NCBI RefSeq assembly: GCF_036687315.1
Contig: NZ_CP144683.1
Coordinates: 2,550,001 to 2,614,000, forward strand
DNA: 64,000 bases
Reading direction: 5' to 3'
DNA from: Sphingopyxis sp. TUF1
GTDB lineage: Bacteria; Pseudomonadota; Alphaproteobacteria; Sphingomonadales; Sphingomonadaceae
This document shows, piece after piece, positions 1 through 64,000 of this stretch (position 1 is the stretch's first letter; each line of letters begins with the position of its first letter). A model generated the notes under the pieces. It was not told the DNA's origin. It saw nothing but the letters and a program-made list of their open reading frames with translations, and searched no databases. The position numbers and the translations under genes are program-made.

Positions 1-2787
1 GTCGTCCATAGCGACGTGCTGTTGCCCGAAGGCGCTCCCGAACGCTGGCAGGATCGCGAAAAGCTCTGGAATGATGTCGAGGCGTCGGAGATCCGCAAGG
101 ACGCGCAGCTCGCGCGCGAAATCGAGTTCGCAATCCCGCGCGAGATGACCGAGGAACAGGGCATCGCGCTCGCGCGCGACTTCGTGGCGCGCGAGTTCGT
201 CGACCGCGGCATGGTCGCCGATCTCAACGTGCATTGGGACATCGGCGCCGACGGGCTGGCGCGACCGCACGCGCATGTCATGCTGACGATGCGCGAGATC
301 AAGATTGGTGAGGACGGAAGCGCCGAGTTCGGCGCCAAGGTGCGCGACTGGAACCGCACCGAGCTGTTGACGCATTGGCGCGAAGCCTGGGCCGATCATG
401 TCAATGAACGCCTGGCATCGCTCGACATCGACGCACGCGTCGATCATCGCACCCTAGAAGCGCAGGGGATCGACCTTGAACCCCAGCACAAGATTGGTCC
501 CGCCGCATCGCGGATGGTCAAGCAGGGGTTAGAGGTCGACCGCGCCGAAGAGCATCTCGATATCGCGCGGCGCAACGGTGAGAAGCTCCTCGCCAATCCA
601 TCGATCGCGCTCGACGCGATCACCCACCGTCAGGCGACGTTCACGACCCGCGACCTTGCCATGTTCGTGCACCGGCATAGCGACGGCAAGGAGCAGTTCG
701 ATGCGGTGATGGCGGCGGTGAAGGCATCGCCCGAGCTGGTCGCGCTGGGCAAGGATGGGCGCGGCGACGACCGGTTCACCTCGCGCGCGATGATCGAGAC
801 CGAGAAGCGGCTCGAACGCGCGACCGCGATGCTTGACGCGCGCCGCAATCACGGTGTTGCCGAGCGCCATCGCCAGCTCGCGCTCGCGCTTGCCGCCAAG
901 CGCGGGTTAGACCTGTCGGTCGAGCAGCGCGGCGCGCTCGAGCATGTCACCAGCGCACGCGGCATCAGCAATGTCATCGGCTATGCCGGGACGGGCAAGA
1001 GTGCGATGCTCGGCGTCGCGCGCGAGGCGTGGGAGGCGGCGGGCTATCGGGTGCAGGGCGCGGCGCTCTCGGGCATTGCTGCCGAAGGCCTAGAGCAGGG
1101 CTCGGGCATCGGCTCGCGCACGCTCGCGAGCCTCGAACATCAATGGGCCAACGATCGCGACCGGCTGACCCAAAAGCATATCCTCGTGATCGACGAGGCC
1201 GGGATGGTCGGCACGCGTCAGCTCGACCGTGTCGTGTCCGAAGCGGAGCGGCAAGGCGCAAAGGTCGTCCTCGTTGGCGATCCAGAGCAGTTGCAAGCCA
1301 TCGAAGCAGGTGCAGCTTTCCGTGCTGCTGCGGAACGGCACGGTGCCATCGAAATTACGGCCATCCGTCGCCAGCAGGAGGACTGGCAGCGCGAGGCAAC
1401 GCGCGAACTCGCCACCGGAAAAGTCGGCGAGGCGATCGGACGTTATGCCGAAGCTGGGCATGTTCATACCGCCGACACCCGCGAGGCGGCGCGCGCCGAG
1501 CTGGTCGATGCCTGGGACCGCGATCGTCAGCAGCATCCCGATGCCAGCCGGGTCATCCTCACGCATACCAATGACGAGGTGCGGGCGCTCAACGATGCCG
1601 CACGCGAACGGATGCGCGAAAGCGGGGCGCTCGGTCCCGACACCGAGATCTATACCGATCGCGGCAAGCGGGCATTTGCATCAGGCGACCGCATGATGTT
1701 CCTCAAGAACGAGCGCGGCATGGGCGTGAAGAATGGTTCGCTCGGCACCGTCCAGAACGCGAACCAGTTCCGCATGGCGGTGATGCTCGACGACGGGCGG
1801 TGCGTCGCGTTCGACCTTAAGGACTATGCCCATATCGATCATGGCTATGCCGCGACCATTCACAAAGCCCAGGGTATGACCGTCGATCGGGTGCAGTTGC
1901 TCGCGACGCCGGGGGTAGACAGCCACTCGACTTACGTCGCGCTGTCCAGGCACCGCGAGCGCGTCGAACTATATTATGGACGCGACGATTTTGCGAGCCA
2001 AAACAAGCTTGTACGCGCTGTGTCGCGCGAACGCGTCAAGGATATGGCGAGCGATTACCCAGCGGCGCCGACAACGCAACGCGCAACGCCGAGGCGCAGT
2101 ATCTTCGACGGCGTGAAGTTGACGCGTCCGATCGATCTGGACGCGACCGGCAAAGCGCCGACGCGGCCGACACCCACGGGCGAACCTGTCATCGAGCCCG
2201 CGAAGCATATGGTGTCGTCGACACCTGAGCTTGATCCGCACGACGCGAAGCTCGGCGCCGCAGTCGCACGTCACGCCAAGATCGTGAATACCCTGCTCTA
2301 CCTTCGGTCGGTCGGCGAGCCGCGCACGGGCGAGCAAGCCGCGGAACTGACTCGCAGCCGTGCTGCGCTCGACGAGCGCATCCCGAACGGCGCGCTCCAC
2401 CTGGAATCTGCGTTCGCGGCCGATCGGCAGTTGATCGCAGAAGCCGCCAACGGGAAGACACAGAACGCCATCCGCGCGATGCAGTTGGAAGCCGAGTTGG
2501 CGAAGAACCCAACCATGCGCGCCGACCGCTTCGTCGAGCGCTGGCAGGCGCTCGACCGGCAGCGGCGCCAGCTCATCCGGAACTACGAAGACAATAAGGC
2601 AAACAAGGTCGCTGATCGCATGATCGGCTTGGCTAAAGGCCTCGAACGCGATCCGCAGGTCGAGAGCATTCTCAGAAACCGGAAGGCTGCGCTGAATCTG
2701 CCAAATGTTCTCAAGAAGAGCGTCGGACAGAGCCTAGCTGACATGGTCGGCACTGGGCGCAGCCGGGGGATCGGGATAGGGATGTGA
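1..2787 (+). CDS. traA: Ti-type conjugative relaxase/helicase TraA (5' end outside window)
   Basis: This is the main part of a TraA relaxase, which nicks DNA at oriT and unwinds it during conjugation. The frame is open from base 1 and starts mid-protein in the MobA/MobL relaxase domain, so the true start lies upstream and the first in-window GTG (16) is not the start. The relaxase remnant covers roughly residues 1-190 of the visible part. A RecD-like superfamily 1 helicase follows, with Walker A GYAGTGKSAM, a DEAG box (VIDEAGMVG) and the late motif ATIHKAQGMTVD. The C-terminal 250 residues are charged and helical. No tra or trb partner is visible to the right, so the gene marks the edge of a conjugation module, with the defence-like genes as cargo behind it. 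Confidence 0.93.
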   Translation, partial: VVHSDVLLPEGAPERWQDREKLWNDVEASEIRKDAQLAREIEFAIPREMTEEQGIALARDFVAREFVDRGMVADLNVHWDIGADGLARPHAHVMLTMREIKIGEDGSAEFGAKVRDWNRTELLTHWREAWADHVNERLASLDIDARVDHRTLEAQGIDLEPQHKIGPAASRMVKQGLEVDRAEEHLDIARRNGEKLLANPSIALDAITHRQATFTTRDLAMFVHRHSDGKEQFDAVMAAVKASPELVALGKDGRGDDRFTSRAMIETEKRLERATAMLDARRNHGVAERHRQLALALAAKRGLDLSVEQRGALEHVTSARGISNVIGYAGTGKSAMLGVAREAWEAAGYRVQGAALSGIAAEGLEQGSGIGSRTLASLEHQWANDRDRLTQKHILVIDEAGMVGTRQLDRVVSEAERQGAKVVLVGDPEQLQAIEAGAAFRAAAERHGAIEITAIRRQQEDWQREATRELATGKVGEAIGRYAEAGHVHTADTREAARAELVDAWDRDRQQHPDASRVILTHTNDEVRALNDAARERMRESGALGPDTEIYTDRGKRAFASGDRMMFLKNERGMGVKNGSLGTVQNANQFRMAVMLDDGRCVAFDLKDYAHIDHGYAATIHKAQGMTVDRVQLLATPGVDSHSTYVALSRHRERVELYYGRDDFASQNKLVRAVSRERVKDMASDYPAAPTTQRATPRRSIFDGVKLTRPIDLDATGKAPTRPTPTGEPVIEPAKHMVSSTPELDPHDAKLGAAVARHAKIVNTLLYLRSVGEPRTGEQAAELTRSRAALDERIPNGALHLESAFAADRQLIAEAANGKTQNAIRAMQLEAELAKNPTMRADRFVERWQALDRQRRQLIRNYEDNKANKVADRMIGLAKGLERDPQVESILRNRKAALNLPNVLKKSVGQSLADMVGTGRSRGIGIGM

Positions 2788-2852
2788 AATGTCGGCTTCG
2801 CGCCCGAGGTCAGCCGTTTAAGCCTGGTCCCGGGTGTTCTCGAAAGCGGACG

Positions 2853-4055
2853 TCAGCCCGCAGCGAGATATTTTGGAGCATTCTCTTGGCAATGCGCCCG
2901 AACGCGAGCGAGCCAGCTGTCGAACCAGACCCATGTGTTCTTGTAGTCACCCGCTTTGCCAAAACCGTTGATGGGATTTTTAGCGTCCAGCTCTTTCCAC
3001 AGTGATGTATGAGCCGTTTGGTTGAATCGCTCGTACCCTTCAGCGCGCATCGCGTCGATTATTTGCCTCGCCGTGTAGCGCGATTTGTCGACCTCTTTGA
3101 GCAAGACCGCGTTGATCGCCTTGGCCTCTTCTGAATCGGGCTTGATGAACTCAATGGCCGTGTCCGCCTTGCTCGCTTTCGCGCCAAGCTTTGGAACAAA
3201 TGCAACACGGTAAGAGAAGGCTGGATCCTTCAATTCACCGTCACTCATCTTCGCGTGAAAGGCGTCCATGGTCGACGCGACCGTAGTTGGAAGAGCTGAC
3301 TGCTTTTTGAGGCCCGCTACCTGTGCCGCATCAAATGTCGCGAATTGGAGTGCAATCGGCAACCGGCGCTCAAGTCCGAATTGGGCACCAAACCATGCAC
3401 GAATGGCCTCGTTAAAATTAATGCAGCAAGCTTGCATCAACGGGCCGAGCGCATTGTCTATTCGATCCGTGGACCGATGCTCAATTTCGTGCCGGATCTC
3501 TAACAGTAGTGCGAGGTTCTGTTTCGCGCCCTTGCTCAATGGCAATTTGTCGTTCTTCAAGCACTTGCCGAGTTCCCAATACGATTCCGCACCGCTCGCC
3601 AGAATTTTCGGCACACCATTGGCTTTGTGGCGGTAGTCGATACCTTCGCGCTTGAACCAAGCGTGGCAAAGGTAGGTCCAGCCAATCATTGCCGTCGTGA
3701 TAAATATCTCGGCACGAAACTGGAGGCCAGCTGAATTGAAATTGTGGACTGCTGCGATCATCGCCTCGCGCGACTTAACAAGTAGCTCGTCCCCACGGAG
3801 ACTCAGTCCCGTTTCACCATCGACGTCGGGCCAACAGCTCAGATACTCTTCCAGTTGATCGGCGCTTGCGGATTTAACAGCCTTATGCCTCTTTTCCGAG
3901 CGTATCTCGGAAATCAGCCGGTGATTAATCGAGCGAGTTGGTCTCGTGAAGTAGGCGAGAACGTCTTGATCATTGTACTTTTTGGTAGCGAGCATCGCTT
4001 TGACTAATGCGACTTCCCATCGCTCAAGATTATGACCTCGTTTTCGACTTGGCAT
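2853..4055 (-). CDS. DUF3644 protein with HEPN-type Rx4H motif
   Basis: This 400-residue protein matches my memory of DUF3644 proteins. An N-terminal segment of about 60 residues resembles a DNA-binding helix set (RPTRSINHRLISEIRSEKR). The DUF3644 core follows at about 95-260, and it carries RHEIEH at 188-193, the R-x4-H pattern of HEPN ribonucleases. The C-terminal 130 residues are variable. I chose the ATG at 4055 because GAGG lies about 10 bases upstream; an in-frame start at 4166 would add a 37-residue tail with no family resemblance. The gene is divergent from the MazG-CHAT operon, with about 155 bp between them, and convergent with traA. RNase activity is inferred from the motif only. 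It could be an effector or regulator of the neighbouring system or an independent defence gene. Confidence 0.7.
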   Translation of the reverse strand: MPSRKRGHNLERWEVALVKAMLATKKYNDQDVLAYFTRPTRSINHRLISEIRSEKRHKAVKSASADQLEEYLSCWPDVDGETGLSLRGDELLVKSREAMIAAVHNFNSAGLQFRAEIFITTAMIGWTYLCHAWFKREGIDYRHKANGVPKILASGAESYWELGKCLKNDKLPLSKGAKQNLALLLEIRHEIEHRSTDRIDNALGPLMQACCINFNEAIRAWFGAQFGLERRLPIALQFATFDAAQVAGLKKQSALPTTVASTMDAFHAKMSDGELKDPAFSYRVAFVPKLGAKASKADTAIEFIKPDSEEAKAINAVLLKEVDKSRYTARQIIDAMRAEGYERFNQTAHTSLWKELDAKNPINGFGKAGDYKNTWVWFDSWLARVRAHCQENAPKYLAAG

Positions 4056-4209
4056 GGACTTAGTACCTCGATCCTGGGCCGAATGCGGATGGGCGGCAAC
4101 ACCTATCAGAAAATTGGAGACAGTTTGATTTGTAATTCGAGGAATTCGGTGCTCTCTTTCTGCCACGGATACGAAGAACGGGGCTTCTAGAGGCGCGTTG
4201 GGGGCAAAG

Positions 4210-5901
4210 ATGCAGTTGTCGTTGGATGATCTCTACCGAATGACGGCACACATTTATCAGGACGCCAATCTTGGTCGTAGCAGGGAGGCTACGCTCCTGC
4301 ATTTCGTCGAGGTCTGCGGCATGCTGACGTTGATCGATCGAAAGAAGAAGCGAGACAAGTTCGACGTTCCGGGCGCTCTTTGCAAAGCGTTGGGCTGGTA
4401 CTTCCCGTTACTCGCGAAAATGGGTGTCGAAAGCGTCGAGCAATTGCTGTTCGCCAAATATCCCGGCGTATGCCCCTACTGTCGAAAGTCGCCCCATGCT
4501 GAGCAAGATTGCAAACTCGTGCGAGGGACCGAGGAGGTTCTTTCTCACGAGAAGGTTAGGGAGCTTACGAGCGAGAATTGGGATTCAAGGCCTAAGGACC
4601 TCAATGAATGGCAAGCTATGTTCGGCCGTATTTACCCTCGATCGTATAACGCTGCTGCCGGATTTAGCACGATCGCTTTGCTTGAGGAGGTCGGCGAGCT
4701 TGCGGAAGCAGTGCGCGTTTTCGACAGATACCCTCACTACTTTTATGGCGAGGCGGCGGACGTATTTTCATACATCATGGGCTTAGCCAACGAGTATTCG
4801 TTGGCCTTGAGTGAACGCGATGAGGCCTTCGATTTTCAGGTAGAATATCTTGCTCGATATCCTGGGCTTTGCATTGCGTGCGGCGCCAAGATTTGCATTT
4901 GCCCTACGGTTCCTCAGGCCACCGTAGGGCGGATGGCTAAGGAGATGCCCCTCAGCGTCGGAGCAATCCAAAACGCCGAGGAGTTTGAGAAGAGCGGTCG
5001 GGATGTGGCTAACAGAGTTCTGGAAAGTGTCGGTCGAGTAACTGGGATCGACACCTACCTCCCGTTTGATCGCGGTGAGATGAATGCAGGCCTAACGCAA
5101 TTGGCGTTCCGGCTGGCCAATGCGCTCGGAGACAATAAGGAAACTGCCGATCAGTTGTTCGAATTGGCTATCAGGCTCGGCAATGAGAAGCGTCAAAGTG
5201 GGACGGAGGCGCATCGCCTTACGGTGGACGTGCTCGACTTGTTGAAAGAAGCGTGGCTAAAGGCGGATCCTGAAATCCAAGCGGCTATTGAGCTTGAGCA
5301 GCCGGAACTTCGGCCCCTGACACATATCCTCGATACCAATATTCTTGTTGTGACGGCCAACCCTCGCGGAAGGGACGATCGGGCTCTACGGCTGGATCGT
5401 GAGATCAGTGCGATTCAAGAACGCGTGTTGATGGGCAATGAGCGCGATCGCATCAATATTTCCACCCTCGTAGCAACCACCGTCGACAGTTTACGACATC
5501 GATTGCTTTCGAACAGTTTTGATGTGGTGCACTTTGCCGGACACGCCAATGCTGAAGGGATTGAACTCGAAGGTGAGGACGGTGCCCACACACTGGAGTT
5601 TGGCGCGCTGATGAAGATGCTCGAGGTTCAGAAAAGCCTTAAGTGCGTGATATTGAATGCTTGTAGCGCAATGCAAGGGTTAGATAAGGCTACTGGGCCG
5701 CTCATAATCGGCATGGTCGACGAAATCGACGACGACGAAGCGATCGTATTCGCAAAGGGTTTCTACGACGCGCTTGCATCTGGGCGAAGCCCCGAAGAAG
5801 CATTAGGGATAGCGGAGACCGCCCTTGAGTCTATGGGCATGGACCGTCACATCGTGGCGCGCATATCCGGTACCCGCTCGGCCGAGCGCGCCGAGAGTTA
5901 A
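4210..5901 (+). CDS. MazG-like pyrophosphohydrolase fused to CHAT protease domain
   Basis: First gene of a four-gene operon (563 residues). A Cys-rich segment (C88, C91, C101) precedes a MazG-like all-alpha NTP pyrophosphohydrolase with EEVGE at 159-163 and E181-x2-D184, the metal-binding pattern of that family. A second Cys cluster (C221, C224, C229, C231) follows, so a zinc-binding site is likely. The C-terminal half from about 378 to 550 is a CHAT caspase-like domain: a beta strand (ILVVTANPRG), His445 in HFAGHAN and Cys485 in LNACSAM, the expected dyad. MazG enzymes cleave (d)NTPs to NMP and pyrophosphate; CHAT proteins are peptidases often found in conflict systems. I take the ATG at 4210; an in-frame TTG lies four codons upstream. 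The direct fusion of the two activities is unusual. Domain calls are firm, the system role is inferred. Confidence 0.85.
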   Translation: MQLSLDDLYRMTAHIYQDANLGRSREATLLHFVEVCGMLTLIDRKKKRDKFDVPGALCKALGWYFPLLAKMGVESVEQLLFAKYPGVCPYCRKSPHAEQDCKLVRGTEEVLSHEKVRELTSENWDSRPKDLNEWQAMFGRIYPRSYNAAAGFSTIALLEEVGELAEAVRVFDRYPHYFYGEAADVFSYIMGLANEYSLALSERDEAFDFQVEYLARYPGLCIACGAKICICPTVPQATVGRMAKEMPLSVGAIQNAEEFEKSGRDVANRVLESVGRVTGIDTYLPFDRGEMNAGLTQLAFRLANALGDNKETADQLFELAIRLGNEKRQSGTEAHRLTVDVLDLLKEAWLKADPEIQAAIELEQPELRPLTHILDTNILVVTANPRGRDDRALRLDREISAIQERVLMGNERDRINISTLVATTVDSLRHRLLSNSFDVVHFAGHANAEGIELEGEDGAHTLEFGALMKMLEVQKSLKCVILNACSAMQGLDKATGPLIIGMVDEIDDDEAIVFAKGFYDALASGRSPEEALGIAETALESMGMDRHIVARISGTRSAERAES

Positions 5902-5920
5902 TTCAGGATTTGGACATATA

Positions 5921-7252
5921 ATGAGACAGTTTGGCGTGAAGCATTGGACCAATGAATCGGTTCGTCGTTTCTCGCCAAATGCCGATCCGGTCGAAGCGAT
6001 CATAAAGATGGCGCGCGCTGTCGTATTGCGCGCACGGGACGAAGGATGGCAGGGGCCCCCGTTTAACCCAATTGCGCTCGCCAAAGTGCTACGAATTCCA
6101 GTTGAGGCCAGCGCGGCGGTTCCGGATGCACGGACCATCGTCGATGAGCGTGGCACTCGCATCGAATATAATCCGCAGCAGCGTCGAGCTCGCGCTCGAT
6201 TTTCCATCGCCCACGAAATTGTGCACACGTTTTTTCCCGATCACGGTGAAGCGGTGCGGCATCGGGGAGGCGACAAGACGATCTCCGACGATTGGCAGTT
6301 AGAGTTACTTTGCAATATTGGCGCGGCCGAAATGGTCATGCCGATCGGCAGCCTTCCAAAGCTGACTGAAGTGCCGTCACTTGAGACATTGTTAGCGGAC
6401 CGGATGAAGTTTGACGTGTCGGTCGAGGCGTATCTCATTCGGATCGTCAGTGTCACCGCGGAGCCAGTGACGATGTTCATCGCGTCGGCCCATGCATCCG
6501 GAGACACTTACGACTACCGAATAGATTATACTGCCCCATCTGAGACCGCTCCGCTTCGAGATCTTAGGGAGCAGATTGTCCCAGCAACTAGCGTAGTGCG
6601 ACAATGCACTGCAATCGGAGCTTCGGCGCGGGGCGTTGAAGGTTGGTGGCAAAATGGCGAGGCGCTGATCGAGTGTGTCGGTATCCCCGGTTACCCAGGC
6701 ACAGCATTACCGCGGGTGGCTGGCCTAATTCGTCACAATGAGCGGCGGCTGTCCGATTTTATGCACTTCATCCATGGCGACATTCTGTCGCCTCGGGAAA
6801 TCCCGCCAATTATCGTGTGCCAGCTTGTAAACGATCGAGCCGTTCGTTGGGGCGGTGGTGTAGCGCGGCAGATGGCTCGCAGACATCCTAACGCGGAAGC
6901 CGAGTTTGGCGAATGGATCAAAACTGTTCCCCGCGCGGCAAGACTAGGAGAGGTGCACTTCGCGCGTACGAAAGGCGAGGTGATCCTTGCGAGTTTGGTA
7001 GCACAAGAGGGGTACGGGCAGGGCGCAAGCCGGATACGATATCATGCGTTGAATGATTGTCTGCGCCGTGTCGCAGAGTACGCCAAGCGACACGACTGCT
7101 CCGTACACATGCCTCGTATCGGTACCGGAGGAGCTGGTGCGGATTGGGAGGTTGTGGAGTCAATAATTAGACAGAATTTTGAGGGATTGCAGAAGGGGGT
7201 ATGGATTTACGATCTCCCACCTAGGCAGACCCAGCAAGACATGGGTTTCTAA
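5921..7252 (+). CDS. ImmA/IrrE metallopeptidase fused to macro domain
   Basis: Second gene of the operon, 19 bp after the first (443 residues). The N-terminal half is an ImmA/IrrE-type zinc peptidase: HEIVH at 98-102, followed by ELLCNIGAAEMVMP at about 128-141, where the third zinc ligand (Glu) normally sits. The C-terminal part from about 296 to 435 looks like a macro domain: VNDRAVRWGGGVARQMA at 303-319 and MPRIGTGGAGADW at 397-409, the two ADP-ribose-binding loops. ImmA/IrrE enzymes cleave repressors or effectors; macro domains bind or remove ADP-ribose. I chose the ATG at 5921 because the 32 residues upstream in frame overlap the previous gene and are not domain-like. The next gene starts 2 bp after the stop. 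A macro domain with an ART-like gene downstream recalls toxin-antitoxin logic, which is inference. Confidence 0.83.
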   Translation: MRQFGVKHWTNESVRRFSPNADPVEAIIKMARAVVLRARDEGWQGPPFNPIALAKVLRIPVEASAAVPDARTIVDERGTRIEYNPQQRRARARFSIAHEIVHTFFPDHGEAVRHRGGDKTISDDWQLELLCNIGAAEMVMPIGSLPKLTEVPSLETLLADRMKFDVSVEAYLIRIVSVTAEPVTMFIASAHASGDTYDYRIDYTAPSETAPLRDLREQIVPATSVVRQCTAIGASARGVEGWWQNGEALIECVGIPGYPGTALPRVAGLIRHNERRLSDFMHFIHGDILSPREIPPIIVCQLVNDRAVRWGGGVARQMARRHPNAEAEFGEWIKTVPRAARLGEVHFARTKGEVILASLVAQEGYGQGASRIRYHALNDCLRRVAEYAKRHDCSVHMPRIGTGGAGADWEVVESIIRQNFEGLQKGVWIYDLPPRQTQQDMGF

Positions 7253-7254
7253 GA

Positions 7255-8889
7255 ATGAATCCACGCCCTCGGTTGCAGATAGTGCTGCTTTCAGGGCGCA
7301 TTGGGGCTGGCAAGACGCAACTCGCGCAGGCGTTGGTGGCGCGTCACGACGCGATCTTGATCAAAACGCGCCAACTAATTCTTCAAGCCTCTCCGCGGAC
7401 CAAGGACCAAAGACTGGAACTGCAGAAAGCCGGCGAGAGATTGGATCGCTCGACTGGTGGGCGTTGGGTAGGAAATGCGCTTGTTTCGCTCATAGAAGAG
7501 CGGGGATCAGAGGCTGGGCTGTCCACAGGGCTTTTCGTGCTCGACGCTGTAAGAATTGCGGGACAGATTGAGGCCATTCGTGCCGTATTTGGCAGTTCCG
7601 TTGTCCACCACATTCATTTGACGGCCTCAGACGGCACTCTAGCCCGCCGATATTCAGAACGCACTGCCGCGTCAGATGCAGGGGTTAGCTTCGATCAAGC
7701 GGCGGCGAACGCTACGGAGCGCCATGTCGAAGCCCTGAAGCAGGTTGCCGACACGGTGGTAAACACCGATTACTGCACAATTGAGGGGGTTTTCGTCCGG
7801 GCCACTGCGCTTCTCGGATTGTATCCGCGATCGGTTGATCCCCTCGTCGATGTGCTCGTCGGCGGTCAGTATGGAAGCGAAGGCAAAGGCAACATAGTCG
7901 GACATATCGCCCCTGAATATGATATCTTCGTTCGGGTCGGTGGTCCAAACGCGGGGCACAAAGTGTATGCGGAGCCGAAGCCTGAAGCATACTTCCACCT
8001 GCCGTCGGGATCGGAGAGGGCGCCTAATGCCCAACTTATACTCGGACCCGGCGCTGTAATCTATCCACCGAAGCTGCTCACTGAAATCACTACCCATAAA
8101 ATACCGTTCGACCGGCTCATCATTGATGAGCAGGCGATGATCATCGAAGATCGCGATCGAGACATCGAAGTAGCGAAATTGTCGAGCATGGGGTCTACCG
8201 CGCAAGGCGTCGGATCTGCCTCGGCGCGGAAAATAATGGGAAGGGGAGGGAAGGAGGATCCTGTCGTGCGCCTAGCGAAGGATGTTCCGGAGCTTAGACC
8301 ATATATCAGGGAAAGCCAAAGGACACTCGAGCTGGCGTATTGTCGCGGTCAAAGGATTTTGTTGGAGGGCACCCAAGGTACGAGCCTTAGTTTGCATCAC
8401 GGCCCCTACCCACATGTCACCTCCCGCGACACGACTGTCGCAGGCTGTTTGGCCGATGCGGGTATCGCGCCTCTCCGTGTCCGAAAAGTCGTCGTTGTGT
8501 TTCGAACCTATCCTATACGTGTTGGAGGGCCGTCTGGAGATCTCAGCGGCGGAGAAATCTCATACGAGATCCTTTCCGACCGGTCCGGTATTCCGATTGA
8601 AGAGCTCAGAACAAACGAGGTGACTACCACCACATTGCGACAGCGGCGCCTTGGTGAATTCGACTGGGCTCAGCTCCATCGCTCATGCCTGTTGAACAGT
8701 CCAACCGATATCGCGTTGACCTTCGTAGATTACCTTTCGGTGATGAATCGCCAGGCTTTTCGATTTGAACAGCTAACGGAAGAAACCCTGCGGTTCATCG
8801 AAGAGGTTGAGCGAGTGGCAGGGCAACCGGTGACAATGATATCTACGAAGTTTGACTGGCGGAATGTGATTGATAGGAGATCTTGGTGA
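7255..8889 (+). CDS. P-loop nucleotide kinase fused to PurZ/PurA-like adenylosuccinate synthetase
   Basis: Third gene of the operon (544 residues). Residues 8-190 form a P-loop NMP-kinase-like domain with Walker A GRIGAGKT (14-21) and a lid-like stretch (ARRYSERT). Residues 197-540 are an adenylosuccinate synthetase: GGQYGSEGKGN at 203-213, PNAGHKV at 231-237 with the catalytic His235, EGTQGT at 371-376, TSRDTTVAG at 389-397 and TTTTLRQRR at 457-465. Two key differences stand out. The catalytic Asp of PurA (Asp13 in E. coli, GDEGKGK) is Ser208, and the guanine-specifying KLD motif reads FVD at about 490-492. As I recall, the Asp-to-Ser change is a mark of phage PurZ, which uses dGMP rather than IMP. 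A housekeeping purA role is unlikely given the fusion and the neighbours. Confidence 0.85.
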   Translation: MNPRPRLQIVLLSGRIGAGKTQLAQALVARHDAILIKTRQLILQASPRTKDQRLELQKAGERLDRSTGGRWVGNALVSLIEERGSEAGLSTGLFVLDAVRIAGQIEAIRAVFGSSVVHHIHLTASDGTLARRYSERTAASDAGVSFDQAAANATERHVEALKQVADTVVNTDYCTIEGVFVRATALLGLYPRSVDPLVDVLVGGQYGSEGKGNIVGHIAPEYDIFVRVGGPNAGHKVYAEPKPEAYFHLPSGSERAPNAQLILGPGAVIYPPKLLTEITTHKIPFDRLIIDEQAMIIEDRDRDIEVAKLSSMGSTAQGVGSASARKIMGRGGKEDPVVRLAKDVPELRPYIRESQRTLELAYCRGQRILLEGTQGTSLSLHHGPYPHVTSRDTTVAGCLADAGIAPLRVRKVVVVFRTYPIRVGGPSGDLSGGEISYEILSDRSGIPIEELRTNEVTTTTLRQRRLGEFDWAQLHRSCLLNSPTDIALTFVDYLSVMNRQAFRFEQLTEETLRFIEEVERVAGQPVTMISTKFDWRNVIDRRSW

Positions 8890-9560
8890 CGGACGAAGAG
8901 CTCGGTGAGCTGCTAAAAGATTGCCCGGCGTTGTTTCACATGGCGATGAGGGACAGTTGGCCGCTGATTCAGAAGCACGGGCTTCTTCCGACAAATCGCC
9001 TTCTCGAACTTTTTGATGTGGATCAGGAGACGCGCGCTGAACTCACCACTAAGCGGCGACCAGCGAGCTTTCCTATCGCGCACCCCAACGTTGGGTCCGC
9101 AACGATCCGCGATCAGATCCCGCTATACGACCACCACCTCGCTAAGTGCCTTCAAGGCGGCCTTAGCCCGATTGATTGGCATGCAAAGCTGAACGAGCGC
9201 GTATTTTTCTGGCTGACGGAAAAGCGTCTGCAAACGTTATTGTGCGCGGGCGCGTACCGGAAACAACAGCACGTCGTTCTCAAGATTAATACAGCGATGC
9301 TGGTTAATGATCATCGTGACCAAATTGAGTTGGCCCCGATGAACACGGGTTGCACCATGCCGTTCGCACATCCGCGCGGCCCGGAGACATTCCTTCCGAT
9401 TGATCAGTATCCGTATTCAAACTGGCGAAAAAAGGGGCGGTCGCGTCGTGAGGCAGTGGTCGAATTGACGGTAATTGGCGGGGTCCCGAATATAGCCGAC
9501 TATGTGGAGGAGGTTACAATTCGGAAATGCGGCGAGGATCCAGTGCCCGTGGAAACCTAG
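8886..9560 (+). CDS. DUF7002 family protein, possibly ADP-ribosyltransferase-like
   Basis: Fourth gene of the operon (224 residues). I start it at the GTG at 8886, which overlaps the upstream TGA by 4 bases (GTGA) and has AGGAG just before it; a TTG one codon upstream is possible. The sequence fits the DUF7002 family as I remember it: ALFHMAMRD at 15-23, HGLLPT near 31, a RVFFWLT segment near 103, a stretch ending in INTAMLV, then a conserved Pro/His block (CTMPFAHPRG, FLPIDQYPY) and a closing beta strand (VVELTVIGGVP). An early LFH, a GLLP turn and a central FFW strand resemble DarT-like ADP-ribosyltransferase folds, but I cannot place a catalytic Glu with certainty. Its pairing with a macro-domain protein in the same operon supports an ADP-ribose theme. 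Confidence 0.65.
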   Translation: MTDEELGELLKDCPALFHMAMRDSWPLIQKHGLLPTNRLLELFDVDQETRAELTTKRRPASFPIAHPNVGSATIRDQIPLYDHHLAKCLQGGLSPIDWHAKLNERVFFWLTEKRLQTLLCAGAYRKQQHVVLKINTAMLVNDHRDQIELAPMNTGCTMPFAHPRGPETFLPIDQYPYSNWRKKGRSRREAVVELTVIGGVPNIADYVEEVTIRKCGEDPVPVET

Positions 9561-9578
9561 GCCTGCTGACCTCGTAAT

Positions 9579-10088
9579 CTATTCCGCCGAGGCGCTGAAA
9601 TCGTGAACTAGTTGTGTACGCAAAGCGCTAACCGATTTAGCTAGATCGAGAATGTTCTCGACCAACGCATTCTGACTCTCCTCTGTCATTATGTCGGTTT
9701 CAAACCTGACTTCCGAGCCTTCTTTTACCCTGGCCGACTGCACAACTGGGCCATCGAATTTCAGGGCATCGAAAAGATACTGCGAGTGCGCAATACGATT
9801 TCTGGTCGATCGTTCGCGATGCAATCTATCGCGAGTTGATGCTGCGAGGTCGTCCCATTCGGGGCGGGATTGAGCGCGCACAAGTCTCTCATTTTTCAGC
9901 ATCTCTTGGCTGAGGGCTTCTACCTTATGGAAATTCGACATTGCGGCGAGCCGCTTTTGACTGCCGGTCCAATTCTCATGCCCCCAAAGCATCAATAAGG
10001 CTTGATCGATTAGTCCCTCGATGAATTGGAAGGCGATAAAATACTTCCCGATTGTTATGAAGAGGCGGTCTTCCATCATATTCCTCAA
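9579..10088 (-). CDS. Small HEPN-like hypothetical protein
   Basis: This 169-residue, mostly helical protein is convergent with the four-gene operon (18 bp between stops). It holds RNRIAH at 96-101, an R-x4-H motif as in HEPN ribonucleases, preceded by a basic helix (RDRLHRERSTR). The N-terminal half is amphipathic, with a possible dimer interface (FIAFQFIEGLIDQALLML). I do not recognise a named family. It stands apart from the Apea-type HEPN pair next to it by size and sequence. An N-terminal Met at residue 4 or 5 could be the true start. Function is unknown; an RNase or an RNase-inhibiting antitoxin would both fit the context. Confidence 0.6.
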   Translation of the reverse strand: MRNMMEDRLFITIGKYFIAFQFIEGLIDQALLMLWGHENWTGSQKRLAAMSNFHKVEALSQEMLKNERLVRAQSRPEWDDLAASTRDRLHRERSTRNRIAHSQYLFDALKFDGPVVQSARVKEGSEVRFETDIMTEESQNALVENILDLAKSVSALRTQLVHDFSASAE

Positions 10089-10128
10089 TGCCCGAATGTG
10101 ACAAAGCTATCACAGGCGCGTGCGACTT

Positions 10129-11040
10129 TCAGGCCAGCAGCTCGCGCGTCAACATGTCCTCGCTCGGCAACGCGGAACGGGCAAGGCAGGCCGACAGGCA
10201 CAGGATAAGCAAGTCCCATGCATCGACCCAATCGCGATGATTGAGCTTACCGCCATTACCATGCGCGGCTCGCGAACGCCGTCCATAGCTGCGCTTCGCT
10301 TCCTCATAGGTTTTGAGGCGATCGCTCCGCACTGGCGCGCAAAGCTGGCTCACCAGCAGACCGAGTCGAAACGACACTTCAGTCGAGACATTGGGGAACA
10401 GCGCCTCGATCCCTTGCCAGATATGTAGCAGCGATGAGGATAGGTCCGGAATGGCCGGCGCCGTCTGCAACGCGAGCCGGGCGGCCTTGAGCGGCTGATG
10501 CGCCGCTTCCAGTGCGGTCCAGCGCTCTGCGGCATCGACAGCATCGGCGAACGCCTCCGCCGTAACCGTTCGCTCCGCCCCCACCGTAATCGACTGGAAT
10601 GTCGGCTCGTGCAGCCAGCCTTCGATTTTGCCGTCCGCCGACACGAACCCGCTCTGCAGTTCGGGCGGCAGCTTGGTGCGCATCGTCACGGAATCGCGAT
10701 AGTTGATACCGCTGTAGTCGCGCAAAGTGTGCGTCATTCCGACCGGCATAACGAACGGCGACACCCATTTCAGGTACAGCATCACCTGCAGGACGCGAAC
10801 GCGATCCTGTGCGTTTGCGAAATCCGACGCATCCTTGATCTCGATTTCGAGGTGGCACGCGTTCAGGAACACGTCGAGCAGATGCCAGGAAAATTGCAGT
10901 TTGTGCGACGCCCCGAGCGTCGCGAAATCGAAAGTGGACGTTTCCCATTCGCGCTGGCGCAGTACGGCCCGCGCCGTCTCGACGGTCCGTGGCAGATCCC
11001 CGGGAGAAAGCGCGAGGCACGGGAAGAAATAGCTCGGCAT
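10129..11040 (-). CDS. Apea-like HEPN domain protein (downstream paralogue)
   Basis: A 303-residue protein and the second gene of a two-gene unit. Its start overlaps the stop of the upstream paralogue as TGATG, which suggests translational coupling. The N-terminal 190 residues are a variable beta-rich region. Residues 200-300 match the Apea-type HEPN pattern: LLHIWQGIEALFP at 204-216 and RSRAAH at 255-260, the R-x4-H site, followed by Gly. The neighbouring gene has the same arrangement (LLWSGIEGLL and RSRAVH) and is clearly a diverged duplicate. HEPN proteins usually cleave RNA or serve as their inactive partners; which applies here cannot be told from sequence. The pair sits in a defence-like island. 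Confidence 0.72.
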   Translation of the reverse strand: MPSYFFPCLALSPGDLPRTVETARAVLRQREWETSTFDFATLGASHKLQFSWHLLDVFLNACHLEIEIKDASDFANAQDRVRVLQVMLYLKWVSPFVMPVGMTHTLRDYSGINYRDSVTMRTKLPPELQSGFVSADGKIEGWLHEPTFQSITVGAERTVTAEAFADAVDAAERWTALEAAHQPLKAARLALQTAPAIPDLSSSLLHIWQGIEALFPNVSTEVSFRLGLLVSQLCAPVRSDRLKTYEEAKRSYGRRSRAAHGNGGKLNHRDWVDAWDLLILCLSACLARSALPSEDMLTRELLA

Positions 11041-11900
11041 CAGTCGTGAACGCTGGCGATGCTAGGGGCCAGCGACACGCTGGCCGCTCGCTCATCCAGC
11101 TCCTTTGCGCTCGGCACCCGGCCAAGTTCCACGCATTTGCGTAGCAGGGTGAGCAGTACATCGCCCGCCAGTTCATATCCCTGTTGCAGAATTTCTGGTT
11201 TCGCGATGCTGCCATGTACGGCGCGCGAGCGCACGTCATAGCCTTTCTTGACGCGCTCGAAGTAAAGCGCCTTCTCCGCAGGGGTGCCGTCAAGCAAGAT
11301 GGACGCGTGTAGTGCGATGCGCCGCCGCAGCTCGGAATCGACATCGAGCAGCCCCTCGATGCCCGACCAGAGCAGCATGATCTTGGCATCGTCGTCAAAA
11401 AGATAGTGCGCGTTACCGTAGCATCGCACAGCTTTCTGGAAACGGTTCTCATTGAGCAGGCCATGAAACGCATCGAAATGCACGGTGGCCCAGCTGAGGT
11501 CATTATCACCGGCAGGTGCGACGCTTGGTAAGCGATGGATCACGAGGTTGCGATTTGCGAGCGTGAATCGCGTGCCATGATTGGCTGCGCAATAGAGAGG
11601 CATCACCGGACGCCGACAAGCCAACGCAAGCAGATGGAAAATCCAGAGCGCGTTCCACGCCTTCTCTGGTAGGGTTTGGCCACCGTTATCGTCGATAATT
11701 CGCAGGGAAAAATCAGCGAGCGGTTCCATCGACATGACATTCAGCGTCTCGCGAAGTTCGCCAACTGTCCGGCTACCGAATGAGCTGTCGTTGGTTGGCG
11801 CTTGGCCCGACACGATTATGCCGGGCGCTATCTCACGCTCGGCCTCAATCGTAATGCCGTGCCCGACCAAATTTACGAAACCTGCAGTGCCGACGTCCAT
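11040..11900 (-). CDS. Apea-like HEPN domain protein (upstream paralogue)
   Basis: A 286-residue protein, first of the coupled HEPN pair. I start it at the ATG at 11900, which has an AAAGG-type ribosome site just upstream; the frame stays open to 12059, but the extra 53 residues are rich in Cys, Arg and Pro and look non-coding. The C-terminal domain holds LLWSGIEGLLDVD at 176-188 and RSRAVH at 224-229, the HEPN R-x4-H motif. The N-terminal half resembles the paralogue only in outline (a hydrophobic helix at about 82-96). Both genes keep the catalytic Arg and His, so neither looks like an obvious dead partner. Function is inferred from fold only. Confidence 0.7.
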   Translation of the reverse strand: MDVGTAGFVNLVGHGITIEAEREIAPGIIVSGQAPTNDSSFGSRTVGELRETLNVMSMEPLADFSLRIIDDNGGQTLPEKAWNALWIFHLLALACRRPVMPLYCAANHGTRFTLANRNLVIHRLPSVAPAGDNDLSWATVHFDAFHGLLNENRFQKAVRCYGNAHYLFDDDAKIMLLWSGIEGLLDVDSELRRRIALHASILLDGTPAEKALYFERVKKGYDVRSRAVHGSIAKPEILQQGYELAGDVLLTLLRKCVELGRVPSAKELDERAASVSLAPSIASVHD

Positions 11901-12423
11901 CCTTACCTTTCCGAAACAAGGGCGCGCGCAGCGATACGCAACCGAACAGCAACTGCGAGCGAGGGCGACGGGACCGAATGCCCTAATGATCCTCTCGCTC
12001 ACTTCCTTCCGACAGGCAATATGGCCCGGCTTCTTTGGTCGGATGGGCCGACATGCCAAAGAATAGATGTTGCTTGGCGCGATGCCGCCGGCCGCCCACG
12101 TGACCAGACACGAAACCGACTAACCTGGAAACAAATAAGCCATCAATCGTCTGCGATGGAACGGCGCCCTGCTCTTTTCGCGTAGATTGCCAGTGAGCCC
12201 GTTGGCGTTTTCAGGTTGTCGCGGCTTGGTAAAAGCGAATGTCCGCTTACTCTGATTGCCGCCCAAAAGCCGCCTGTCTCAAATCGGCCAATCAAGTCCG
12301 GTCGGCGAATCAGCATTTCGATCTCTGGCGGCTAGCTTGGGAGGAGTGCGAATCTAGAGGTAATTGTCAGCGATCGCGAACTATGATCTTCCACAAGCTC
12401 GAAGACCACTGCGGGAGGGGGCT
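11901..12423 (+). other. Intergenic stretch between HEPN pair and membrane protein gene
   Basis: About 520 bases without a supported gene. The left part may hold the promoter of the HEPN pair on the minus strand, the right part the promoter of the small membrane protein. Open frames here have no family resemblance and no clear ribosome site. No insertion sequence ends or tRNA gene were seen. Confidence 0.4.
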
Positions 12424-12780
12424 ATGGTTTGGTTCAGATTATTTCTTGGGGCGTGCCTGCTGTCGATCCTCGTCTACACCGGCGTCACGATCCATGCGCA
12501 CGGAAGGAATCTGCTGCCGATATTCTTCGGTGACATGGCTGCCATGGCTTGGCCTGGCCAGTTCAATTTTGACTTTTTCACTTTCCTTCTGCTTTCGGGG
12601 CTTTGGACCGCCTGGCGAAACGGCTTCACCCTTGGCGGCCTTGCGCTCGGGCTCATCGCAGTATTCGGCGGAATGCTATTTCTATCGATCTATCTGATTA
12701 TTCTTAGCTATCGTCATAAGGAGAATATCAGCGAGATGATGCTGGGAGCCGAGCGCGTGCGCAGGCTAGCTGCGAGGTAA
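12424..12780 (+). CDS. Small inner-membrane protein, function unknown
   Basis: A 118-residue protein with three predicted membrane spans: about 3-21 (FRLFLGACLLSILVYTGVT), 48-62 and 72-95. The ATG at 12424 is preceded by GGGAGGGGG five bases upstream, a strong ribosome site, so I prefer it to the ATG at 12364. Similar short proteins with the LLPIFFGDMAAMAWPGQFN pattern occur in many proteobacteria under no functional name, as far as I recall. It stands alone, with no partner in the same direction. It is unlikely to be a toxin, since it resembles a conserved housekeeping-type membrane protein. Confidence 0.7.
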   Translation: MVWFRLFLGACLLSILVYTGVTIHAHGRNLLPIFFGDMAAMAWPGQFNFDFFTFLLLSGLWTAWRNGFTLGGLALGLIAVFGGMLFLSIYLIILSYRHKENISEMMLGAERVRRLAAR

Positions 12781-13094
12781 CGTCCGCCTTCGCATGGAGC
12801 GGCTCCAATTGCGGACTGACCGCTACCGGCCAGAGTTGGCGGTTTCGGCCGTTGGCGGGACAACGCTTCCGATGGCCAAAAAAACAGGGGGGAAGCGGAT
12901 GTCAATTAGACTTGTATAGAGCTGCCGATCTTCCCGTCTCCACCGCCGCGGCCAAATGGGGCGACCGTTCCGCCGCAAACGCGGCATGGCACAAGCAGCC
13001 GAACGACGGTGATCCTGCCCGATCTCACGTGTCTGGACGTCTCCGGTCCTCGCGTCAGACGACCCGCCCTGGTCAGCACGCTACAGCCTCGAGC
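12781..13094 (+). other. Intergenic stretch, no gene seen
   Basis: About 310 bases between the membrane protein gene and the convergent DUF3037 gene. I see no domain-bearing frame, no tRNA and no clear terminator hairpin with a T-run. A longer open frame on the plus strand across 12852-13394 is the shadow of the DUF3037 gene. Confidence 0.4.
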
Positions 13095-13481
13095 CTAGAG
13101 GTAACGAAGCGACAGGCGGTCCATTTCTGCCTCCAGAGTGAGATATGTCCATGCCCCATGAACCTCGGAGCATTGAATAAGTGCACTTTTAGGTGCGACA
13201 AGCCACTGAAATCGGTTCCGCCATCGCAACTGTTGATCGGAGTCGGGCCAGGGGCCTTGGCAAATGGCACCGATGCGCGAGAGGTGTTGCTCAACCATCG
13301 CCCAGTCGACACCGGGCCAAAGGCCATGAAACCGAGTGAGATTCCGGCGCGGGCGAAACGCGAGATACTCCACATCGATCCCGGACATCAGTAGCCCGAC
13401 GTTCACGAACTCCCCACGCTCCATTGAAGGGACGACGCGTACAGTCGCATATTCATACTCCAGAGCCTCTGCATCCATCAT
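13095..13481 (-). CDS. DUF3037 protein, partner of HipA-like kinase
   Basis: A 128-residue protein of the DUF3037 type: an early YEYATVRVVPSMERGEFVNVG (given here in part, about residues 8-28) followed by AFRPRRN and a C-terminal aromatic stretch. The ATG at 13481 overlaps the stop of the upstream HipA-like gene as ATGA, so the two are translationally coupled. DUF3037 genes are, from memory, commonly found next to HipA-family kinases, but the biochemical role of the family is not known to me. The conserved Met-Glu-Arg-Gly-Glu turn is intact. It may be the cognate regulator or substrate of the kinase. Confidence 0.75.
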   Translation of the reverse strand: MMDAEALEYEYATVRVVPSMERGEFVNVGLLMSGIDVEYLAFRPRRNLTRFHGLWPGVDWAMVEQHLSRIGAICQGPWPDSDQQLRWRNRFQWLVAPKSALIQCSEVHGAWTYLTLEAEMDRLSLRYL

Positions 13482-14284
13482 AGAGTCCTGTAGGCCGATC
13501 TGACATCGTCGCAAAAGGTCTGCGCGCGGAGCGACCGCTCCTGAAGATAGTTTGCGTACCACAGCCGCCAACTGTCGGCATCATGGTTCGCCTTCAGACT
13601 TTCCGGCATCCATTCTTCGGGCAAACCGGCCGTCACCTCCATACAAAGCTGCGCATCGATCCGGGCGCGACAAAAAGCATCTGCTTCGTCGAACTGCGTC
13701 GCTTCGCGTAGCAGAATGTGGTCCTTGACGAATTCCGCCCCGCGATCAACTTCGGCGCAGGCCTTATCCTTCCACCCATGATGGAAGAAGAATGCCGCGC
13801 CATGATCGATGAGCCAGATATCGCCGTGCCAGCTGAGCAAATTCGCATTACGCCATGTCCGATCCACATTGCTTGTGAACGCATCCAGCCACAATATTCG
13901 CGATGCGGATGTAGGGTCGATACGGTCGGCATGAGGATCGAACGTAGCGGCTCCCTCGAGATATTGCAGAGCGAAATTCGTTCCGACGCTTCGCTCGAGC
14001 AACTCTTTAATGTCGGGATCGCGTTCGGTCCTGCTCAACGCGCGGGGCACATCGATATGTGCGCAATGGGGGATGTTGAGATCGAGCGCGCGCGCAAGGC
14101 CGGCTACGATATGCTCGGCAACCAGCGCCGCGGCGCCTTGCGCAGCACCGCGAAATTTTGTGATCCAAACTGTTTGCGCGTCATCTTCAACGAGAGCAGG
14201 CAATGAGCCCCCCTCACGCATCGGTGCGATGTAGCGGGCGGCGCTGACCTGCCTCGCCGAATAATTCATTCCGTCCAGCGGCAC
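13478..14284 (-). CDS. HipA-family kinase-like protein
   Basis: A 268-residue kinase-like protein, first of a coupled pair with the DUF3037 gene. Visible kinase landmarks are Lys43 in WITKFRG (ATP anchor), NVDRTWRNANLL at 139-150 with the catalytic Asp141 and metal-binding Asn, and LIDHG at 158-162 replacing the DFG motif. It is much shorter than HipA (about 440 residues) and lacks the N-terminal subdomain, as is usual for the group found with DUF3037. HipA-like kinases can phosphorylate tRNA synthetases and cause dormancy. Here a toxin role is inferred only; no HipB-like repressor is present. An alternative start lies at codon 6. Confidence 0.75.
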   Translation of the reverse strand: MPLDGMNYSARQVSAARYIAPMREGGSLPALVEDDAQTVWITKFRGAAQGAAALVAEHIVAGLARALDLNIPHCAHIDVPRALSRTERDPDIKELLERSVGTNFALQYLEGAATFDPHADRIDPTSASRILWLDAFTSNVDRTWRNANLLSWHGDIWLIDHGAAFFFHHGWKDKACAEVDRGAEFVKDHILLREATQFDEADAFCRARIDAQLCMEVTAGLPEEWMPESLKANHDADSWRLWYANYLQERSLRAQTFCDDVRSAYRTL

Positions 14285-14760
14285 TTTAAATTCCTATCAT
14301 GTTTCTGCATGTCGCTAGCGCCGATACGCCAACCCCAAAATCCCTAGGATTCTTTCTCGAAATATCCGGCGAGGATTTGCTTTGCCTGGTCGCACCGGCG
14401 GTGGGCAGGGGTCCGACGCTCATTTTTAGAGGCGCACGGATGCGTGTCGAAACAGGCGCCAGGGAGCGTAGCTCCGCGCCGCCAATATCCGATCCGTTCC
14501 AGCATGCGAACGTTTTCAAGTGTGGCGGATCAACCGCGAGCACGACACATATGCGTTGCGCCGCCACACGTAGAAAGGCGCGGCCAGCATCTACGACTTG
14601 TCGTCAAGATGCTGTGGGCAGACTTTGGAGCCGGAAGGGGCGTCGAAGGGAGGCTGAGAATCGCGATTGGTCGAGCTTTCATCGGGAATAGGTGTTTTCA
14701 AATGGTGTAGTGTATGCAAATATATATTGGTATGTTTATATCTGTCAATTCGGAGTCATC
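14285..14760 (+). other. Intergenic stretch, no gene seen
   Basis: About 475 bases between two genes that diverge from it. It probably carries the promoter of the HipA-like unit on the minus strand and, near 14700-14750, an AT-rich promoter-like segment for the GIY-YIG-like gene. Weak open frames on both strands have no recognisable motif. Confidence 0.4.
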
Positions 14761-15105
14761 ATGAGCCGCAAAAGGGAGTTGAAACGCGCCTATCGTGAGC
14801 GCCAACGTCATCTCGGACTTGTTGAAATCAGCTGTGCGGAGTGCGGCAGGCTTTGGCTCGATCTCAGCATGACGCCGGAGACCTACAAAAACGGGCTTCT
14901 CTTCAAGCTGCAAGCTGGCCTTCATCCAAATCCCCGCATGAGCGCCTGCTTTGCGGCGCATCAAGACGCCTTGACGGTTGTAATCCGTGAGCAGTTACCA
15001 TTTGAGGATAGCAGCCTGAGTGAAGTGCAGGCGATAATCGAGGATGAGCTGCGCCTGCGCGCGACACCCGGCACTGAAATTCTGGTGCGGCTACCTCGCT
15101 TTTAA
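14761..15105 (+). CDS. Degenerate GIY-YIG nuclease family-like small protein
   Basis: A 114-residue protein. The ATG at 14761 has GGAG nine bases upstream; the longer frame from 14692 adds a non-coding-like tail. The pattern KRELKRAYRERQRHLG at the N terminus, then a short strand with a Cys pair (CAECG), an N-G-L-x-F segment (NGLLFKLQAG) and HPNPRMSACFAAH resembles short proteobacterial proteins that databases label GIY-YIG nuclease family. The GIY and YIG residues themselves are not preserved here, so nuclease activity is doubtful. It is preceded by an AT-rich region and followed by the catabolic island, and may be a boundary gene. Confidence 0.55.
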   Translation: MSRKRELKRAYRERQRHLGLVEISCAECGRLWLDLSMTPETYKNGLLFKLQAGLHPNPRMSACFAAHQDALTVVIREQLPFEDSSLSEVQAIIEDELRLRATPGTEILVRLPRF

Positions 15106-15437
15106 ACGCGGTTTCAGCCGGGTTGCCGGGCCTACTCGTTCGCAACGCACAACCCGCGGATCGCTTGTACTAATATCGCGGGGCGATTTGGCCCAGTCCA
15201 AACTCGGCGATTCCGACATGTTCTGATCAATCGGGGACGGCGGCGCCGATGGGGTGCCGCTCGGCCCGCACCGTAGGTGCCGCCACGATATCGGCAACAT
15301 CACTTGACGTGAAATACAGATACTATAATGTATATGAAATCGATTCTGTATGAAAGTCGGATTGGGATGATGCTGGCCTGTTCCGGACGCCGCTACCTCT
15401 TCTGCGGCGGCAAAGCTAGCAAATGGGCAGCGGAGGG
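15106..15437 (+). other. Intergenic region carrying catabolic promoter and operator
   Basis: About 330 bases. The right half is AT-rich and holds TTGACG at 15304 and TATAAT at 15324 (14 bp apart, short for a sigma-70 promoter) together with a palindromic operator. The left half shows nothing I can name. Confidence 0.5.
15311..15336. promoter_or_regulatory. Palindromic operator, motif A site 1
   Basis: Arms GAAATACAGA and AATGTATATG flank the centre TACTAT. The left arm and the first half of the centre share a 12-base identity (AAATACAGATAC) with the site before the TonB receptor gene at 34603-34628. It overlaps the TATAAT box before the DUF35/thiolase unit, so a repressor bound here would block transcription. 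Confidence 0.6.
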
Positions 15438-15866
15438 ATGGATTTGAACGATGTAACGGTAAGCTCGACGGCACGTCCGATCGTCGGTTATCTCAAAGTA
15501 TCGAAGGAGGGGGAACCCTATCTTTGCGGGACGCGCTGTGAGAGCTGCGGCGAGATATTTCTCGGGCCCCGTCGCGCTTGCGGCAGGTGCGGGGGGCAGG
15601 ACTTCGCCGAAACGCGCCTTGCCCCTCGGGGCCGCCTCTACAATTACACTGTCGTTCATCGCAGCTTTCCTGGCGTGCCAACGCCGTTCGTCTCCGCGAT
15701 CGTCGAACTTGACGGCGGCGGCGTGATCAAGGGCACGCTCGAAGGTGTCCCGCCCCGCCATGATGCGGTGCATTTCGATATGCCAGTTCGGCTGGTCTTC
15801 AAGGAAATCGCTGCCGCCGGAGCCGACGAGGAGCCGTTCCTCGGCTTTTCATTCCAGCCTCTCTGA
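15438..15866 (+). CDS. DUF35 OB-fold/zinc-ribbon protein, thiolase partner
   Basis: A 142-residue protein with a zinc ribbon (CESCG at about 35-39 and CGRCG at about 48-52) followed by an OB-fold (GRLYNYTVVHRSFPG, then PFVSAIVELDGGGVIKGTL). Such DUF35 proteins bind acyl-CoA thiolases or SCPx-like aldolases and complete their active sites. The ATG at 15438 has GGAGG directly before it; an ATG at 15423 is less well spaced. It lies 28 bp before the thiolase gene, which fits a two-subunit enzyme. In steroid catabolism the comparable pair is Ltp2 with the DUF35 part of ChsH2, but the substrate here is unknown. Confidence 0.85.
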   Translation: MDLNDVTVSSTARPIVGYLKVSKEGEPYLCGTRCESCGEIFLGPRRACGRCGGQDFAETRLAPRGRLYNYTVVHRSFPGVPTPFVSAIVELDGGGVIKGTLEGVPPRHDAVHFDMPVRLVFKEIAAAGADEEPFLGFSFQPL

Positions 15867-15894
15867 CACGGCCGACCAGCCAGAAGGAAGAATC

Positions 15895-17046
15895 ATGACA
15901 GACGTATATGTCGTTGGAACGGATATGATCCGGTTCGGCCGCTTTCCAACCCGAACCGTGCCCGATCTCGGGGCCGAAGCAGCGCTTCTGGCGCTTGCCG
16001 ATGCCGGGCTGGGTATCAAGTCGGTGCAGGCGGTCTATTGCGGCAGTTTCGGCGAAGCCGGGTCAATGATCGGCCAGCGCGTGCTTCGAGAAATTGGCCA
16101 AATCGCAGTGCCTGTCGTGAATTGCTCCAATGCCTGCGCGACAGGAGCTACGGCGTTTCGCGAAGCGTGGATGGCGATCAAAGCCGGTGCGTATGATATC
16201 GTGCTTGCGCTCGGGGTCGAGCAGATGGGCAAAGGCATGCTGGTCTCACCGGGAGCTGGCCCCATACCTACCGAAGGGCTCCTCGGCTCCGATACGCTCC
16301 CTTCGCTTTTTGCGCACGTCGGCATGGAGCATTCAAGAAAATACGGTACGACCTTCGAACAATTTGCGAAGGTGTCGGTCAAAAACCACCATCATTCGAC
16401 GATGAATCCCAAGGCGATGTATCAGATCGAGACCCCGCTTGAGGATGTGATGGGCGCCGAGATGATTTCCTATCCGAACACAAAGCTCATGTGTTCGGTC
16501 AATGTCGACGGTTCGGCGGCCGCGGTGCTGTGTTCGGACAAGAAGGCGCGCGAGCTCGGACTGATGAATAGGGCCGTCCGTGTTCGCGCCTCCGCCCTGT
16601 CAAGCGATCCCTACGGTTCGCGCAACGCGGCTATGCCTGATTTTAATGCGGTAACCCGAATTGCCGCTGACAACGCCTATGACGGTGCAGGCCTGGGCCC
16701 CGAGGCGATCGATTTGGTCGAGCTTCACGACTGCTTCGCAACCGCAGAGATCGTCCATTACGAGAATCTGCGACTGTGCGGCGACGGGGAAGGGGGCCGT
16801 ATGATCGATGAAGGCACCACAATGCTTGGAGGCCGGATTCCCGTCAATGTCTCGGGCGGACTCCTTTCAAAGGGGCACCCTCTGGGCGCCACCGGCATTG
16901 CTAACATCTGCGAGATCGCGGCGCATCTGCGCGGTGAAGCCGGACGACGTCAAGTCGAGGGTGCCCGCATCGGAATGACGCATGTCGCGGGGCACGTCGT
17001 CGACATGGGCTCGGCGTGCGCCGTGCACATCCTTGAGAAAGTCTGA
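15895..17046 (+). CDS. Thiolase/SCPx-type acyl-CoA acyltransferase or retro-aldolase
   Basis: A 383-residue thiolase-superfamily enzyme of the SCPx/lipid-transfer type. The nucleophilic Cys lies in NCSNACATGATAF at about 78-90. The C-terminal part has HDCFATAEI (about residues 276-284, the HxxF motif) and GGLLSKGHPLGATG (about 323-336), where thiolases normally have a GHP His. The start at 15895 follows AGAAGGAAG. These enzymes thiolyse 3-oxoacyl-CoA or, in the Ltp2 group, cleave beta-hydroxyacyl-CoA side chains. The DUF35 partner just upstream supports either role. It is probably co-transcribed with the DUF35 gene and perhaps the cupin gene. Confidence 0.88.
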   Translation: MTDVYVVGTDMIRFGRFPTRTVPDLGAEAALLALADAGLGIKSVQAVYCGSFGEAGSMIGQRVLREIGQIAVPVVNCSNACATGATAFREAWMAIKAGAYDIVLALGVEQMGKGMLVSPGAGPIPTEGLLGSDTLPSLFAHVGMEHSRKYGTTFEQFAKVSVKNHHHSTMNPKAMYQIETPLEDVMGAEMISYPNTKLMCSVNVDGSAAAVLCSDKKARELGLMNRAVRVRASALSSDPYGSRNAAMPDFNAVTRIAADNAYDGAGLGPEAIDLVELHDCFATAEIVHYENLRLCGDGEGGRMIDEGTTMLGGRIPVNVSGGLLSKGHPLGATGIANICEIAAHLRGEAGRRQVEGARIGMTHVAGHVVDMGSACAVHILEKV

Positions 17047-17117
17047 TTCATGCTCGCCGACGACATGTGCGACAATTTCCCCGGCGCAGACTGCAGTCTC
17101 GTATGAAACGGGTGGAA

Positions 17118-17447
17118 ATGCGTCACTACACCGAGCTTCCGCAGTCGAACACTCCGCCCGCAGCGGGCGGCATCTCTTACCTTGCGTCCGACGTCCTCGG
17201 CATCGAGGCGTGCGCGATGACGGTGATGAAGTTGCCGGCCCATGCCGAGGCGTCCCCCCAAGCCTTGCAGTGTGACGGACTGATTCCCGAAGTGTTCGTG
17301 GTGGTCGGGGGAAGCGGCTACCTTGCGACCGACACCGAAAGGCTCCCGCTTCGCCAAGGTATGATCGCCCGGGTCTCGGGGTCCCCTTGCATCGTTCGCG
17401 CGGAGGCGGAAGGCATGACGCTCATTCTTCTCGCGCCGCGGCCTTAA
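17118..17447 (+). CDS. Cupin-fold protein
   Basis: A 109-residue single-domain cupin-like protein. Visible features are the first strand pair (SYLASDVLGIEACAMTVMKL), then PAHAEASP, and the second motif GGSGYLATDTERLPLRQGM with the cupin Gly turns. The usual metal-binding His-x-His is replaced by PAHAE, so metal binding is uncertain. I prefer the ATG at 17118, which follows GGTGGAA, to upstream Met codons at 17103 and 17067. It is 71 bp after the thiolase gene and may be the last gene of that unit. The role could be a small-molecule sensor or isomerase; I cannot tell. Confidence 0.65.
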   Translation: MRHYTELPQSNTPPAAGGISYLASDVLGIEACAMTVMKLPAHAEASPQALQCDGLIPEVFVVVGGSGYLATDTERLPLRQGMIARVSGSPCIVRAEAEGMTLILLAPRP

Positions 17448-17487
17448 GAGCCGCTACGCGAGCCGGGCCGCGTGAGGAACTGGAATT

Positions 17488-17512
17488 CAAATACAATACC
17501 GCATTGTAATCC
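17488..17512. promoter_or_regulatory. Palindromic operator, motif A site 4
   Basis: Arms CAAATACAAT and ATTGTAATCC flank ACCGC, and the inner part TACAAT/ATTGTA is a perfect inverted repeat. The left arm matches the other motif A sites (CAAATACA). It lies 90 bp before the FAH-family gene. The spacing is one base shorter than in site 2, so the match is less certain. Confidence 0.5.
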
Positions 17513-17602
17513 AGATATGAATATGATTTAAGGGGCGGCACCGGTGGATGGGTGTTCGCCGAGGCCGTGGAAAGCGGACATCGTGCTCGAAGGAGATTCC
17601 CC

Positions 17603-18625
17603 TTGAAATTCGTCACTTATCTAGATGGTGAAGACGGCCCAAAGCTTGGCGCGCTGGTCGAAGGTCTCGGAAGCATCCTGGACCTTCAGAGCGCATACCG
17701 TCGAGTGACTGGCGACAGCTTGCCGGCCTTCGCCTCGCTCCAGGCTCTCATCGAGGCCGGCGAAGAGGGGCTTTCCGCGGCCCATGCGGCATTGCTCGAT
17801 CCCGATGAAAGAGATTTGAGTCCTGCGGGTCGTCCGGGGCAGCTCCTGGCCCCGCTTCCACAGCCGCAGCAAATTCGAGACTGCCTCTGCTTTGAGGCCC
17901 ATCTCATCGGCGCGGCCGACAGTGGTGCCAAGGCGCTTGGAATGAGCGAGGCCGAGGCGGAAGAGCGCAAGCAAGTGATGCTCGCGAACATGCGGGCCCG
18001 GCCTTACTGGTATAAAGCAAACCGCTTTTCGGTTTCGGGGCATGAAAGCATTGTGACGTGGCCCGGCGACTCCAACTTCTGGGACTATGAGCTGGAATTG
18101 GGTGCCGTCATTGGGAAACGGTGCCGGAGTGTTACGCCGGCCGAAGTTCCGGAGTATATCTTCGGCTTCACCATCTTCAACGACTTCACGGCGCGCGACC
18201 TTCAGGGTCCGGAGATGCAAATGGGCTTCGGGGTGTCGCGTTCGAAGGACTTCGACGGCGGCAACGGGTTGGGGCCATGCGTGGTGACCATTGATGAGTT
18301 TGATTTCCGGAACGCGCGCATGATCGCTCGCGTGAACGGCGAAGTGCGCTGCGACAATAACAGCAACACGATGACGACAAGTTTTGAGGAACTCATCTCC
18401 TATATATCGCAAGGCGAGACGATTCATCCCGGCGAAATCATCCTTTCGGGAACCGTCGGCGGCGGCTGCGGCATGGAATTCGGCAAGTTCCTCGCCTCCG
18501 GAGATGTTGTCGAACTCGAAGTCGCAGGCATAGGAACGCTGAAGCACACTGTGGTTGCCCGCCCGCCGAGCGGGCCGGAAGGGGGCAGTCTCGCGCAATT
18601 GAACAACGACGTCCGGGCAGTGTAA
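17603..18625 (+). CDS. Fumarylacetoacetate hydrolase family protein
   Basis: A 340-residue member of the FAH superfamily, which cleaves C-C bonds or decarboxylates or hydrates 2-oxo acids with Mg2+. The catalytic core has FWDYELELGAVIG (about 155-167) with the Glu-x-Glu metal ligands, FNDFTARD (about 192-199) with the Asp, and GEIILSGTVGGG near 278. I start it at the TTG at 17603, which follows AAGGAG by seven bases; the upstream GTG/ATG frame is not conserved. The long N-terminal domain fits the fungal or bacterial FAH-type length. It is the first gene of a probable operon with the ligase (1 bp gap), PQQ dehydrogenase and MFS carrier. Confidence 0.85.
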   Translation: MKFVTYLDGEDGPKLGALVEGLGSILDLQSAYRRVTGDSLPAFASLQALIEAGEEGLSAAHAALLDPDERDLSPAGRPGQLLAPLPQPQQIRDCLCFEAHLIGAADSGAKALGMSEAEAEERKQVMLANMRARPYWYKANRFSVSGHESIVTWPGDSNFWDYELELGAVIGKRCRSVTPAEVPEYIFGFTIFNDFTARDLQGPEMQMGFGVSRSKDFDGGNGLGPCVVTIDEFDFRNARMIARVNGEVRCDNNSNTMTTSFEELISYISQGETIHPGEIILSGTVGGGCGMEFGKFLASGDVVELEVAGIGTLKHTVVARPPSGPEGGSLAQLNNDVRAV

Positions 18626-18626
18626 C

Positions 18627-20171
18627 ATGGACCTGCGGACGCAGCTTCGCCGGTCGGCCGGCTATTTCTCGGAAAGACTAGCGGTCGTTCATGATGATCG
18701 GCGCGTTACATTTCAGGAAGCTTGGTCCCGGGGGTTGCGCCTCGCAAATGCGCTGATCGCCATGGGGCTGCGGCCGGGTGATCGCATCGCGACCCTCGAG
18801 GACAATTCGATCGAAGCTGCAGATATCTTCCTCGCGGCCGCTGCCGGAAATTTCGTGCGGGTGCCGCTTTATGCGCGCAATCGCTACGAGACCCATCGGC
18901 ACATGATGGCCAGCACCGAATGCAAATTAGCTCTTGTGAGCGAACGCTATCATGGGGAAGTCAGCGGCCTGGACGCTCAGCTTCCCTGTCTTGAACAGAT
19001 TATCGTGCGTGGTCCGGATTATGAATCATGGTTGGCGGGATTTGGGGACGAAGATCCTGACCCACCCGTCTCTCCGGAAGATTATTGCGTGATCCGACAT
19101 ACGGGCGGGACGACGGGACTGCCGAAGGGCGTGGGCTATCGACATCGGACATGGCTATCTGCAGGGCGGGGCTTCTATCAATGCGCACCGCCTCTTCGGG
19201 TAGGCGACGGTGTCTTGCACATCGGCCCGTTGGCCCACGGCTCCGGCTATATGTTCTCGCCTGCGTGGGCCGCCGGCGCGCGCAACGTGATGATGAGCAG
19301 CTTTGAGCCAAAAGCGCTTCTCGACATACTTGAGGCGGAAGAGATCGCCTATGTATTTCTGGCTCCGACGATCCTGAGCGCAATTGTCAATTGCGCGAGC
19401 GTCAGGCATCGCTCCTTTCCGCATCTTAAGATGATCCTCAGCACCTCTGCGCCGGTGTCCGATCGCACGGCGCTGCTGGCGCGCGAACTGTTCGGACCTG
19501 ACGTATTATATCAAGGCTATGGGCAAACCGAAGCGCTGCCGATCGCTATGATGGGGCCCGCCGACTGGTTTGGCGACATTCCAGGTTCCACGCCGATGCG
19601 CGCCTGCGGGCGGGTTTTGGACGATGTCGATATCGAAATCCGCGATGACGCGGGGCGACTGCAACCGCCGAATCAGCCTGGCGAAATCTGGGTCAGGATC
19701 GAGAACCGGCAGATGGAGGGCTTTTGGAACGATCCGGCCGAAAGTGCTCGCCGCCTGAGCAACGGTTGGGTGCGCACCGGTGACATCGGAAAAATAGATC
19801 AGAACGGGTTCCTGTATCTGCTTGATCGAAGCAACGATGTCATCATCTCCGGCGGCTTTAATATCTATCCTGCAGAGCTTGAGAATGTCATCGCGGAACA
19901 TCCCCACGTCAGAGCCGTGGCGGTGGTGGGAGTCCCGCATGAGAAATGGGGCGAAACGCCCCTGGCGATCGTGGTCATAGACCCCGGCGCCCCCGTTGAT
20001 GCAGCTGACATCGTTGCGCTGGTCTCGCAGCGCCTAGGATCGATGAAGAAGCCTTCGGAAGTCATTTTTAGAACGGAAGCTCTCCCGGTAAGCAACGTCG
20101 GCAAGGTTATGCGTGCGCAGCTTCGAAAACCTTTTTGGGAAGGCCGATCGCAACGCATTTCAGGATCCTGA
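18627..20171 (+). CDS. AMP-forming acyl-CoA ligase
   Basis: A 514-residue ANL-superfamily enzyme that activates a carboxylic acid to its CoA thioester through an acyl-adenylate. The P-loop-like motif TGGTTGLPKG lies at about 157-166, YGQTEALP near 298 and the hinge LDRSNDVIISGGFNIYP near 396-412. The expected catalytic Lys is in VSNVGKVMRAQLR near the C terminus. It starts 1 bp after the FAH stop. A second, clearly different ligase lies at 32538, so the island activates at least two acids or two intermediates. The acid is unknown. Residues lining the acid pocket cannot be read by eye. Confidence 0.9.
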   Translation: MDLRTQLRRSAGYFSERLAVVHDDRRVTFQEAWSRGLRLANALIAMGLRPGDRIATLEDNSIEAADIFLAAAAGNFVRVPLYARNRYETHRHMMASTECKLALVSERYHGEVSGLDAQLPCLEQIIVRGPDYESWLAGFGDEDPDPPVSPEDYCVIRHTGGTTGLPKGVGYRHRTWLSAGRGFYQCAPPLRVGDGVLHIGPLAHGSGYMFSPAWAAGARNVMMSSFEPKALLDILEAEEIAYVFLAPTILSAIVNCASVRHRSFPHLKMILSTSAPVSDRTALLARELFGPDVLYQGYGQTEALPIAMMGPADWFGDIPGSTPMRACGRVLDDVDIEIRDDAGRLQPPNQPGEIWVRIENRQMEGFWNDPAESARRLSNGWVRTGDIGKIDQNGFLYLLDRSNDVIISGGFNIYPAELENVIAEHPHVRAVAVVGVPHEKWGETPLAIVVIDPGAPVDAADIVALVSQRLGSMKKPSEVIFRTEALPVSNVGKVMRAQLRKPFWEGRSQRISGS

Positions 20172-20262
20172 TGATGCCGTCGCCAGTCCATTCGCCAAAG
20201 TTCCGGTCGACGGCAAGGCCTTCGACGGCGACACGTGGCGTTCCAACCGTGAGGAACACATA

Positions 20263-22650
20263 ATGCAGAAGGCAGCAAACTGGCTCTTTTCAAGCGTGCT
20301 TCTCCTTATGGGTTGCGGCTTGCTCGGGCTGGGCGCATGGTTGTTGGCCTTGGGCGGCTCCCCCTATTACGTCCTTGCGGGAGCCGCGATATTCGCTTCC
20401 GCGATCCTTGTCTTTCGCCGTAACCCTGCAGCTCTATGTGTCTACGGCGCCTTTCTCGTCGTGACGTTGCTTTGGGCGATTTGGGAAGCGGGATTGGACG
20501 GCTGGGCGCTCGCGCCCCGTCTCGCGATGCCCACGGTGCTTGGCCTTTGGATGCTTACCCCATGGTTGCGCCGCCATATCGGGCGCCCTTCCCATTTTAC
20601 CGGGCAAAAACTGCTTTTCGGTTCCGTCGCGCTCTGCCTGGTAACGGGTGTCATATCGATATTTGCGCTTGATCGCATCGCGGAGCCCGCCGGCTTTGAA
20701 GCCGCGGTTGTCTCCCCCGGCTCGCCCGGGGCAGACTGGACGGCCTATGGAGGTGACAGCACTGGCCGGAAATATTCGGCGCTTGCGCAGATTACGCCGG
20801 CCAATGTCTCCAGCCTCAAAGAGGCATGGACATATCATGTGGGGCCAGCGCCCAAGGGGGTTGCCGCTCGGCTCGAGGTGACGCCCATCAAAATCGGTCC
20901 CCGCCTGTATCTTTGCACAGGCTATAATGACGTCGTTGCGCTTGAACCTGATACGGGCAGGGAGTTGTGGCGCTTCCGCGCGCAGCTCGATCCTCAGCGC
21001 GTTTATGGCGGCGTCTGTCGCGGCGTTACCTACCACCGCATCGAAGGCGTTGACGGTCCGTGCTCCGAGCGCATTTTCACGGCAACGATGGACGGGCGGC
21101 TCATCGCGCTCGACGCCACCACCGGCCAGCCTTGTCACGCATTCGGCAAAGGCGGCTCGGTCGATCTGTTGGTTGGCATGGGAAAAGTGTCGGGCGGCTA
21201 TTACGCCGTTACCTCCCCTCCCCATGTAGCGGGCGGCCGCGTGGTCGTCGGAGGCCGCATTCTCGATGGCCAGCATGTTCGCGAACCACCCGGTGCAGTT
21301 CGCGCTTACGACGCGGTGACCGGAAAATTCTCCTGGGCCTTTGACCCGGGTCGACCCGATGAGCACGACATGCCGGCCCCTGGCGAAACCTATTCGCTGG
21401 GAACGCCGAACAGCTGGGGTCCTCTCAGCTCTGACGATGCTTTGGGACTGGTCTATATTCCGACCGGCAACGCTACCCCGGACTATTATGGCGGTCACCG
21501 TTCGGCGCTCGACGACAAATATTCGAGCGCAGTCATCGCGCTCGATGTGACGTCGGGGGCTGCACGGTGGGTGTTTCAAACGACGCATCACGACGTCTGG
21601 GACTATGACAATGGAGCACAGCCTACGCTGGTCGATCTGCCGACCGGAGAACCCGCTTTGCTTCAGGCCACGAAGCGCGGCGAAATCTTTCTACTCGACC
21701 GCCGGACTGGTAAGCCTCTCGCGGCAGTAACAGAGCGCCGCGCCCCGGGCGGCGCCGTCCCTGGGGAGCGCCTTGCGCCGACGCAGCCCTATTCGACGGG
21801 ATTGCCTTCGCTCGCGGGCGCTCCGCCGACCGAAAAGCGGATGTGGGGTTTGACGCCTCTCGATCAGGCAGTTTGTCGTATCCGCTTTCGGCAGGCGCGG
21901 TTCGACGGGTCGTTGACCCCGGTTGGGGTCGACCGGCCAACCATCGTCTGGCCCGGATATCTTGGCGGTGTGAATTGGGGCGGAATCTCGGTCGATCCCG
22001 AACGGCAGATCATTATCATCAACACCAATCATGTCTCCAATTACAATCGGCTCATGACACGCGCCGAGGGCGACCGGCGCGGTCTCAAGCCTTTTGCCGT
22101 CGGGAGCAAGGCGCAGGCTCATGGTGCCGTTGCTCAGGCGGGGACGCCCTATGCCGCCGATGTAACAGCCTTTTTGTCGCCTTTGATGGTACCGTGCGAA
22201 CAGCCGCCTTACGGTATGCTCACCGCAGTCGATCTCAGAACCAGGCGCATTCTGTGGTCGCGGCGGCCAGGAACCGCGCGCGACAGCGGTCCCTTTGGTA
22301 TAGCGACGATGCTCCCAATTCCGCTCGGTACTCCCAATTTGGGCGGAACGATGACGACGCGGTCAGGGCTGGTCTTCATGGCCGCGACCCAGGAGAAATA
22401 TTTGCGCGCCTATGATATCCGCACCGGCCGGGAGCTCTGGAAAGCGCGTTTGCCGGCGGGAGGGCATGCAGTTCCTGCGACCTATCGTTCCCAAACGAGC
22501 GGGCGGCAATTCGTCGTGATCGCGGCCGGAGGCCATCCTGGCATGATGTCGGGGGAGAGCGACGCGATCGTGGCCTATGCGCTCACGCGTCCGTCCCGTG
22601 GGCGTGAGCCTCGTGATCGCCAACGTGGCCAGGGGGAAAAAGGGCAATGA
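20263..22650 (+). CDS. Membrane-bound PQQ-dependent dehydrogenase (Gcd-like)
   Basis: A 795-residue enzyme close in length to E. coli Gcd (796). The N-terminal 140 residues hold about five membrane spans, then GADWTAYGGDSTGRKYSAL opens the periplasmic eight-bladed propeller. THHDVWDYDNGAQP carries the Asp equivalent to the catalytic base of Gcd, and ATKRGEIFLLDRRTG the PQQ-contacting Lys. It oxidises an alcohol, polyol or sugar in the periplasm and passes electrons to ubiquinone. The ATG at 20263 has GAGGA upstream; the frame is open from 20113. The stop overlaps the MFS start (ATGA), so both are one unit. Substrate could be glucose, quinate-like or another cyclic alcohol. PQQ synthesis genes are not in the window. 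Confidence 0.88.
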   Translation: MQKAANWLFSSVLLLMGCGLLGLGAWLLALGGSPYYVLAGAAIFASAILVFRRNPAALCVYGAFLVVTLLWAIWEAGLDGWALAPRLAMPTVLGLWMLTPWLRRHIGRPSHFTGQKLLFGSVALCLVTGVISIFALDRIAEPAGFEAAVVSPGSPGADWTAYGGDSTGRKYSALAQITPANVSSLKEAWTYHVGPAPKGVAARLEVTPIKIGPRLYLCTGYNDVVALEPDTGRELWRFRAQLDPQRVYGGVCRGVTYHRIEGVDGPCSERIFTATMDGRLIALDATTGQPCHAFGKGGSVDLLVGMGKVSGGYYAVTSPPHVAGGRVVVGGRILDGQHVREPPGAVRAYDAVTGKFSWAFDPGRPDEHDMPAPGETYSLGTPNSWGPLSSDDALGLVYIPTGNATPDYYGGHRSALDDKYSSAVIALDVTSGAARWVFQTTHHDVWDYDNGAQPTLVDLPTGEPALLQATKRGEIFLLDRRTGKPLAAVTERRAPGGAVPGERLAPTQPYSTGLPSLAGAPPTEKRMWGLTPLDQAVCRIRFRQARFDGSLTPVGVDRPTIVWPGYLGGVNWGGISVDPERQIIIINTNHVSNYNRLMTRAEGDRRGLKPFAVGSKAQAHGAVAQAGTPYAADVTAFLSPLMVPCEQPPYGMLTAVDLRTRRILWSRRPGTARDSGPFGIATMLPIPLGTPNLGGTMTTRSGLVFMAATQEKYLRAYDIRTGRELWKARLPAGGHAVPATYRSQTSGRQFVVIAAGGHPGMMSGESDAIVAYALTRPSRGREPRDRQRGQGEKGQ

Positions 22651-23921
22651 CCGCCGGGTTCGACATTGTACAACCCGCGGCGGAACGGCTGCTGGCGCGC
22701 GCTGAGTGGCAGGGCGGCTGGCGAACCCTTGTTGCTGCGGGGTTCGGCGTCGGCGTGACCTATCCGTTGCTGCTGATGACGGCAGGCCTGTTTGTTCTCC
22801 CGATGGAGGCCGACCTGGGCTGGTCGCGGAGCGAGCTTAGCCTGGGTCCCATCGCTGCTCTCGTCGCCGGCGCTCTCAATCCCTTGGCCGGCTGGATCAT
22901 TGCGCGCTTCGGCGCCCGCCGGACCGCGCTCGCCGGCGTTGCCCTGCTTGGCATCGCTTACCTCGCGCTCGCTCTCGCTCCGGGGGAGCGCGCCTATATT
23001 TACGGTTTCGTCGTTTTTGCCGCGGCATCTGGCACGCTCACGAACCCGATAGCCTATTCCCGCGGCGTGACCTCATGGTTCCGGCTGCGTCTCGGCACAG
23101 CCCTCGGGTTGATGATGAGCGGCGTGTCTTTAGCAGGGTTGGTGCTCATCTTGCCGATCTCATGGGTGATTGCCCACCATGGCTGGCGAGCTGGCTATGG
23201 GGCATTGAGCCTTATAGCGCTGAGCGCCGTTCCTATCCTGTTCTTGTGGTTCCGCGAGCGCCCGTCGGGCAGAAGCGCCAGCTCGGCGTCGCCGCTGCTT
23301 CTCTTGCCCGATATGGGCTTGCCGCCTGCCAAGGCGCTTCGGTCGCGCCAATTCTGGCTCTTGGTGGCGGCGCTCTGCTGTGCCGCATGGCCGGTGGGAG
23401 GCTTTCTCAGTCAGCTCGTTCCCATCCTCGCGAGCCGCGGCATCGGGCCGATGGAGGCCGCATGGCTGGCATCTTGCTTTGCCTTGGCGATCGGCGCCGG
23501 CCGCATCGGCGCGGGCTTCCTGCTGGATCGGCTGCCGCCTTCTTGGGTGACGGCAGCATTCCTCGGGTTGCCCGCGGTAGGCGCGCTTCTCCTGGGCAGA
23601 CCCACGCTGACAGACGCCGGACTGTGGCTTCCCTTCCTCGCCGTCTGCCTCATCGGTTTTGCCCAAGGCGCCGAGGGAGACTTTGCTTCCTTCTACACCG
23701 TCCGTATGTTCGGTGTGCAAAGCTACCCCATTCTCTTCGGTATTCAGGCGGCCTTGATTTCGATCAGTCTGGCGGTCGGTGGCTGGTCGTTCGCTCATGT
23801 CTACGACCTCCAGCATGATTATCAGCTCGCTGCCCGAGCCGGCGCCGCAATGTTCCTTATGTCGGCCTTTCTCATTCTCTGTGTGAAGCTCCCCCGGCTC
23901 AGCCCCCAGCAGGGGCCCTAA
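22647..23921 (+). CDS. MFS transporter
   Basis: A 424-residue carrier with 12 likely membrane spans. It has the A-type loop GWIIARFGARRTALAG at about 83-98 (a variant of the MFS GxLaDRxGrR motif) and WFRERPSGR between the halves. The N-terminal GGWRTLVAAGFGVGVTYPLLL resembles the monocarboxylate/oxalate-formate antiporter branch. Its start overlaps the PQQ dehydrogenase stop by 4 bases, so the two products likely act on the same substrate or its oxidised product. An inverted repeat (GGGCCG and CGGCCC, 23927-23946) just after the stop may be a weak terminator. Confidence 0.85.
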   Translation: MTAGFDIVQPAAERLLARAEWQGGWRTLVAAGFGVGVTYPLLLMTAGLFVLPMEADLGWSRSELSLGPIAALVAGALNPLAGWIIARFGARRTALAGVALLGIAYLALALAPGERAYIYGFVVFAAASGTLTNPIAYSRGVTSWFRLRLGTALGLMMSGVSLAGLVLILPISWVIAHHGWRAGYGALSLIALSAVPILFLWFRERPSGRSASSASPLLLLPDMGLPPAKALRSRQFWLLVAALCCAAWPVGGFLSQLVPILASRGIGPMEAAWLASCFALAIGAGRIGAGFLLDRLPPSWVTAAFLGLPAVGALLLGRPTLTDAGLWLPFLAVCLIGFAQGAEGDFASFYTVRMFGVQSYPILFGIQAALISISLAVGGWSFAHVYDLQHDYQLAARAGAAMFLMSAFLILCVKLPRLSPQQGP

Positions 23922-24110
23922 TCCAAGGGCCGGGGAGCCGCGGCCCGATCGAAGGCGCCAATCTGGCGATCGCCTGGCACCCCTCCGTCCCACCACTCGC
24001 ACATCGCGGCGATGCAGCTGGGATGCAGACTGCGAAATACGCCGTTGCGGTGCGCGGCGAGGACCAAACCACCGCAGCGACCAGGTGCGGCAACATAACG
24101 GATTGAACTG

Positions 24111-25604
24111 ATGACCCTTGTCATGCCCCGTCCGGACCCATTGACGCTAGCCCGTCGCTGCGAGATCGCAGCCGCTCTGCGCGCGATCGTGCCGGGGGAT
24201 GGCGTTATTGACGACGGCGACGGCCTCCGACCCTATGAATCGGACGGTTTGACGGCTTACCGCCAACCCCCGCTTCTGGTCGTCTTGCCCGAGACGACCG
24301 CACAGGTTTCTTCCGTGCTGGCGTGGTGCCACCGTCATGACGTGAAGGTAGTTGCGCGGGGGGCGGGGACCTCCTTGTCGGGAGGAGCGCTTCCGCTCGC
24401 GGATGCCGTTTTGCTGGGTCTCTCAAAGCTGAACCGGATATTGGACATCGACTATGACGATCGCCTCGTTGTCGCGCAGCCCGGGGTGACCAATCTGGCG
24501 GTGACCGAGGCCGTCGAGGGCCGCGGCTTCTATTATGCTCCCGACCCGTCCAGCCAAATTGCCTGTTCGATCGGAGGCAATGTCGCCGAGAATTCTGGTG
24601 GCGTGCATTGTCTGAAATATGGCTTGACTACGAACAACCTACTCGGGTGCGAAATCGTGCTGGTCAGCGGCGAGGTGATCCGTATCGGAGGGCGCCAACT
24701 CGATCCGCCAGGCCTCGACCTGCTGGGAATTATCGTGGGATCCGAGGGCCTGCTCGGGGTCGTGACCGAAGTCACGGTGCGCATTCTTCCGAAGCCCGAA
24801 ACGGCTCGCGCCTTGCTAATCGGCTTTGCCAGTATCGACGCTGCTGCTCAATGTGTCGCGGATACGATGGCGGCAGGAATCATTCCTGCCGGGATGGAGA
24901 TGATGGACCGCCCCGCCATTCATGCCGCCGAAGCCTTCGTCAAAGCAGGCTATCCGTTGAATGTTGAAGCGCTGCTCATCGTCGAACTCGACGGGCCCTT
25001 GGTCGAATGCGACCATCTTGTCGAAATGGTTGAACGCATTGCGCGAAACGCCGGCGCAATCTCGCTGCGCGCTTCCGTCGACGAGTCCGAACGCATCGCG
25101 TTCTGGGCTGGGCGGAAGGCTGCATTTCCCGCCGTCGGCCGCCTCGCCCCCGACTATTACTGCATGGACGGGACTATTCCGCGGCGCCAACTGCCCTATG
25201 TGCTGGATCAGCTGAACATATTCTCCCAACATTATGAATTGCCTGTCGCCAACGTCTTCCATGCAGGCGACGGGAATCTTCATCCTCTCATCCTCTATGA
25301 TGCCAACAAGCGCGGCGAACTCGAGAAAGCCGAAGCCTTTGGCGAGGATATTTTGCGGCTGTGCGTCCAGGTCGGTGGGGTGCTGACGGGTGAGCACGGG
25401 GTAGGCGTGGAGAAGCGCGACCTGATGCCTGAAATGTTTTCCGAGGCGGACTTGAACCAGCAGCAGCGCTTGAAATGCGCCTTCGATCCCAAATCACTTT
25501 TGAACCCGGGCAAGGTCTTCCCGAAGCTGCATCGCTGTGCCGAACTCGGCCGCATGCATGTGCATCACGGACAAACTAGCCATCCCGAACTCCCGCGCTT
25601 TTGA
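24111..25604 (+). CDS. glcD: FAD-linked glycolate oxidase subunit GlcD-like
   Basis: A 497-residue FAD-binding PCMH-type oxidoreductase. The FAD-binding stretch reads ARGAGTSLSGGALP at about 83-96, followed by PDPSSQIACSIGGNVAENSG at about 143-162. The C-terminal cap has VFHAGDGNLHPLI and TGEHGVGVEKRD, typical of GlcD and D-lactate dehydrogenases. It is the catalytic subunit of a GlcDEF-type complex, with glcE overlapping downstream, then glcF. Glycolate is the textbook substrate; lactate or another 2-hydroxy acid is possible in this catabolic setting. About 190 bases separate it from the MFS gene. Confidence 0.88.
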   Translation: MTLVMPRPDPLTLARRCEIAAALRAIVPGDGVIDDGDGLRPYESDGLTAYRQPPLLVVLPETTAQVSSVLAWCHRHDVKVVARGAGTSLSGGALPLADAVLLGLSKLNRILDIDYDDRLVVAQPGVTNLAVTEAVEGRGFYYAPDPSSQIACSIGGNVAENSGGVHCLKYGLTTNNLLGCEIVLVSGEVIRIGGRQLDPPGLDLLGIIVGSEGLLGVVTEVTVRILPKPETARALLIGFASIDAAAQCVADTMAAGIIPAGMEMMDRPAIHAAEAFVKAGYPLNVEALLIVELDGPLVECDHLVEMVERIARNAGAISLRASVDESERIAFWAGRKAAFPAVGRLAPDYYCMDGTIPRRQLPYVLDQLNIFSQHYELPVANVFHAGDGNLHPLILYDANKRGELEKAEAFGEDILRLCVQVGGVLTGEHGVGVEKRDLMPEMFSEADLNQQQRLKCAFDPKSLLNPGKVFPKLHRCAELGRMHVHHGQTSHPELPRF

Positions 25605-25606
25605 CG

Positions 25607-26761
25607 ATGCACCCCCATTTTTATCCCTCATGTGAGCGCGAGATCATCGAGATCGTTTCGAGCGCGCTCGGCGACGGCGACCGACTTGCGATCGTCGGAG
25701 GCGGAACCAAGTGGCAGATCGGCCGCTCCGTGGATTGCCCGCTGATCAGCCTTGGCCGTCTGACCGGCGTTGTGGATTATGATCCGGCCGAGCTGGTATT
25801 GACGGCCCGTCCCGGAACGCCGCTCACGGAAATCGAGGCGCTGATCGCGGGCGAGCGACAAATGCTCGCTTTCGAGCCTTACGACCACGCGCCTATTTTT
25901 GGTGGCGCCCTGGGCACGGCAACGATCGGCGGCATTTTTGCCGCGGCTGTCGCCGGCTCGCGCCGCCTGACTGCGGGGCGAGCCAGGGATCATCTTCTGG
26001 GTGTGCGCGCGATCTCGGGACGGGCCGACCTGTTCGTTTCCGGCGCAAAGGTCGTCAAGAACGTGACAGGCTTCGATTTGCCCAAGTTGCTTGCGGGCAG
26101 TTGGGGCCGCCTCGGCATCATCACCGAACTTACCATGAAATTGCTTCCGCGCCCCGAAACCACGGCGACCTGCATGGTGATGGGCCTCGATCCTTCGGCT
26201 GCCATTAGGGCAATGGCGAAGGCGATGGGAAGCCAGGCCGATGTTGCCTGCGCAGCTTATCGGCCGTCATCCGACTGGCAGACGGCGATCTGCGCGCTTC
26301 GGGTCGAAGGCTTCGCCCCTTCGGTAGAATCTCGATGCGGAAAACTCCAAGCGCTCCTTGCGGGTCATGGTGAAATTGTCCGTGCCGGCCAAGGCGAGGC
26401 GGACGCCTTTTGGAGCGAATTGCGCAGCTTGGCTTCGCTTAGCGCCACGAACCCGTTGTGGTGCGTGAACCTCCCTCCCAGCAGCGCGCCCGCCTTTCTA
26501 AATGACGTGGCGGCGGAGCGCGATCAGTATCTGATGGACTGGGCTGGTGGCTTGATCTGGTTGGCGACACCGGATTCAGCGGGGCGCGTACGCGCCGCCG
26601 CCGAGCGTCGGGGAGGGCATGCGATGCTAATCCGTGCCGACGCTGTCACCCGTCGCGACATAGCCGCTTTTCCTTCGCAGCCCCCAGCGCTCGCAGCGCT
26701 CGAAGAGCGCGTGCGCCGGGCTTTCGACCCGAACTCCATTTTCGAGACGGGGCGTTTTTGA
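25607..26761 (+). CDS. glcE: Glycolate oxidase FAD-binding subunit GlcE-like
   Basis: A 384-residue second FAD-binding subunit, with AIVGGGTKWQIG near 28-39, LTARPGTPLTEIEAL near 67-81 and FGGALGTATIGGIFA in the FAD pocket. Subunit E lacks the catalytic cap of subunit D. I start at the ATG at 25607; a TTG at 25601 overlaps the glcD stop. Its stop overlaps the start of glcF as TGATG. Together with D and F it forms a membrane-associated oxidase that transfers electrons to quinone. Confidence 0.86.
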   Translation: MHPHFYPSCEREIIEIVSSALGDGDRLAIVGGGTKWQIGRSVDCPLISLGRLTGVVDYDPAELVLTARPGTPLTEIEALIAGERQMLAFEPYDHAPIFGGALGTATIGGIFAAAVAGSRRLTAGRARDHLLGVRAISGRADLFVSGAKVVKNVTGFDLPKLLAGSWGRLGIITELTMKLLPRPETTATCMVMGLDPSAAIRAMAKAMGSQADVACAAYRPSSDWQTAICALRVEGFAPSVESRCGKLQALLAGHGEIVRAGQGEADAFWSELRSLASLSATNPLWCVNLPPSSAPAFLNDVAAERDQYLMDWAGGLIWLATPDSAGRVRAAAERRGGHAMLIRADAVTRRDIAAFPSQPPALAALEERVRRAFDPNSIFETGRF

Positions 26762-28077
26762 TGCGAACCGACTTTTCTCCCGATCAGCTCGCTGATCCGG
26801 CGATGGCTTCGTCTGAGGCGGCGATACGCAAATGCGTCCATTGCGGCTTCTGTACCGCCACATGCCCGACCTACGTCCTGCTCGGCGATGAGCTCGATAG
26901 CCCGCGTGGCCGCATCTACATGATCAAGGACATGCTGGAGAAGGAGCGCCGGCCGAGCCCGACGATCGTCAAACATGTCGACCGTTGCCTGTCTTGTCTC
27001 TCTTGCGCGACGACATGCCCCTCAGGCGTGAACTACATGCATCTCGTCGATCATGCTCGTGCCTACATCCACGAGCATTATGCACGACCTTTGCATGAAC
27101 GTGCCTTGCGGCGCGCTCTGGCCTGGGTGCTGCCTTATCCTGGCCGGTTCCGACTGGCGCTTCGCGCCGCTGCCATCGGACGACCGCTGCAGCGGCTTCT
27201 CGCAAGTATCGGCGCATTGAAACCGCTCGCTGCGATGATCAAGCTTGCCCCGCGCAACATCGCGCCTGGGGCCGTCGCTATATCCACGAGCGTGTCTGGC
27301 GCTCGCGGGCGCGTCGCCTTGCTTAAAGGATGCGCCGAGCCGGTGCTGCGTCCCAGCTTTCGAGCGGCGGCTGTCAGGCTGATCAATCGGGCGCGCTTCG
27401 ATGTGGTATTCGCCGAGGGCGAGGGGTGTTGCGGCGCGCTGGTGCACCATATGGGACGGGAGGCTGATGGTCTCGCCGCAGCGCGGCGCAATGTAGATGC
27501 ATGGTCGCACGAAATAGAGACCCGAGGTCTTTCGGCCATCGTCACGACCGCTTCGGGCTGCGGCGCGATGATCAAAAATTACGGCTTCATTCTGCAGAAC
27601 GAGCCCGACTACGCCGATAAGGCGAAACGGGTGTCAGCTCTCGTCAAGGATATCACCGAATTTCTTGTCGATGCGGATTTGCCGCCGGGGAACGGACGCG
27701 GCCTCGCCGTGGCCTATCAATCCGCCTGCTCGCTTCAGCACGGCCAACGTGTGACTGCGGCTCCGGTCCGGCTGCTGGCTGCCGCCGGATACGATGTCAG
27801 ACTTCCAACCGAAGCCCATTTATGCTGCGGGTCGGCCGGCACCTATAATATTCTGCAGCCCGACATCGCGGAACAGCTGGGAGACCGCAAAGCGGCGCGT
27901 CTTGTCGAGCTTCAGCCCGACGTCGTAGCCACCGGGAACATCGGCTGCGCGATGCAAATCGGCTCGCGCGTCGACTTGCCCGTCGTCCACACTGTTGAGT
28001 TGCTCGACTGGGCGACCGGGGGCCCCAAGCCTGACGGCCTCGGCGATCATCAAAAAAAAGGAACAGTCTGTGAGTGA
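26761..28077 (+). CDS. glcF: Glycolate oxidase iron-sulfur subunit GlcF-like
   Basis: A 438-residue protein with two 4Fe-4S ferredoxin motifs, CVHCGFCTATCP (about 26-37) and CLSCLSCATTCP (about 78-89), followed by two CCG domains (GCCGALVHHMG near 220 and LCCGSAGTYN near 359). It carries electrons from the GlcD flavin toward the quinone pool. The start at 26761 shares its first base with the glcE stop. Its stop lies inside the next gene, an 8-base overlap, so all four genes are coupled. Confidence 0.88.
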   Translation: MRTDFSPDQLADPAMASSEAAIRKCVHCGFCTATCPTYVLLGDELDSPRGRIYMIKDMLEKERRPSPTIVKHVDRCLSCLSCATTCPSGVNYMHLVDHARAYIHEHYARPLHERALRRALAWVLPYPGRFRLALRAAAIGRPLQRLLASIGALKPLAAMIKLAPRNIAPGAVAISTSVSGARGRVALLKGCAEPVLRPSFRAAAVRLINRARFDVVFAEGEGCCGALVHHMGREADGLAAARRNVDAWSHEIETRGLSAIVTTASGCGAMIKNYGFILQNEPDYADKAKRVSALVKDITEFLVDADLPPGNGRGLAVAYQSACSLQHGQRVTAAPVRLLAAAGYDVRLPTEAHLCCGSAGTYNILQPDIAEQLGDRKAARLVELQPDVVATGNIGCAMQIGSRVDLPVVHTVELLDWATGGPKPDGLGDHQKKGTVCE

Positions 28078-28513
28078 AAGGATCACGCTCGACAGGGCGA
28101 ACGCGATCATTGCCGGGTCGTTCGCCAAGGCGCTCGACCTGAGATTAAGGCCGCTTACTGTCGCCGTTCTGGATGCGGGCGGCCATCTTATAGCACTTCA
28201 GCGTCAAGACGGCTCCTCGACGCTACGGGCTCAAATCGCCGTCGGGAAAGCCGCTGGCGCCTTGGCGCTGGGCATGTCGAGCCGTAAGCTCGGCGAAATG
28301 GCAAGCGAGAGGCCATCATTTGTCGCGTCCCTGAGCGCGCTGTCGACACAGGGCATCGTTCCCGCGGCAGGAGGGGTGATCGTTATCGGGCAAAATGGGG
28401 CACCCATCGGCGCGGTGGGTGCAACGGGCGACACATCGGACAACGATGAGCTGTGCGTCCTTGCAGGAATCGCGGAAGCCGGCGCCGAGGCGCAGAAATG
28501 CGGGCGCACCTAG
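28070..28513 (+). CDS. GlcG/HbpS-like heme-binding family protein (DUF336)
   Basis: A 147-residue GlcG-type protein. The pattern LTVAVLDAGGHLIALQRQDG at about 27-46 is the family signature, followed by AVGKAAGAL and GGVIVIGQNGAPIGAVGATG. I start at the GTG at 28070, which has AAAAAGGAA upstream and overlaps glcF. Proteins of this family often accompany glycolate or diol oxidation genes; HbpS binds haem, but the role of the glc-linked members is unsettled. Here it is the last gene of the glcDEF unit. Confidence 0.82.
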   Translation: MSERITLDRANAIIAGSFAKALDLRLRPLTVAVLDAGGHLIALQRQDGSSTLRAQIAVGKAAGALALGMSSRKLGEMASERPSFVASLSALSTQGIVPAAGGVIVIGQNGAPIGAVGATGDTSDNDELCVLAGIAEAGAEAQKCGRT

Positions 28514-28557
28514 AGTTCAAGGCTATGGGTTTATTCTGAAAATGGAGGAAAATTGCG

Positions 28558-28602
28558 ATGGTTGACAAGCATGACAACATGGGCCTCGGAGGACGCACCT
28601 GA
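28558..28602 (+). other. Possible 14-codon leader ORF before gamma-carbonic anhydrase gene
   Basis: An ATG at 28558 preceded by GGAGGAAAA opens a 14-codon frame (MVDKHDNMGLGGRT) whose TGA overlaps the next ATG as TGATG. The ribosome site is stronger than the one directly before the downstream gene, so it could couple translation. It may equally be the remnant of a deleted gene. No homologue is known to me. Confidence 0.35.
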
Positions 28603-29141
28603 TGCCCTACTATTCCCTCGACGAAAGATCACCCGTCATAGCGGACGGCGCGTGGATCGCGCCGAGTGCTGACCTCATAGGCGAGGTGCGATTGCAGGCC
28701 GATGCGAGCGTCTGGTTCGGGGCGACGATCCGCGCCGACAACACGGCGATAACCCTAGGCGCGCGGAGCAATGTTCAGGAAGGCGCAACGCTGCACTCCG
28801 ATCCGGGTGCGCCGCTGACCATCGGTGAGGGCGTGACGATCGGTCATCGGGCTATCTGTCACGGGTGCACGATCGGGAACAATGTCCTGATTGGAATGGG
28901 CGCCATCGTGCTCAACCACGCCGTCATCGGCGACAACTGCCTTGTCGGCGCGGGCGCCTTGATTACCGAAGGCAAGATTTTCCCCGCCGGCAGCCTGATC
29001 GTGGGCTCGCCTGCAAAAGCGGTCCGCGAGCTCTCGTTGGAGCTGATTGCGTCGCTACGAGCCTCGGCTGATGATTATGTAGCGAAAGCGCGGTCCTATG
29101 CGCGGGGCCTGGATGTGGCTCAGAGCTCATCAGCTGACTGA
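28602..29141 (+). CDS. Gamma-carbonic anhydrase-like hexapeptide-repeat protein
   Basis: A 179-residue left-handed beta-helix protein. Hexapeptide repeats run from about 22 to 140, with metal-site histidines expected in LHSDPGA (residue 66), IGHRAICHG (86, 91). The order and spacing fit the gamma-class family (CaiE, YrdA, PaaY). PaaY and CaiE relatives hydrolyse or bind acyl-CoA intermediates and accompany acyl-CoA catabolic genes, so a CoA-linked role is more likely than CO2 hydration. Its start is coupled to a short leader frame. It is the last gene of the plus-strand series before the TetR gene. Confidence 0.8.
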   Translation: MPYYSLDERSPVIADGAWIAPSADLIGEVRLQADASVWFGATIRADNTAITLGARSNVQEGATLHSDPGAPLTIGEGVTIGHRAICHGCTIGNNVLIGMGAIVLNHAVIGDNCLVGAGALITEGKIFPAGSLIVGSPAKAVRELSLELIASLRASADDYVAKARSYARGLDVAQSSSAD

Positions 29142-29243
29142 CGATCGCGGGCGAGACGCAAGGCCGACCTGCCAAACCAAGGCACGATTGCCGCCAATCA
29201 CCCGCGCTGGCGCAGAGTCAGCCGATGACGCCGCGGACGAGAA

Positions 29244-30008
29244 TTAGCGGGTGGACCGCGGGGCAGGCTTCACAACTCGCTTCGGCGTCTCGGAGGACGG
29301 AATCGTCTTGTGCGCTGGCGAAGTGTCCGTGTCCCCTCGGCCGGTGCGCGCCTGGCGCGCCGGCCCCTCGGTGGGGGATACCCACTTTCCCTTGACCCCG
29401 CTAGGCTCTCGCCACGACCGGAGCAGAATGTCGACGGCGTCGATCACCATCTCCTGCGTGACATCCTGGGGATAAAGCAGGCGCTGGATAAACAACCCGT
29501 CGTCGAGCGCATGGAGGATCAGGCCGAGCAGCTCGGCTGGCGCCGAAAGCTCGCTGTCGGCGTCCCGGGCTTCCGCGGCAATCCCCGCCGCCAGCGTCGA
29601 CCAGACATCGCGTTCGCGATCGGCCAGAAGATGTCGGACGTCCGGGTTGCGCAGCGCATATAAGACCATCTCCCCGCGCAACGTGAACCAGCCAGCGAGA
29701 TTTTCTTCGCGCCGCTTGTGCCAGGCCGTCAGTCCCTCGCGAAAATTTTCCAGGTCGATGCTTGGGGCGGTCTGGCGCCGTTTCAGGAGTTCGATGACCA
29801 CGGCATGCTTATCGTCATAATTGCTGTAGAAAGCGCCTCGCGTGAACCCTGCCCGCTCGGCAATTTGTTCGACCGAGGTGCCGTTGACGCCTTTCTCCAT
29901 GAATAGCTCCGTGGCGGCCTCGAGGAGAAGCGTGCGGGTTTGCTCGCGGCTTTCTTCGCGGGTGAGGCGTTTGCGCCGGGGACGGGTGCCAGGGTCGGTG
30001 GGTGTCAT
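29244..30008 (-). CDS. TetR-family repressor (paralogue 1)
   Basis: A 254-residue TetR regulator. The DNA-binding domain lies at about 14-65 (LTREESREQTRTLLLEAA, then TSVEQIAERAGFTRGAFYSNY). I start it at the ATG at 30008, because the paralogue at 39860 begins at the same place relative to RRKRLTREE; the frame is open to 30083. The N-terminal two thirds are very similar to that paralogue, while the C-terminal 60 residues diverge. It is divergent from the MDR reductase gene, with a motif A operator between them, so it probably represses itself and the catabolic units. Confidence 0.88.
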   Translation of the reverse strand: MTPTDPGTRPRRKRLTREESREQTRTLLLEAATELFMEKGVNGTSVEQIAERAGFTRGAFYSNYDDKHAVVIELLKRRQTAPSIDLENFREGLTAWHKRREENLAGWFTLRGEMVLYALRNPDVRHLLADRERDVWSTLAAGIAAEARDADSELSAPAELLGLILHALDDGLFIQRLLYPQDVTQEMVIDAVDILLRSWREPSGVKGKWVSPTEGPARQARTGRGDTDTSPAHKTIPSSETPKRVVKPAPRSTR

Positions 30009-30244
30009 TTCAGGCCAGCTCATCGGGGACGTAATCTGCGCGGTAATCGAATCGATTATAGGCGAACCGCCGGCGATTTGCACCGCCTGTCTGGGAGCCT
30101 CAGCAGGATGTCGCGAAGGCAGCGCCGCGTCTTCGCAGCGCGGCCCTCGCTCGGCCGACTAGCGCCAATTGCTGTAATCGCCGGGTGTCCGCCTGCGCTA
30201 ACCGGCCGTTGACAGCCACAAGCCTTCAGATTAGAAGATGAATC

Positions 30245-30270
30245 GAAATACATAATAGTATCACTAATGT
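30245..30270. promoter_or_regulatory. Palindromic operator, motif A site 3
   Basis: Read on the minus strand, the right arm TATGTATTTC and the centre TACTAT match site 1 (centre identical) and site 2; the left arm is weak. A run of 15 bases at 30248-30262 matches site 1 (15319-15333, opposite strand) at 14 positions. It lies between the divergent TetR and MDR reductase genes, as expected for autoregulation. Confidence 0.6.
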
Positions 30271-30439
30271 TGTTTCGGTCAGTTTGCCGGGTCAGTGAAA
30301 AGTGGGCGACCCGCAGGGTGCAGGGAGCCGATGCCCAACGCGCGGCGGTGCCACCAGGGTCGAGCGCCCGCGTGTCGTGCTTCCGCTAGCGCTCACTCCT
30401 GTCTTGCTGTCCGACGATTCAGTCAGAAGGAGCCATATT

Positions 30440-31477
30440 GTGCCAGACGAGATTAACCGGCGTCTCATCCTGAAATCCCGGCCAGAGGGTCCCGTCGGGC
30501 CACAGCATTTCTCGCTGGAAGAAGGCCCGGTTCCGGAAATCGGGCCTGGCGAAGCGCTCGTTCGTGTCGTCTGGCTCGGGATGGATCCTACTCAGCGCAC
30601 ATGGCTCAACGCCGACCGGACCTATGTCGACCCCGTCGAGGTTGGCGCGACCATGCGCGGCAGCGGAGTGGGCCGGGTCGTGCGGTCAGAGACCTCGACC
30701 CTTACAGTAGGCGACTGGGTGTTCGGATCCCCAGGGTGGCAGGATTATGTCGTGGCGCGCGAGGATGACGGGCCCTTCGGTCTGCACAAGGTGCCCCCCG
30801 GTATCGATCCGAAGGCCATGCTCAGCGTGTTCGGCTCCAACGGCCTGACTGCCTATTTCGGGATGGCAGAAGTCGGCAGACCGGAACCGGGGCAAACCGT
30901 GTTCGTCTCGGGCGCAGCCGGCGGCGTCGGGTCGGTGGCAGGCCAATGGGCCAGGCACTTGGGCTGCCGCGTTATTGGCTCCGCTGGCGGACCAGTCAAA
31001 AAGAGTTGGGTGGAAGACGTCGCGTTGTTCGACGCCTGCATCGACTATAAGACCGAAGATGTCGCCGCCCGCCTGCGCGAACTCGCGCCCGACGGCGTCG
31101 ATGTCGTGTTCGACAACGTCGGCGGCGAAATCCTCGAAGCTGCGCTCGACAACTTGGCGCACCGCGCCAGGATCGTCGTCTGCGGGGCGATTTCGTCGGG
31201 CTATCGCAATAACGCATATGGAGCGACGCCGCGGAATTACATGCAGCTGGGATTCAAGCGCGCGCGGATGGAGGGGTTCATCTTTCTCGATTATCTCGCT
31301 CGCGCGCCCGAAGCCTTTGGACAGTTAGCGCCCTTGGTCGCAGACGGCAGGCTGCGCTACGAGGAAACTGTGGTCGATGGCCTCGCGAACGCGCCGACGG
31401 CGCTTCAGGGCCTGTTCGACGGCGCGAACCTTGGCAAGCAAATCGTCAGGATAGAGGACGCGTCAGGCGCGCTTTGA
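30440..31477 (+). CDS. Zinc-independent MDR-family NADP oxidoreductase (CurA-like)
   Basis: A 345-residue medium-chain reductase of the CurA/leukotriene B4 12-hydroxydehydrogenase type. The NADP-binding fold has VFVSGAAGGVGSVAGQWA at about 155-172, and WLGMDPTQRTWL at about 43-54 replaces the family's LSxDPYxRxRM motif. No zinc-binding Cys or His set is seen. I start at the GTG at 30440, which follows AGAAGGAG by seven bases. Such enzymes reduce enones or enoyl thioesters with NADPH. It is the first gene of a plus-strand unit with the HIBADH-like and ligase genes, under control of the divergent TetR. Confidence 0.85.
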   Translation: MPDEINRRLILKSRPEGPVGPQHFSLEEGPVPEIGPGEALVRVVWLGMDPTQRTWLNADRTYVDPVEVGATMRGSGVGRVVRSETSTLTVGDWVFGSPGWQDYVVAREDDGPFGLHKVPPGIDPKAMLSVFGSNGLTAYFGMAEVGRPEPGQTVFVSGAAGGVGSVAGQWARHLGCRVIGSAGGPVKKSWVEDVALFDACIDYKTEDVAARLRELAPDGVDVVFDNVGGEILEAALDNLAHRARIVVCGAISSGYRNNAYGATPRNYMQLGFKRARMEGFIFLDYLARAPEAFGQLAPLVADGRLRYEETVVDGLANAPTALQGLFDGANLGKQIVRIEDASGAL

Positions 31478-31558
31478 AGCTCGGGCGATCGCGGCAATGT
31501 GTCCGCCAGGAACGACCGGAGCGCCTACGGCATCGCGCACCGGCATAGGGAGAAAAAC

Positions 31559-32467
31559 ATGCAGATCGGATTCATCGGTTTGGGAAACATGGGCGGCGCC
31601 ATGGCGGAAGTGCTGACGCGTTCCGGACGAACCGTCGTCGCGTTCGACCTTGCGTCCGAGGCGATCAAACGCGCGGTTTCAGCCGGATGCATCCCCGCCC
31701 GATCGGTCGCCGAGGCGGTCAAAGGAGCGGATGCCGTAATAACTATGCTGCCCGCCGGCGCGCAGGCGCGCGCCGTCTACAGCCGGGAGGTGTTCCCGAA
31801 CGTCCCGGCAGGAACGCTTCTGGTCGACTGCTCGACCATCGACGTCGAGAGCGCCCGGGCGCTGGCAGGCGAGGCGCAGGCAAAGGATTTGCGCTTCGCC
31901 GACGCGCCCGTATCCGGCGGCGTCATCGCCGCCGCTGCGGGAAGCCTTGCCTTCATGATTGGATGCCGGGAGGAAGATTTTGCCGAGATCGCGCGGCTGG
32001 TCGAGCCGCTTGCACGAGCCGTCATTCGAGCGGGTGATCCGGGCGCCGGGCAAGCGGCTAAGATCTGCAACAACATGGTTCTCGGGGTGTCGATGATCGG
32101 GGTTTGCGAGGCCTTTGCCTTAGCCGAGCGACTTGGCCTGGATGGCCGTTTATTCTTCGACATCGCCTCGCAGTCGACGGCCCAATGTTGGAGTCTCACG
32201 AGTCACTGTCCGTGGCCGGGCCCGGTGCCCCATGCGCCCTCTAACCGCGGATATGAAGCCGGCTTCAGCGCGGCCATGATGCTTAAGGACCTCAAACTCG
32301 CTCAGGAAGCGGCAGCGATCTCCGGCTCGGCGGCACCGATTGGTGCAGCGGCCGAGGGCCTCTACGCCTTGTTTGGAACACTCGGAGGCGGAGACAAGGA
32401 TTTCTCCGCGATCATCGAGCTGTTTCGGGGGAGAGCGCCCGCGGCCTACGCAGCCGCGGTGCAGTAA
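31559..32467 (+). CDS. 3-hydroxyisobutyrate dehydrogenase family protein
   Basis: A 302-residue beta-hydroxyacid dehydrogenase. The NAD(P) loop GFIGLGNMGGAMA sits at 4-16, the substrate motif DAPVSGG near 117-123, and the catalytic Lys in KICNNM near 170. The insert with HCPWPGPVPHAP near 220 is typical of the mitochondrial-type HIBADH group. The start at 31559 follows AGGGAG. It interconverts a 3-hydroxy acid with its semialdehyde; tartronate semialdehyde reductases belong to the same family and would suit the glcDEF genes upstream. The exact substrate is open. Confidence 0.85.
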   Translation: MQIGFIGLGNMGGAMAEVLTRSGRTVVAFDLASEAIKRAVSAGCIPARSVAEAVKGADAVITMLPAGAQARAVYSREVFPNVPAGTLLVDCSTIDVESARALAGEAQAKDLRFADAPVSGGVIAAAAGSLAFMIGCREEDFAEIARLVEPLARAVIRAGDPGAGQAAKICNNMVLGVSMIGVCEAFALAERLGLDGRLFFDIASQSTAQCWSLTSHCPWPGPVPHAPSNRGYEAGFSAAMMLKDLKLAQEAAAISGSAAPIGAAAEGLYALFGTLGGGDKDFSAIIELFRGRAPAAYAAAVQ

Positions 32468-32537
32468 TACCCGGTAACATTAGGGGTTTGACCGGGTCGG
32501 TGTCGAAAGAGGCGCAACCCGCGGAAGGCGAATATCC

Positions 32538-34073
32538 ATGTTGACCTTGTCCAGCCTCCTGCTGAAATCGATCGCCCGGCACGGCCTGCGCCCGGCATTA
32601 TATTGCGACGGCACAAGCATGTCTTATGCCGAGCTGGATTTAAGATCGTCTCGCCTCGCCGCCTTTCTGAGCTCTGCGGGAATCGGGCAGGGCGACGCCG
32701 TCGGGCTGCACCTGCGCAGCAGCTGCGAATTCGTCATTGCGGACTTGGCGATCCTGAAGCTCGGCGCTGTAAAAGTGCCCCTGAACGAACTGATGAGCCC
32801 GGCCGAACTGCGCTACTGCATCAACCATTCCAAAATGCGGGCTCTCATATCGCATGGGTCGCTTCCATCGCCTGAAAGTCCCGCAGGCGGGGAAGCAGAG
32901 ATTCTGCAACTTCGGATCGAGGTGTTGGACGGGGGTCAACCGACGCCCGGCGCTGTTCCGTGGCAACGAGCGCTCGAACATGACGCGGACGCGTTCGAGT
33001 CAAACGCCACCGCTGCTGACGATACGGCGATGATTATCTACACCGGCGGCACGACCGGGGCACCGAAGGGGGTGCGGCACCTGCAGGGACGCCTAGCCGT
33101 CAACCTTTTCGCGCATCTGGTCTGCGGCGACATTCGCCGGGACGAAGTCATGTTGCTGGCGACACCTCTCTCGCACGCGGCAGGGTTTCAGATCCAGGCG
33201 TGCCTTTTGCAAGGCGGCCTCGTCGTGCTTGCTTCTAGATTCGAGCCGCGCGCGTTTCTCGACCTCGCGCGGAGGCATGAAGCGACCTGGACCTTTGCCG
33301 TCCCCACGATGATCTACCGCCTCCTCGACGCGCTAGGCCCGGACGAGAAGGGACCACAATCGTTCCGAACGATCGTCTATGGGGCTGCGCCTATGGCGAG
33401 TGATCGTCTTCGCTCGGCTCTCGACAGATTCGGGCCCGTCCTTCTGCAAATCTACGGGCAGACCGAATGCCCGAACTTCATCACCGTCCTCTCGCGGCAC
33501 GACCACCTTCAAGAGGGCCGACTTGGCTCGTGCGGGAGACCGGTGCCTTTTGTGGATGTCGAGATCCGCGAAGGCGGAACCGTCTGTGCGCCAGGAACCG
33601 TTGGCGAGCTTTGTGTCCGCTCGCCCTATCTCCTGGCCGAGTATTTCGAGAATCCGCACGCGACGGCCGAAGCGATCGTAGACGGTTGGCTCCATACAGC
33701 CGACCTCGCTTATCAGGACGAGGCAGGCTATATATTTCTGGTCGATCGCAAGAAGGACATGATCATCTCCGGCGGTCTCAACATCTATTCGGTCGAGGTG
33801 GAGGCCGCTCTTCGCGCCCACCCCGCCGTGGCGGACGTCGGGGTCGTCGGCCTACACGACGAAGACTGGGGCGAGCGCGTGGTAGCCGTCGTCGTCGCGC
33901 GGCAATCTGTCGATGAAGCAGAACTGCGCGCCTTCGCGCGCGAGCGCCTCTCAGGCTACAAGGCTCCGAAACAGATCGTCTTCACCGCCGAGCTTCCATT
34001 GACCAAGTACGGCAAGACCGACAAGGTGTCGTTGCGTGCCCTCGCTGGTCGACGAGGAACGGGCGCCGCGTAA
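32538..34073 (+). CDS. AMP-forming fatty acid-type CoA ligase
   Basis: A 511-residue ANL-family ligase. Motifs in order are IYTGGTTGAPKGVRH (about 167-181), YGQTECPNF (about 305-313), and VDRKKDMIISGGLNIYSVEVE (given in part, about 402-420), with the catalytic Lys in LTKYGKTDK. It shares little beyond motifs with the ligase at 18627, so it is not a recent duplicate. It follows the HIBADH-like gene by 70 bp with GGAAGG near the start. It likely activates a short or medium acid formed in the island. Confidence 0.88.
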   Translation: MLTLSSLLLKSIARHGLRPALYCDGTSMSYAELDLRSSRLAAFLSSAGIGQGDAVGLHLRSSCEFVIADLAILKLGAVKVPLNELMSPAELRYCINHSKMRALISHGSLPSPESPAGGEAEILQLRIEVLDGGQPTPGAVPWQRALEHDADAFESNATAADDTAMIIYTGGTTGAPKGVRHLQGRLAVNLFAHLVCGDIRRDEVMLLATPLSHAAGFQIQACLLQGGLVVLASRFEPRAFLDLARRHEATWTFAVPTMIYRLLDALGPDEKGPQSFRTIVYGAAPMASDRLRSALDRFGPVLLQIYGQTECPNFITVLSRHDHLQEGRLGSCGRPVPFVDVEIREGGTVCAPGTVGELCVRSPYLLAEYFENPHATAEAIVDGWLHTADLAYQDEAGYIFLVDRKKDMIISGGLNIYSVEVEAALRAHPAVADVGVVGLHDEDWGERVVAVVVARQSVDEAELRAFARERLSGYKAPKQIVFTAELPLTKYGKTDKVSLRALAGRRGTGAA

Positions 34074-34665
34074 TTGCAGTCCGCTGATGGATCAGCCCCA
34101 AAATAGGGACATTCGTCCGGAATAGGTGAAACCCGCAAGGTTCGAGCGGCGCGTATCCTCCAAGCCTTTTGCTGCTGCAGGTGCGCTCGTAGAGAACAGG
34201 AACGGATTTCGCACGTGAACCCACTGGGATATCTCTGCCGCTCGACGGGGCCGTGCAGTGGTCGGCCGTTCCGCCTGCTGTCATAAGGGCACGGCATCCT
34301 GGCGGCCGGGGCCGCCGCGATTCATTCCGCAAAACGGGAGGCTTTTGAACGGCGCGAGCGGGCTGCCAGCATCGTCAGTGGCCACCGCCGTCGGTTTGTT
34401 CGCAAGGCTTGCCGCGAAGGTCGCTGCCGGGGTCTGCATCCTCTGGTGGCTTTCCAGCATTTTATTATCAGTCCGGAACCCGTCCGGAACTGGATCGCGC
34501 AAAACCGTTACGGCGCAAAGAACCGGCCTGGCGCCGTTACGCTCGCACTCCACCAACAGGCGATATCAAAGACATATGTGATTCTTAATGCTATTGCATA
34601 TTCAAACACAGAACCGTATCTGTATTTGTACGGTGCTAGACGCCGAGTCGGAGAGGGAGGGCTCT
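34074..34665 (+). other. Long intergenic region before TonB receptor gene
   Basis: About 590 bases with no supported gene. The last 100 bases are AT-rich and hold a strong palindromic operator (34603-34628). The first 500 bases show only weak open frames without motifs on either strand; a decayed gene cannot be excluded. Confidence 0.45.
34603..34628. promoter_or_regulatory. Palindromic operator, motif A site 2 (best copy)
   Basis: Arms CAAACACAGA and TCTGTATTTG are inverted repeats matching at nine of ten positions around ACCGTA. A second inverted repeat, ACCGTA with TACGGT (34613-34634), overlaps it. The right arm shares 12 bases exactly with site 1 on the opposite strand. It lies 38 bp before the TonB receptor start, so it probably controls substrate uptake. 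Confidence 0.65.
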
Positions 34666-37017
34666 ATGAAGAGTCAAAACAGATTGTGGGGCCGCGCGAG
34701 CTTGCTCTGCGGTACATTCGTAGCGAGCGCGATTTATGGGCCCGTCGCGGCGGCGCAGGCGCCGCCGGAAGACAAGATGCAAGGCATCAACGAGATCGTC
34801 GTGACCGCCCAAAAGCGCGAGCAGTCCGCCAACGATGTACCGATGTCGATCAACGCGTTTTCGGGCGATCAGCTGGACGAGCAGGGTATCGCGACCGTTG
34901 AGGATCTAACTAAGCTGGTCCCCGGTTTTAACTTTACCCGGACAAAGTTCGACAATCCCGTCTATCGCATTCGAGGGATCGGCTATCTGGAGACCTCGGT
35001 GGGTGCTCCACCTGCCGTTGCGCTCTATACCGATGAAACGCCCCTTCCTTATCCGGTCATGGGCAAGGGTGCGCTGCTTGACGTCGAGCGCGTCGAAGTT
35101 CTGAAGGGACCGCAGGGCACCCTTTATGGACAGAATTCGACCGGCGGCCTGGTAAACTTCATCGCCGCCAAGCCGACCGATAGCTTCGAGGGCGGATTGC
35201 GGGTCGGATACGCACGCTTCGGTGAGCTCACCCTGGACGGTTTTGCCAGCGCCCCGCTGTCGGATGATCTCGGCGTCCGGGTCGCGCTCAAGACTGTCCG
35301 CGGCGGCGCATGGCAGCGCAGCATCACTCGCGACGACGAGCTGGGGGACCGCGACCTTACCATCGGGCGGATACTGCTGAACTATGAGCCTACTGATCGG
35401 CTTCGTATCCTGCTCAACGTGAATGGCTGGATCGACCGGTCCGATACGCAGGCGGCCCAGCTCGTGTCGATCGCGATCGCGACGGCATCGGCGCCGTTGG
35501 CAGTTCGCAATCGCATTCTGGCGCAGCCCATCGTGACCGATGACCCGCGCGCAGCGGACTGGGATCCGACCGTGTCTTTCCAGTCGAACCAACGCTTTGG
35601 GCAGATCGCCGGCCGCGTCGAATTCGATATTTCGGACGATGTCACCCTGACATCAATCACCTCCTATAGCCATTTTAAACAGCGCGATAACCGTGACCTC
35701 GACGGCACGGCCGGCCAGAACCTGCTGCTCGTTCAACGAACCAGCATCCGCTCCTTCTATCAGGAATTGCGTATCGCGGGTGCAATGGGCGATCGTTTCA
35801 ACTGGATCGTCGGCGCCAACTACGCCAAGGACCGCCCGTTCGAGGACGCGACGATTCGTTTTGCCGACGCCAGCGTTGCCTATACCTTTGCGGCCTTCGC
35901 TCCGGGCGCCCCGCCGTTCAGCGGTGCACTGTCGCGGGGCAATCAGCGGGTTCGAACCGCGGCGGCGTTCGTGGGCGCCGAATATGCCCTTTTCGATACC
36001 TTGTCGCTCCAGGCCTCGGCTCGCTACACTTCGTCCCGCAATCATTTTGATGGCTGTACCCGCGATCTCGATGGTTCGGGCGTTCCGGGCTTCGACGGTC
36101 TGGTGCGGCGGATCAAGGGCGACGGGAACTTCATCCCGTCCACGCCCAGAGGATGTCTGACGCGCGGGCTGGACCTCAATCCGGCGCAGGAGAGCGCGGA
36201 CCTGAATGAGGACAATGTGTCGTGGCGGGTGGGTGCTACCTGGCAGCCGACCAAGGATGTCCTTGTCTATATCAACGGCAGCCGGGGCTACAAGGCCGGA
36301 AGCTTTTCAAATCTGACGGCTTCGACGATCACCCAATATCTGCCTGCGCGCCAGGAGTCGGTACTTGCTTACGAGCTTGGGACCAAGCTGACCTTTCTCG
36401 ATGGGAGACTTCAGGCGAACGCTGCGGCCTTTTACTACGATTATTCCAATAAGCAGACCCTGGCAGGCCTGGCCGATCCGCTCGGCGTTTTTCCGCCTTT
36501 GCCGACCCTTATCAATGTGCCGAAAAGCCGGGTTGCCGGCGTGGAACTCGACTTGAACTGGAATCCCGCGCCGGGGCTTCGCTTGCACGCCGGCGGATCC
36601 TACCTCGACTCCAAGATTCTCCGGGACTTTACGATTTTCAACGGCCGCACCACCATCTTTAACTGGAAAGGCTCCGAGTTCTCCGACACGCCCAAATGGT
36701 ATCTCGACTTGGGCGCTGACTATGAATGGAGCATCGGGGGGGCGTTGAAAGCCAACGTCGGAGCCGACTATGGGTTCAAATCCAGCTCCGCCTCGGTGTT
36801 TAATGCCACCCTGACATCTGCGCGGAATCCGCGCTTTTCCCAGGCCGGTGCGCGCATTGGCGTCGGGCGCGAGGATGGCGGCTGGAACATGAGTGCCTGG
36901 GTCCGCAACCTGTTCGATACGCGATACTGGACCTCGTCCTTCACACAGGGCGATACAACTACGCGCTACATGGAGCGTCCCCGGACCTATGGTCTGACGT
37001 TGTCGCTCGGATTTTAA
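34666..37017 (+). CDS. TonB-dependent outer-membrane receptor
   Basis: A 783-residue receptor with a signal peptide (residues 1-32, ending VAAAQA), a TonB box region (INEIVVTAQKRE at about 42-53), a plug domain to about 170 with ILKGPQGTLYGQNSTGG-like text (VEVLKGPQGTLYGQNSTGG), and a beta barrel ending in TYGLTLSLGF with the terminal Phe needed for assembly. GGGAGGG precedes the ATG at 34666. It imports a large or scarce substrate into the periplasm. Together with the periplasmic PQQ dehydrogenase and the Tat-exported hydrolase it suggests outer uptake and periplasmic processing. Confidence 0.92.
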   Translation: MKSQNRLWGRASLLCGTFVASAIYGPVAAAQAPPEDKMQGINEIVVTAQKREQSANDVPMSINAFSGDQLDEQGIATVEDLTKLVPGFNFTRTKFDNPVYRIRGIGYLETSVGAPPAVALYTDETPLPYPVMGKGALLDVERVEVLKGPQGTLYGQNSTGGLVNFIAAKPTDSFEGGLRVGYARFGELTLDGFASAPLSDDLGVRVALKTVRGGAWQRSITRDDELGDRDLTIGRILLNYEPTDRLRILLNVNGWIDRSDTQAAQLVSIAIATASAPLAVRNRILAQPIVTDDPRAADWDPTVSFQSNQRFGQIAGRVEFDISDDVTLTSITSYSHFKQRDNRDLDGTAGQNLLLVQRTSIRSFYQELRIAGAMGDRFNWIVGANYAKDRPFEDATIRFADASVAYTFAAFAPGAPPFSGALSRGNQRVRTAAAFVGAEYALFDTLSLQASARYTSSRNHFDGCTRDLDGSGVPGFDGLVRRIKGDGNFIPSTPRGCLTRGLDLNPAQESADLNEDNVSWRVGATWQPTKDVLVYINGSRGYKAGSFSNLTASTITQYLPARQESVLAYELGTKLTFLDGRLQANAAAFYYDYSNKQTLAGLADPLGVFPPLPTLINVPKSRVAGVELDLNWNPAPGLRLHAGGSYLDSKILRDFTIFNGRTTIFNWKGSEFSDTPKWYLDLGADYEWSIGGALKANVGADYGFKSSSASVFNATLTSARNPRFSQAGARIGVGREDGGWNMSAWVRNLFDTRYWTSSFTQGDTTTRYMERPRTYGLTLSLGF

Positions 37018-37125
37018 TGACGCGGGCAAAACTTGCCAACTCTGAGCCGGGTTGGTGGACTAAGGGTGCGCGCATCGTCGCTGGAGGAACACCCAGCGAC
37101 GCGTGCAAGATAGGGAGAAGGCGAC

Positions 37126-38529
37126 ATGTTCGCGGGTAAAATCTGGAAATTGAACGCCACGGACATCGCGGCTGCCGTGAAACGTGGCGACATATCGGCC
37201 ATTGAGGCTGTCGATGCGCATTTAGAGCGCATCGCGTCGGTCAATCCGAAGGTCAATGCCGCGACACAGGTGATGGCGCAATCCGCCCGGGCCGCTGCGT
37301 CCCAGGTCGACGCAGATCGGAAAGCCGGCAAACCGCTCGGCGCGCTCGCCGGTGTCCCGTTCACGGTGAAGGAGTCGCTCGATGTTGCGGGCGCCGCGAC
37401 AACCCTCGGCGTGCCGGCCCTCAAGAACGCGATCGCAGCGGAAGACGCGATCGTGGTGGAGCGCTTGCGCAGGGCTGGCGCCATTCCGATCGCGCACACA
37501 AATCTGCCCGATTTGAGCCTGCGATTTCACACGTCCAGCCAGCTTTACGGCGCGACGATCAACCCTTGGGACAGCGGACGCTCTCCAGGCGGCTCGAGCG
37601 GCGGCGATGGCGTCGCCGTCGGCACGGGCATGGCGCCGATCGCTCTGGGTACCGACGCAGGCGGTTCGGTACGCTTGCCCGCGGCTTTCGCTGGCGTAAC
37701 CGCGCTTAAACCCGGCTTTGGCCGTTTGCCCTCGCTCAGAGGGCCGAGTGTCACGCTGGCGACCCAGCTCTTTCCCGTGGACGGGCCGCTTGCACGGTCC
37801 GTTGGCGATCTGCGCGCGGTCTTCCCGCTGCTTGCCGGGCCCGACACGCGTGATCCGCGAGTGGCTGATGTCGAGCTTTGGCCGCCGGTTCCCAAACAGC
37901 CGATGCGGGTTGGACTGGTGGTCGATCCGGACGGGCAGGGCGTGGACCCGGCTGTCAAGGCAGCGGTCGAGCAGGCGGCCAAGGCTCTCGCGAGCGCTGG
38001 CTATGAGGTGGAGCCAGTGGAACTTCCTCATGCGGCCGAAGCGCTCGATCTTTATGGTCGCATGATCCTGACCGAGTTCAATCTCATCTGGCCCCGGCTC
38101 AGCGCTCTGCTCCAACCCAACGGGCAACGATACATCAAGCTGTTCATGGACGAGCGCAAACCGGCAACTCTCGAGGAATATGTCGGATTCACCGCCCGCC
38201 GGTTCAGCATCATGCAGGAATGGGCCGAACTGTTCGACCGCTTCCCGGTTATTCTCGGACCCAATTTCACCGAGCAGGCCGTGGAGCCGGACTTTGATGT
38301 GAAGACCCCCGAATCTTTTCGCTTCGTACAAAAGGGCATGCGGCTCGACAGCATCACCTCCTTCATGGGGGTTCCCTCGGTCGCGGTGCCGGCCGGCATC
38401 ACGCAAGGTCTGCCGCAGAGTGTCCAGGTAATCGGACGCCCCTACCGCGAGGACCTTTGCCTGCTTGTCGCCGAAACGTTGGAAAAGCACTTCGGGCGCA
38501 TCACGCCCATCGATCCGAGAGGCAAATGA
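37126..38529 (+). CDS. Amidase signature family enzyme
   Basis: A 467-residue amidase. The Ser-cisSer-Lys triad is visible: Lys in FTVKESLD (about residue 83), the cis-Ser in SPGGSSGGD (about 155-163), and the nucleophilic Ser in TDAGGSVRLPA (about 176-186). It hydrolyses an amide or ester. GGGAGAAGG precedes the ATG. It ends overlapping the alpha/beta hydrolase start (ATGA), so both are one unit, 108 bp after the TonB receptor. There is no clear signal peptide, so it is probably cytosolic. The substrate cannot be read from sequence. Confidence 0.88.
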   Translation: MFAGKIWKLNATDIAAAVKRGDISAIEAVDAHLERIASVNPKVNAATQVMAQSARAAASQVDADRKAGKPLGALAGVPFTVKESLDVAGAATTLGVPALKNAIAAEDAIVVERLRRAGAIPIAHTNLPDLSLRFHTSSQLYGATINPWDSGRSPGGSSGGDGVAVGTGMAPIALGTDAGGSVRLPAAFAGVTALKPGFGRLPSLRGPSVTLATQLFPVDGPLARSVGDLRAVFPLLAGPDTRDPRVADVELWPPVPKQPMRVGLVVDPDGQGVDPAVKAAVEQAAKALASAGYEVEPVELPHAAEALDLYGRMILTEFNLIWPRLSALLQPNGQRYIKLFMDERKPATLEEYVGFTARRFSIMQEWAELFDRFPVILGPNFTEQAVEPDFDVKTPESFRFVQKGMRLDSITSFMGVPSVAVPAGITQGLPQSVQVIGRPYREDLCLLVAETLEKHFGRITPIDPRGK

Positions 38530-39476
38530 TGGGCGCGGCCCTTCCCATCGATCGCCGCAAGTTCTTGGCCGGCGGCGCCGCGGCAGGGATGATTACGCTG
38601 TCGCCGCTATCCGCGCGTGAGGCCGTTACGAGCCAATGGGCCGACATCGGCGGTCACAAGCTGCACTATGTTGCCGCGGGCAGCGGCCCGTTGGTGATCC
38701 TTATCCATGGCTGGGCGGACACGCACCGGACGTGGGAGCGGCAGCTTCCGGTGTTGGCAGCGGCCGGCTTCCGAGCTGTCGCCGTCGACTTACCCGGCTG
38801 CGGCCTTAGCAGCGCGGGCTCCGTATCACCGCTCGATCCCCCGGCATTAATTGCGGCGCTGATCGGATCGACGGGCTATTCAGAGGCTGCGGTAATCGGG
38901 CACAACCTGGGCGGCGAGATTGCACGTGAGCTTGCCCTGCGATATTCAGACCAGGTCAGCAAGCTTGCTCTGATCGGCTCCGTTCCAGTAGCCTGGGCAG
39001 GCGACGACGCGTTTCTCGCGCATGTTCGGAGCGAAAGCTTCGCTGCGAAGGCGAATGCCGACTCGGCCTGGGGCGTCGCCTTCTTTCAGCATCACCTCGA
39101 CACGGTCCATGATCGGGCGGACGTGATTTCCCGGTCCCTGCGCCCAGGCGAGGTTAGTGCCATGCCACACCGAAACGTCGGTGCGCATGCGCAGCACTGC
39201 TACCAATCCTATGGCCGGACCGGCTTTGCTTCGCTTCGCCTGATGGCGTCCCGCGTCGCAGATGGTTCAGAAGCCAAGGTCGCTGCTTTGCCTCAGCCAG
39301 TCATGGTGATGCTGGGAGAATTCTGCCCGCTGAATATATTTTCTCACCCGGGCGCGGTGGGGGAGGATGCTCCGCGCCTTGACAGCTGGCATGTCGTTGC
39401 CGGTGCCAATCATTACGTTCATCGCCAGAAACCCGGCCCCGTGAATCAAGCGATTGTTGGATTTCTCCGCTCGTGA
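38526..39476 (+). CDS. Tat-exported alpha/beta hydrolase with Asn at nucleophile position
   Basis: A 316-residue alpha/beta hydrolase of the epoxide hydrolase/dehalogenase group. A twin-arginine signal (DRRKFLAGGAAAGMI, about 9-23) precedes the fold. Oxyanion-hole text LIHGWADTHRTW lies at about 59-70. The nucleophile elbow reads VIGHNLGGE at about 121-129: where Ser or Asp is expected there is Asn. The general acid/base region has GANHYVHRQKPG near 298-309, with a usable His. The start overlaps the amidase stop. Asn could be deamidated, could mark a non-hydrolytic relative, or could make the enzyme inactive. Confidence 0.82.
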   Translation: MMGAALPIDRRKFLAGGAAAGMITLSPLSAREAVTSQWADIGGHKLHYVAAGSGPLVILIHGWADTHRTWERQLPVLAAAGFRAVAVDLPGCGLSSAGSVSPLDPPALIAALIGSTGYSEAAVIGHNLGGEIARELALRYSDQVSKLALIGSVPVAWAGDDAFLAHVRSESFAAKANADSAWGVAFFQHHLDTVHDRADVISRSLRPGEVSAMPHRNVGAHAQHCYQSYGRTGFASLRLMASRVADGSEAKVAALPQPVMVMLGEFCPLNIFSHPGAVGEDAPRLDSWHVVAGANHYVHRQKPGPVNQAIVGFLRS

Positions 39477-39859
39477 AATGCGTCCCGCGTCCGTGGGGCG
39501 TCAGCCATTGTCGCCGGGCGCGAGAACGAGGCGTGTGAGCCTTGCTCATCGCGAATGGTATCTCGCGGGACCGGGCGCCAAGTGGTGCGCGACATCGCCA
39601 TCCTAGCGCGGCCCCTCTCCGTCACACTTCTCTGGTGACGTGCCGATGCAGTAATCGACAACAAGCTGTGCGTCGCAGCCCGAGGCTCTATTACGATCCG
39701 CAGCCCGCCGCTCGGGCGGCACGTGCCAAAACCATTCAGGATCCTGCGCAGTCCAGCTGGCGTGATTTCGTTGGTGCTATGGAGTGGATATTGCGGAACG
39801 TCTTCGTATAGCCGATACGATCAGACCGTAAACTTCCATCCGATGATAAGTGACCTTAC
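39477..39859 (+). other. Intergenic region before second TetR gene
   Basis: About 380 bases without a supported gene. Near the right end GTAT and ATAC form a small inverted repeat (CGTAT, five bases, ATACG around 39805-39820) that might be an autoregulatory site for the TetR gene. It does not match motif A. Confidence 0.35.
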
Positions 39860-40570
39860 ATGACCCGCATTTCCGAGCAAAAGTCACCACGGCGCAAACG
39901 ATTGACCCGCGAGGAAAGTCGCGAACAAACGCGGTCACTCATTTTGGAGGCTGCGACCGAGCTCTTTATGGAGCGAGGCGTAAGCGGGACCTCGGTTGAG
40001 CAAATTGCTGAGCGCGCCGGTTTCACGCGGGGCGCATTTTACAGCAATTACGAAGACAAGCACGCGCTCGTTGTGGAGTTGCTGAAACGCCGCCAAGCAG
40101 CCCCAAGTGTCAATTTGAACAATTTCCGCGATGAGCTAGGCGCATGGCACCGACGCCGCGAGGAAAATTTGGCCGGTTGGTTCACGTTGAGGGTCGAACT
40201 TATTCTTTACGCGCTGCGCAACCCGGAAGTTCGCGAGCTTCTAGCCGGTCGGGAGCGCGACGTGTGGTCCACCCTCTCGCGCGGCATCGAGAGCGAGATC
40301 ACGAATGCCGGCAAGCCATTGGCCGGCCAGGCAAGGTTGCTGGGTCTGATATTGCATGCCCTCGATGACGGCCTCTTCATTCAACGACTGCTCCGCCCTG
40401 AGGATGTGACGGAGAAAGATATAGGGGCGGCCGTGGAGACATTGCTGCGCTCGTGGGGCATTGCCCCGGAAAACGAGGCGCAGGCGAAACCGCTCGACGA
40501 AAATGCGCGCTCCGAAATCAGAAAATCGCCCTCTGCGAAACCGACTGCGGCGGTGAAAAAGAGGGCCTAG
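39860..40570 (+). CDS. TetR-family repressor (paralogue 2)
   Basis: A 236-residue TetR regulator highly similar to the one at 29244-30008. Shared stretches include RRKRLTREESREQTR, EQIAERAGFTRGAFYSNY and RREENLAGWFTLR. The recognition helix (TRGAFYSNYEDKH) is nearly the same, so both could bind the same operators. The ligand-binding half differs moderately and the tail (NEAQAKPLDENARSE onward) is unrelated. It lies at the right end of the catabolic island on the plus strand. It may respond to a different ligand than its paralogue. Confidence 0.88.
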   Translation: MTRISEQKSPRRKRLTREESREQTRSLILEAATELFMERGVSGTSVEQIAERAGFTRGAFYSNYEDKHALVVELLKRRQAAPSVNLNNFRDELGAWHRRREENLAGWFTLRVELILYALRNPEVRELLAGRERDVWSTLSRGIESEITNAGKPLAGQARLLGLILHALDDGLFIQRLLRPEDVTEKDIGAAVETLLRSWGIAPENEAQAKPLDENARSEIRKSPSAKPTAAVKKRA

Positions 40571-41133
40571 TCGGCGCCGCCCGTTCACCGCAGCCGGGCA
40601 ACCGCGAGACAGTTGATAGACAAACAGGGAGTGATCTGGCGCGATACCCAGCGCGCGACGCAAAAGCTTCCTTCGCTTTTGACGCGCCGCAGGCAATCCG
40701 TTTCAACATCGAACAGGGCGGTGGACTTCCTTCTGCCCGGGCCCGTTCGGCGGTGTTGCTTGATCACCTGCCGAGCCGCAATCTCGCTAAACACGCCTGC
40801 CGATAAGGTCGACAGTTCCGGTGCGATGCGCATCGGTCACGGGATTCGACGCTGTCGATCCCGACGAGATCAACGGCTGGGAGAATGACATCGGCTTTCC
40901 GCTCGCCTTTAATGGCCAGCTTTCCTACCACCGGGCGCTTACCGGATGGGCGCATCATCTTGGCGCGTGTCTTGTGCGACCGCATCGGAATCGGGCTCCG
41001 TGCGGTTTCGGAGGCGTTCGTTCTTCAGAAACCCGCGCATATTCCTAACCAGCGACCTCTTTTCGCTCGCGATCCTTAGATTGACTGCCCGATAGGGGTG
41101 TCCGGCTGCGCCTCTAACACGACTGCGAAGAGG
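40571..41133 (+). other. Intergenic stretch at island boundary, no gene seen
   Basis: About 560 bases after the TetR gene with only short open frames in several frames. None has a motif I recognise. The lack of frame continuity suggests decayed coding sequence, which would fit the broken hydrolase next to it. Confidence 0.35.
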
Positions 41134-41834
41134 CTAACGGGAACAACAATCTTCGTCTCGTGCCGGAGCAGCGAGAAACCGCTGCGTGGCGGCGTAAAGG
41201 TCGTCCTTGCCGCGTTCCAGGTGCATGAGATGCGTGGCCCGCGGAACTTTGACCATTTCCACGCGCTCGGCGTTTGTGAGCTGATCTCTCAGCCATTTCA
41301 TGTCGGGATCCGGGCTCGTTGTGTCCCATTCTCCGCGGATAATCATTGTTTGCGCGCGAATATCTTGGGGAGAATAGGGAAGTCTCCCTCCCCAGGCCGC
41401 CTCGATGTCAGCCGAAGGTCCCCCGGGGACCTTGACGGCGTATGGCGCGCGGGTTCTGCTTTCCGGATCGGAATTAAGATAGGCACCGCCCAAGCCGGGA
41501 AATATTTCTCGAGCAGAACCCCCGGTTCGCCCAGAGGGACGGCCCGGACAAAACGCGCATGCTGCTGGGCTACGGTTACCAACTCCCAGGCCGGTGCCGT
41601 CTCCGCTGGCGATCCGTTTCTTACCCCGATTGGTCCGAAAAGTACGAGCCTGCGAACCAGGCCGGGGTGCTTGCCCGCGAAGAGTCCGGCGGGAATAGTT
41701 CCCCAGGAGTGAGCGATGATGTCGACCGAACGGGCTCCTGTAGAACGGATGATGAAGCGTACAGCCCGCTCTATTTGCGCTGCCGCTTCCGGCGCACGGC
41801 CAAGGGGTTTCCCGGACTGTGTGACGTCCGACAT
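41134..41834 (-). pseudogene. Broken alpha/beta hydrolase (N-truncated and frameshifted)
   Basis: Two minus-strand reading frames together encode the back two thirds of an alpha/beta hydrolase. The upstream part (from 41834) has the nucleophile elbow VDIIAHSWGTIPAG. Its homology stops after LLEKYFPAWA; the family-like text resumes in another frame as GGAYLNSDPESR near 41487, then gives the acid (RGEWDTTSP) and the His (ATHLMHLE). A small indel near 41475-41495 explains the shift. The first 80-90 residues with the oxyanion hole are missing: the MFS stop lies immediately upstream. The gene is almost certainly non-functional, unless the shift is a sequencing error. Confidence 0.75.
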
Positions 41835-41842
41835 TTCTTTCG

Positions 41843-43003
41843 TCAGGCGGGATCTCGCTGCTTGCGGAGAAGATGAGGAATTTGCGTCGAAATTATCGCA
41901 GCGCTTGCAAACACCATCGCGGTACAGGCCACGATAACCAGCGTCAGGCTGTGGGGCGCAAGTGTCTCGCCCGCGATGGTCGGGATAACGGCGACGCCGG
42001 CGAACTGCGCCGTTGAGCTATAGGCATATGCTCTTTTCTCGGGATCGAGATGCACCAACACGCCCGTGAAGGCGGGAGCACCCAGAGCGAAAAACAGTCC
42101 GAATGAAAAGGCCAGATATTCTGAGCTGGGCGCCTGCAGCCAGGCAGTGCTCGTCCCGCCAAGGGCAAGGATGATCGCCAATAGCCGAAGCCAGGACAAA
42201 CGGCCGTCCGCGATAAACGTACCAGCGACCGACCCGAATATTTGCCCGAGAAGCGCAAGACTGAGGAGGTGCGCGCCGTCGCTGTGCGAAACACCTTGGC
42301 CGTGCATCCACAGCTCGAGATAGGCCCATGCGCCCCCGGCACCGCCGATGCAGAGGAAGGCCGCCACAAGGCCCAGCAATCCACGACCGGCGGGGAGACC
42401 CTGAATTGTCCCACTGTCGGCGTGGAGCGCGGAGAAACGGGCCGGAAAAAAGGGAATGATCGCAATCGTGATAATTCCCATCAAGGCTAGCGCCAACTGG
42501 ATTTGGGCCCCATCCGAGCCAGGCGCATAGATGGCGAACCACCGCATGACGGCAAACTGGGTTATCGACTGCCCGAACAGATAGATGCCGGCCCAAGCGC
42601 CAATTCGGTTCGTGCGCGCAATCGCGCTGGCTGCGACCCCCACGAGGAGGCCGGCACCCGAACCCGCAATGGTGCGAAACAGGAAAAGAAGTTCGGTATC
42701 ACCCGGTTTGGCGACGAGCAGGTTGCCGCAGCACAACAGGAACACGCCGACCAGCGCGATCGGCCTTACGCCGGGTTTGCGAAGCATCAGTACGCCCGCG
42801 CCGCTTCCGAGGGTGATCGCGAGCAATTCAATGGCTCCGAGCAGACCAAGGCGCTGCGCTGAAATCGTCCCCTCGGAGACATAGGCCGAGTAAAGCAAGG
42901 GCATAAGTCCCATCACCACCAGCGCGAGCGTACCGGCTGCGACGCAGGCTGCCACCCGCGCGATTGCTATCGGGGGCGGCGCGCCCATGGTTTCATCGGC
43001 CAT
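41843..43003 (-). CDS. MFS transporter
   Basis: A 386-residue carrier with 12 predicted membrane spans. Visible spans include ACVAAGTLALVVMGLMPLL, LLGAIELLAITLGSGAGVLML and LGLLGLVAAFLCIGGAGG-like text. The family motif between spans 2 and 3 is weak (RKPGVRPIALVG). It resembles small sphingomonad MFS proteins near aromatic or steroid genes. It lies 8 bp before the broken hydrolase. A copy of operator motif B (43132-43148) sits about 130 bp upstream. Confidence 0.8.
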   Translation of the reverse strand: MADETMGAPPPIAIARVAACVAAGTLALVVMGLMPLLYSAYVSEGTISAQRLGLLGAIELLAITLGSGAGVLMLRKPGVRPIALVGVFLLCCGNLLVAKPGDTELLFLFRTIAGSGAGLLVGVAASAIARTNRIGAWAGIYLFGQSITQFAVMRWFAIYAPGSDGAQIQLALALMGIITIAIIPFFPARFSALHADSGTIQGLPAGRGLLGLVAAFLCIGGAGGAWAYLELWMHGQGVSHSDGAHLLSLALLGQIFGSVAGTFIADGRLSWLRLLAIILALGGTSTAWLQAPSSEYLAFSFGLFFALGAPAFTGVLVHLDPEKRAYAYSSTAQFAGVAVIPTIAGETLAPHSLTLVIVACTAMVFASAAIISTQIPHLLRKQRDPA

Positions 43004-43567
43004 CTGGCTGAGGCTTTCTTTCTCGTGCGGCCGCGTTGCCGTCCAACTCGCTCGGGAGCCCGTGCGGTGGAACGTTGCGATTACCGATCCACCCGCCAGA
43101 GAGCCGAAGCGAATCAGCTTTCATTATTCCTAATGGTAGGTAAATAAGCTGGCTTCCGCAATCGTCGGAATCGTCGCCCTTTATGCGGGCATCGGCGGGG
43201 TTTTCGTCGGTACGGGGAGGGTGCAGCAGAAACTCTACCGCTCAGCGGGCAGCCTGTGGCTATAGATGTCTCGCGCGGCGGTGTGTTCGCCGAATTGGAC
43301 GGAGATCGGTTCGCCAGCTTGCTCCGCGCGGCATCAGGGCTAATTTCGGTCACCATGCTTTCACAGGTCGAGTGGAAGATTACGACGCGGCGGAACAGGC
43401 CGCTGGCGCGGCGCTTGCGCACCGTGTCCAGTTGGCGATCGCTCTTGCGGCGGCAAGATGGCGCCGCTCACCCTACCACGCGTCGAACGGCGCCGGCGGG
43501 ACACCCAAGCCAGCGACGCGCGCAGTCCGGCCGCCGGAAGTCGCGCTGTCCTCCCGCTACCAGCCGC
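43004..43567 (+). other. Intergenic region with one operator motif B copy
   Basis: About 560 bases with no convincing gene. Overlapping frames on the plus strand have mixed composition and no motifs. The region probably carries the promoter for the minus-strand MFS gene on its left. Confidence 0.4.
43132..43148. promoter_or_regulatory. Operator motif B, site 4
   Basis: On the minus strand this reads CTTATTTACCTACCATT, sharing TTTACCTACCA with the site before the TonB receptor at 53961. The second half of the palindrome is poor. It lies about 130 bp upstream of the MFS gene. Confidence 0.45.
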
Positions 43568-45472
43568 TCAGTTCGAATGTCCTCGAGACGCGCCGTCGTT
43601 GAGCGCGCTGGGGACAAGCGATCGTTCGATTGCCGAAAGCGCGGCGGGATTCTCGATGGTCGCCGGCATCGCGCATCGTTGACCATTCGCAAGCCCGCGG
43701 ATTGCGGCGCGCAGGATCTTGCCCGATCGCGTCTTCGGCAGGGCGTCGACGATATGGACTTGCTTCAAAGCGGCGACGGGTCCCAATTCTCCGCGAACCA
43801 ATGCGATGATCTCTTCTTCCAGCGTCGCGCTGCTTTCCACGACATCCGCCTTCGTGACGGCGAATGCCACGGGAACCATGCCTTTCAGCGCATCGTCGGC
43901 GCCGATCACGGCACATTCGGCAATCGCCGGGTGGCAGGCGACAATCTGTTCGATCTGACCGGTCGAAAGACGGTGACCGGCGACATTAATGATATCGTCG
44001 GTGCGGCCCATGACATGAACGAAACCATTGCCGTCGATATGACCCGCGTCACCCGTTTCATAGTAGCCCGGAAAGGTGTCGAAGGAACGAGCGAACCCGC
44101 CCTCGTTGTTCCAGAGGCTGGTGTAGCTTCCAGGCGGCAGCGGGGCAGCGATAACCAGATGTCCGCTCTCGGCATCGGCGACGGGCTCGCCATTGTCATT
44201 CAAAACGGCAAACCGGAATCCCGGCACCGGGAAGCCGGCGCTCCCCGGCAGCCTCCGCTGATCACCAAGCCCGATGCAGGTTGCAGCGGCCGGCCAGCCG
44301 AGTTCGGTTTGCCACCAATGATCGATCACTGGTCTTCCCAGCTGCTCTTCCGCCCATCGAATGGTATCGGGATCGGCCCGTTCGCCCGCCAGGAACAGGG
44401 CCCTTAGCCGCCCCATTCCATGTTCCCGAACAAGCACCCCGTCCGGATCCTCTCTGCGTATTGCGCGGATAGCCGTCGGTGCGGTGAAAAACACATCGAC
44501 ATCGTTCCGCGAGATCGTCCGCCAGAAGGTCCCTGCATCGGGCGTTCCTACCGGCTTCCCTTCGAACAGGACGGTCGCGCATCCCGCGAGCAACGGACCG
44601 TAGACAATATAGCTGTGGCCGACCACCCAGCCCACGTCGGACGCCGCCCAGAAGGTTTCGCCAGCTTGCATGCCATAAATATTTTTCATGCTCCAGGCGA
44701 GCGCAACGGCATGTCCGCCGTTTTGCCGAACAACCCCCTTGGGTACGCCCGTCGTTCCGGAAGTGTAGAGGATGTAAAGGGGATCGGTGGCCTGGACCGG
44801 AACGCACGGCGCCGGCTTCGCCGCGGCATGGCAGGTCGCCCAGTCGAGATCCCGGCCGCCGGTCATCGCTGCGGGCAATTGTTCGCGCTGCAGCACAACG
44901 ACATGATCGACCGGGTGCACCGCGCGGTCGAGTGCCTGGTCGACAAGCGGCTTGTAGGGAATGATGCGCTCGCCTTCGATGCCGCAGGAGGCCGTAAGCA
45001 GCAGTTTGGGTTTCGCATCGTCCACGCGTTTTGCGAGTTCGACCGCCGCGAAGCCGCCGAATACGACCGAATGCACCGCACCGATCCTGGCGCAGGCAAG
45101 CATCGCGAACAAGGTCTCGGGGATCATCGGCATATAGATGACGACCCGGTCCCCTTTTCCGACGCCGAGCGCCGAGATCATGCCGGCAGTCCGCTCGACG
45201 GCGGCCAGCAATTCGTCATAGTCGATGCGTCTGCGGCTAGCCGTGACGGGGCTTTCATAGATGACCGCGGTATCGGCGCCGCGGCCCGAGAGGACATGGC
45301 GATCCACGGCATTGTGGCACGTGTTCAGCCAGCCGTCCTCGAACCAGCCGCGTCCTTCGCTCCAGCCCGTGGTCGGAGGCTGGTGCCAATCAATTGCCTG
45401 CGCAGCGTGGAGCCAGAACCTGTCAGGATTTTCCAGGCTCTGACGATAGGTTTCGCTATAAACAGACCTCAT
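43568..45472 (-). CDS. prpE: Propionyl-CoA synthetase
   Basis: A 634-residue acetyl/propionyl-CoA synthetase. I start it at the ATG at 45472 (MRSVYSETYRQS), since the 74 residues upstream in frame are Arg-rich and non-homologous. Motifs in order: VVIYMPMIPETLFAMLACAR, ILYTSGTTGVPKG at about 250-262, WWQTELGWP near 395, GYYETGDAGH near 480 and the acetylation-controlled Lys in TRSGKILR near 590. PrpE makes propionyl-CoA, which would feed methylmalonyl-CoA or methylcitrate routes not present here. It stands alone on the minus strand, about 115 bp from the methyltransferase gene. Confidence 0.9.
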   Translation of the reverse strand: MRSVYSETYRQSLENPDRFWLHAAQAIDWHQPPTTGWSEGRGWFEDGWLNTCHNAVDRHVLSGRGADTAVIYESPVTASRRRIDYDELLAAVERTAGMISALGVGKGDRVVIYMPMIPETLFAMLACARIGAVHSVVFGGFAAVELAKRVDDAKPKLLLTASCGIEGERIIPYKPLVDQALDRAVHPVDHVVVLQREQLPAAMTGGRDLDWATCHAAAKPAPCVPVQATDPLYILYTSGTTGVPKGVVRQNGGHAVALAWSMKNIYGMQAGETFWAASDVGWVVGHSYIVYGPLLAGCATVLFEGKPVGTPDAGTFWRTISRNDVDVFFTAPTAIRAIRREDPDGVLVREHGMGRLRALFLAGERADPDTIRWAEEQLGRPVIDHWWQTELGWPAAATCIGLGDQRRLPGSAGFPVPGFRFAVLNDNGEPVADAESGHLVIAAPLPPGSYTSLWNNEGGFARSFDTFPGYYETGDAGHIDGNGFVHVMGRTDDIINVAGHRLSTGQIEQIVACHPAIAECAVIGADDALKGMVPVAFAVTKADVVESSATLEEEIIALVRGELGPVAALKQVHIVDALPKTRSGKILRAAIRGLANGQRCAMPATIENPAALSAIERSLVPSALNDGASRGHSN

Positions 45473-45588
45473 CAATCTCACGCTGCCTACGGATTTTTTT
45501 ACGATCAGTTCGCCGCTGCGGTCCGGTTGTCGATCACTGCCATGAAATCCGAGAAAGAGGAACGGCCAGTCGTCACACCGGCGTCGAG

Positions 45589-46677
45589 CTATGCCTTGGC
45601 GCGCAGTTTCCCGTCGGGATGCACGCGAGGTTTCGCGCCGGCGGGCGACGCCGCACGCGCGCCTTCGAGGTCGCGGAGCCACAGCTGTCCGCAAGCCGCG
45701 TCGATGTCGGAGCCCTGCGTGTCACGAACGACCACCGGAATTCCGGCCTGAGCGATACGATGCCGGAAGAGGCTCAATGTGCGATCATCGGTGCGCCTGA
45801 GTTTGACGCCGTCTACCGGGTTCCATCGCATCAGGTTGATCCGCGCCGGCTTGTCGGCAAACATCGACACGAGCCGCTGGGCATCGGCGACGCTGTCGTT
45901 GATGCCCGGGAGGATCAGATAGACGAAGGTTGCGGTGCGATTGTGGCGTTCGGCCCAGGATAGCGCACGCGCCACGACCTCGCGTATATCGTGCTTGCGC
46001 GCGCCGGGGATGAGCCGGTCGCGCACCGCCTGGGTCGTTGCGTGCAACGAGATAGTGAGATTGATTCCCAGATGTTCTTCGCGCAGCTGCTTTAGCGCCT
46101 TCGGAATTCCGATTGTGGAGATCGTGATGCCGGTCGTCGGAAAATCTATGCCGCGTCGATCGCGCAATATGCGAATGGCACCCAGGACATTGTCATAATT
46201 GTTCAGCGGCTCGCCGATTCCCATGAAGACAATCCGGTTTACCTTCGGCCCGAGCTGCACGACCTGTTCGACGATTTCCGCCGAGGTAAGATTGCGCTTG
46301 AGGCCTGCTTGTCCCGACGCGCAGAATTGGCACGAGAAAGCGCAACCGACTTGGGAGGAGACGCAGGCCGTGTGGCCGTCCCGGCGGCGGATCAGCACGG
46401 TCTCGACAGCATAACCATCGTCGAGACCAAACAAATATTTCTCGGACTGCCCCCCGCGCGACCGGTTGAGGCGGGACAGCATACGCGGTGCCAGATCGTG
46501 CGTTTCCGCCCAGCGCGAGAGTTTAGTCGGCAGGTCCTGATGCGTCGAAAAAAGATCGCGATAGGTGAGCCCCGGCGGAGGCAGAAGGGCATCGAACTGG
46601 GAAGAGCTGAGGCCGAGCACGGGGTTTCGCCGGGCGGCGCGCGGGGCCCGCTCTGGCAGGCTGATAGGAAACGACAT
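45589..46677 (-). CDS. RlmN/Cfr-like radical SAM rRNA methyltransferase
   Basis: A 362-residue radical SAM enzyme of the RlmN/Cfr family, which methylates A2503 of 23S rRNA (C2 by RlmN, C8 by Cfr). The cluster Cys are C112, C116 and C119 (CAFSCQFC), and the two mechanistic Cys are C105 (ACVSSQVG) and C329 (DIDAACGQL). Some local text is closer to my memory of Cfr than of typical RlmN: GLKRNLT, ITISTIGI and ILPGINDS. Other parts (FMGIGEPL) fit RlmN. It is not in an rRNA or housekeeping setting: it lies beside a TetR gene with a palindromic promoter. Which carbon it methylates is open. Confidence 0.82.
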   Translation of the reverse strand: MSFPISLPERAPRAARRNPVLGLSSSQFDALLPPPGLTYRDLFSTHQDLPTKLSRWAETHDLAPRMLSRLNRSRGGQSEKYLFGLDDGYAVETVLIRRRDGHTACVSSQVGCAFSCQFCASGQAGLKRNLTSAEIVEQVVQLGPKVNRIVFMGIGEPLNNYDNVLGAIRILRDRRGIDFPTTGITISTIGIPKALKQLREEHLGINLTISLHATTQAVRDRLIPGARKHDIREVVARALSWAERHNRTATFVYLILPGINDSVADAQRLVSMFADKPARINLMRWNPVDGVKLRRTDDRTLSLFRHRIAQAGIPVVVRDTQGSDIDAACGQLWLRDLEGARAASPAGAKPRVHPDGKLRAKA

Positions 46678-46717
46678 AGGTTGAACTCGCGACGGAATAG
46701 CGGCCTCGCTGCCACGA

Positions 46718-46739
46718 GTTATATATAACCGACATGTCG
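46718..46739. promoter_or_regulatory. Double palindrome upstream of rRNA methyltransferase gene
   Basis: Two perfect palindromes abut: GTTATATATAAC (46718-46729) and CGACATGTCG (46730-46739). The first includes a TATATA box that could be the -10 of the minus-strand methyltransferase gene, the second is a typical TetR-type operator core. The site lies 40-60 bp upstream of the methyltransferase start and just downstream of the TetR stop. Confidence 0.6.
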
Positions 46740-46762
46740 TTCAATTACAAGACTATCTAAGC

Positions 46763-47335
46763 TTAATGCGGGAATTCGTGGCCCGGATAAAGCGTTTGGA
46801 GCATCAGCTTCGCGCGGTATGTCATGAAATCGGTTAGGCTTCCCTCTCGGCTGACCATCCACTGCATATATGCACCCTGGATGACTGCCTGGATGAGACC
46901 GGAACGTTCCGCCGCGTCGCCATCTGCCTCCGGGAGGCTTGCCTCAATCGCTTGACGGACCAACTCATTGCGTTCGTTCGCCAGGCTGCGAAGCAATGGA
47001 TCGATGATGTCGCCCCAGAAAACTAAGAGATACGCCTCGTTGCCTGTAGCTTCGTCCATGCCCGAGATGAGTTCGCGCAATAGGGTCCACAAAGGTACGA
47101 GGCCGCGTTCGCAGCGGATGCTGGCGAAATAGTCCCGCACCTCCTGCGTCATCGCCTCCATCACATGGCGGTGAAGCGTCGTTTTATCATGGAAACGCTG
47201 GATGAGCGCGGGACGCGACATGCCCACTGCCTTTGCGACATCAGAGAGCGTAAAATTTACTGCACCTTCGCGCACCAGTACAGCACGCGCGGCGGTCAGG
47301 ATCTCTTTGTCGCTATGAAGCTTCGGGCGGGGCAT
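46763..47335 (-). CDS. TetR-family regulator next to RlmN/Cfr-like gene
   Basis: A 190-residue TetR regulator. Helix-turn-helix text FTLSDVAKAVGMSRPALIQRFHDK lies at about 28-51 (given here as two parts: FTLSDVAKAVG and MSRPALIQRF). The C-terminal ligand domain is mostly helical with MQWMVSREGSLTDFM. It is on the same strand and directly upstream of the methyltransferase gene, with a palindrome between them, so it probably regulates that gene. It is unrelated to the three other TetR genes in the window beyond the DNA-binding domain. Confidence 0.85.
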   Translation of the reverse strand: MPRPKLHSDKEILTAARAVLVREGAVNFTLSDVAKAVGMSRPALIQRFHDKTTLHRHVMEAMTQEVRDYFASIRCERGLVPLWTLLRELISGMDEATGNEAYLLVFWGDIIDPLLRSLANERNELVRQAIEASLPEADGDAAERSGLIQAVIQGAYMQWMVSREGSLTDFMTYRAKLMLQTLYPGHEFPH

Positions 47336-47474
47336 GATTCACTCGGCTGAGGGAGAGGGGGCCATAGGCGGGGAGAGCTCTAGAAGCAATGAGGGCACTT
47401 GCGCATCGCCGATCGGAGCTTGGTCAGCACTCGCAAAGAGTTCGCTCTGGCGCATAGGCGTTGATTTCCACTAA

Positions 47475-47510
47475 CGTCCGCCGGAAGCGCAGCACGGCTT
47501 CCGGCGGACG
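47475..47510. terminator. 14-bp perfect inverted repeat downstream of hbd-like gene
   Basis: Arms CGTCCGCCGGAAGC and GCTTCCGGCGGACG surround an 8-base loop. The hairpin lies between the stop of the minus-strand dehydrogenase gene and the TetR start. It lacks a clear T-run on the minus strand, so termination is likely but not proven. Confidence 0.6.
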
Positions 47511-47612
47511 GCTTTCCTCCCCAGGAAAGGTCGGGGCTGCGGGTTTCACAACAGCGATTTTCTAGAACTCTGAGACCGCATAGCATCGCCTCCGGCGTCA
47601 TCGTGCAAATGG

Positions 47613-48479
47613 CTATGAATAATTATACCAGCCTTTTCCGCTCTTCTCGCCATAGTTCCCCTGGGCATAGCGCGCGACCAGCGCGGGGCGGGGCAGGTCG
47701 GCGGGATCGCCTGAGGCGCGAAATGCTTCCATGTCCATCAGATAGGCGAGGTCGAGGCCGGTCAGATCGTTAAGCCTGAACGGTCCCATCGGGTGTCCGG
47801 CGCCGAATACGCAAGCCTTGTCGATGTCCTCGAAGCTGGCAACGCCCATTTCATGCAGCCATTCGGCCTCTTTCAGGATGGCTTTGAAAATGCGGTTGAG
47901 CAGGAAGCCCGCCACCTCCTTCTTTACATGGACCGGCTCCTTGCCCAGCTTTCGGCACAATTGCATGGAGAGGTGCGCGGTCGCATCCGAGGCGTGCGGG
48001 CCTTGCACGACTTCTACCAGCTTCATGACCAGGGCCGGGTTGAAGAAGTGCAAATTGAGGACCTTGTCGGGACGCTTTGTCGCGTCGGCAAAGCGCGAAG
48101 CGACGATCATCGAGGAGTTCGAGGCAAGAATGGCATGCGGCGGCGCCAGCGCATCCAGTTGCGCGAATATGGCGCGCTTGGCATCGATCTGCTCGATCAC
48201 GGCCTCGATGACATAATCGGCGTTGCCGACAGCTTTGCCGAGATCTTCGGTAAAGCCGATATTCGCTCGGACCGTCTGTGCCTGCTCGGCGGTCAGCCGG
48301 CCTTTTGCGACGCGCTCGGGCAGATAGCGATCCACAAATGCATCGGCCTTAGACAGCATGTCGGGGCTGATGTCGGTACACGATACCTTGAAACCACAAA
48401 TCGCGGCATGCAGCGCGATCTGGTGGCCCATATTGCCGGCGCCGATGACGGCAATGGTTTTTACGTCTTCGATATACAT
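47613..48479 (-). CDS. 3-hydroxyacyl-CoA dehydrogenase
   Basis: A 288-residue NAD-dependent 3-hydroxyacyl-CoA dehydrogenase (PaaH/Hbd type). The Rossmann loop AVIGAGNMGHQIA lies at 11-23, the catalytic region NLHFFNPALVMKLVEV at about 137-152, and a C-terminal domain with FRLNDLTGLDLAYLM. I start at the ATG at 48479, which has AAGGAG upstream; the frame is open to 48635. It oxidises 3-hydroxyacyl-CoA in beta-oxidation. It lies 61 bp after the acyl-CoA dehydrogenase gene on the same strand and is likely co-transcribed. Confidence 0.9.
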   Translation of the reverse strand: MYIEDVKTIAVIGAGNMGHQIALHAAICGFKVSCTDISPDMLSKADAFVDRYLPERVAKGRLTAEQAQTVRANIGFTEDLGKAVGNADYVIEAVIEQIDAKRAIFAQLDALAPPHAILASNSSMIVASRFADATKRPDKVLNLHFFNPALVMKLVEVVQGPHASDATAHLSMQLCRKLGKEPVHVKKEVAGFLLNRIFKAILKEAEWLHEMGVASFEDIDKACVFGAGHPMGPFRLNDLTGLDLAYLMDMEAFRASGDPADLPRPALVARYAQGNYGEKSGKGWYNYS

Positions 48480-48540
48480 GATTTGCTCCTTAGGGGCGCT
48501 GTGGGGCCAGTCCCTCGGGCGGGCGTTTCCTGTTCTCATT

Positions 48541-49731
48541 TCACGTCGCCGCGCGGCCGCCGGCGAGGCCCGCTTTCCAGTCGCGGCGGATTTTCTTGGC
48601 GAGGCTCCATTTGTGGACTTCGGTGGGTCCGTCATAGATGCGGAAGGCGCGAACCTCGCGGAATACCTGTTCGACGATTGTCTTGTCGGTGACGCCAGTG
48701 CCGCCCATGACCTGAACGCAGCGGTCGGCGATGCGCATCAGCGCCTCCGACACCGCAACCTTCGCCATCGAGCTTTCGACGGTGCCGAGCGACCCCGTGT
48801 CGAGCACGCCAGCGCACCAGTCGATCATCAGCTCGGCCTGTTTGAGGTCGATCATATTCTCGGCGAGCATGAAGCCGACGCCTTCATGCTCGATCAGCAC
48901 CTTGCCGAAGGCCTCACGGCGGTTGGCATAGTCGGTGGCAATCTCATGCGCGCGAATGCACGCGCCGAGCCAGCGCATGCAGTGCGACAGGCGGGCAGGC
49001 GAGAGGCGGACCTGCGCATAACGGAAGCCCTCGCCGGCCTGTCCGAGCATCTGGTCGGCGGGGACGCGCAGATTGTCGATCGTGATCGTCGCATGGCCGC
49101 CGGGCATCGAGCTGTCGATCGTGTTCGGGACATCGTCGATACGGATCGCCGGGTCGGGCAGGTCGACAAGGAACATGCACGCGCCCTCCTCCGCCTTTGC
49201 CATGACGATGCCCACGCGCGCGCCCTGCGCACCGGTGATAAGCGTCTTGCGGCCGTTGATGACCCAATGATTGCCGTCGGGACGGCAGACCGTTTTCATC
49301 ATCGACGGGTCGGATCCCGCACCGCCCTCGTCCGCGGGCTCGGTCATGAAGAAGGCCGAGCGGACACGGCCTTCGACCAACGGTTTCAGAAAGCGCTCCT
49401 GAAGCTCCGGACTCGCTTCCTTGCCGAGCAGATACATATTGCCTTCATCGGGCGCCATCGTGTTGCAGGCGAGCGGGCCGAGCGGCGACAAGCCGCTTTT
49501 GATGAGCACAACCGCCGTCTCGCGCTGATTAAGGTGGCTGCCGTCATTCAGGACATGCGGCGTCAGCACGCCCGCAGCGCGCGCATGTTCGCGCATCTCC
49601 ATCACCAGCTCGTCGGTCGGCGCACCATGATGATCGCGCCGCGGGTCTTTCTCATAGGGAATGACGGTTTCGCGCACGAAAGCCTCGACGCGCTTTGCAA
49701 TATCCTCGGCCCGGCCGCCCGTCTTGCCCAC
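48541..49731 (-). CDS. Acyl-CoA dehydrogenase
   Basis: A 396-residue FAD-dependent acyl-CoA dehydrogenase, with FFMTEPADEGGAGSDPSMM (the FAD/substrate loop), VINGRKTLITGA and the C-terminal RIYDGPTEVHKWSLAKKI that carries the second FAD-binding stretch. The catalytic Glu position cannot be fixed by eye. I prefer the GTG at 49731, preceded by AGGGAG, to the GTG at 49749. It resembles the ACAD group acting on branched or cyclic acyl-CoA (ACAD10/11-like). It is divergent from the enoyl-CoA hydratase gene, with an operator motif B copy between. Confidence 0.88.
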   Translation of the reverse strand: MGKTGGRAEDIAKRVEAFVRETVIPYEKDPRRDHHGAPTDELVMEMREHARAAGVLTPHVLNDGSHLNQRETAVVLIKSGLSPLGPLACNTMAPDEGNMYLLGKEASPELQERFLKPLVEGRVRSAFFMTEPADEGGAGSDPSMMKTVCRPDGNHWVINGRKTLITGAQGARVGIVMAKAEEGACMFLVDLPDPAIRIDDVPNTIDSSMPGGHATITIDNLRVPADQMLGQAGEGFRYAQVRLSPARLSHCMRWLGACIRAHEIATDYANRREAFGKVLIEHEGVGFMLAENMIDLKQAELMIDWCAGVLDTGSLGTVESSMAKVAVSEALMRIADRCVQVMGGTGVTDKTIVEQVFREVRAFRIYDGPTEVHKWSLAKKIRRDWKAGLAGGRAAT

Positions 49732-49856
49732 CCTTGCCTCCCTATGCACGCTCGCAGTCGATCATCATGAACGGGTCAAGCCCGAAGCGATGTTCTTGGA
49801 GTCCGCTGCTTTTTCGTCGGAGGCCCGATAGCTTCGATTGACAGCCTTAGCAATAA

Positions 49857-49875
49857 ATAATACCTACCAGTCAGT
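49857..49875. promoter_or_regulatory. Operator motif B, site 3
   Basis: TAATACCTACCAGTCAGTC contains the core ACCTACCAGT shared with the site at 53961 on the opposite strand. A TTGACA box lies at 49838-49843, about 18 bp to the left, so the site covers the -10 position of a promoter for the enoyl-CoA hydratase gene and could also affect the divergent acyl-CoA dehydrogenase gene. Confidence 0.55.
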
Positions 49876-49896
49876 CAAATACTACGATGGTGCTGG

Positions 49897-50679
49897 ATGC
49901 AATACGATTATATCAAAGTTGAACGCGACGCCGCGATCATGGTCCTGACGATTGCGCGCCCCGAAGTGCTGAATGCGATCCATCCAAGAGTGAGCCGAGA
50001 GATCGGCGCAGCCTTTGAAGCGTTCGAGGGCGACCCTTCGCAGCATGTCGCCATCATTACCGGCGCAGGCGACAGGGCGTTTTCTGCGGGCAATGACCTC
50101 AAATATCAGTCGAGCAATGGCGAAGACGACGGCCCGCGCGTGGCATTCGGTGGCATTACCGATCGCCCGGATTTCAAAAAACCCGTCATAGCCGCAGTCA
50201 ACGGCCTTGCGTTCGGCGGTGGTTTCGAGATCGCACTCGCTTGCGACATCATTGTCGCAGCCGAGCATGCGACGTTTGCACTTCCCGAACCACGCGTCGG
50301 CCTGGCGGCCGTGGGTGGCGGCCTCTTGAGGCTGCCGCGCGCGATCGGGCTCAATCGTGCCATGGAGATCATCTTGACGTCGCGCCACGTCGGCGCGGAA
50401 GAGGGTCGGCAATTGGGGTTCGTCAATCACGTCGTACCGACCGGCGGCGCGCTTGACGCGGCCAAGGAGCTTGCACGGGCCATCGCGGGCAATAGCCAAT
50501 ATGCCGTCCGCGCCGCGCGAAGCATCGCCCGCGCCAACTTCCATAAGCCGTTGCCGCAGGCAATGAAAGATCAGTGGGAAGACGCGGAGTTTAAGGCGAT
50601 GCTGGCGTCGCCGGACGTTGTCGAAGGCCCGCGCGCATTTGCAGAAAAGCGCGCGCCGCGCTGGGCAAATGTCGAATGA
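49897..50679 (+). CDS. Enoyl-CoA hydratase/isomerase family protein
   Basis: A 260-residue crotonase-fold enzyme. The oxyanion hole residues are in FSAGNDLKYQ at about 65-74 and AVNGLAFGGGFEIALACDI at about 107-125; LPEPRVGLAAVGGGLLRLPR at about 129-148 holds the position of the second catalytic Glu, which here is not obvious. It hydrates or isomerises an enoyl-CoA. With the acyl-CoA dehydrogenase and the 3-hydroxyacyl-CoA dehydrogenase it gives three of the four steps of beta-oxidation; the thiolase step may come from the gene at 15895 or from elsewhere. Confidence 0.88.
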   Translation: MQYDYIKVERDAAIMVLTIARPEVLNAIHPRVSREIGAAFEAFEGDPSQHVAIITGAGDRAFSAGNDLKYQSSNGEDDGPRVAFGGITDRPDFKKPVIAAVNGLAFGGGFEIALACDIIVAAEHATFALPEPRVGLAAVGGGLLRLPRAIGLNRAMEIILTSRHVGAEEGRQLGFVNHVVPTGGALDAAKELARAIAGNSQYAVRAARSIARANFHKPLPQAMKDQWEDAEFKAMLASPDVVEGPRAFAEKRAPRWANVE

Positions 50680-50708
50680 CTGCGCGGTATGCGGTGTGAG
50701 GACCGATT

Positions 50709-50726
50709 GCGCCGGCGCTTCGGCGC
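50709..50726. terminator. GC-rich hairpin after enoyl-CoA hydratase gene
   Basis: GCGCCG and CGGCGC form a 6-bp stem with a 6-base loop, 30 bp after the hydratase stop. No T-run follows, so it is only a possible terminator. Confidence 0.35.
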
Positions 50727-50803
50727 GGCTAGACGAAATAGGTATATTCAAGTTGGTGAGACATTCGAAGGCTCATCCGTGAAGAGAACAGGGCATCTGC
50801 ATA

Positions 50804-51454
50804 ATGTCGATCGAGAAACTGAAGCATAAGAAGAACGCCCAAGCGTTGTGGCCGCGGACCGAGAGGCGGCGCGCCACGCAATATGACAAGAAGAAAGAGG
50901 CCATTCTTCAAACGTCAGCCATGCTCTTCAAGACCAATGGCTATGATCAGGTTTCGATCAACGACGTCGCGGACTATCTGAAGATCACCAAGCCGACGAT
51001 CTATTATTATCTCGGCAACAAGGATCTGATCCTGCTCGAAATCAAACGTCTGGTCCAAACCGAGACCCTCCGGGTGCTGCGAGAAGCCAAAGCCATGGAG
51101 TGCTCGGGCTATGAGAAATTGCAGTTTCTCATTCCGGAATATGTCAAGATTCTCGCGACGGACTTCGGCGGCTGTTTCGTTCGAACCATGCATGTTCGGA
51201 TGGCCAAAGAGAGCCAGGAAGAGGTGGTTAGCCGCTCGGTCGAAGGCAACCGGATCATGAACGACATTATCGTCGATGGGCAGAACGACGGATCGCTCGA
51301 AGTCGAACAGCCGGCTGTTACCACGTTGACGCTGCTTGGAGCGCTGAACTGGACCGCTTATTGGTACGAGCCGGGCCGGAGCATGTCTCTGGAGGAACTC
51401 GGGCGCAGCCAGGCAAATATCTTGCTCAACGGGATTGCGGGCAAGGCGCGCTGA
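50804..51454 (+). CDS. TetR-family regulator of beta-oxidation/transport set
   Basis: A 216-residue TetR regulator with a basic N-terminal tail (KHKKNAQALWPRTERRRAT) and the HTH region SINDVADYLKITKPTIYYYL at about 51-70. This tail-plus-HTH layout is common in TetR regulators of acyl-CoA genes in sphingomonads and mycobacteria, where ligands are acyl-CoA thioesters. It lies between the hydratase gene and the TonB receptor gene, inside the set that carries operator motif B, so it is the best candidate to bind that motif. Ribosome site is weak at the chosen ATG. Confidence 0.85.
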   Translation: MSIEKLKHKKNAQALWPRTERRRATQYDKKKEAILQTSAMLFKTNGYDQVSINDVADYLKITKPTIYYYLGNKDLILLEIKRLVQTETLRVLREAKAMECSGYEKLQFLIPEYVKILATDFGGCFVRTMHVRMAKESQEEVVSRSVEGNRIMNDIIVDGQNDGSLEVEQPAVTTLTLLGALNWTAYWYEPGRSMSLEELGRSQANILLNGIAGKAR

Positions 51455-51488
51455 GCCGATCGTCAAGTCATATCCATAATTGTCATAT

Positions 51489-51504
51489 GCGGGAAAGCTC
51501 CCGC
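51489..51504. terminator. Hairpin between TetR gene and TonB receptor gene
   Basis: GCGGGA and TCCCGC form a stem around AAGC, followed by AACTTT. It lies 35 bp after the TetR stop, with the convergent TonB receptor gene ending at 51642. It may terminate from the left. Confidence 0.45.
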
Positions 51505-51641
51505 AACTTTGGTTATACCAGAATGCGCGGATGTCGGCGCGACGCGTCCTCGGCTAAGGGGGCAGTGGTTCGTTCGGCCAAGCAGATTGAGGAAGCCCGC
51601 GGCGCCGCCGCGAACTTCCAGCAACATCCGCCGATCGGTAA

Positions 51642-53933
51642 TCAGTAATCGACCTTCAGGCGGACACCGACCGTGCGGGGGCGGGCGTAATAGACGCGGT
51701 CGCCGGGTTCGAAGGCGGGCGTACCGGCCTTGATGTCGAGCAGCTTGACACTGTTGGTCAGATTGTTGGCAAAGACGCCGAGCGTCCAATTGTCCGCGAC
51801 ATAGTTGACCGCCAGGTTGACGTTGTGACGCGCGGGAACCTTGCGATATCCGGGATCGGCCGGGCTGAAACGCGTGTGCGTGGCGCTGCGGTACGAATAA
51901 TCGGCGACCATCGTCACTTCCGCCGTCGGCGTGGGAATCGTGAATTCCGCTGAGGTGCTGACAATATATTTGTTCGAATAGGGTGTCTGATCGCCTTTGT
52001 TCGCGCCGAAATTGTTGGTGCCGCCATTGAACTCGGCGTCATTGTAGGACGCGTTCATCGACAGATAGAGCTGGTCGCCGACCTGCATCCCCGTCTCCAG
52101 CTCGACGCCGCGGCTGCGGATTTTTCCGCCATTGTCGATATAGCTATAGGCGCAGGACGGCAGACGAACGGTGCTCTGGATGTTCGACCAGTCGATATAA
52201 TAGGCGCTCACGTTGAGCGTGCCCCTGCCGTTCAGGATTTTGTTCTTGGACCCGATCGCATAATTCCAAAGCCGGTCGGGCCCGAACTGCATCGGCGCGG
52301 ACGAAAGGCCGAGGTTCGCAAGGTCGGTCCCGCAGATCGAGGCGGGGACGGGGAAGTTCACGCCGCCATAGCGGAAGCCTTTCGACGCCTCCACGAACAG
52401 CATATTGTCGTCGGTCGCATGGAAGGTCACGGCGGCGCGGGGGTTGAATCCGTCAGCCTTCGCCTTGCCGATGTCGCCGAGAACGATATTCGGGTCCTGC
52501 CCGAGCAACCCGCCCTGATCGACCGCGAACTTGTTCGTGAAAGTGAAATAGCGCAGGCCGGCGGTCACCTCGAGTGCCGGCGTAATGGCGTAAGAAACTT
52601 CGCCGAATACCGCGAACTGCTCGTCCCGCAGGCGATAGTCATAATAGCCATAGCTGTCGGGCACGCGCGCATCGCCGAGGGTGACCGAGTCATAGGGAAA
52701 GCCGAGGATGTCCGACAAGGCAGCGTCGAAGCCGGGCGCGATCACCTCCTGCTGGAAATTGCGCCTGTTGTTCTCGTAAAACGCGCCAAGCGTCCAGGAA
52801 AGAGGACCGTCGGCTTTCGACGACAGCCGGATTTCCTGCGCGAAGTTGCGGAGTTCGTTGGAGATCGCCGACTCCGTCTGAAGCGGCGGCTGGAGCGTTC
52901 CCGCGAATATCGAGAGGAGATAGCCGGTCAAGAGATCGGCCGCCGTGTCGTGGCTTACCGAGCGATCGACGTAGGAAGTGGACGTCGTCAGTTTTGCGAA
53001 GCCGACGTCGAATTCGTTGGTCAGATTGTAGATGAGCAAATCATCTTTGCCGCCATCGGGTCCCAGGAACCGGCTTTCATAATCCTGCCAGTCCGAATAG
53101 CCGAGCACCGCGCCATCGAGCTTCAAGTGCGAGTAGATGACGCTCGCGTCGACCGTCACAGCTTCCGATGGCTGCCAGCGCAGCGCCGCGCGCGCCTGGG
53201 TCACGGTCTCGTCGTTGATATTCTTAAGGCCGAGAACCGGATTGTCCATAAAACCCTGATTATAACCTTGATAGGCGGTGACGCGCAGGGCGAGCTTGTC
53301 GTCGACCAAGGGCACGTTGATCATGCCGCGCAGCGAATAATTGGCGCCGCCCTCGTCGGTGGTGGACAATATGCCTTCGGTGCTGCCCAGCGTTTCGCGA
53401 AGATCGGGCTTTTGCGTGATGTAGCGGATGGTACCCGACATCGAGCTCGCACCGTATAACGTACCCTGCGGGCCGCGAATGAACTCGACGCGCTCGAGAT
53501 CGTAAATTTTGAGGTCGGGGTTCTGACCCTGGAGCGAGATCGGCGTATCGTCGAGATAGACCGAGACGAGCGACCGGTCGAGGACGTTCGATGCGTCGAC
53601 GACCTGTCCGGCAGTGATGCCGCGAACGATGATATTGTTGCTGCCCGGACCGTTCTCCTGGAGCGCGAGCGAAGGAAGCGTGCGCGCCAGATCCCCCATG
53701 CCGCTTAGCCCGCGGGCTTCGAAATCCTCGGACGTCACGACCGAAATGGCCATCGGCACATCCTGGATGCTCTGCTCGCCGCGCCGGGCTGCGGTCACAA
53801 CGATTTCATTGTTGCCTGTTCCGGCGGTGGCCTCGTCCTTTGCGTCCTGAGCATGAACGGACATCGGCAGAAGCGCGGCGAGAGCGCAGCTCGCAAAAAC
53901 CGAGGCGCGCACGCCCGCTTGATGGCTTTTCAT
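51642..53933 (-). CDS. TonB-dependent outer-membrane receptor
   Basis: A 763-residue receptor with a signal peptide (about 1-28, ending SVHA), TonB box region NNEIVVTAARRGEQ at about 41-54, a plug with VEFIRGPQGTLYGASSMSG at about 148-166 and a barrel that ends VGVRLKVDY. GGGGAGGAAATT precedes the ATG at 53933. It is divergent from the MFS gene, and operator motif B copies lie before both. The product likely imports the substrate of the nearby beta-oxidation set. It differs strongly from the receptor at 34666. Confidence 0.92.
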   Translation of the reverse strand: MKSHQAGVRASVFASCALAALLPMSVHAQDAKDEATAGTGNNEIVVTAARRGEQSIQDVPMAISVVTSEDFEARGLSGMGDLARTLPSLALQENGPGSNNIIVRGITAGQVVDASNVLDRSLVSVYLDDTPISLQGQNPDLKIYDLERVEFIRGPQGTLYGASSMSGTIRYITQKPDLRETLGSTEGILSTTDEGGANYSLRGMINVPLVDDKLALRVTAYQGYNQGFMDNPVLGLKNINDETVTQARAALRWQPSEAVTVDASVIYSHLKLDGAVLGYSDWQDYESRFLGPDGGKDDLLIYNLTNEFDVGFAKLTTSTSYVDRSVSHDTAADLLTGYLLSIFAGTLQPPLQTESAISNELRNFAQEIRLSSKADGPLSWTLGAFYENNRRNFQQEVIAPGFDAALSDILGFPYDSVTLGDARVPDSYGYYDYRLRDEQFAVFGEVSYAITPALEVTAGLRYFTFTNKFAVDQGGLLGQDPNIVLGDIGKAKADGFNPRAAVTFHATDDNMLFVEASKGFRYGGVNFPVPASICGTDLANLGLSSAPMQFGPDRLWNYAIGSKNKILNGRGTLNVSAYYIDWSNIQSTVRLPSCAYSYIDNGGKIRSRGVELETGMQVGDQLYLSMNASYNDAEFNGGTNNFGANKGDQTPYSNKYIVSTSAEFTIPTPTAEVTMVADYSYRSATHTRFSPADPGYRKVPARHNVNLAVNYVADNWTLGVFANNLTNSVKLLDIKAGTPAFEPGDRVYYARPRTVGVRLKVDY

Positions 53934-53960
53934 AATTTCCTCCCCATTTTTATAATGTCT

Positions 53961-53974
53961 ACTGGTAGGTAAAT
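53961..53974. promoter_or_regulatory. Operator motif B, site 1
   Basis: ACTGGTAGGTAAAT, read on the minus strand as ATTTACCTACCAGT, lies just upstream of an ATTATA box for the minus-strand TonB receptor gene. It shares ACCTACCAGT with the site before the enoyl-CoA hydratase gene. Confidence 0.6.
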
Positions 53975-54080
53975 TATGATCGCGCGATGTGACGGAGTCA
54001 AGGGTAGGGCAACTTTTGCTAATTATCGGCAGAAAATAAGGGGTTTATAAAATATTTGACATGCGGCGGCATCATTATAT

Positions 54081-54098
54081 TCTACCTTACGGTAAATA
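54081..54098. promoter_or_regulatory. Operator motif B, site 2 with MFS promoter
   Basis: TCTACCTTACGGTAAATA matches the consensus half-sites TTTACC/GGTAAA with TACC and GGTA around TTAC. TTGACA at 54056-54061 and TATTCT at 54078-54083 (16 bp apart) form a plausible promoter for the MFS gene, and the operator overlaps its -10 box. Confidence 0.55.
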
Positions 54099-54142
54099 TA
54101 TAGATTGAGGATATCCGGTCTGCGCCGGCACAGGGAGGCGAC

Positions 54143-55453
54143 ATGTCGAGTGCCAAGGATGGCTATAAATTGCCGAGGTTCACCATCGGCTTGCTGGTGT
54201 GTATTTACACCTTTTGCTACATTGACCGACAGATCATCAATATCCTCGCCGAGCCCATCAAGAACGACCTCAGCCTGTCCGACAGCCAGCTCGGCTTGAT
54301 GACGGGCATCGCCTTTGCGATCTTCTATTCGACCATGGGCATCCCCGTGGCGCGGCTGGCCGAGAAACATCACCGCGGCTATATCATCGCTGCGTCGGTG
54401 GCGCTTTGGAGCATGTTCACCATTGCCTGCGGCTTCGCAAAATCCTTCGGCTGGATGCTGCTCGCACGCGTCGGCGTCGCCATCGGCGAAGCCGGATGCA
54501 CGCCGGCGTCCAATTCGCTGATCATCGATTATACGCCGCCGGAGAAGCGCGCGCGGGCGATCTCCTGGTATATGCTCGGCGTCCCGCTTGGCCTGCTTAT
54601 TGGCATGGCATCGGGAGGGGCGCTGGCCGATCTATATGGTTGGCGGACGGCGTTCGTCGTCGCGGGTCTTCCGGGGTTCCTGCTTGCCATTCTGGCGATC
54701 GTCAGCATCAAGGACCCGCGCCGTGGCCGGACGTTTACGGCAAACGATGACGCACCCGCCGACGTCGCCGCGCCGATTGCCCTGATCGACACGCTGAGGA
54801 CACTCGCGCGCAACCGTCCCTTTGTCCTTGTCGCCGTCGGCGGCGCGACGGCATCCTTCATGGCGAACGGGCAGGTCGCATTCCTGGCGGCCTTTCTCCT
54901 TCGCGTTCATGGACCGGGCCTCGAGACGATGTACGATGTCGGTCCGATCACCGTCGTCGGCCTGACGCTGGGCCTTGTTGGCGGAATTTTCGGCGGCATC
55001 GGAATGCTGGCCGGGGGATGGCTCGGCGACAGGTTCGGCGGCCGCAATTTCGAAGGATATATGACGGTATGTGCGCTCGCTGCCGCGCTTGCCATCCCGT
55101 TCTTCGTTCTGGCGCTGCTTGCACCAAGCTGGGGATGGGCGGTGGCCGCGCTTATCCCCGCATCGGTGCTGGGTTCGGTCTGGGGCGGTCCGGTGTTCGC
55201 GCTCATTCCCAGCATCGTCGCGCCGAACATGCGCGCGACGGCGGTCGCCGTGGGCCTTTTCGGCATCAATCTGATCGGTCATGGCGCCGGGCCGCTCTTC
55301 ACGGGGCTGCTCAGCGATTATTTCGCGACGACGCACGGGCCGAGCGAAGGGCTTCGCCTCGCGCTTGTCGTGTCCACCCTGGTGGGACTGGCGGCGATCC
55401 CATTTTATCTGATGGCCCGCTCCGAACTAAAGCGGGCGACGGCTGCCGGCTGA
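54143..55453 (+). CDS. MFS transporter, spinster-like
   Basis: A 436-residue carrier of the spinster-type MFS branch common in sphingomonads. FCYIDRQIINILAEPIKNDL near 25-44 and GVPVARLAEK-like text (STMGIPVARLAEKHHRG) are typical, as is RVGVAIGEAGCTPASNSL near 113-130. About 12 membrane spans are visible. It pairs with the divergent TonB receptor: one carries the substrate over the outer membrane, the other over the inner membrane. The gene ends just before a strong two-way terminator. Confidence 0.88.
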   Translation: MSSAKDGYKLPRFTIGLLVCIYTFCYIDRQIINILAEPIKNDLSLSDSQLGLMTGIAFAIFYSTMGIPVARLAEKHHRGYIIAASVALWSMFTIACGFAKSFGWMLLARVGVAIGEAGCTPASNSLIIDYTPPEKRARAISWYMLGVPLGLLIGMASGGALADLYGWRTAFVVAGLPGFLLAILAIVSIKDPRRGRTFTANDDAPADVAAPIALIDTLRTLARNRPFVLVAVGGATASFMANGQVAFLAAFLLRVHGPGLETMYDVGPITVVGLTLGLVGGIFGGIGMLAGGWLGDRFGGRNFEGYMTVCALAAALAIPFFVLALLAPSWGWAVAALIPASVLGSVWGGPVFALIPSIVAPNMRATAVAVGLFGINLIGHGAGPLFTGLLSDYFATTHGPSEGLRLALVVSTLVGLAAIPFYLMARSELKRATAAG

Positions 55454-55464
55454 TCCGGAAAGAA

Positions 55465-55505
55465 CGGGCTCTGCCTTACGCCGCGTCGGCGCGAGGCAGA
55501 GCCCG
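55465..55505. terminator. Strong bidirectional terminator hairpin
   Basis: A 12-bp perfect stem, CGGGCTCTGCCT (55465-55476) with AGGCAGAGCCCG (55494-55505), surrounds a GC-rich 17-base loop. It sits between the stops of the convergent MFS gene (55453) and glycosidase gene (55510). T-runs are short on both sides. Confidence 0.75.
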
Positions 55506-55509
55506 GGGA

Positions 55510-57030
55510 TTATTCGCGAATGAGCCGAACCAATTCGATACCGGGCGGGGGCAGGGCCCCCTCGATCGAGACAATCGACCCCGAGCGGATTTCGGTCGGC
55601 AATTCGGTCATGTTTCCGGCGTCGCTGATCCGGAACCGCTCGATGCGATAGGAGCCGGGTTCGAGGTTGCGCACCGAAAGCGAATAGCCTCCATTGTCGG
55701 CGTAGCTGAGCTCGCGGCGCGGAAGCAGCGTGATCTTCCCGCCCGCGATATTGTCGGGCATGCTGATCACGTCGCCATCGGGCCGCGGCACCAGATAGGC
55801 CTCGGGAATCTGGAAATTGCTGATCAGGATCTGCGTTAGCCTTCCATCTTCGGACGTGCCAGCGACTGCCGCAAATCCCTTGTCGTCGGCCCCGGTAAGG
55901 GCCAGGCGCAAGGGGGTATCCTTGAGCTTTCCGAGCGCGATGAAGGCGCTGCCGACTTCGTTCGGGCTCGCGCCGTCGGCGCCGAAGGGCGAATAGCCGT
56001 TGTAATAAAGCGAACGCTCGATCGGCGAATCCTGCATGTAGAGCACCGACGAGGTCATGAACGCGGCGCGGCCCGCCGCGCTGACCAGATCGGCTTCGGT
56101 CAGCATGATGCCGCCATTCCATTCGTCGAGAAAAAGCTTGGCATCGGTCAGACCGCGCTCGTCGAGCAGGCGACGCAGTTCGGCTGCGATAACATTGAAA
56201 CCAATGGGGTCGTAGGAATCGATCCCATACCAATGCCAAGAGAAGAAATCCAAGGGCAGCTTGTTGCGGCTGACATAATCCATGAAGCCTTCGCGGAAAG
56301 GCTGGACATCGTTGGACACCGAAATTGCGGGACCGCCCACTTCGAGCGTCGGATCGACCGATTTTACGGCCTTAGCGATGGCAGCATAGAGTTCGTAGAA
56401 TTGCTCGGGGGTACCGGACCAGAAGCCGAGATCGAAATCGTAATCGGGCTCGTTCCAGAGCTCCCAATAGCGAATGTTGTGATGGAAGCCGTTTGCCCAT
56501 CCGCAATTATAATGCATCACAAGATGCTTTACGATCGCGGCATATTTTTCGGGATCGGGCGGCGAGGAATCCGCCCGGATCGTACGGCCGATCCGATAGA
56601 TGACGTCTGCTCCGATATCGACGATCGACTGGACGAGGTCGTCGGTCGGTCCGAAATTATAGCTCGCCGGATCTTCGGGATCGGCAGACATGTCGGGGAA
56701 GACGACCGCGCTATTCAGCGTCGACAGATCGAGCGCCGTGCCGTCCGCCAGCGGCATTTCTCCGACATAGCGGCCATCGATGTCGCCGGCTCCGGGCATA
56801 TCGTGGGTGCGAACGATGTCGATGCGGGCCATCTTATAGCCTTCCGACACGTCCACGCCCGTGTAGCACAGGAAGGGCGCCCAGGTGTCGAAGAAGCTGG
56901 TGGGCTCCATCGCGGTTTTGATGGGCGGGCGCGGCGCACCGCTGACGCCCTGCAGCGATCTAAGGAGGCCGAGTGGCCGGGAAGAATCGACGTCCAGCTT
57001 CCGCAAGGACAGGGGGGCAGCGCTACTCAT
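55510..57030 (-). CDS. GH39-like glycoside hydrolase
   Basis: A 506-residue clan GH-A glycosidase that resembles family 39 (beta-xylosidase, alpha-iduronidase). The acid/base Glu194 is in ELWNEPD and the nucleophile Glu303 in LFLDEWN. A C-terminal beta-sandwich follows from about 400. There is no clear signal peptide, so it may be cytoplasmic, or the start may be further downstream. GGAGAA precedes the ATG at 57030. It is the last gene of the minus-strand glycoside cluster, 83 bp after the MFS gene. The sugar cannot be told; xylose or a 6-deoxy sugar would fit. Confidence 0.78.
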   Translation of the reverse strand: MSSAAPLSLRKLDVDSSRPLGLLRSLQGVSGAPRPPIKTAMEPTSFFDTWAPFLCYTGVDVSEGYKMARIDIVRTHDMPGAGDIDGRYVGEMPLADGTALDLSTLNSAVVFPDMSADPEDPASYNFGPTDDLVQSIVDIGADVIYRIGRTIRADSSPPDPEKYAAIVKHLVMHYNCGWANGFHHNIRYWELWNEPDYDFDLGFWSGTPEQFYELYAAIAKAVKSVDPTLEVGGPAISVSNDVQPFREGFMDYVSRNKLPLDFFSWHWYGIDSYDPIGFNVIAAELRRLLDERGLTDAKLFLDEWNGGIMLTEADLVSAAGRAAFMTSSVLYMQDSPIERSLYYNGYSPFGADGASPNEVGSAFIALGKLKDTPLRLALTGADDKGFAAVAGTSEDGRLTQILISNFQIPEAYLVPRPDGDVISMPDNIAGGKITLLPRRELSYADNGGYSLSVRNLEPGSYRIERFRISDAGNMTELPTEIRSGSIVSIEGALPPPGIELVRLIRE

Positions 57031-57112
57031 CTATTTATTCTCCAATCATGCCGTGACGGACGCCCTCGAGGGTCAGGTCCGCCGAACTCTCATTCGATAT
57101 TTTCATTCCGGG

Positions 57113-58381
57113 CTATCCGCGTACCGATCGCGCGGTGGGCCGGGTCGCGGCTCCCGACATCAGGCCTACCGCGATAGCCGCGATGACATCGCCGGCGATG
57201 AAAATCTGAAAGGCCAGATCATAGCTTCCCATATGGTCCCGCGACATGCCGGCGACTTGAATCGCACCCAAGGCTAGCGGCAGCGACAGCCAGAACATCA
57301 GGCCGAGCGTGAAGCCGAAGGAAGCGGAGCCAAAACGGGCGCCGATCAATATATGCCAGGCAGGATATACGCCGCCGATGGCCGCGCCGCACAGGGCACA
57401 TGCCGCCAAGAGCGCTCCCCAGCCGGGCTCGCCGATGAGGACGATCAAGAACCCGATGTTAATGAGGCAAACGATGGCAAACAGTTGGCGCTTATCGACC
57501 AGGTCCGCAATCCATCCCACGACCAGCTTTCCGCAGATCGCCGAGCCGGTCAGGACGGACATCAGCGCCGCGGCTTCCCCGGCTGAGAAGCCCCGATCGA
57601 TAGCGTAGGGGATCAGGGAAATAAGCAGGGCCTGGTCGCTGCCGAGAAGTAGCCCGGCGCCGATCGCGAGCAGCCAGAAGTCCTTCGTCTTAAGGAGAGT
57701 GAGTAGTTGATCCTTGCTGCCGCGCGGTGCCGCCTCCTCTTCGACGGCAGGCGAGGAAGCCCCGTCGACAAATTGCCCGACATCGGCCGGACGGTCGCGA
57801 ACGAGGAGCAGGGTGAGCAGGATGATGGTCGCTGGAACAAGCGCGCCCTGGATCATCAGCGCCGTCCGCCACCCATAGGCTTCGAGATTATGCGCGATGA
57901 AAGGCACGACCAGAAAGCCGCCGGCAGAGGTGGCCACCGCCATGATGCCGAGGACGCGCCCGCGCAGGCGGAAGAACCAGCGCGACGCCACGGCGACGGT
58001 TCCGAGCGATCCGCATGTCACCGCGCCAAAGGAAATCAGGAAGAATATGGCGAGCGCAAAAACCGTGACGGTGTCGCTGAGCGCGATGATCCACAGCCCG
58101 ATCCCGATCGCAACGCCACCGAGGCAAAACAAATGCCGCGATGACGAGCGATCGATAAGCCGGCCGACGATTGGACCCCATGCTGTCATCCCGACGAGGA
58201 GAAGCATGAGGCCGTAATTGACCATGGTTCGCGACAGGCCATATTCCTGCTCGATCGGGGTCACGAACAGTCCATATCCGTAAGTGGTGCTGCCGATCGC
58301 TATGAGCGTCAGGAGAAAGCCCGCCGCGGCGACGCGCCAGCCCTTGTAGGCGGCCACGTCCTTCCATGCTTGCGCCGGCAT
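57113..58381 (-). CDS. MFS transporter
   Basis: A 422-residue carrier with 12 likely spans, related to the monocarboxylate-type branch: GWRVAAAGFLLTLIAIGST near 14-32, WGPIVGRLIDRSSSRHL near 68-84 (motif A variant) and SRWFFRLRGRVLGIMA near 129-144. The start at 58381 shares its first base with the stop of the upstream GH30 gene (TGATG), so they are coupled. It probably imports the aglycone or sugar released by the glycosidases. The frame stays open to 58456 but that part overlaps the GH30 gene. Confidence 0.85.
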   Translation of the reverse strand: MPAQAWKDVAAYKGWRVAAAGFLLTLIAIGSTTYGYGLFVTPIEQEYGLSRTMVNYGLMLLLVGMTAWGPIVGRLIDRSSSRHLFCLGGVAIGIGLWIIALSDTVTVFALAIFFLISFGAVTCGSLGTVAVASRWFFRLRGRVLGIMAVATSAGGFLVVPFIAHNLEAYGWRTALMIQGALVPATIILLTLLLVRDRPADVGQFVDGASSPAVEEEAAPRGSKDQLLTLLKTKDFWLLAIGAGLLLGSDQALLISLIPYAIDRGFSAGEAAALMSVLTGSAICGKLVVGWIADLVDKRQLFAIVCLINIGFLIVLIGEPGWGALLAACALCGAAIGGVYPAWHILIGARFGSASFGFTLGLMFWLSLPLALGAIQVAGMSRDHMGSYDLAFQIFIAGDVIAAIAVGLMSGAATRPTARSVRG

Positions 58382-59898
58382 CACTTGTCCCCGCTCCAGA
58401 TGAAGGTCGACTGCGAGTGGGCGGGCAAGGCGGCGGGCAACGTGCGGCCATTCCACGCGATATGGATCGTTTGCTTCTCCGCCGCCTTGTTCATCGCTTG
58501 GGCCACCAGTTTCCCGTCGGGCCGTTCGAAAACCAGAAACTCGACATCCGGTACCTCTCCTTCACTTTTGAGACGCACCGATCCAGGGCGCACGAACTTG
58601 GAAAAATGCCCGAGCGCATAATAGGCGCCGGTATAGGTTACCGTCTTTTTGTCGCGGTCGATATGGACCAGCGCCTGCTGGCGATTGACCGGAAGAAAGT
58701 TATGCGGCCCGGATACAAGCACGGGGCCGCCGCGCTGGTCCAGGACCGCGTTGGCGAACGACCAGGCCGACGCGCCCGCGGCAAGGTCCGAGAAAATCTG
58801 TCGGCCCCAGAATCTGCTCGTCGCAAGACTCAACCGGGGCAAATCGATCGATCGGCACTTCCAGCCATATTCGAGCGGTATCATATTGTCGCATTCGCCG
58901 GTTTCCGACATCCAAAGCGGCTTGTCCGGATAGGTCTTGTGGAGCCCGATGACGTTGTGCGCGCCGGCTTCGGGCGTATTTTGTCCGTCGAAGCCGGCGT
59001 CATAGCCGTGATAGGTCAAGCCATAGGCCGCGTTCAACAGCGTGGAATTCTCGAAGATCTGGGGATAGGCAACGGCGGCGATGCTGCGCAGCGTCGCGTC
59101 GCCGAGCATCAGGCGGGTCGCCAGTCCGGAATTCTTCAGATCGGGCGCAAAATGCGTCGAGACCAGGTTCGCATATTCCGAATAGCTGATCTTCGTATAA
59201 TTGCCCGGTTCATTGAACGGGCTGATATATTCGATATCTATGCCTTTCTTTCGATAGGCTTCGAGATATTTGATCAGATATTTGGAAGCCGTTGCATAGT
59301 GGTGGGGATGGATCATCAGCTTGGTGTTGGTCGACAGGTCGATCAGCATCCAGTCCGGGGGGTAATACATGCTCGCGAGCGTCACGAATGCGCCATGCCC
59401 CTTCGCGCGCTTGATGAAGGTGGCGACGCCATTCTCCCCAAGGTCGCGGTCGACCGCGAAGCCATCGAGCGCGACATCGCCAGCCTTGTCCTGGTAGCTG
59501 AAATAGTCACCCGCCGACGACATCGGCGAAGCGCCGATCGGCGTGGTCATCGCCGACATGCCGATGCCTTTGTCCTCGCTGAACAAGGCGGCGAATACCT
59601 CCTCCTGCTTGTCCGCTGACAAGGCGTTGATGCTCATCAGTCCGGCCTCGCTGAAACCCGCACCGAAGCCGATGATCGGATGACCATCTTCGGCCGGACC
59701 CACGCTGATCATGTTGCGCGTATCGCGCCGGGGTGTCTCGAACCGCAGTCCCTTTCCCGGCTCCAGCCGCGCGCCTGCATCGGACGTGGTGAACACTTCG
59801 ACAGATTGGGCGAAGACGGCGGACGGGGCGGCAGTGGACATGGCCAGGCAAATCAATGCGGCGTGCAGCGGCCGAGGCCAGCAAAGGCTGTGCGACAT
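58381..59898 (-). CDS. GH30 family glycoside hydrolase (downstream paralogue)
   Basis: A 505-residue secreted GH30 enzyme (glucosylceramidase/beta-glycosidase type). A signal peptide (1-30, ending AVFA) precedes the (beta/alpha)8 barrel. GFGAGFSEAG near 77-86 is the family start motif; acid/base Glu230 in SPFNEPGN and nucleophile Glu332 in WMSETGE. A beta-sandwich follows from about 420 and ends STFIWSGDK. AAGGAG precedes the ATG at 59898. It shares the architecture and much of the sequence with the upstream paralogue. The substrate class may be a glycosylated lipid, saponin or hemicellulose. Confidence 0.88.
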   Translation of the reverse strand: MSHSLCWPRPLHAALICLAMSTAAPSAVFAQSVEVFTTSDAGARLEPGKGLRFETPRRDTRNMISVGPAEDGHPIIGFGAGFSEAGLMSINALSADKQEEVFAALFSEDKGIGMSAMTTPIGASPMSSAGDYFSYQDKAGDVALDGFAVDRDLGENGVATFIKRAKGHGAFVTLASMYYPPDWMLIDLSTNTKLMIHPHHYATASKYLIKYLEAYRKKGIDIEYISPFNEPGNYTKISYSEYANLVSTHFAPDLKNSGLATRLMLGDATLRSIAAVAYPQIFENSTLLNAAYGLTYHGYDAGFDGQNTPEAGAHNVIGLHKTYPDKPLWMSETGECDNMIPLEYGWKCRSIDLPRLSLATSRFWGRQIFSDLAAGASAWSFANAVLDQRGGPVLVSGPHNFLPVNRQQALVHIDRDKKTVTYTGAYYALGHFSKFVRPGSVRLKSEGEVPDVEFLVFERPDGKLVAQAMNKAAEKQTIHIAWNGRTLPAALPAHSQSTFIWSGDK

Positions 59899-59974
59899 AA
59901 GCGTGCGCTCCTTGAAGAACGGAATTACAATGAGGCGGCGGCGGCGACTGGCGCCCGGTTGCCGCGCGGCGCTA

Positions 59975-61492
59975 TTATTTTGTCGCACCGGCCTTCTCCC
60001 ACACATAGCTGGAGATCGAGCGCGCCGGCAGGTCGAGCCGCAGCGTGCGTCCGTTCCAAGCGAGCGACGATGTTCGCGGCTCGAAGCTGCTGTTCATGAC
60101 CTGCGCCACCAATTTTCCGTCGGGCCGCTTGAAGGCGAGCACGCGAATATCGGCGGCTTTGCCCGTGGTCGTCACTCGCACCGAGCCGGGACGGACGAAC
60201 TTGGCGAAGTGACCGAGATAATAGAAGACGCCGGGATAGAGGATTTCGTCATGGTCGCGGTTGACATGGACAACCGCCTGCTGCCGGTTGATCGGCGGAT
60301 AGGAGTGGAGAGGGGATGGCAGCGAGGGGCCGCCTGCCTGGTCAAGGAGCAGGTTCCAGTAGGTCCATGCCGAGGCGCCTGCCTCGAGCTCCGAAAAGAT
60401 CTGCTGGCCCCAGAAATCGCCATCGTCGAAGCCATAGACGGGCAGTTGCCGGATCCAGCTGCGGTGAAGCGGATCGGTCGGCCAGCCGCCGTCGTGGTAA
60501 CAGGCCTCCGACATCCAGAGATGGACGTTCGGAAAATCCTTGTGGAGCTGCGCGATACCGGCAACGGCCTCGGAATCGTCGCGATTTTCGACATGCGCAT
60601 AGTCGTAATTATGGTAAGTGAGGCCCGTGATATATTTGGCGACCGCGGGATCCTTCAGGATGGGCGGATAGGCCGCGCTCGCCAGCCTCCGCTGCGACGC
60701 ATCGGCGAACTGGATTTTTGTGTCGAAGCCGCTTTTCTCAAGATCGGGCCCCAAGTGGTCGCGAATGAAATTGCCGATCTCGAGAAAGCTGATTTTCGTA
60801 TAGTTGCCAGGTTCGTTGAATGGGCTGAGATAATCGATGTCGATGCCGATCTTTCGATAGGCTTCGAGATATTTGAGAAGATATTTCGAGACATAGGGAT
60901 AGTTTTTGGGCGGCAGCTGGTTCATCGGCGTCATCTGCATCGACGTCAGCAGCCAGTTGGGCGGATAGTCCATGCGCGCAGCGAGCGTGAAATCCCCATA
61001 TTTACGCGCCCGCTGGATGAAGGTCGCGGTTCCCGTGGGACGCAGGTCGCGCTCGATCGAGAAATGGTCGAAATTAAAGTCGCCGGGCGTGTCGGCATAG
61101 GTGAAATAAGGGCCAGCCGCCTGCATGTCGGTGGCGTGAATATAGGTAATCATGGCAGAAAAGCCGACGCCCTCATTCGGGTCGAACATCATGCGCATGA
61201 CCTCTTCCTGTTTGCCCGGCGAGAGATCGTTGATCGCGATCATCCCGGCCTCCTGGAACGAGGCGCCGAAGCCGATGATGGTCTGGTCCGTGGTTTTTTC
61301 GTCGATGGCGAAGTCCGCCTTCGCTGCGCGATCGGCCGTAAACGACACGGCGGGCTGTACTTTCAGCCGGTCACCGCGAATGGCGCTGACCGTCAGTTTC
61401 GCTTCTTGTGCTAACGCGGATTGGGGCATTGCCAGCAAACCGGCGATAGCGGCCAGTAGCAGGCCCTTCGATTTGGACGATCGCATTCTCAT
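59975..61492 (-). CDS. GH30 family glycoside hydrolase (upstream paralogue)
   Basis: A 505-residue secreted GH30 enzyme. Signal peptide 1-28 (ending ALAQ), family motif GFGASFQEAG near 74-83, acid/base Glu227 in SPFNEPGN and nucleophile Glu329 in WMSEACY. The start at 61492 follows GGGAGA. The same length and motif spacing as its neighbour point to tandem duplication, but the active-site surroundings differ (SETGE against SEACY, and an insert PTDPLHRSW), so the two may accept different sugars or linkages. It is 76 bp upstream of the paralogue, one operon. Confidence 0.88.
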   Translation of the reverse strand: MRMRSSKSKGLLLAAIAGLLAMPQSALAQEAKLTVSAIRGDRLKVQPAVSFTADRAAKADFAIDEKTTDQTIIGFGASFQEAGMIAINDLSPGKQEEVMRMMFDPNEGVGFSAMITYIHATDMQAAGPYFTYADTPGDFNFDHFSIERDLRPTGTATFIQRARKYGDFTLAARMDYPPNWLLTSMQMTPMNQLPPKNYPYVSKYLLKYLEAYRKIGIDIDYLSPFNEPGNYTKISFLEIGNFIRDHLGPDLEKSGFDTKIQFADASQRRLASAAYPPILKDPAVAKYITGLTYHNYDYAHVENRDDSEAVAGIAQLHKDFPNVHLWMSEACYHDGGWPTDPLHRSWIRQLPVYGFDDGDFWGQQIFSELEAGASAWTYWNLLLDQAGGPSLPSPLHSYPPINRQQAVVHVNRDHDEILYPGVFYYLGHFAKFVRPGSVRVTTTGKAADIRVLAFKRPDGKLVAQVMNSSFEPRTSSLAWNGRTLRLDLPARSISSYVWEKAGATK

Positions 61493-61541
61493 GGTGCTCT
61501 CCCGATTTTTTCTTGTTCGTTTGCCGATTGCCGGTGGGTAT

Positions 61542-62351
61542 TCAGCTGGCCTTGGGCCGCGAAGCGTCGCCAACCGCGCCATAGGCGGCCCACCCCCCAT
61601 CGACCGGCAGCGTGACGCCGGTGATGAACGAGGCCCAAGGCGATGCGAGGAAGACGACGGCGCGGGCGATCTCTTCGGGTTCGCCTGAGCGGCCAAGCGG
61701 CATCCGCCGAACATTCATATCGATAAATTCCTGCGGCATCTGATCTGTCATCGGCGTCACGACGAAACCGGGCGCCACCGCATTGACTCGGATATTGTGC
61801 CTGGCGAATTCGGTCGCCAGCGTCTTGGTCAACATGACGATCGCCGCTTTCGAGACGCCATAGCCATTCGAGGCGGGAAACCCCGCGAGGCCGGTGATCG
61901 ACGAAAGATTGACGATGGCCCCGCGTTTGGCCGGGATCATGACGCGCGCCGCGGCGCGGGCCATCAGGTAGCAGCCCTTCAGATTGACGTCGATGACGCG
62001 CTGCCAGCTGTCCACATCCTGCTTGACGGTGGCGGCAAAGGCCTCTGCGATCGCGGCGTTGTTGACCAATATATCGAGCGATCCAAGGCGCTGGGTCGCT
62101 TCTTGCACGATCGCCTCGGCCGAGGCTTCGGCGCTGACGTCGCCGGCGACGGCGATCGCTCCATCGCCGATAAGCTCGGCCGCCGATTCAGCCCGGGATT
62201 GGTCGAGATCGTTGATAGCAACGTGCGCGCCGCACCGGGCGAAGGCCTCTGCCATGGCAAAACCCAGCCCCCCGGCGCTGCCGGTGACCAGAACCGACCG
62301 GCCCGTTAAATCGAGCTTGGGAAAGTCGCTGCCTTCGATGTGTGTTTCCAT
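61542..62351 (-). CDS. Short-chain dehydrogenase/reductase
   Basis: A 269-residue classical SDR. The cofactor loop TGSAGGLGFAMAEAF lies near 23-37, NNAAIAEAF near 96-104, the catalytic Ser in NLSSITG near 147, and YGVSK (Tyr-x3-Lys) near 164-168. Asp at the end of strand 2 (INDLDQSR) suggests NAD preference. I start at the ATG at 62351. It sits between the PQQ dehydrogenase and the glycosidases on one strand, so it may act on the aglycone or on an oxidised sugar. Confidence 0.88.
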   Translation of the reverse strand: METHIEGSDFPKLDLTGRSVLVTGSAGGLGFAMAEAFARCGAHVAINDLDQSRAESAAELIGDGAIAVAGDVSAEASAEAIVQEATQRLGSLDILVNNAAIAEAFAATVKQDVDSWQRVIDVNLKGCYLMARAAARVMIPAKRGAIVNLSSITGLAGFPASNGYGVSKAAIVMLTKTLATEFARHNIRVNAVAPGFVVTPMTDQMPQEFIDMNVRRMPLGRSGEPEEIARAVVFLASPWASFITGVTLPVDGGWAAYGAVGDASRPKAS

Positions 62352-62363
62352 CTCCACTCTCCA

Positions 62364-64000
62364 CTATAAATCGCAGCCGCCTGGATTGGGCGACGCACGG
62401 CAAGCCACATAGGCGCGGATCGTTTCGGCCTGATCGGGCGTGATACGACCGCCGAAACCGATCATTCCGGAATCGGTCAGCGCGCCTTCGATGACGATCT
62501 TCTTCCAGAGGTTCGCATCTCCCAGCGCGTTCGACCGGCGCAGGTCAGGGACCACGCCCGCCGACATCGCCGCCATTCCATGGCAGGCGCCGCAGGTCGT
62601 GGTGAACAGCGCCCGGCCTTCGGCGATGCGCTTGCGGCTCCAGACCAGCGGGACCGTCTTGAGGGGCGGGATCGTGGCGGTGACCGGCGGCAGTTTCGCT
62701 TTGCCGTCGAGCGTGAAGGCCAGGACCCGGCCCGCGATTCGCGGTCGCGGGCCGTCGAACTCGGGAAAGGACAGGGGAAGTGCGCCGCCGTTGCCCGCGA
62801 CGATCACGATATATTGGCGTCCGTCCACACGGTAGCTGATCGGGCCCGGCAGCAGCGGAACCTGTGCATCGAACTGCCACAGCGGCTTGCCATTGGCGGC
62901 ATCGAACGCCTGAAAGCTCCCATCTGCAAGCCCCTGAAAGACAAGGCCGCCGTCGGTAGCGAGGACGCCGCCATTCCAAGCCCGCTTGTGCGGCACACGC
63001 CAGGCGGCCCGCTGCTTAACCGGATCCCACGCCACCAGCTCGCCCCGCATCATATTCATGAAGGCGGCGATGTCCTTCTTGCTTGTCGGCGGCTTGTAGT
63101 CGCCCGACGCCAGACCGAGGTTGAGCCGCCCCTCTTCGAATTTGAAACTGTCCGCCGACTTGTAGAAATAGGGAATTTGCTGGGCCGGAATGTAAACGAG
63201 CCCGGTTTTCGGACTGAAGGCCATGGGATGCCAATTGTGCGCGCCGGCGCCGCCCACGGTCGCCAGAAAGGGCTCGTCGCGGAACCGTGCGGCCGGGTTT
63301 TCGACGGGCCGTCCGCTGACGGGATCGATGCGGTCGGCCCAGTTCAGCGGAACGAATTTCTCGGCCGAGATCAGCGCGCCATTCGTTCGGTCGATGACGT
63401 AGAAAAAGCCGTTCTTCGGCGCGTGCAGAATGACCTTGCGGGTGCGCCCGCCGATCTTGAGATCGGTCAGCGTCATTTGCTGGGTCGCGGTGAAATCCCA
63501 GGTCTCGCCCGGTGTCTCCTGATAGTGCCACAGATATTTTCCGGTGTCGGGATCGAGCGCGACGATCGACGACAGGAACAAGTTGTCGCCCTTGTCCTCC
63601 GAGCGGAAGCGGCGGTTCCAGGGTGAGCCGTTTCCGACACCGATGTAGAGGCGGTTGAGTTCGCTGTCGTAAACGATCGAATCCCAAACCGTGCCGCCCC
63701 CGCCGGCGCGCCAATAGGCGTCGCCGGACCAGGTGGACCGCGCGAGCTTTTCGAGCACCGCGTCGGACGCGGCGTGGTCCTGCGCGCCGGGTTTGCCGGG
63801 CACGGTGTAGAAGCGCCATGCCAGCTTGCCGGTCCCGGCGTCATAGGCGGAAACATATCCGCGGACGCCGAACTCGGCCCCGCCGTTGCCGATGAAGACC
63901 TTGCCGCGCGCGACGCGCGGCGCACCGGTGATCGTATAGGCCTTGGTCTGATCGACCGTGACGATGCTCCAGAGCAGCTTGCCGCTTTTTGCGTCGAGCG
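62364..64000 (-). CDS. PQQ-dependent quinohaemoprotein dehydrogenase (5' end outside window)
   Basis: The frame remains open to the window edge, so the N terminus with signal peptide lies outside. The visible part has PQQ-propeller repeats (for example the segments AYDAGTGKLAWRF and ALDPDTGKYLWHY, and GGVLATDGGLVFQG), a substrate-binding aspartate region near WDSIVYDSELN and a C-terminal cytochrome c domain with CGACH and a distal Met region. This is the type II/III alcohol dehydrogenase layout: periplasmic, PQQ plus haem c. It oxidises an alcohol and passes electrons to a c-type cytochrome. Its stop is 12 bp from the SDR start. Substrate unknown. Confidence 0.88.
   Translation of the reverse strand, partial: LDAKSGKLLWSIVTVDQTKAYTITGAPRVARGKVFIGNGGAEFGVRGYVSAYDAGTGKLAWRFYTVPGKPGAQDHAASDAVLEKLARSTWSGDAYWRAGGGGTVWDSIVYDSELNRLYIGVGNGSPWNRRFRSEDKGDNLFLSSIVALDPDTGKYLWHYQETPGETWDFTATQQMTLTDLKIGGRTRKVILHAPKNGFFYVIDRTNGALISAEKFVPLNWADRIDPVSGRPVENPAARFRDEPFLATVGGAGAHNWHPMAFSPKTGLVYIPAQQIPYFYKSADSFKFEEGRLNLGLASGDYKPPTSKKDIAAFMNMMRGELVAWDPVKQRAAWRVPHKRAWNGGVLATDGGLVFQGLADGSFQAFDAANGKPLWQFDAQVPLLPGPISYRVDGRQYIVIVAGNGGALPLSFPEFDGPRPRIAGRVLAFTLDGKAKLPPVTATIPPLKTVPLVWSRKRIAEGRALFTTTCGACHGMAAMSAGVVPDLRRSNALGDANLWKKIVIEGALTDSGMIGFGGRITPDQAETIRAYVACRASPNPGGCDL

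What the first reader, a model, noticed from the sequence alone, without database searches (positions are those of the whole stretch)
4210..9560. Candidate undescribed four-gene conflict system built on nucleotide and ADP-ribose chemistry
Four tightly packed genes (gaps of 19 and 2 bp, then a 4-bp overlap) encode MazG-CHAT, ImmA/IrrE-macro, P-loop kinase-PurZ-like synthetase and DUF7002. Three are two-domain fusions, each joining enzyme classes known separately from phage-host conflict. The theme is nucleotide pool control (MazG, kinase, synthetase) plus ADP-ribose handling (macro, possible ART) plus proteolysis (CHAT, ImmA/IrrE). It lies beside traA and several HEPN genes and looks lower in GC. 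I do not recall a named system with this set. A working model is that nucleotide enzymes sense or make an unusual nucleotide on infection and the proteases act as switch and effector.
Basis: partly seen in the sequence, partly recalled or inferred. Interest (0 to 1): 0.92.

Follow-up and report, generated by a model that had tools for sequence, protein, structure and literature searches.

The report
Widespread nucleotide and ADP-ribose operon
A three-gene operon found in scattered bacteria and a few archaeal genome bins pairs an enzyme related to the one phages use to make the unusual DNA base 2-aminoadenine with a predicted ADP-ribose-attaching enzyme and a predicted ADP-ribose-removing protease, and probably serves in conflict with phages or other mobile DNA.

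Summary
The four tightly packed genes exist as described. The shared unit is three genes, not four. Of 80 genome loci fetched with the third gene C, 61 hold ImmA/IrrE-macro (B), kinase-PurZ-like (C) and DUF7002 (D); in 2 more D is cut off by a contig end. Ten hold an HD nucleotidase and an unknown ~450-aa protein instead of B. C occurs with D in 78 of 80. MazG-CHAT (A) occurs in none.

C's synthetase half carries the serine typical of phage PurZ in 86 of 86 proteins and groups with phage PurZ rather than with 7 housekeeping PurA; yet archaeal PurA profiles and structures score higher than PurZ, so its substrate is open. Its N-terminal half folds like adenylate kinases. D has an ADP-ribosyltransferase fold with invariant His and Glu and remote homology to DarT. 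B's macro half resembles SCO6735, which strips DarT's ADP-ribose from DNA, and keeps its essential Gln in 50 of 50.

Best reading: a patchy conflict module with ADP-ribose writer (D), eraser-protease switch (B) and its own modified-nucleotide supply (C). The enzyme classes are well supported; the circuit and a defence role are inferred. No listed paper describes it.

The parts
4210..5901 (+). Gene A: MazG-like + CHAT protein, 563 aa; accessory, not found in the related loci
   Evidence: motifs EEVGE/EAAD and HFAGH/NACS; absent from 80 of 80 related loci
4675..4794 (+). MazG-like stretch of A (residues 156-195)
   Evidence: 13.8 bits, below cut-off
5284..5826 (+). CHAT domain of A (residues 359-539)
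   Evidence: 38.6 bits; PDB CHAT protein 8tl0 E 5.8e-9
5921..7252 (+). Gene B: ImmA/IrrE-type zinc peptidase + ALC1/SCO6735-like macrodomain, 443 aa; core
   Evidence: His98, His102 and Gln362 in 50 of 50, Glu99 in 49 of 50
6140..6355 (+). Peptidase_M78 stretch of B (residues 74-145); CapP-like
   Evidence: CapP 60.6 bits; IrrE 3dte, CapP 7t5t
6755..7249 (+). Macrodomain of B
   Evidence: BT1257 2fg1 E 7.9e-21, SCO6735 5e3b E 1.1e-17, DarG 5m31 E 4.9e-4
7255..8889 (+). Gene C: adenylate-kinase-like P-loop kinase + PurZ/PurA-type synthetase, 544 aa; core
7276..7824 (+). Kinase half of C (about residues 8-190); Walker A Gly19 and Lys20 in 62 of 62 aligned rows that have a letter
   Evidence: Foldseek 3lw7 TMt 0.77
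7846..8886 (+). Synthetase half of C (residues 198-544), GSEGKG at 207-212
8886..9560 (+). Gene D: DUF7002, ADP-ribosyltransferase fold remotely like DarT; core
2853..4166 (-). Neighbour: DUF3644 protein (candidate defence gene PDC-S19); not part of the operon

Best explanation
B-C-D is a mobile conflict module that works like a toxin/antidote pair with its own modified-nucleotide supply. Supported by sequence and fold: C joins a synthetase with the PurZ serine (phage PurZ converts dGMP plus aspartate to the precursor of 2-aminoadenine nucleotide) to an adenylate-kinase-like domain; D has an ADP-ribosyltransferase fold with conserved His and Glu; B joins an IrrE/CapP-type zinc peptidase to a macrodomain of the class that removes ADP-ribose from DNA. 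Inferred: C makes, and the fused kinase phosphorylates, a 2-aminopurine deoxynucleotide; D transfers ADP-ribose from NAD+ to a base or nucleotide, possibly the exocyclic 2-amino group that guanine and 2-aminoadenine share and adenine lacks; B's macro half erases this mark and restrains D while its peptidase half acts as the switch, so that infection frees D to block replication or translation. In this window the MazG-like protein A could feed C with (d)GMP, as MazZ feeds phage PurZ.
For: Co-occurrence within the locus, 80 loci: 61 B+C+D, 10 HD+C+D+P452, 7 C+D, 2 B+C with D cut by a contig end; B within 200 bp upstream of C in 59 of 87, D within 200 bp downstream in 73 of 87 (87 = 79 genome + 8 plasmid loci). 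GSEGKG in 86 of 86 C proteins of 500-620 aa (3 of 89 shorter ones dropped), while the motif search found GDEGKG in 7 of 9 housekeeping PurA and no motif in 2. Tree of 58 rows: 29 C proteins one clade 100/99, PurZ side split from 7 PurA 100/100. C model pLDDT 92.7, kinase half like 3lw7 TMt 0.77. D model pLDDT 96.4; Foldseek matches are ADP-ribosyltransferases, DarT 7omu, 7yk3, 8baq at E 3.6e-4 to 7e-4; profile comparison of D with 18 DarT sequences: probability 75.9, E 2.3e-5, Glu194 on a conserved DarT Glu, four unrelated profiles under 1%. SCO6735 removes DarT marks and needs Gln85 (PMC9411070 passages), which aligns with B Gln362, 50 of 50. Patchy: D in 5 of 398 genomes of the phylum and 4 of 397 of the family, the window's own included. 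Neighbours: mad2 model in 7 of 110, type I methyltransferase models in up to 4 of 110; control none above 1 of 110.
Against: No activity or phage phenotype is shown. C's synthetase half scores higher with the archaeal-type adenylosuccinate synthetase model (265.8 bits) than with PurZ (188.3; cut-off 300); its best solved match is Pyrococcus PurA (173.6 bits; PurZ chains 96-127) and the same holds for fold (TMt 0.93 vs 0.79-0.84). The tree holds no short archaeal PurA; an attempt to get some gave only long ones. So IMP rather than dGMP is possible. D's best Foldseek rows are other ADP-ribosyltransferases, DarT only from rank 8, TM-scores 0.30-0.43. DarT1 guanine marks are erased by NADAR, not by macrodomain DarG (PMC11543638 passages), so an amino-group target fits a macro eraser badly. 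B's profile has no match in 17 of 80 loci. Control genomes are from one phylum and gave single Argonaute-, cyclase- and Gabija-model hits.
Confidence: 0.37

Rival explanations
1. ADP-ribose signalling, like Thoeris in logic (recalled): C and D together make an ADP-ribosylated nucleotide signal; B's macrodomain reads it and fires the zinc peptidase (in the window perhaps also the CHAT protease of A) against cell proteins.
For: C and D are the constant pair (78 of 80) while B is replaceable; macro and peptidase are fused in one protein; ALC1-class macrodomain.
Against: The SCO6735-type essential Gln is invariant in B (50 of 50), which suits an eraser; no TIR hit among the eight window proteins; B's profile has no match in the HD/P452 loci.
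Confidence: 0.22
2. Base-swap or pool weapon: C makes 2-aminoadenine deoxynucleotides that enter phage or host DNA and are harmful by themselves; D and B are regulators of C or of NAD+.
For: The S-2L Z-cluster is toxic in E. coli and puts 2-aminoadenine into its DNA (PMC8342488 passages); an HD nucleotidase (10 of 80 loci) or, in the window, MazG lies near C.
Against: D is as strictly kept as C; the archaeal-PurA likeness of C leaves the product open.
Confidence: 0.12
3. C is a PurA-like enzyme acting on IMP (or another purine nucleotide) and works as an adenine-nucleotide sensor or supplier for D, with no 2-aminoadenine involved.
For: Archaeal PurA models, sequences and structures score higher than PurZ.
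Against: Ser in place of the PurA catalytic Asp in 86 of 86; tree position with phage PurZ (no short archaeal PurA included).
Confidence: 0.12
4. A nucleic-acid repair or nucleotide-salvage operon, not a conflict system.
For: Kinase, KptA/DarT-like fold and macrodomain also occur in RNA end repair (Tpt1 rows; general knowledge).
Against: Very patchy (4 of 397 family members); copies on plasmids next to Abi, SIR2-family and VapBC genes and restriction genes near some chromosomal copies.
Confidence: 0.12
5. The first reader's four-gene system with MazG-CHAT as an essential component.
For: 19-bp gap between A and B; MazG and CHAT motifs present.
Against: A in 0 of 80 loci; full-length A in 0 of 384 other genomes; B first in 54 of 59.
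Confidence: 0.04

Closest known systems
DarTG (DarT/DarG) DNA ADP-ribosylation toxin-antitoxin and anti-phage systems
   Same: An ADP-ribosyltransferase remotely like DarT (D) beside a macrodomain of the class that removes DarT marks (B)
   Different: D is not in the DarT family by Pfam; the macrodomain is fused to an IrrE-type peptidase; a kinase-synthetase gene C lies between; B's profile has no match in 17 of 80 loci
Phage Z-cluster (PurZ, MazZ, DatZ) for 2-aminoadenine DNA
   Same: Synthetase with Ser at the PurA catalytic Asp; MazG-like or HD nucleotidase genes near it in the window or in the second form
   Different: Cellular, a separate clade, overall closer to archaeal PurA in score; fused to an adenylate-kinase-like domain; partnered with an ADP-ribosyltransferase
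SCO6735 macrodomain of Streptomyces coelicolor
   Same: Among the closest solved macrodomains to B and the one with a tested activity seen here; essential Gln kept
   Different: No peptidase fusion; the word operon does not occur in the main text of PMC9411070
CapP of the CapH/CapP CBASS regulator and IrrE/ImmA peptidases
   Same: Zinc peptidase half of B
   Different: No HTH partner and no CBASS cyclase among the eight window proteins scanned
CmdTAC (mRNA ADP-ribosyltransferase defence system)
   Same: A defence system with an ADP-ribosyltransferase (title and abstract start seen in a search listing only)
   Different: Its other parts (recalled: antitoxin and chaperone) are not peptidase-macrodomain and nucleotide enzymes; not compared by sequence

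Membership tests
DarTG | Toxin in the DarT family (PF14487) | tested here: not met
   No PF14487 hit for D; no match in the window's genome; only remote homology
DarTG | DarG antitoxin (NCBIfam NF048014) | tested here: not met
   18.3 bits against a cut-off of 250
DarTG | DNA base ADP-ribosylation reversed by the partner | not testable with these tools
   needs biochemistry
ADP-ribosyltransferase fold | ART fold with conserved His and Glu | tested here: met
   Of 50 Foldseek rows shown, 47 are entries named as or recalled as ADP-ribosyltransferases and 3 are chains of Rhs toxin-thioredoxin complexes; His19 and Glu194 in 63 of 63
PurZ | Ser in place of the PurA catalytic Asp | tested here: met
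   86 of 86; Ser in all 147 phage PurZ per PMC12884076 (passage)
PurZ | Tree position with PurZ, outside PurA | tested here: inconclusive
   With phage PurZ and apart from 7 long PurA at 100/100, but no short archaeal PurA could be included
PurZ | NCBIfam PurZ cut-off | tested here: not met
   188.3 bits against 300; archaeal-type PurA model 265.8 against 368
PurZ | dGMP as substrate | not testable with these tools
   needs enzyme assay
CBASS CapH/CapP | CapP-type peptidase with HTH CapH partner and CBASS core | tested here: not met
   CapP 60.6 bits but no HTH or cyclase among 8 window proteins scanned
Thoeris | TIR-domain ThsB (recalled) | tested here: not met
   No TIR hit among the 8 window proteins
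Macro ADP-ribosyl hydrolase, SCO6735 type | Gln equivalent to SCO6735 Gln85 | tested here: met
   Gln362, 50 of 50

The most novel reading that the evidence does not exclude
Bacteria and perhaps archaea carry their own branch of the 2-aminoadenine pathway as a weapon: kinase-PurZ makes 2-amino-dA nucleotides, and the partner ADP-ribosyltransferase marks the 2-amino group they carry (in DNA or as free nucleotides), with an ADP-ribose-erasing peptidase as the safety catch. The phage Z-pathway and this cellular branch share an origin.
Probability: 0.2. Interest if true: 0.93.

Novelty: categorically new. Interest (0 to 1): 0.82.

Why it matters
In the passages read PurZ is a phage enzyme (with four archaeal relatives, PMC12884076); here a cellular clade with the PurZ serine, fused to an NMP-kinase-like domain, sits beside a predicted ADP-ribosyltransferase in 78 of 80 loci. 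No listed paper describes the pairing. It would link 2-aminopurine nucleotide synthesis to ADP-ribosylation-based conflict, give DUF7002 a function, and it is decided by simple assays: dGMP or IMP with aspartate and ATP for C; NAD+ with G- or Z-containing DNA for D. 'Categorically new' refers to the composition; the mechanism is not shown.

Tried and rejected
Four-gene system: rejected, A is not shared. DarTG member: rejected on Pfam and NCBIfam. Housekeeping PurA copy: rejected, the genome has its own PurA with GDEGKG. RNA-repair operon: kept as a low rival. Reader-only macrodomain (no TARG1 Lys/Asp): weakened because SCO6735 also lacks them and is active through Gln85. P452 of the second form: no Pfam match, and only chance-level PHROG and PDB matches; a likeness to PEP synthase is recalled only and was not tested. 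Empty-site comparison: failed, the flank 15400-19400 has only short matches (longest 660 bases at 64%) in 6 of 12 other genomes of the genus. D in phages: no match. Viral contigs: best 80 of 84 relatives of C's profile kept; 10 rows span kinase and synthetase, most of the rest start near residue 200; apart from the tree rows not studied. Short archaeal PurA for the tree: not obtained.
Full report
Observation. Pfam gives CHAT and a sub-threshold MazG for A, a borderline M78 and Macro for B, AAA_33 and Adenylsucc_synt for C, DUF7002 for D. G+C is 53-57% over 3001-10000. The left neighbour is a DUF3644 protein matching PADLOC candidate PDC-S19 at 342 bits.

What co-occurs. On plasmids, 8 of 91 records with a match hold C over at least 80% of its length and all 8 have DUF7002 next to it; the other 2 of 10 plasmid DUF7002 genes, the two least similar by score, have no C hit. 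A profile of C against the genome collection gave 415 relatives out of 459 pattern matches, of which the best 80 were kept as loci. HMMs over six frames of these 80, counting a match anywhere in the locus: 61 have B, C and D; 10 have C, D, an HD protein and a ~450-aa protein (P452); 7 have C and D only, of which L031 starts at a contig end and L058 holds a partial C; 2 (L039, L052) have B and C with the locus ending 139 and 47 bases after C. B and the HD/P452 pair never occur together (0 of 80). MazG-CHAT was found in none. By simple ORF picking B lies within 200 bp upstream of C on the same strand in 59 of 87 and D within 200 bp downstream in 73 of 87; L056 was lost and some D were missed because antisense ORFs were picked. 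Record titles of the 80 loci name Pseudomonadota, Acidobacteria, Planctomycetes, Verrucomicrobia, Chloroflexi, Bacteroidota, Actinomycetota, a Binatia bacterium, archaeal bins and others; many are metagenome bins, where contigs can be misplaced. Starting from D instead, PF22531 is in 5 of 398 genomes of the phylum and D's profile in 4 of 397 of the family, the window's own included both times. B's profile was found in 0 of 397 other genomes of the phylum at E 1e-15.

Second form. The HD protein matches phage deoxyribonucleoside monophosphate phosphatases (PHROG 318, 212 and 236 bits), YfbR-like just below its cut-off and dATP triphosphohydrolase weakly (26-31 bits) (two proteins scanned). P452 has no meaningful match. 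In the tree the sampled C proteins of this form (L004, L005, L008, L072, L075, L079, L086, L091) sit together with support 99/96 inside the C clade, which suggests one exchange of B for HD plus P452; the clade's deeper forks are open. In eight Burkholderiales or Pseudomonas loci a separate kinase related to C's kinase half lies near D (a ninth, L069, is C's own kinase piece in another ORF).

Gene C. All 86 C proteins of 500-620 aa carry GSEGKG (three of 89 shorter ones were dropped). Of nine housekeeping PurA examined, seven read GDEGKG and in two the motif search found nothing; it also found nothing in the Arthrobacter phage PurZ0 and in 22 viral-contig rows that have VGGPNAGH. In phage PurZ the Asp is Ser in all 147 sequences, and four archaeal relatives have Ser or Gly (PMC12884076, passages); PurZ turns dGMP into the 2-aminoadenine precursor, fed by MazZ, a MazG-like (d)GTP diphosphohydrolase (PMC8342488, passages). 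A tree of 58 rows puts 29 C proteins (28 of 85 sampled plus the window) in one clade (100/99) on the PurZ side, apart from 7 PurA (100/100), with 4 phage PurZ and 18 of 69 viral-contig rows beside it; the program warns of long branches. Against this: the archaeal-type adenylosuccinate synthetase model scores 265.8 bits and PurZ 188.3, neither over its cut-off; the best solved matches are Pyrococcus PurA, by sequence (173.6 bits, PurZ chains 96-127) and by fold (TMt 0.92-0.93, PurZ 0.79-0.84). The tree has no short archaeal PurA; a search of 21 archaeal-bin relatives gave only long forms. The C model has pLDDT 92.7; its kinase half matches adenylate-kinase-related 3lw7 (TMt 0.77-0.78) and adenylate kinases.

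Gene D. AlphaFold pLDDT 96.4. Foldseek: 17 matches at E 0.001 or better; of the 50 rows shown, 47 are ADP-ribosyltransferases by name or recall and 3 are chains of Rhs toxin-thioredoxin complexes. The best rows are transferases of other families; DarT appears from rank 8 (7omu, 7yk3, 8baq, 7omw) and Tpt1 from rank 27; TMq is 0.30-0.43. Profile comparison with 18 DarT sequences gave probability 75.9 and E 2.3e-5 over residues 13-201, with Glu194 of D on a DarT Glu that I take, by recall, to be the catalytic one; profiles of HD, B, P452 and C gave under 1%. His19, Arg59, Arg76, Asp77, Asn104, Tyr125, Asn154 and Glu194 are invariant in 63 of 63. Sequence search against PDB finds DarT1 first but weakly (15.5 bits, E 0.095), and NCBIfam KptA at 13.4 bits. 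[quoted passage not shown] DarT2 acts on thymidine and is paired with macrodomain DarG (PMC11543638, passages).

Gene B. The peptidase half matches IrrE and CapP and keeps HExxH: His98 and His102 in 50 of 50, Glu99 in 49 of 50. The macro half is ALC1-class; nearest structures are BT1257 and SCO6735. SCO6735 removes thymidine-linked ADP-ribose made by DarT and loses activity when Gln85 is changed (PMC9411070, passages). Counting on the 5e3b chain with a 20-residue offset, which I inferred and checked on His24, Asn27 and Lys34, Gln85 aligns with B Gln362, invariant in 50 of 50. So B is more likely an eraser than only a reader.

Context. AbiJ-type, RelA/SpoT, SIR2-family, AbiEi/AbiEii, VapBC and recombinase genes are annotated near three plasmid copies; the others show metabolic or unnamed neighbours or no annotation. 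Of 110 neighbours scanned out of 587 candidates, mad2 hits 7 and type I methyltransferase models up to 4, 259 models in all; in a control of 110 ORFs from stretches of related genomes no model hits more than 1, 189 models in all, among them Argonaute-, cyclase- and Gabija-type models. The control is from one phylum, so this is moderate evidence.

Gene A. CHAT is clear, MazG weak but with its motif. In 385 genomes of the class only the window's own has A in full; two others match the CHAT part and one shows 66% identity over residues 4-50 near a contig end. On plasmids only the CHAT part is matched in the 25 of 35 records listed. A MazG enzyme next to a PurZ-type enzyme fits the phage logic of making dGMP for PurZ, so A may be a local add-on.

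Mechanism. The constant pair is C and D, so the product of one is likely used by the other or both act on one target. My leading model is a writer (D), an eraser with a peptidase switch (B) and a 2-amino purine nucleotide supply (C). No activity was measured. The weak spots are C's substrate and the mismatch between a guanine-type amino mark, erased by NADAR in DarTG1, and B's macrodomain.

Literature. Searches for DUF7002 (0 papers), adenylosuccinate synthetase with macro domain and defense, PurZ with defense, bacterial genomes, aminoadenine or toxin-antitoxin, and ADP-ribosyltransferase combinations (capped lists) showed no title or abstract start that describes this gene set. Passages only were read of PMC8342488, PMC12884076, PMC9411070, PMC11833690, PMC11543638 and PMC9503650; the last has no occurrence of adenylosuccinate or PurA. 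CmdTAC (PMC11618068) was seen in listings only. The library lacks bioRxiv and most subscription journals. Motif names for CHAT, MazG and HEPN, and Thoeris logic, are recalled.

Noticed in passing
window 2853-4166 (-): DUF3644 protein matching PADLOC candidate PDC-S19 at 342 bits, next to the operon.
   Followed up: no
window 9579-12059 (-): Three consecutive proteins with HEPN-like R-to-H motifs seen by eye, without a significant Pfam family.
   Followed up: no
L008:9105-10460 and 14 relatives (alignment A6): An unknown, highly conserved ~450-aa protein (P452) found with an HD nucleotidase in loci that lack B; no meaningful Pfam, PHROG or PDB match.
   Followed up: partly
L033, L042, L053, L066, L067, L080, L082, L088: A separate small kinase related to C's kinase half lies near D in Burkholderiales and Pseudomonas loci.
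   Followed up: partly
L057, L061, L070: Upstream genes of clusters 10, 11 and 25 recur together; one looks ThiF-like by eye.
   Followed up: no
L034:9992-11596 (+) and 12375-13976 (-): Two kinase-PurZ genes in opposite orientation in one locus, one next to D and one next to B.
   Followed up: no
L139-L208 (viral contigs): Many viral contigs carry relatives of the synthetase half alone, up to 39-40% identical to the window's C, against 34% for phiVC8 PurZ.
   Followed up: partly
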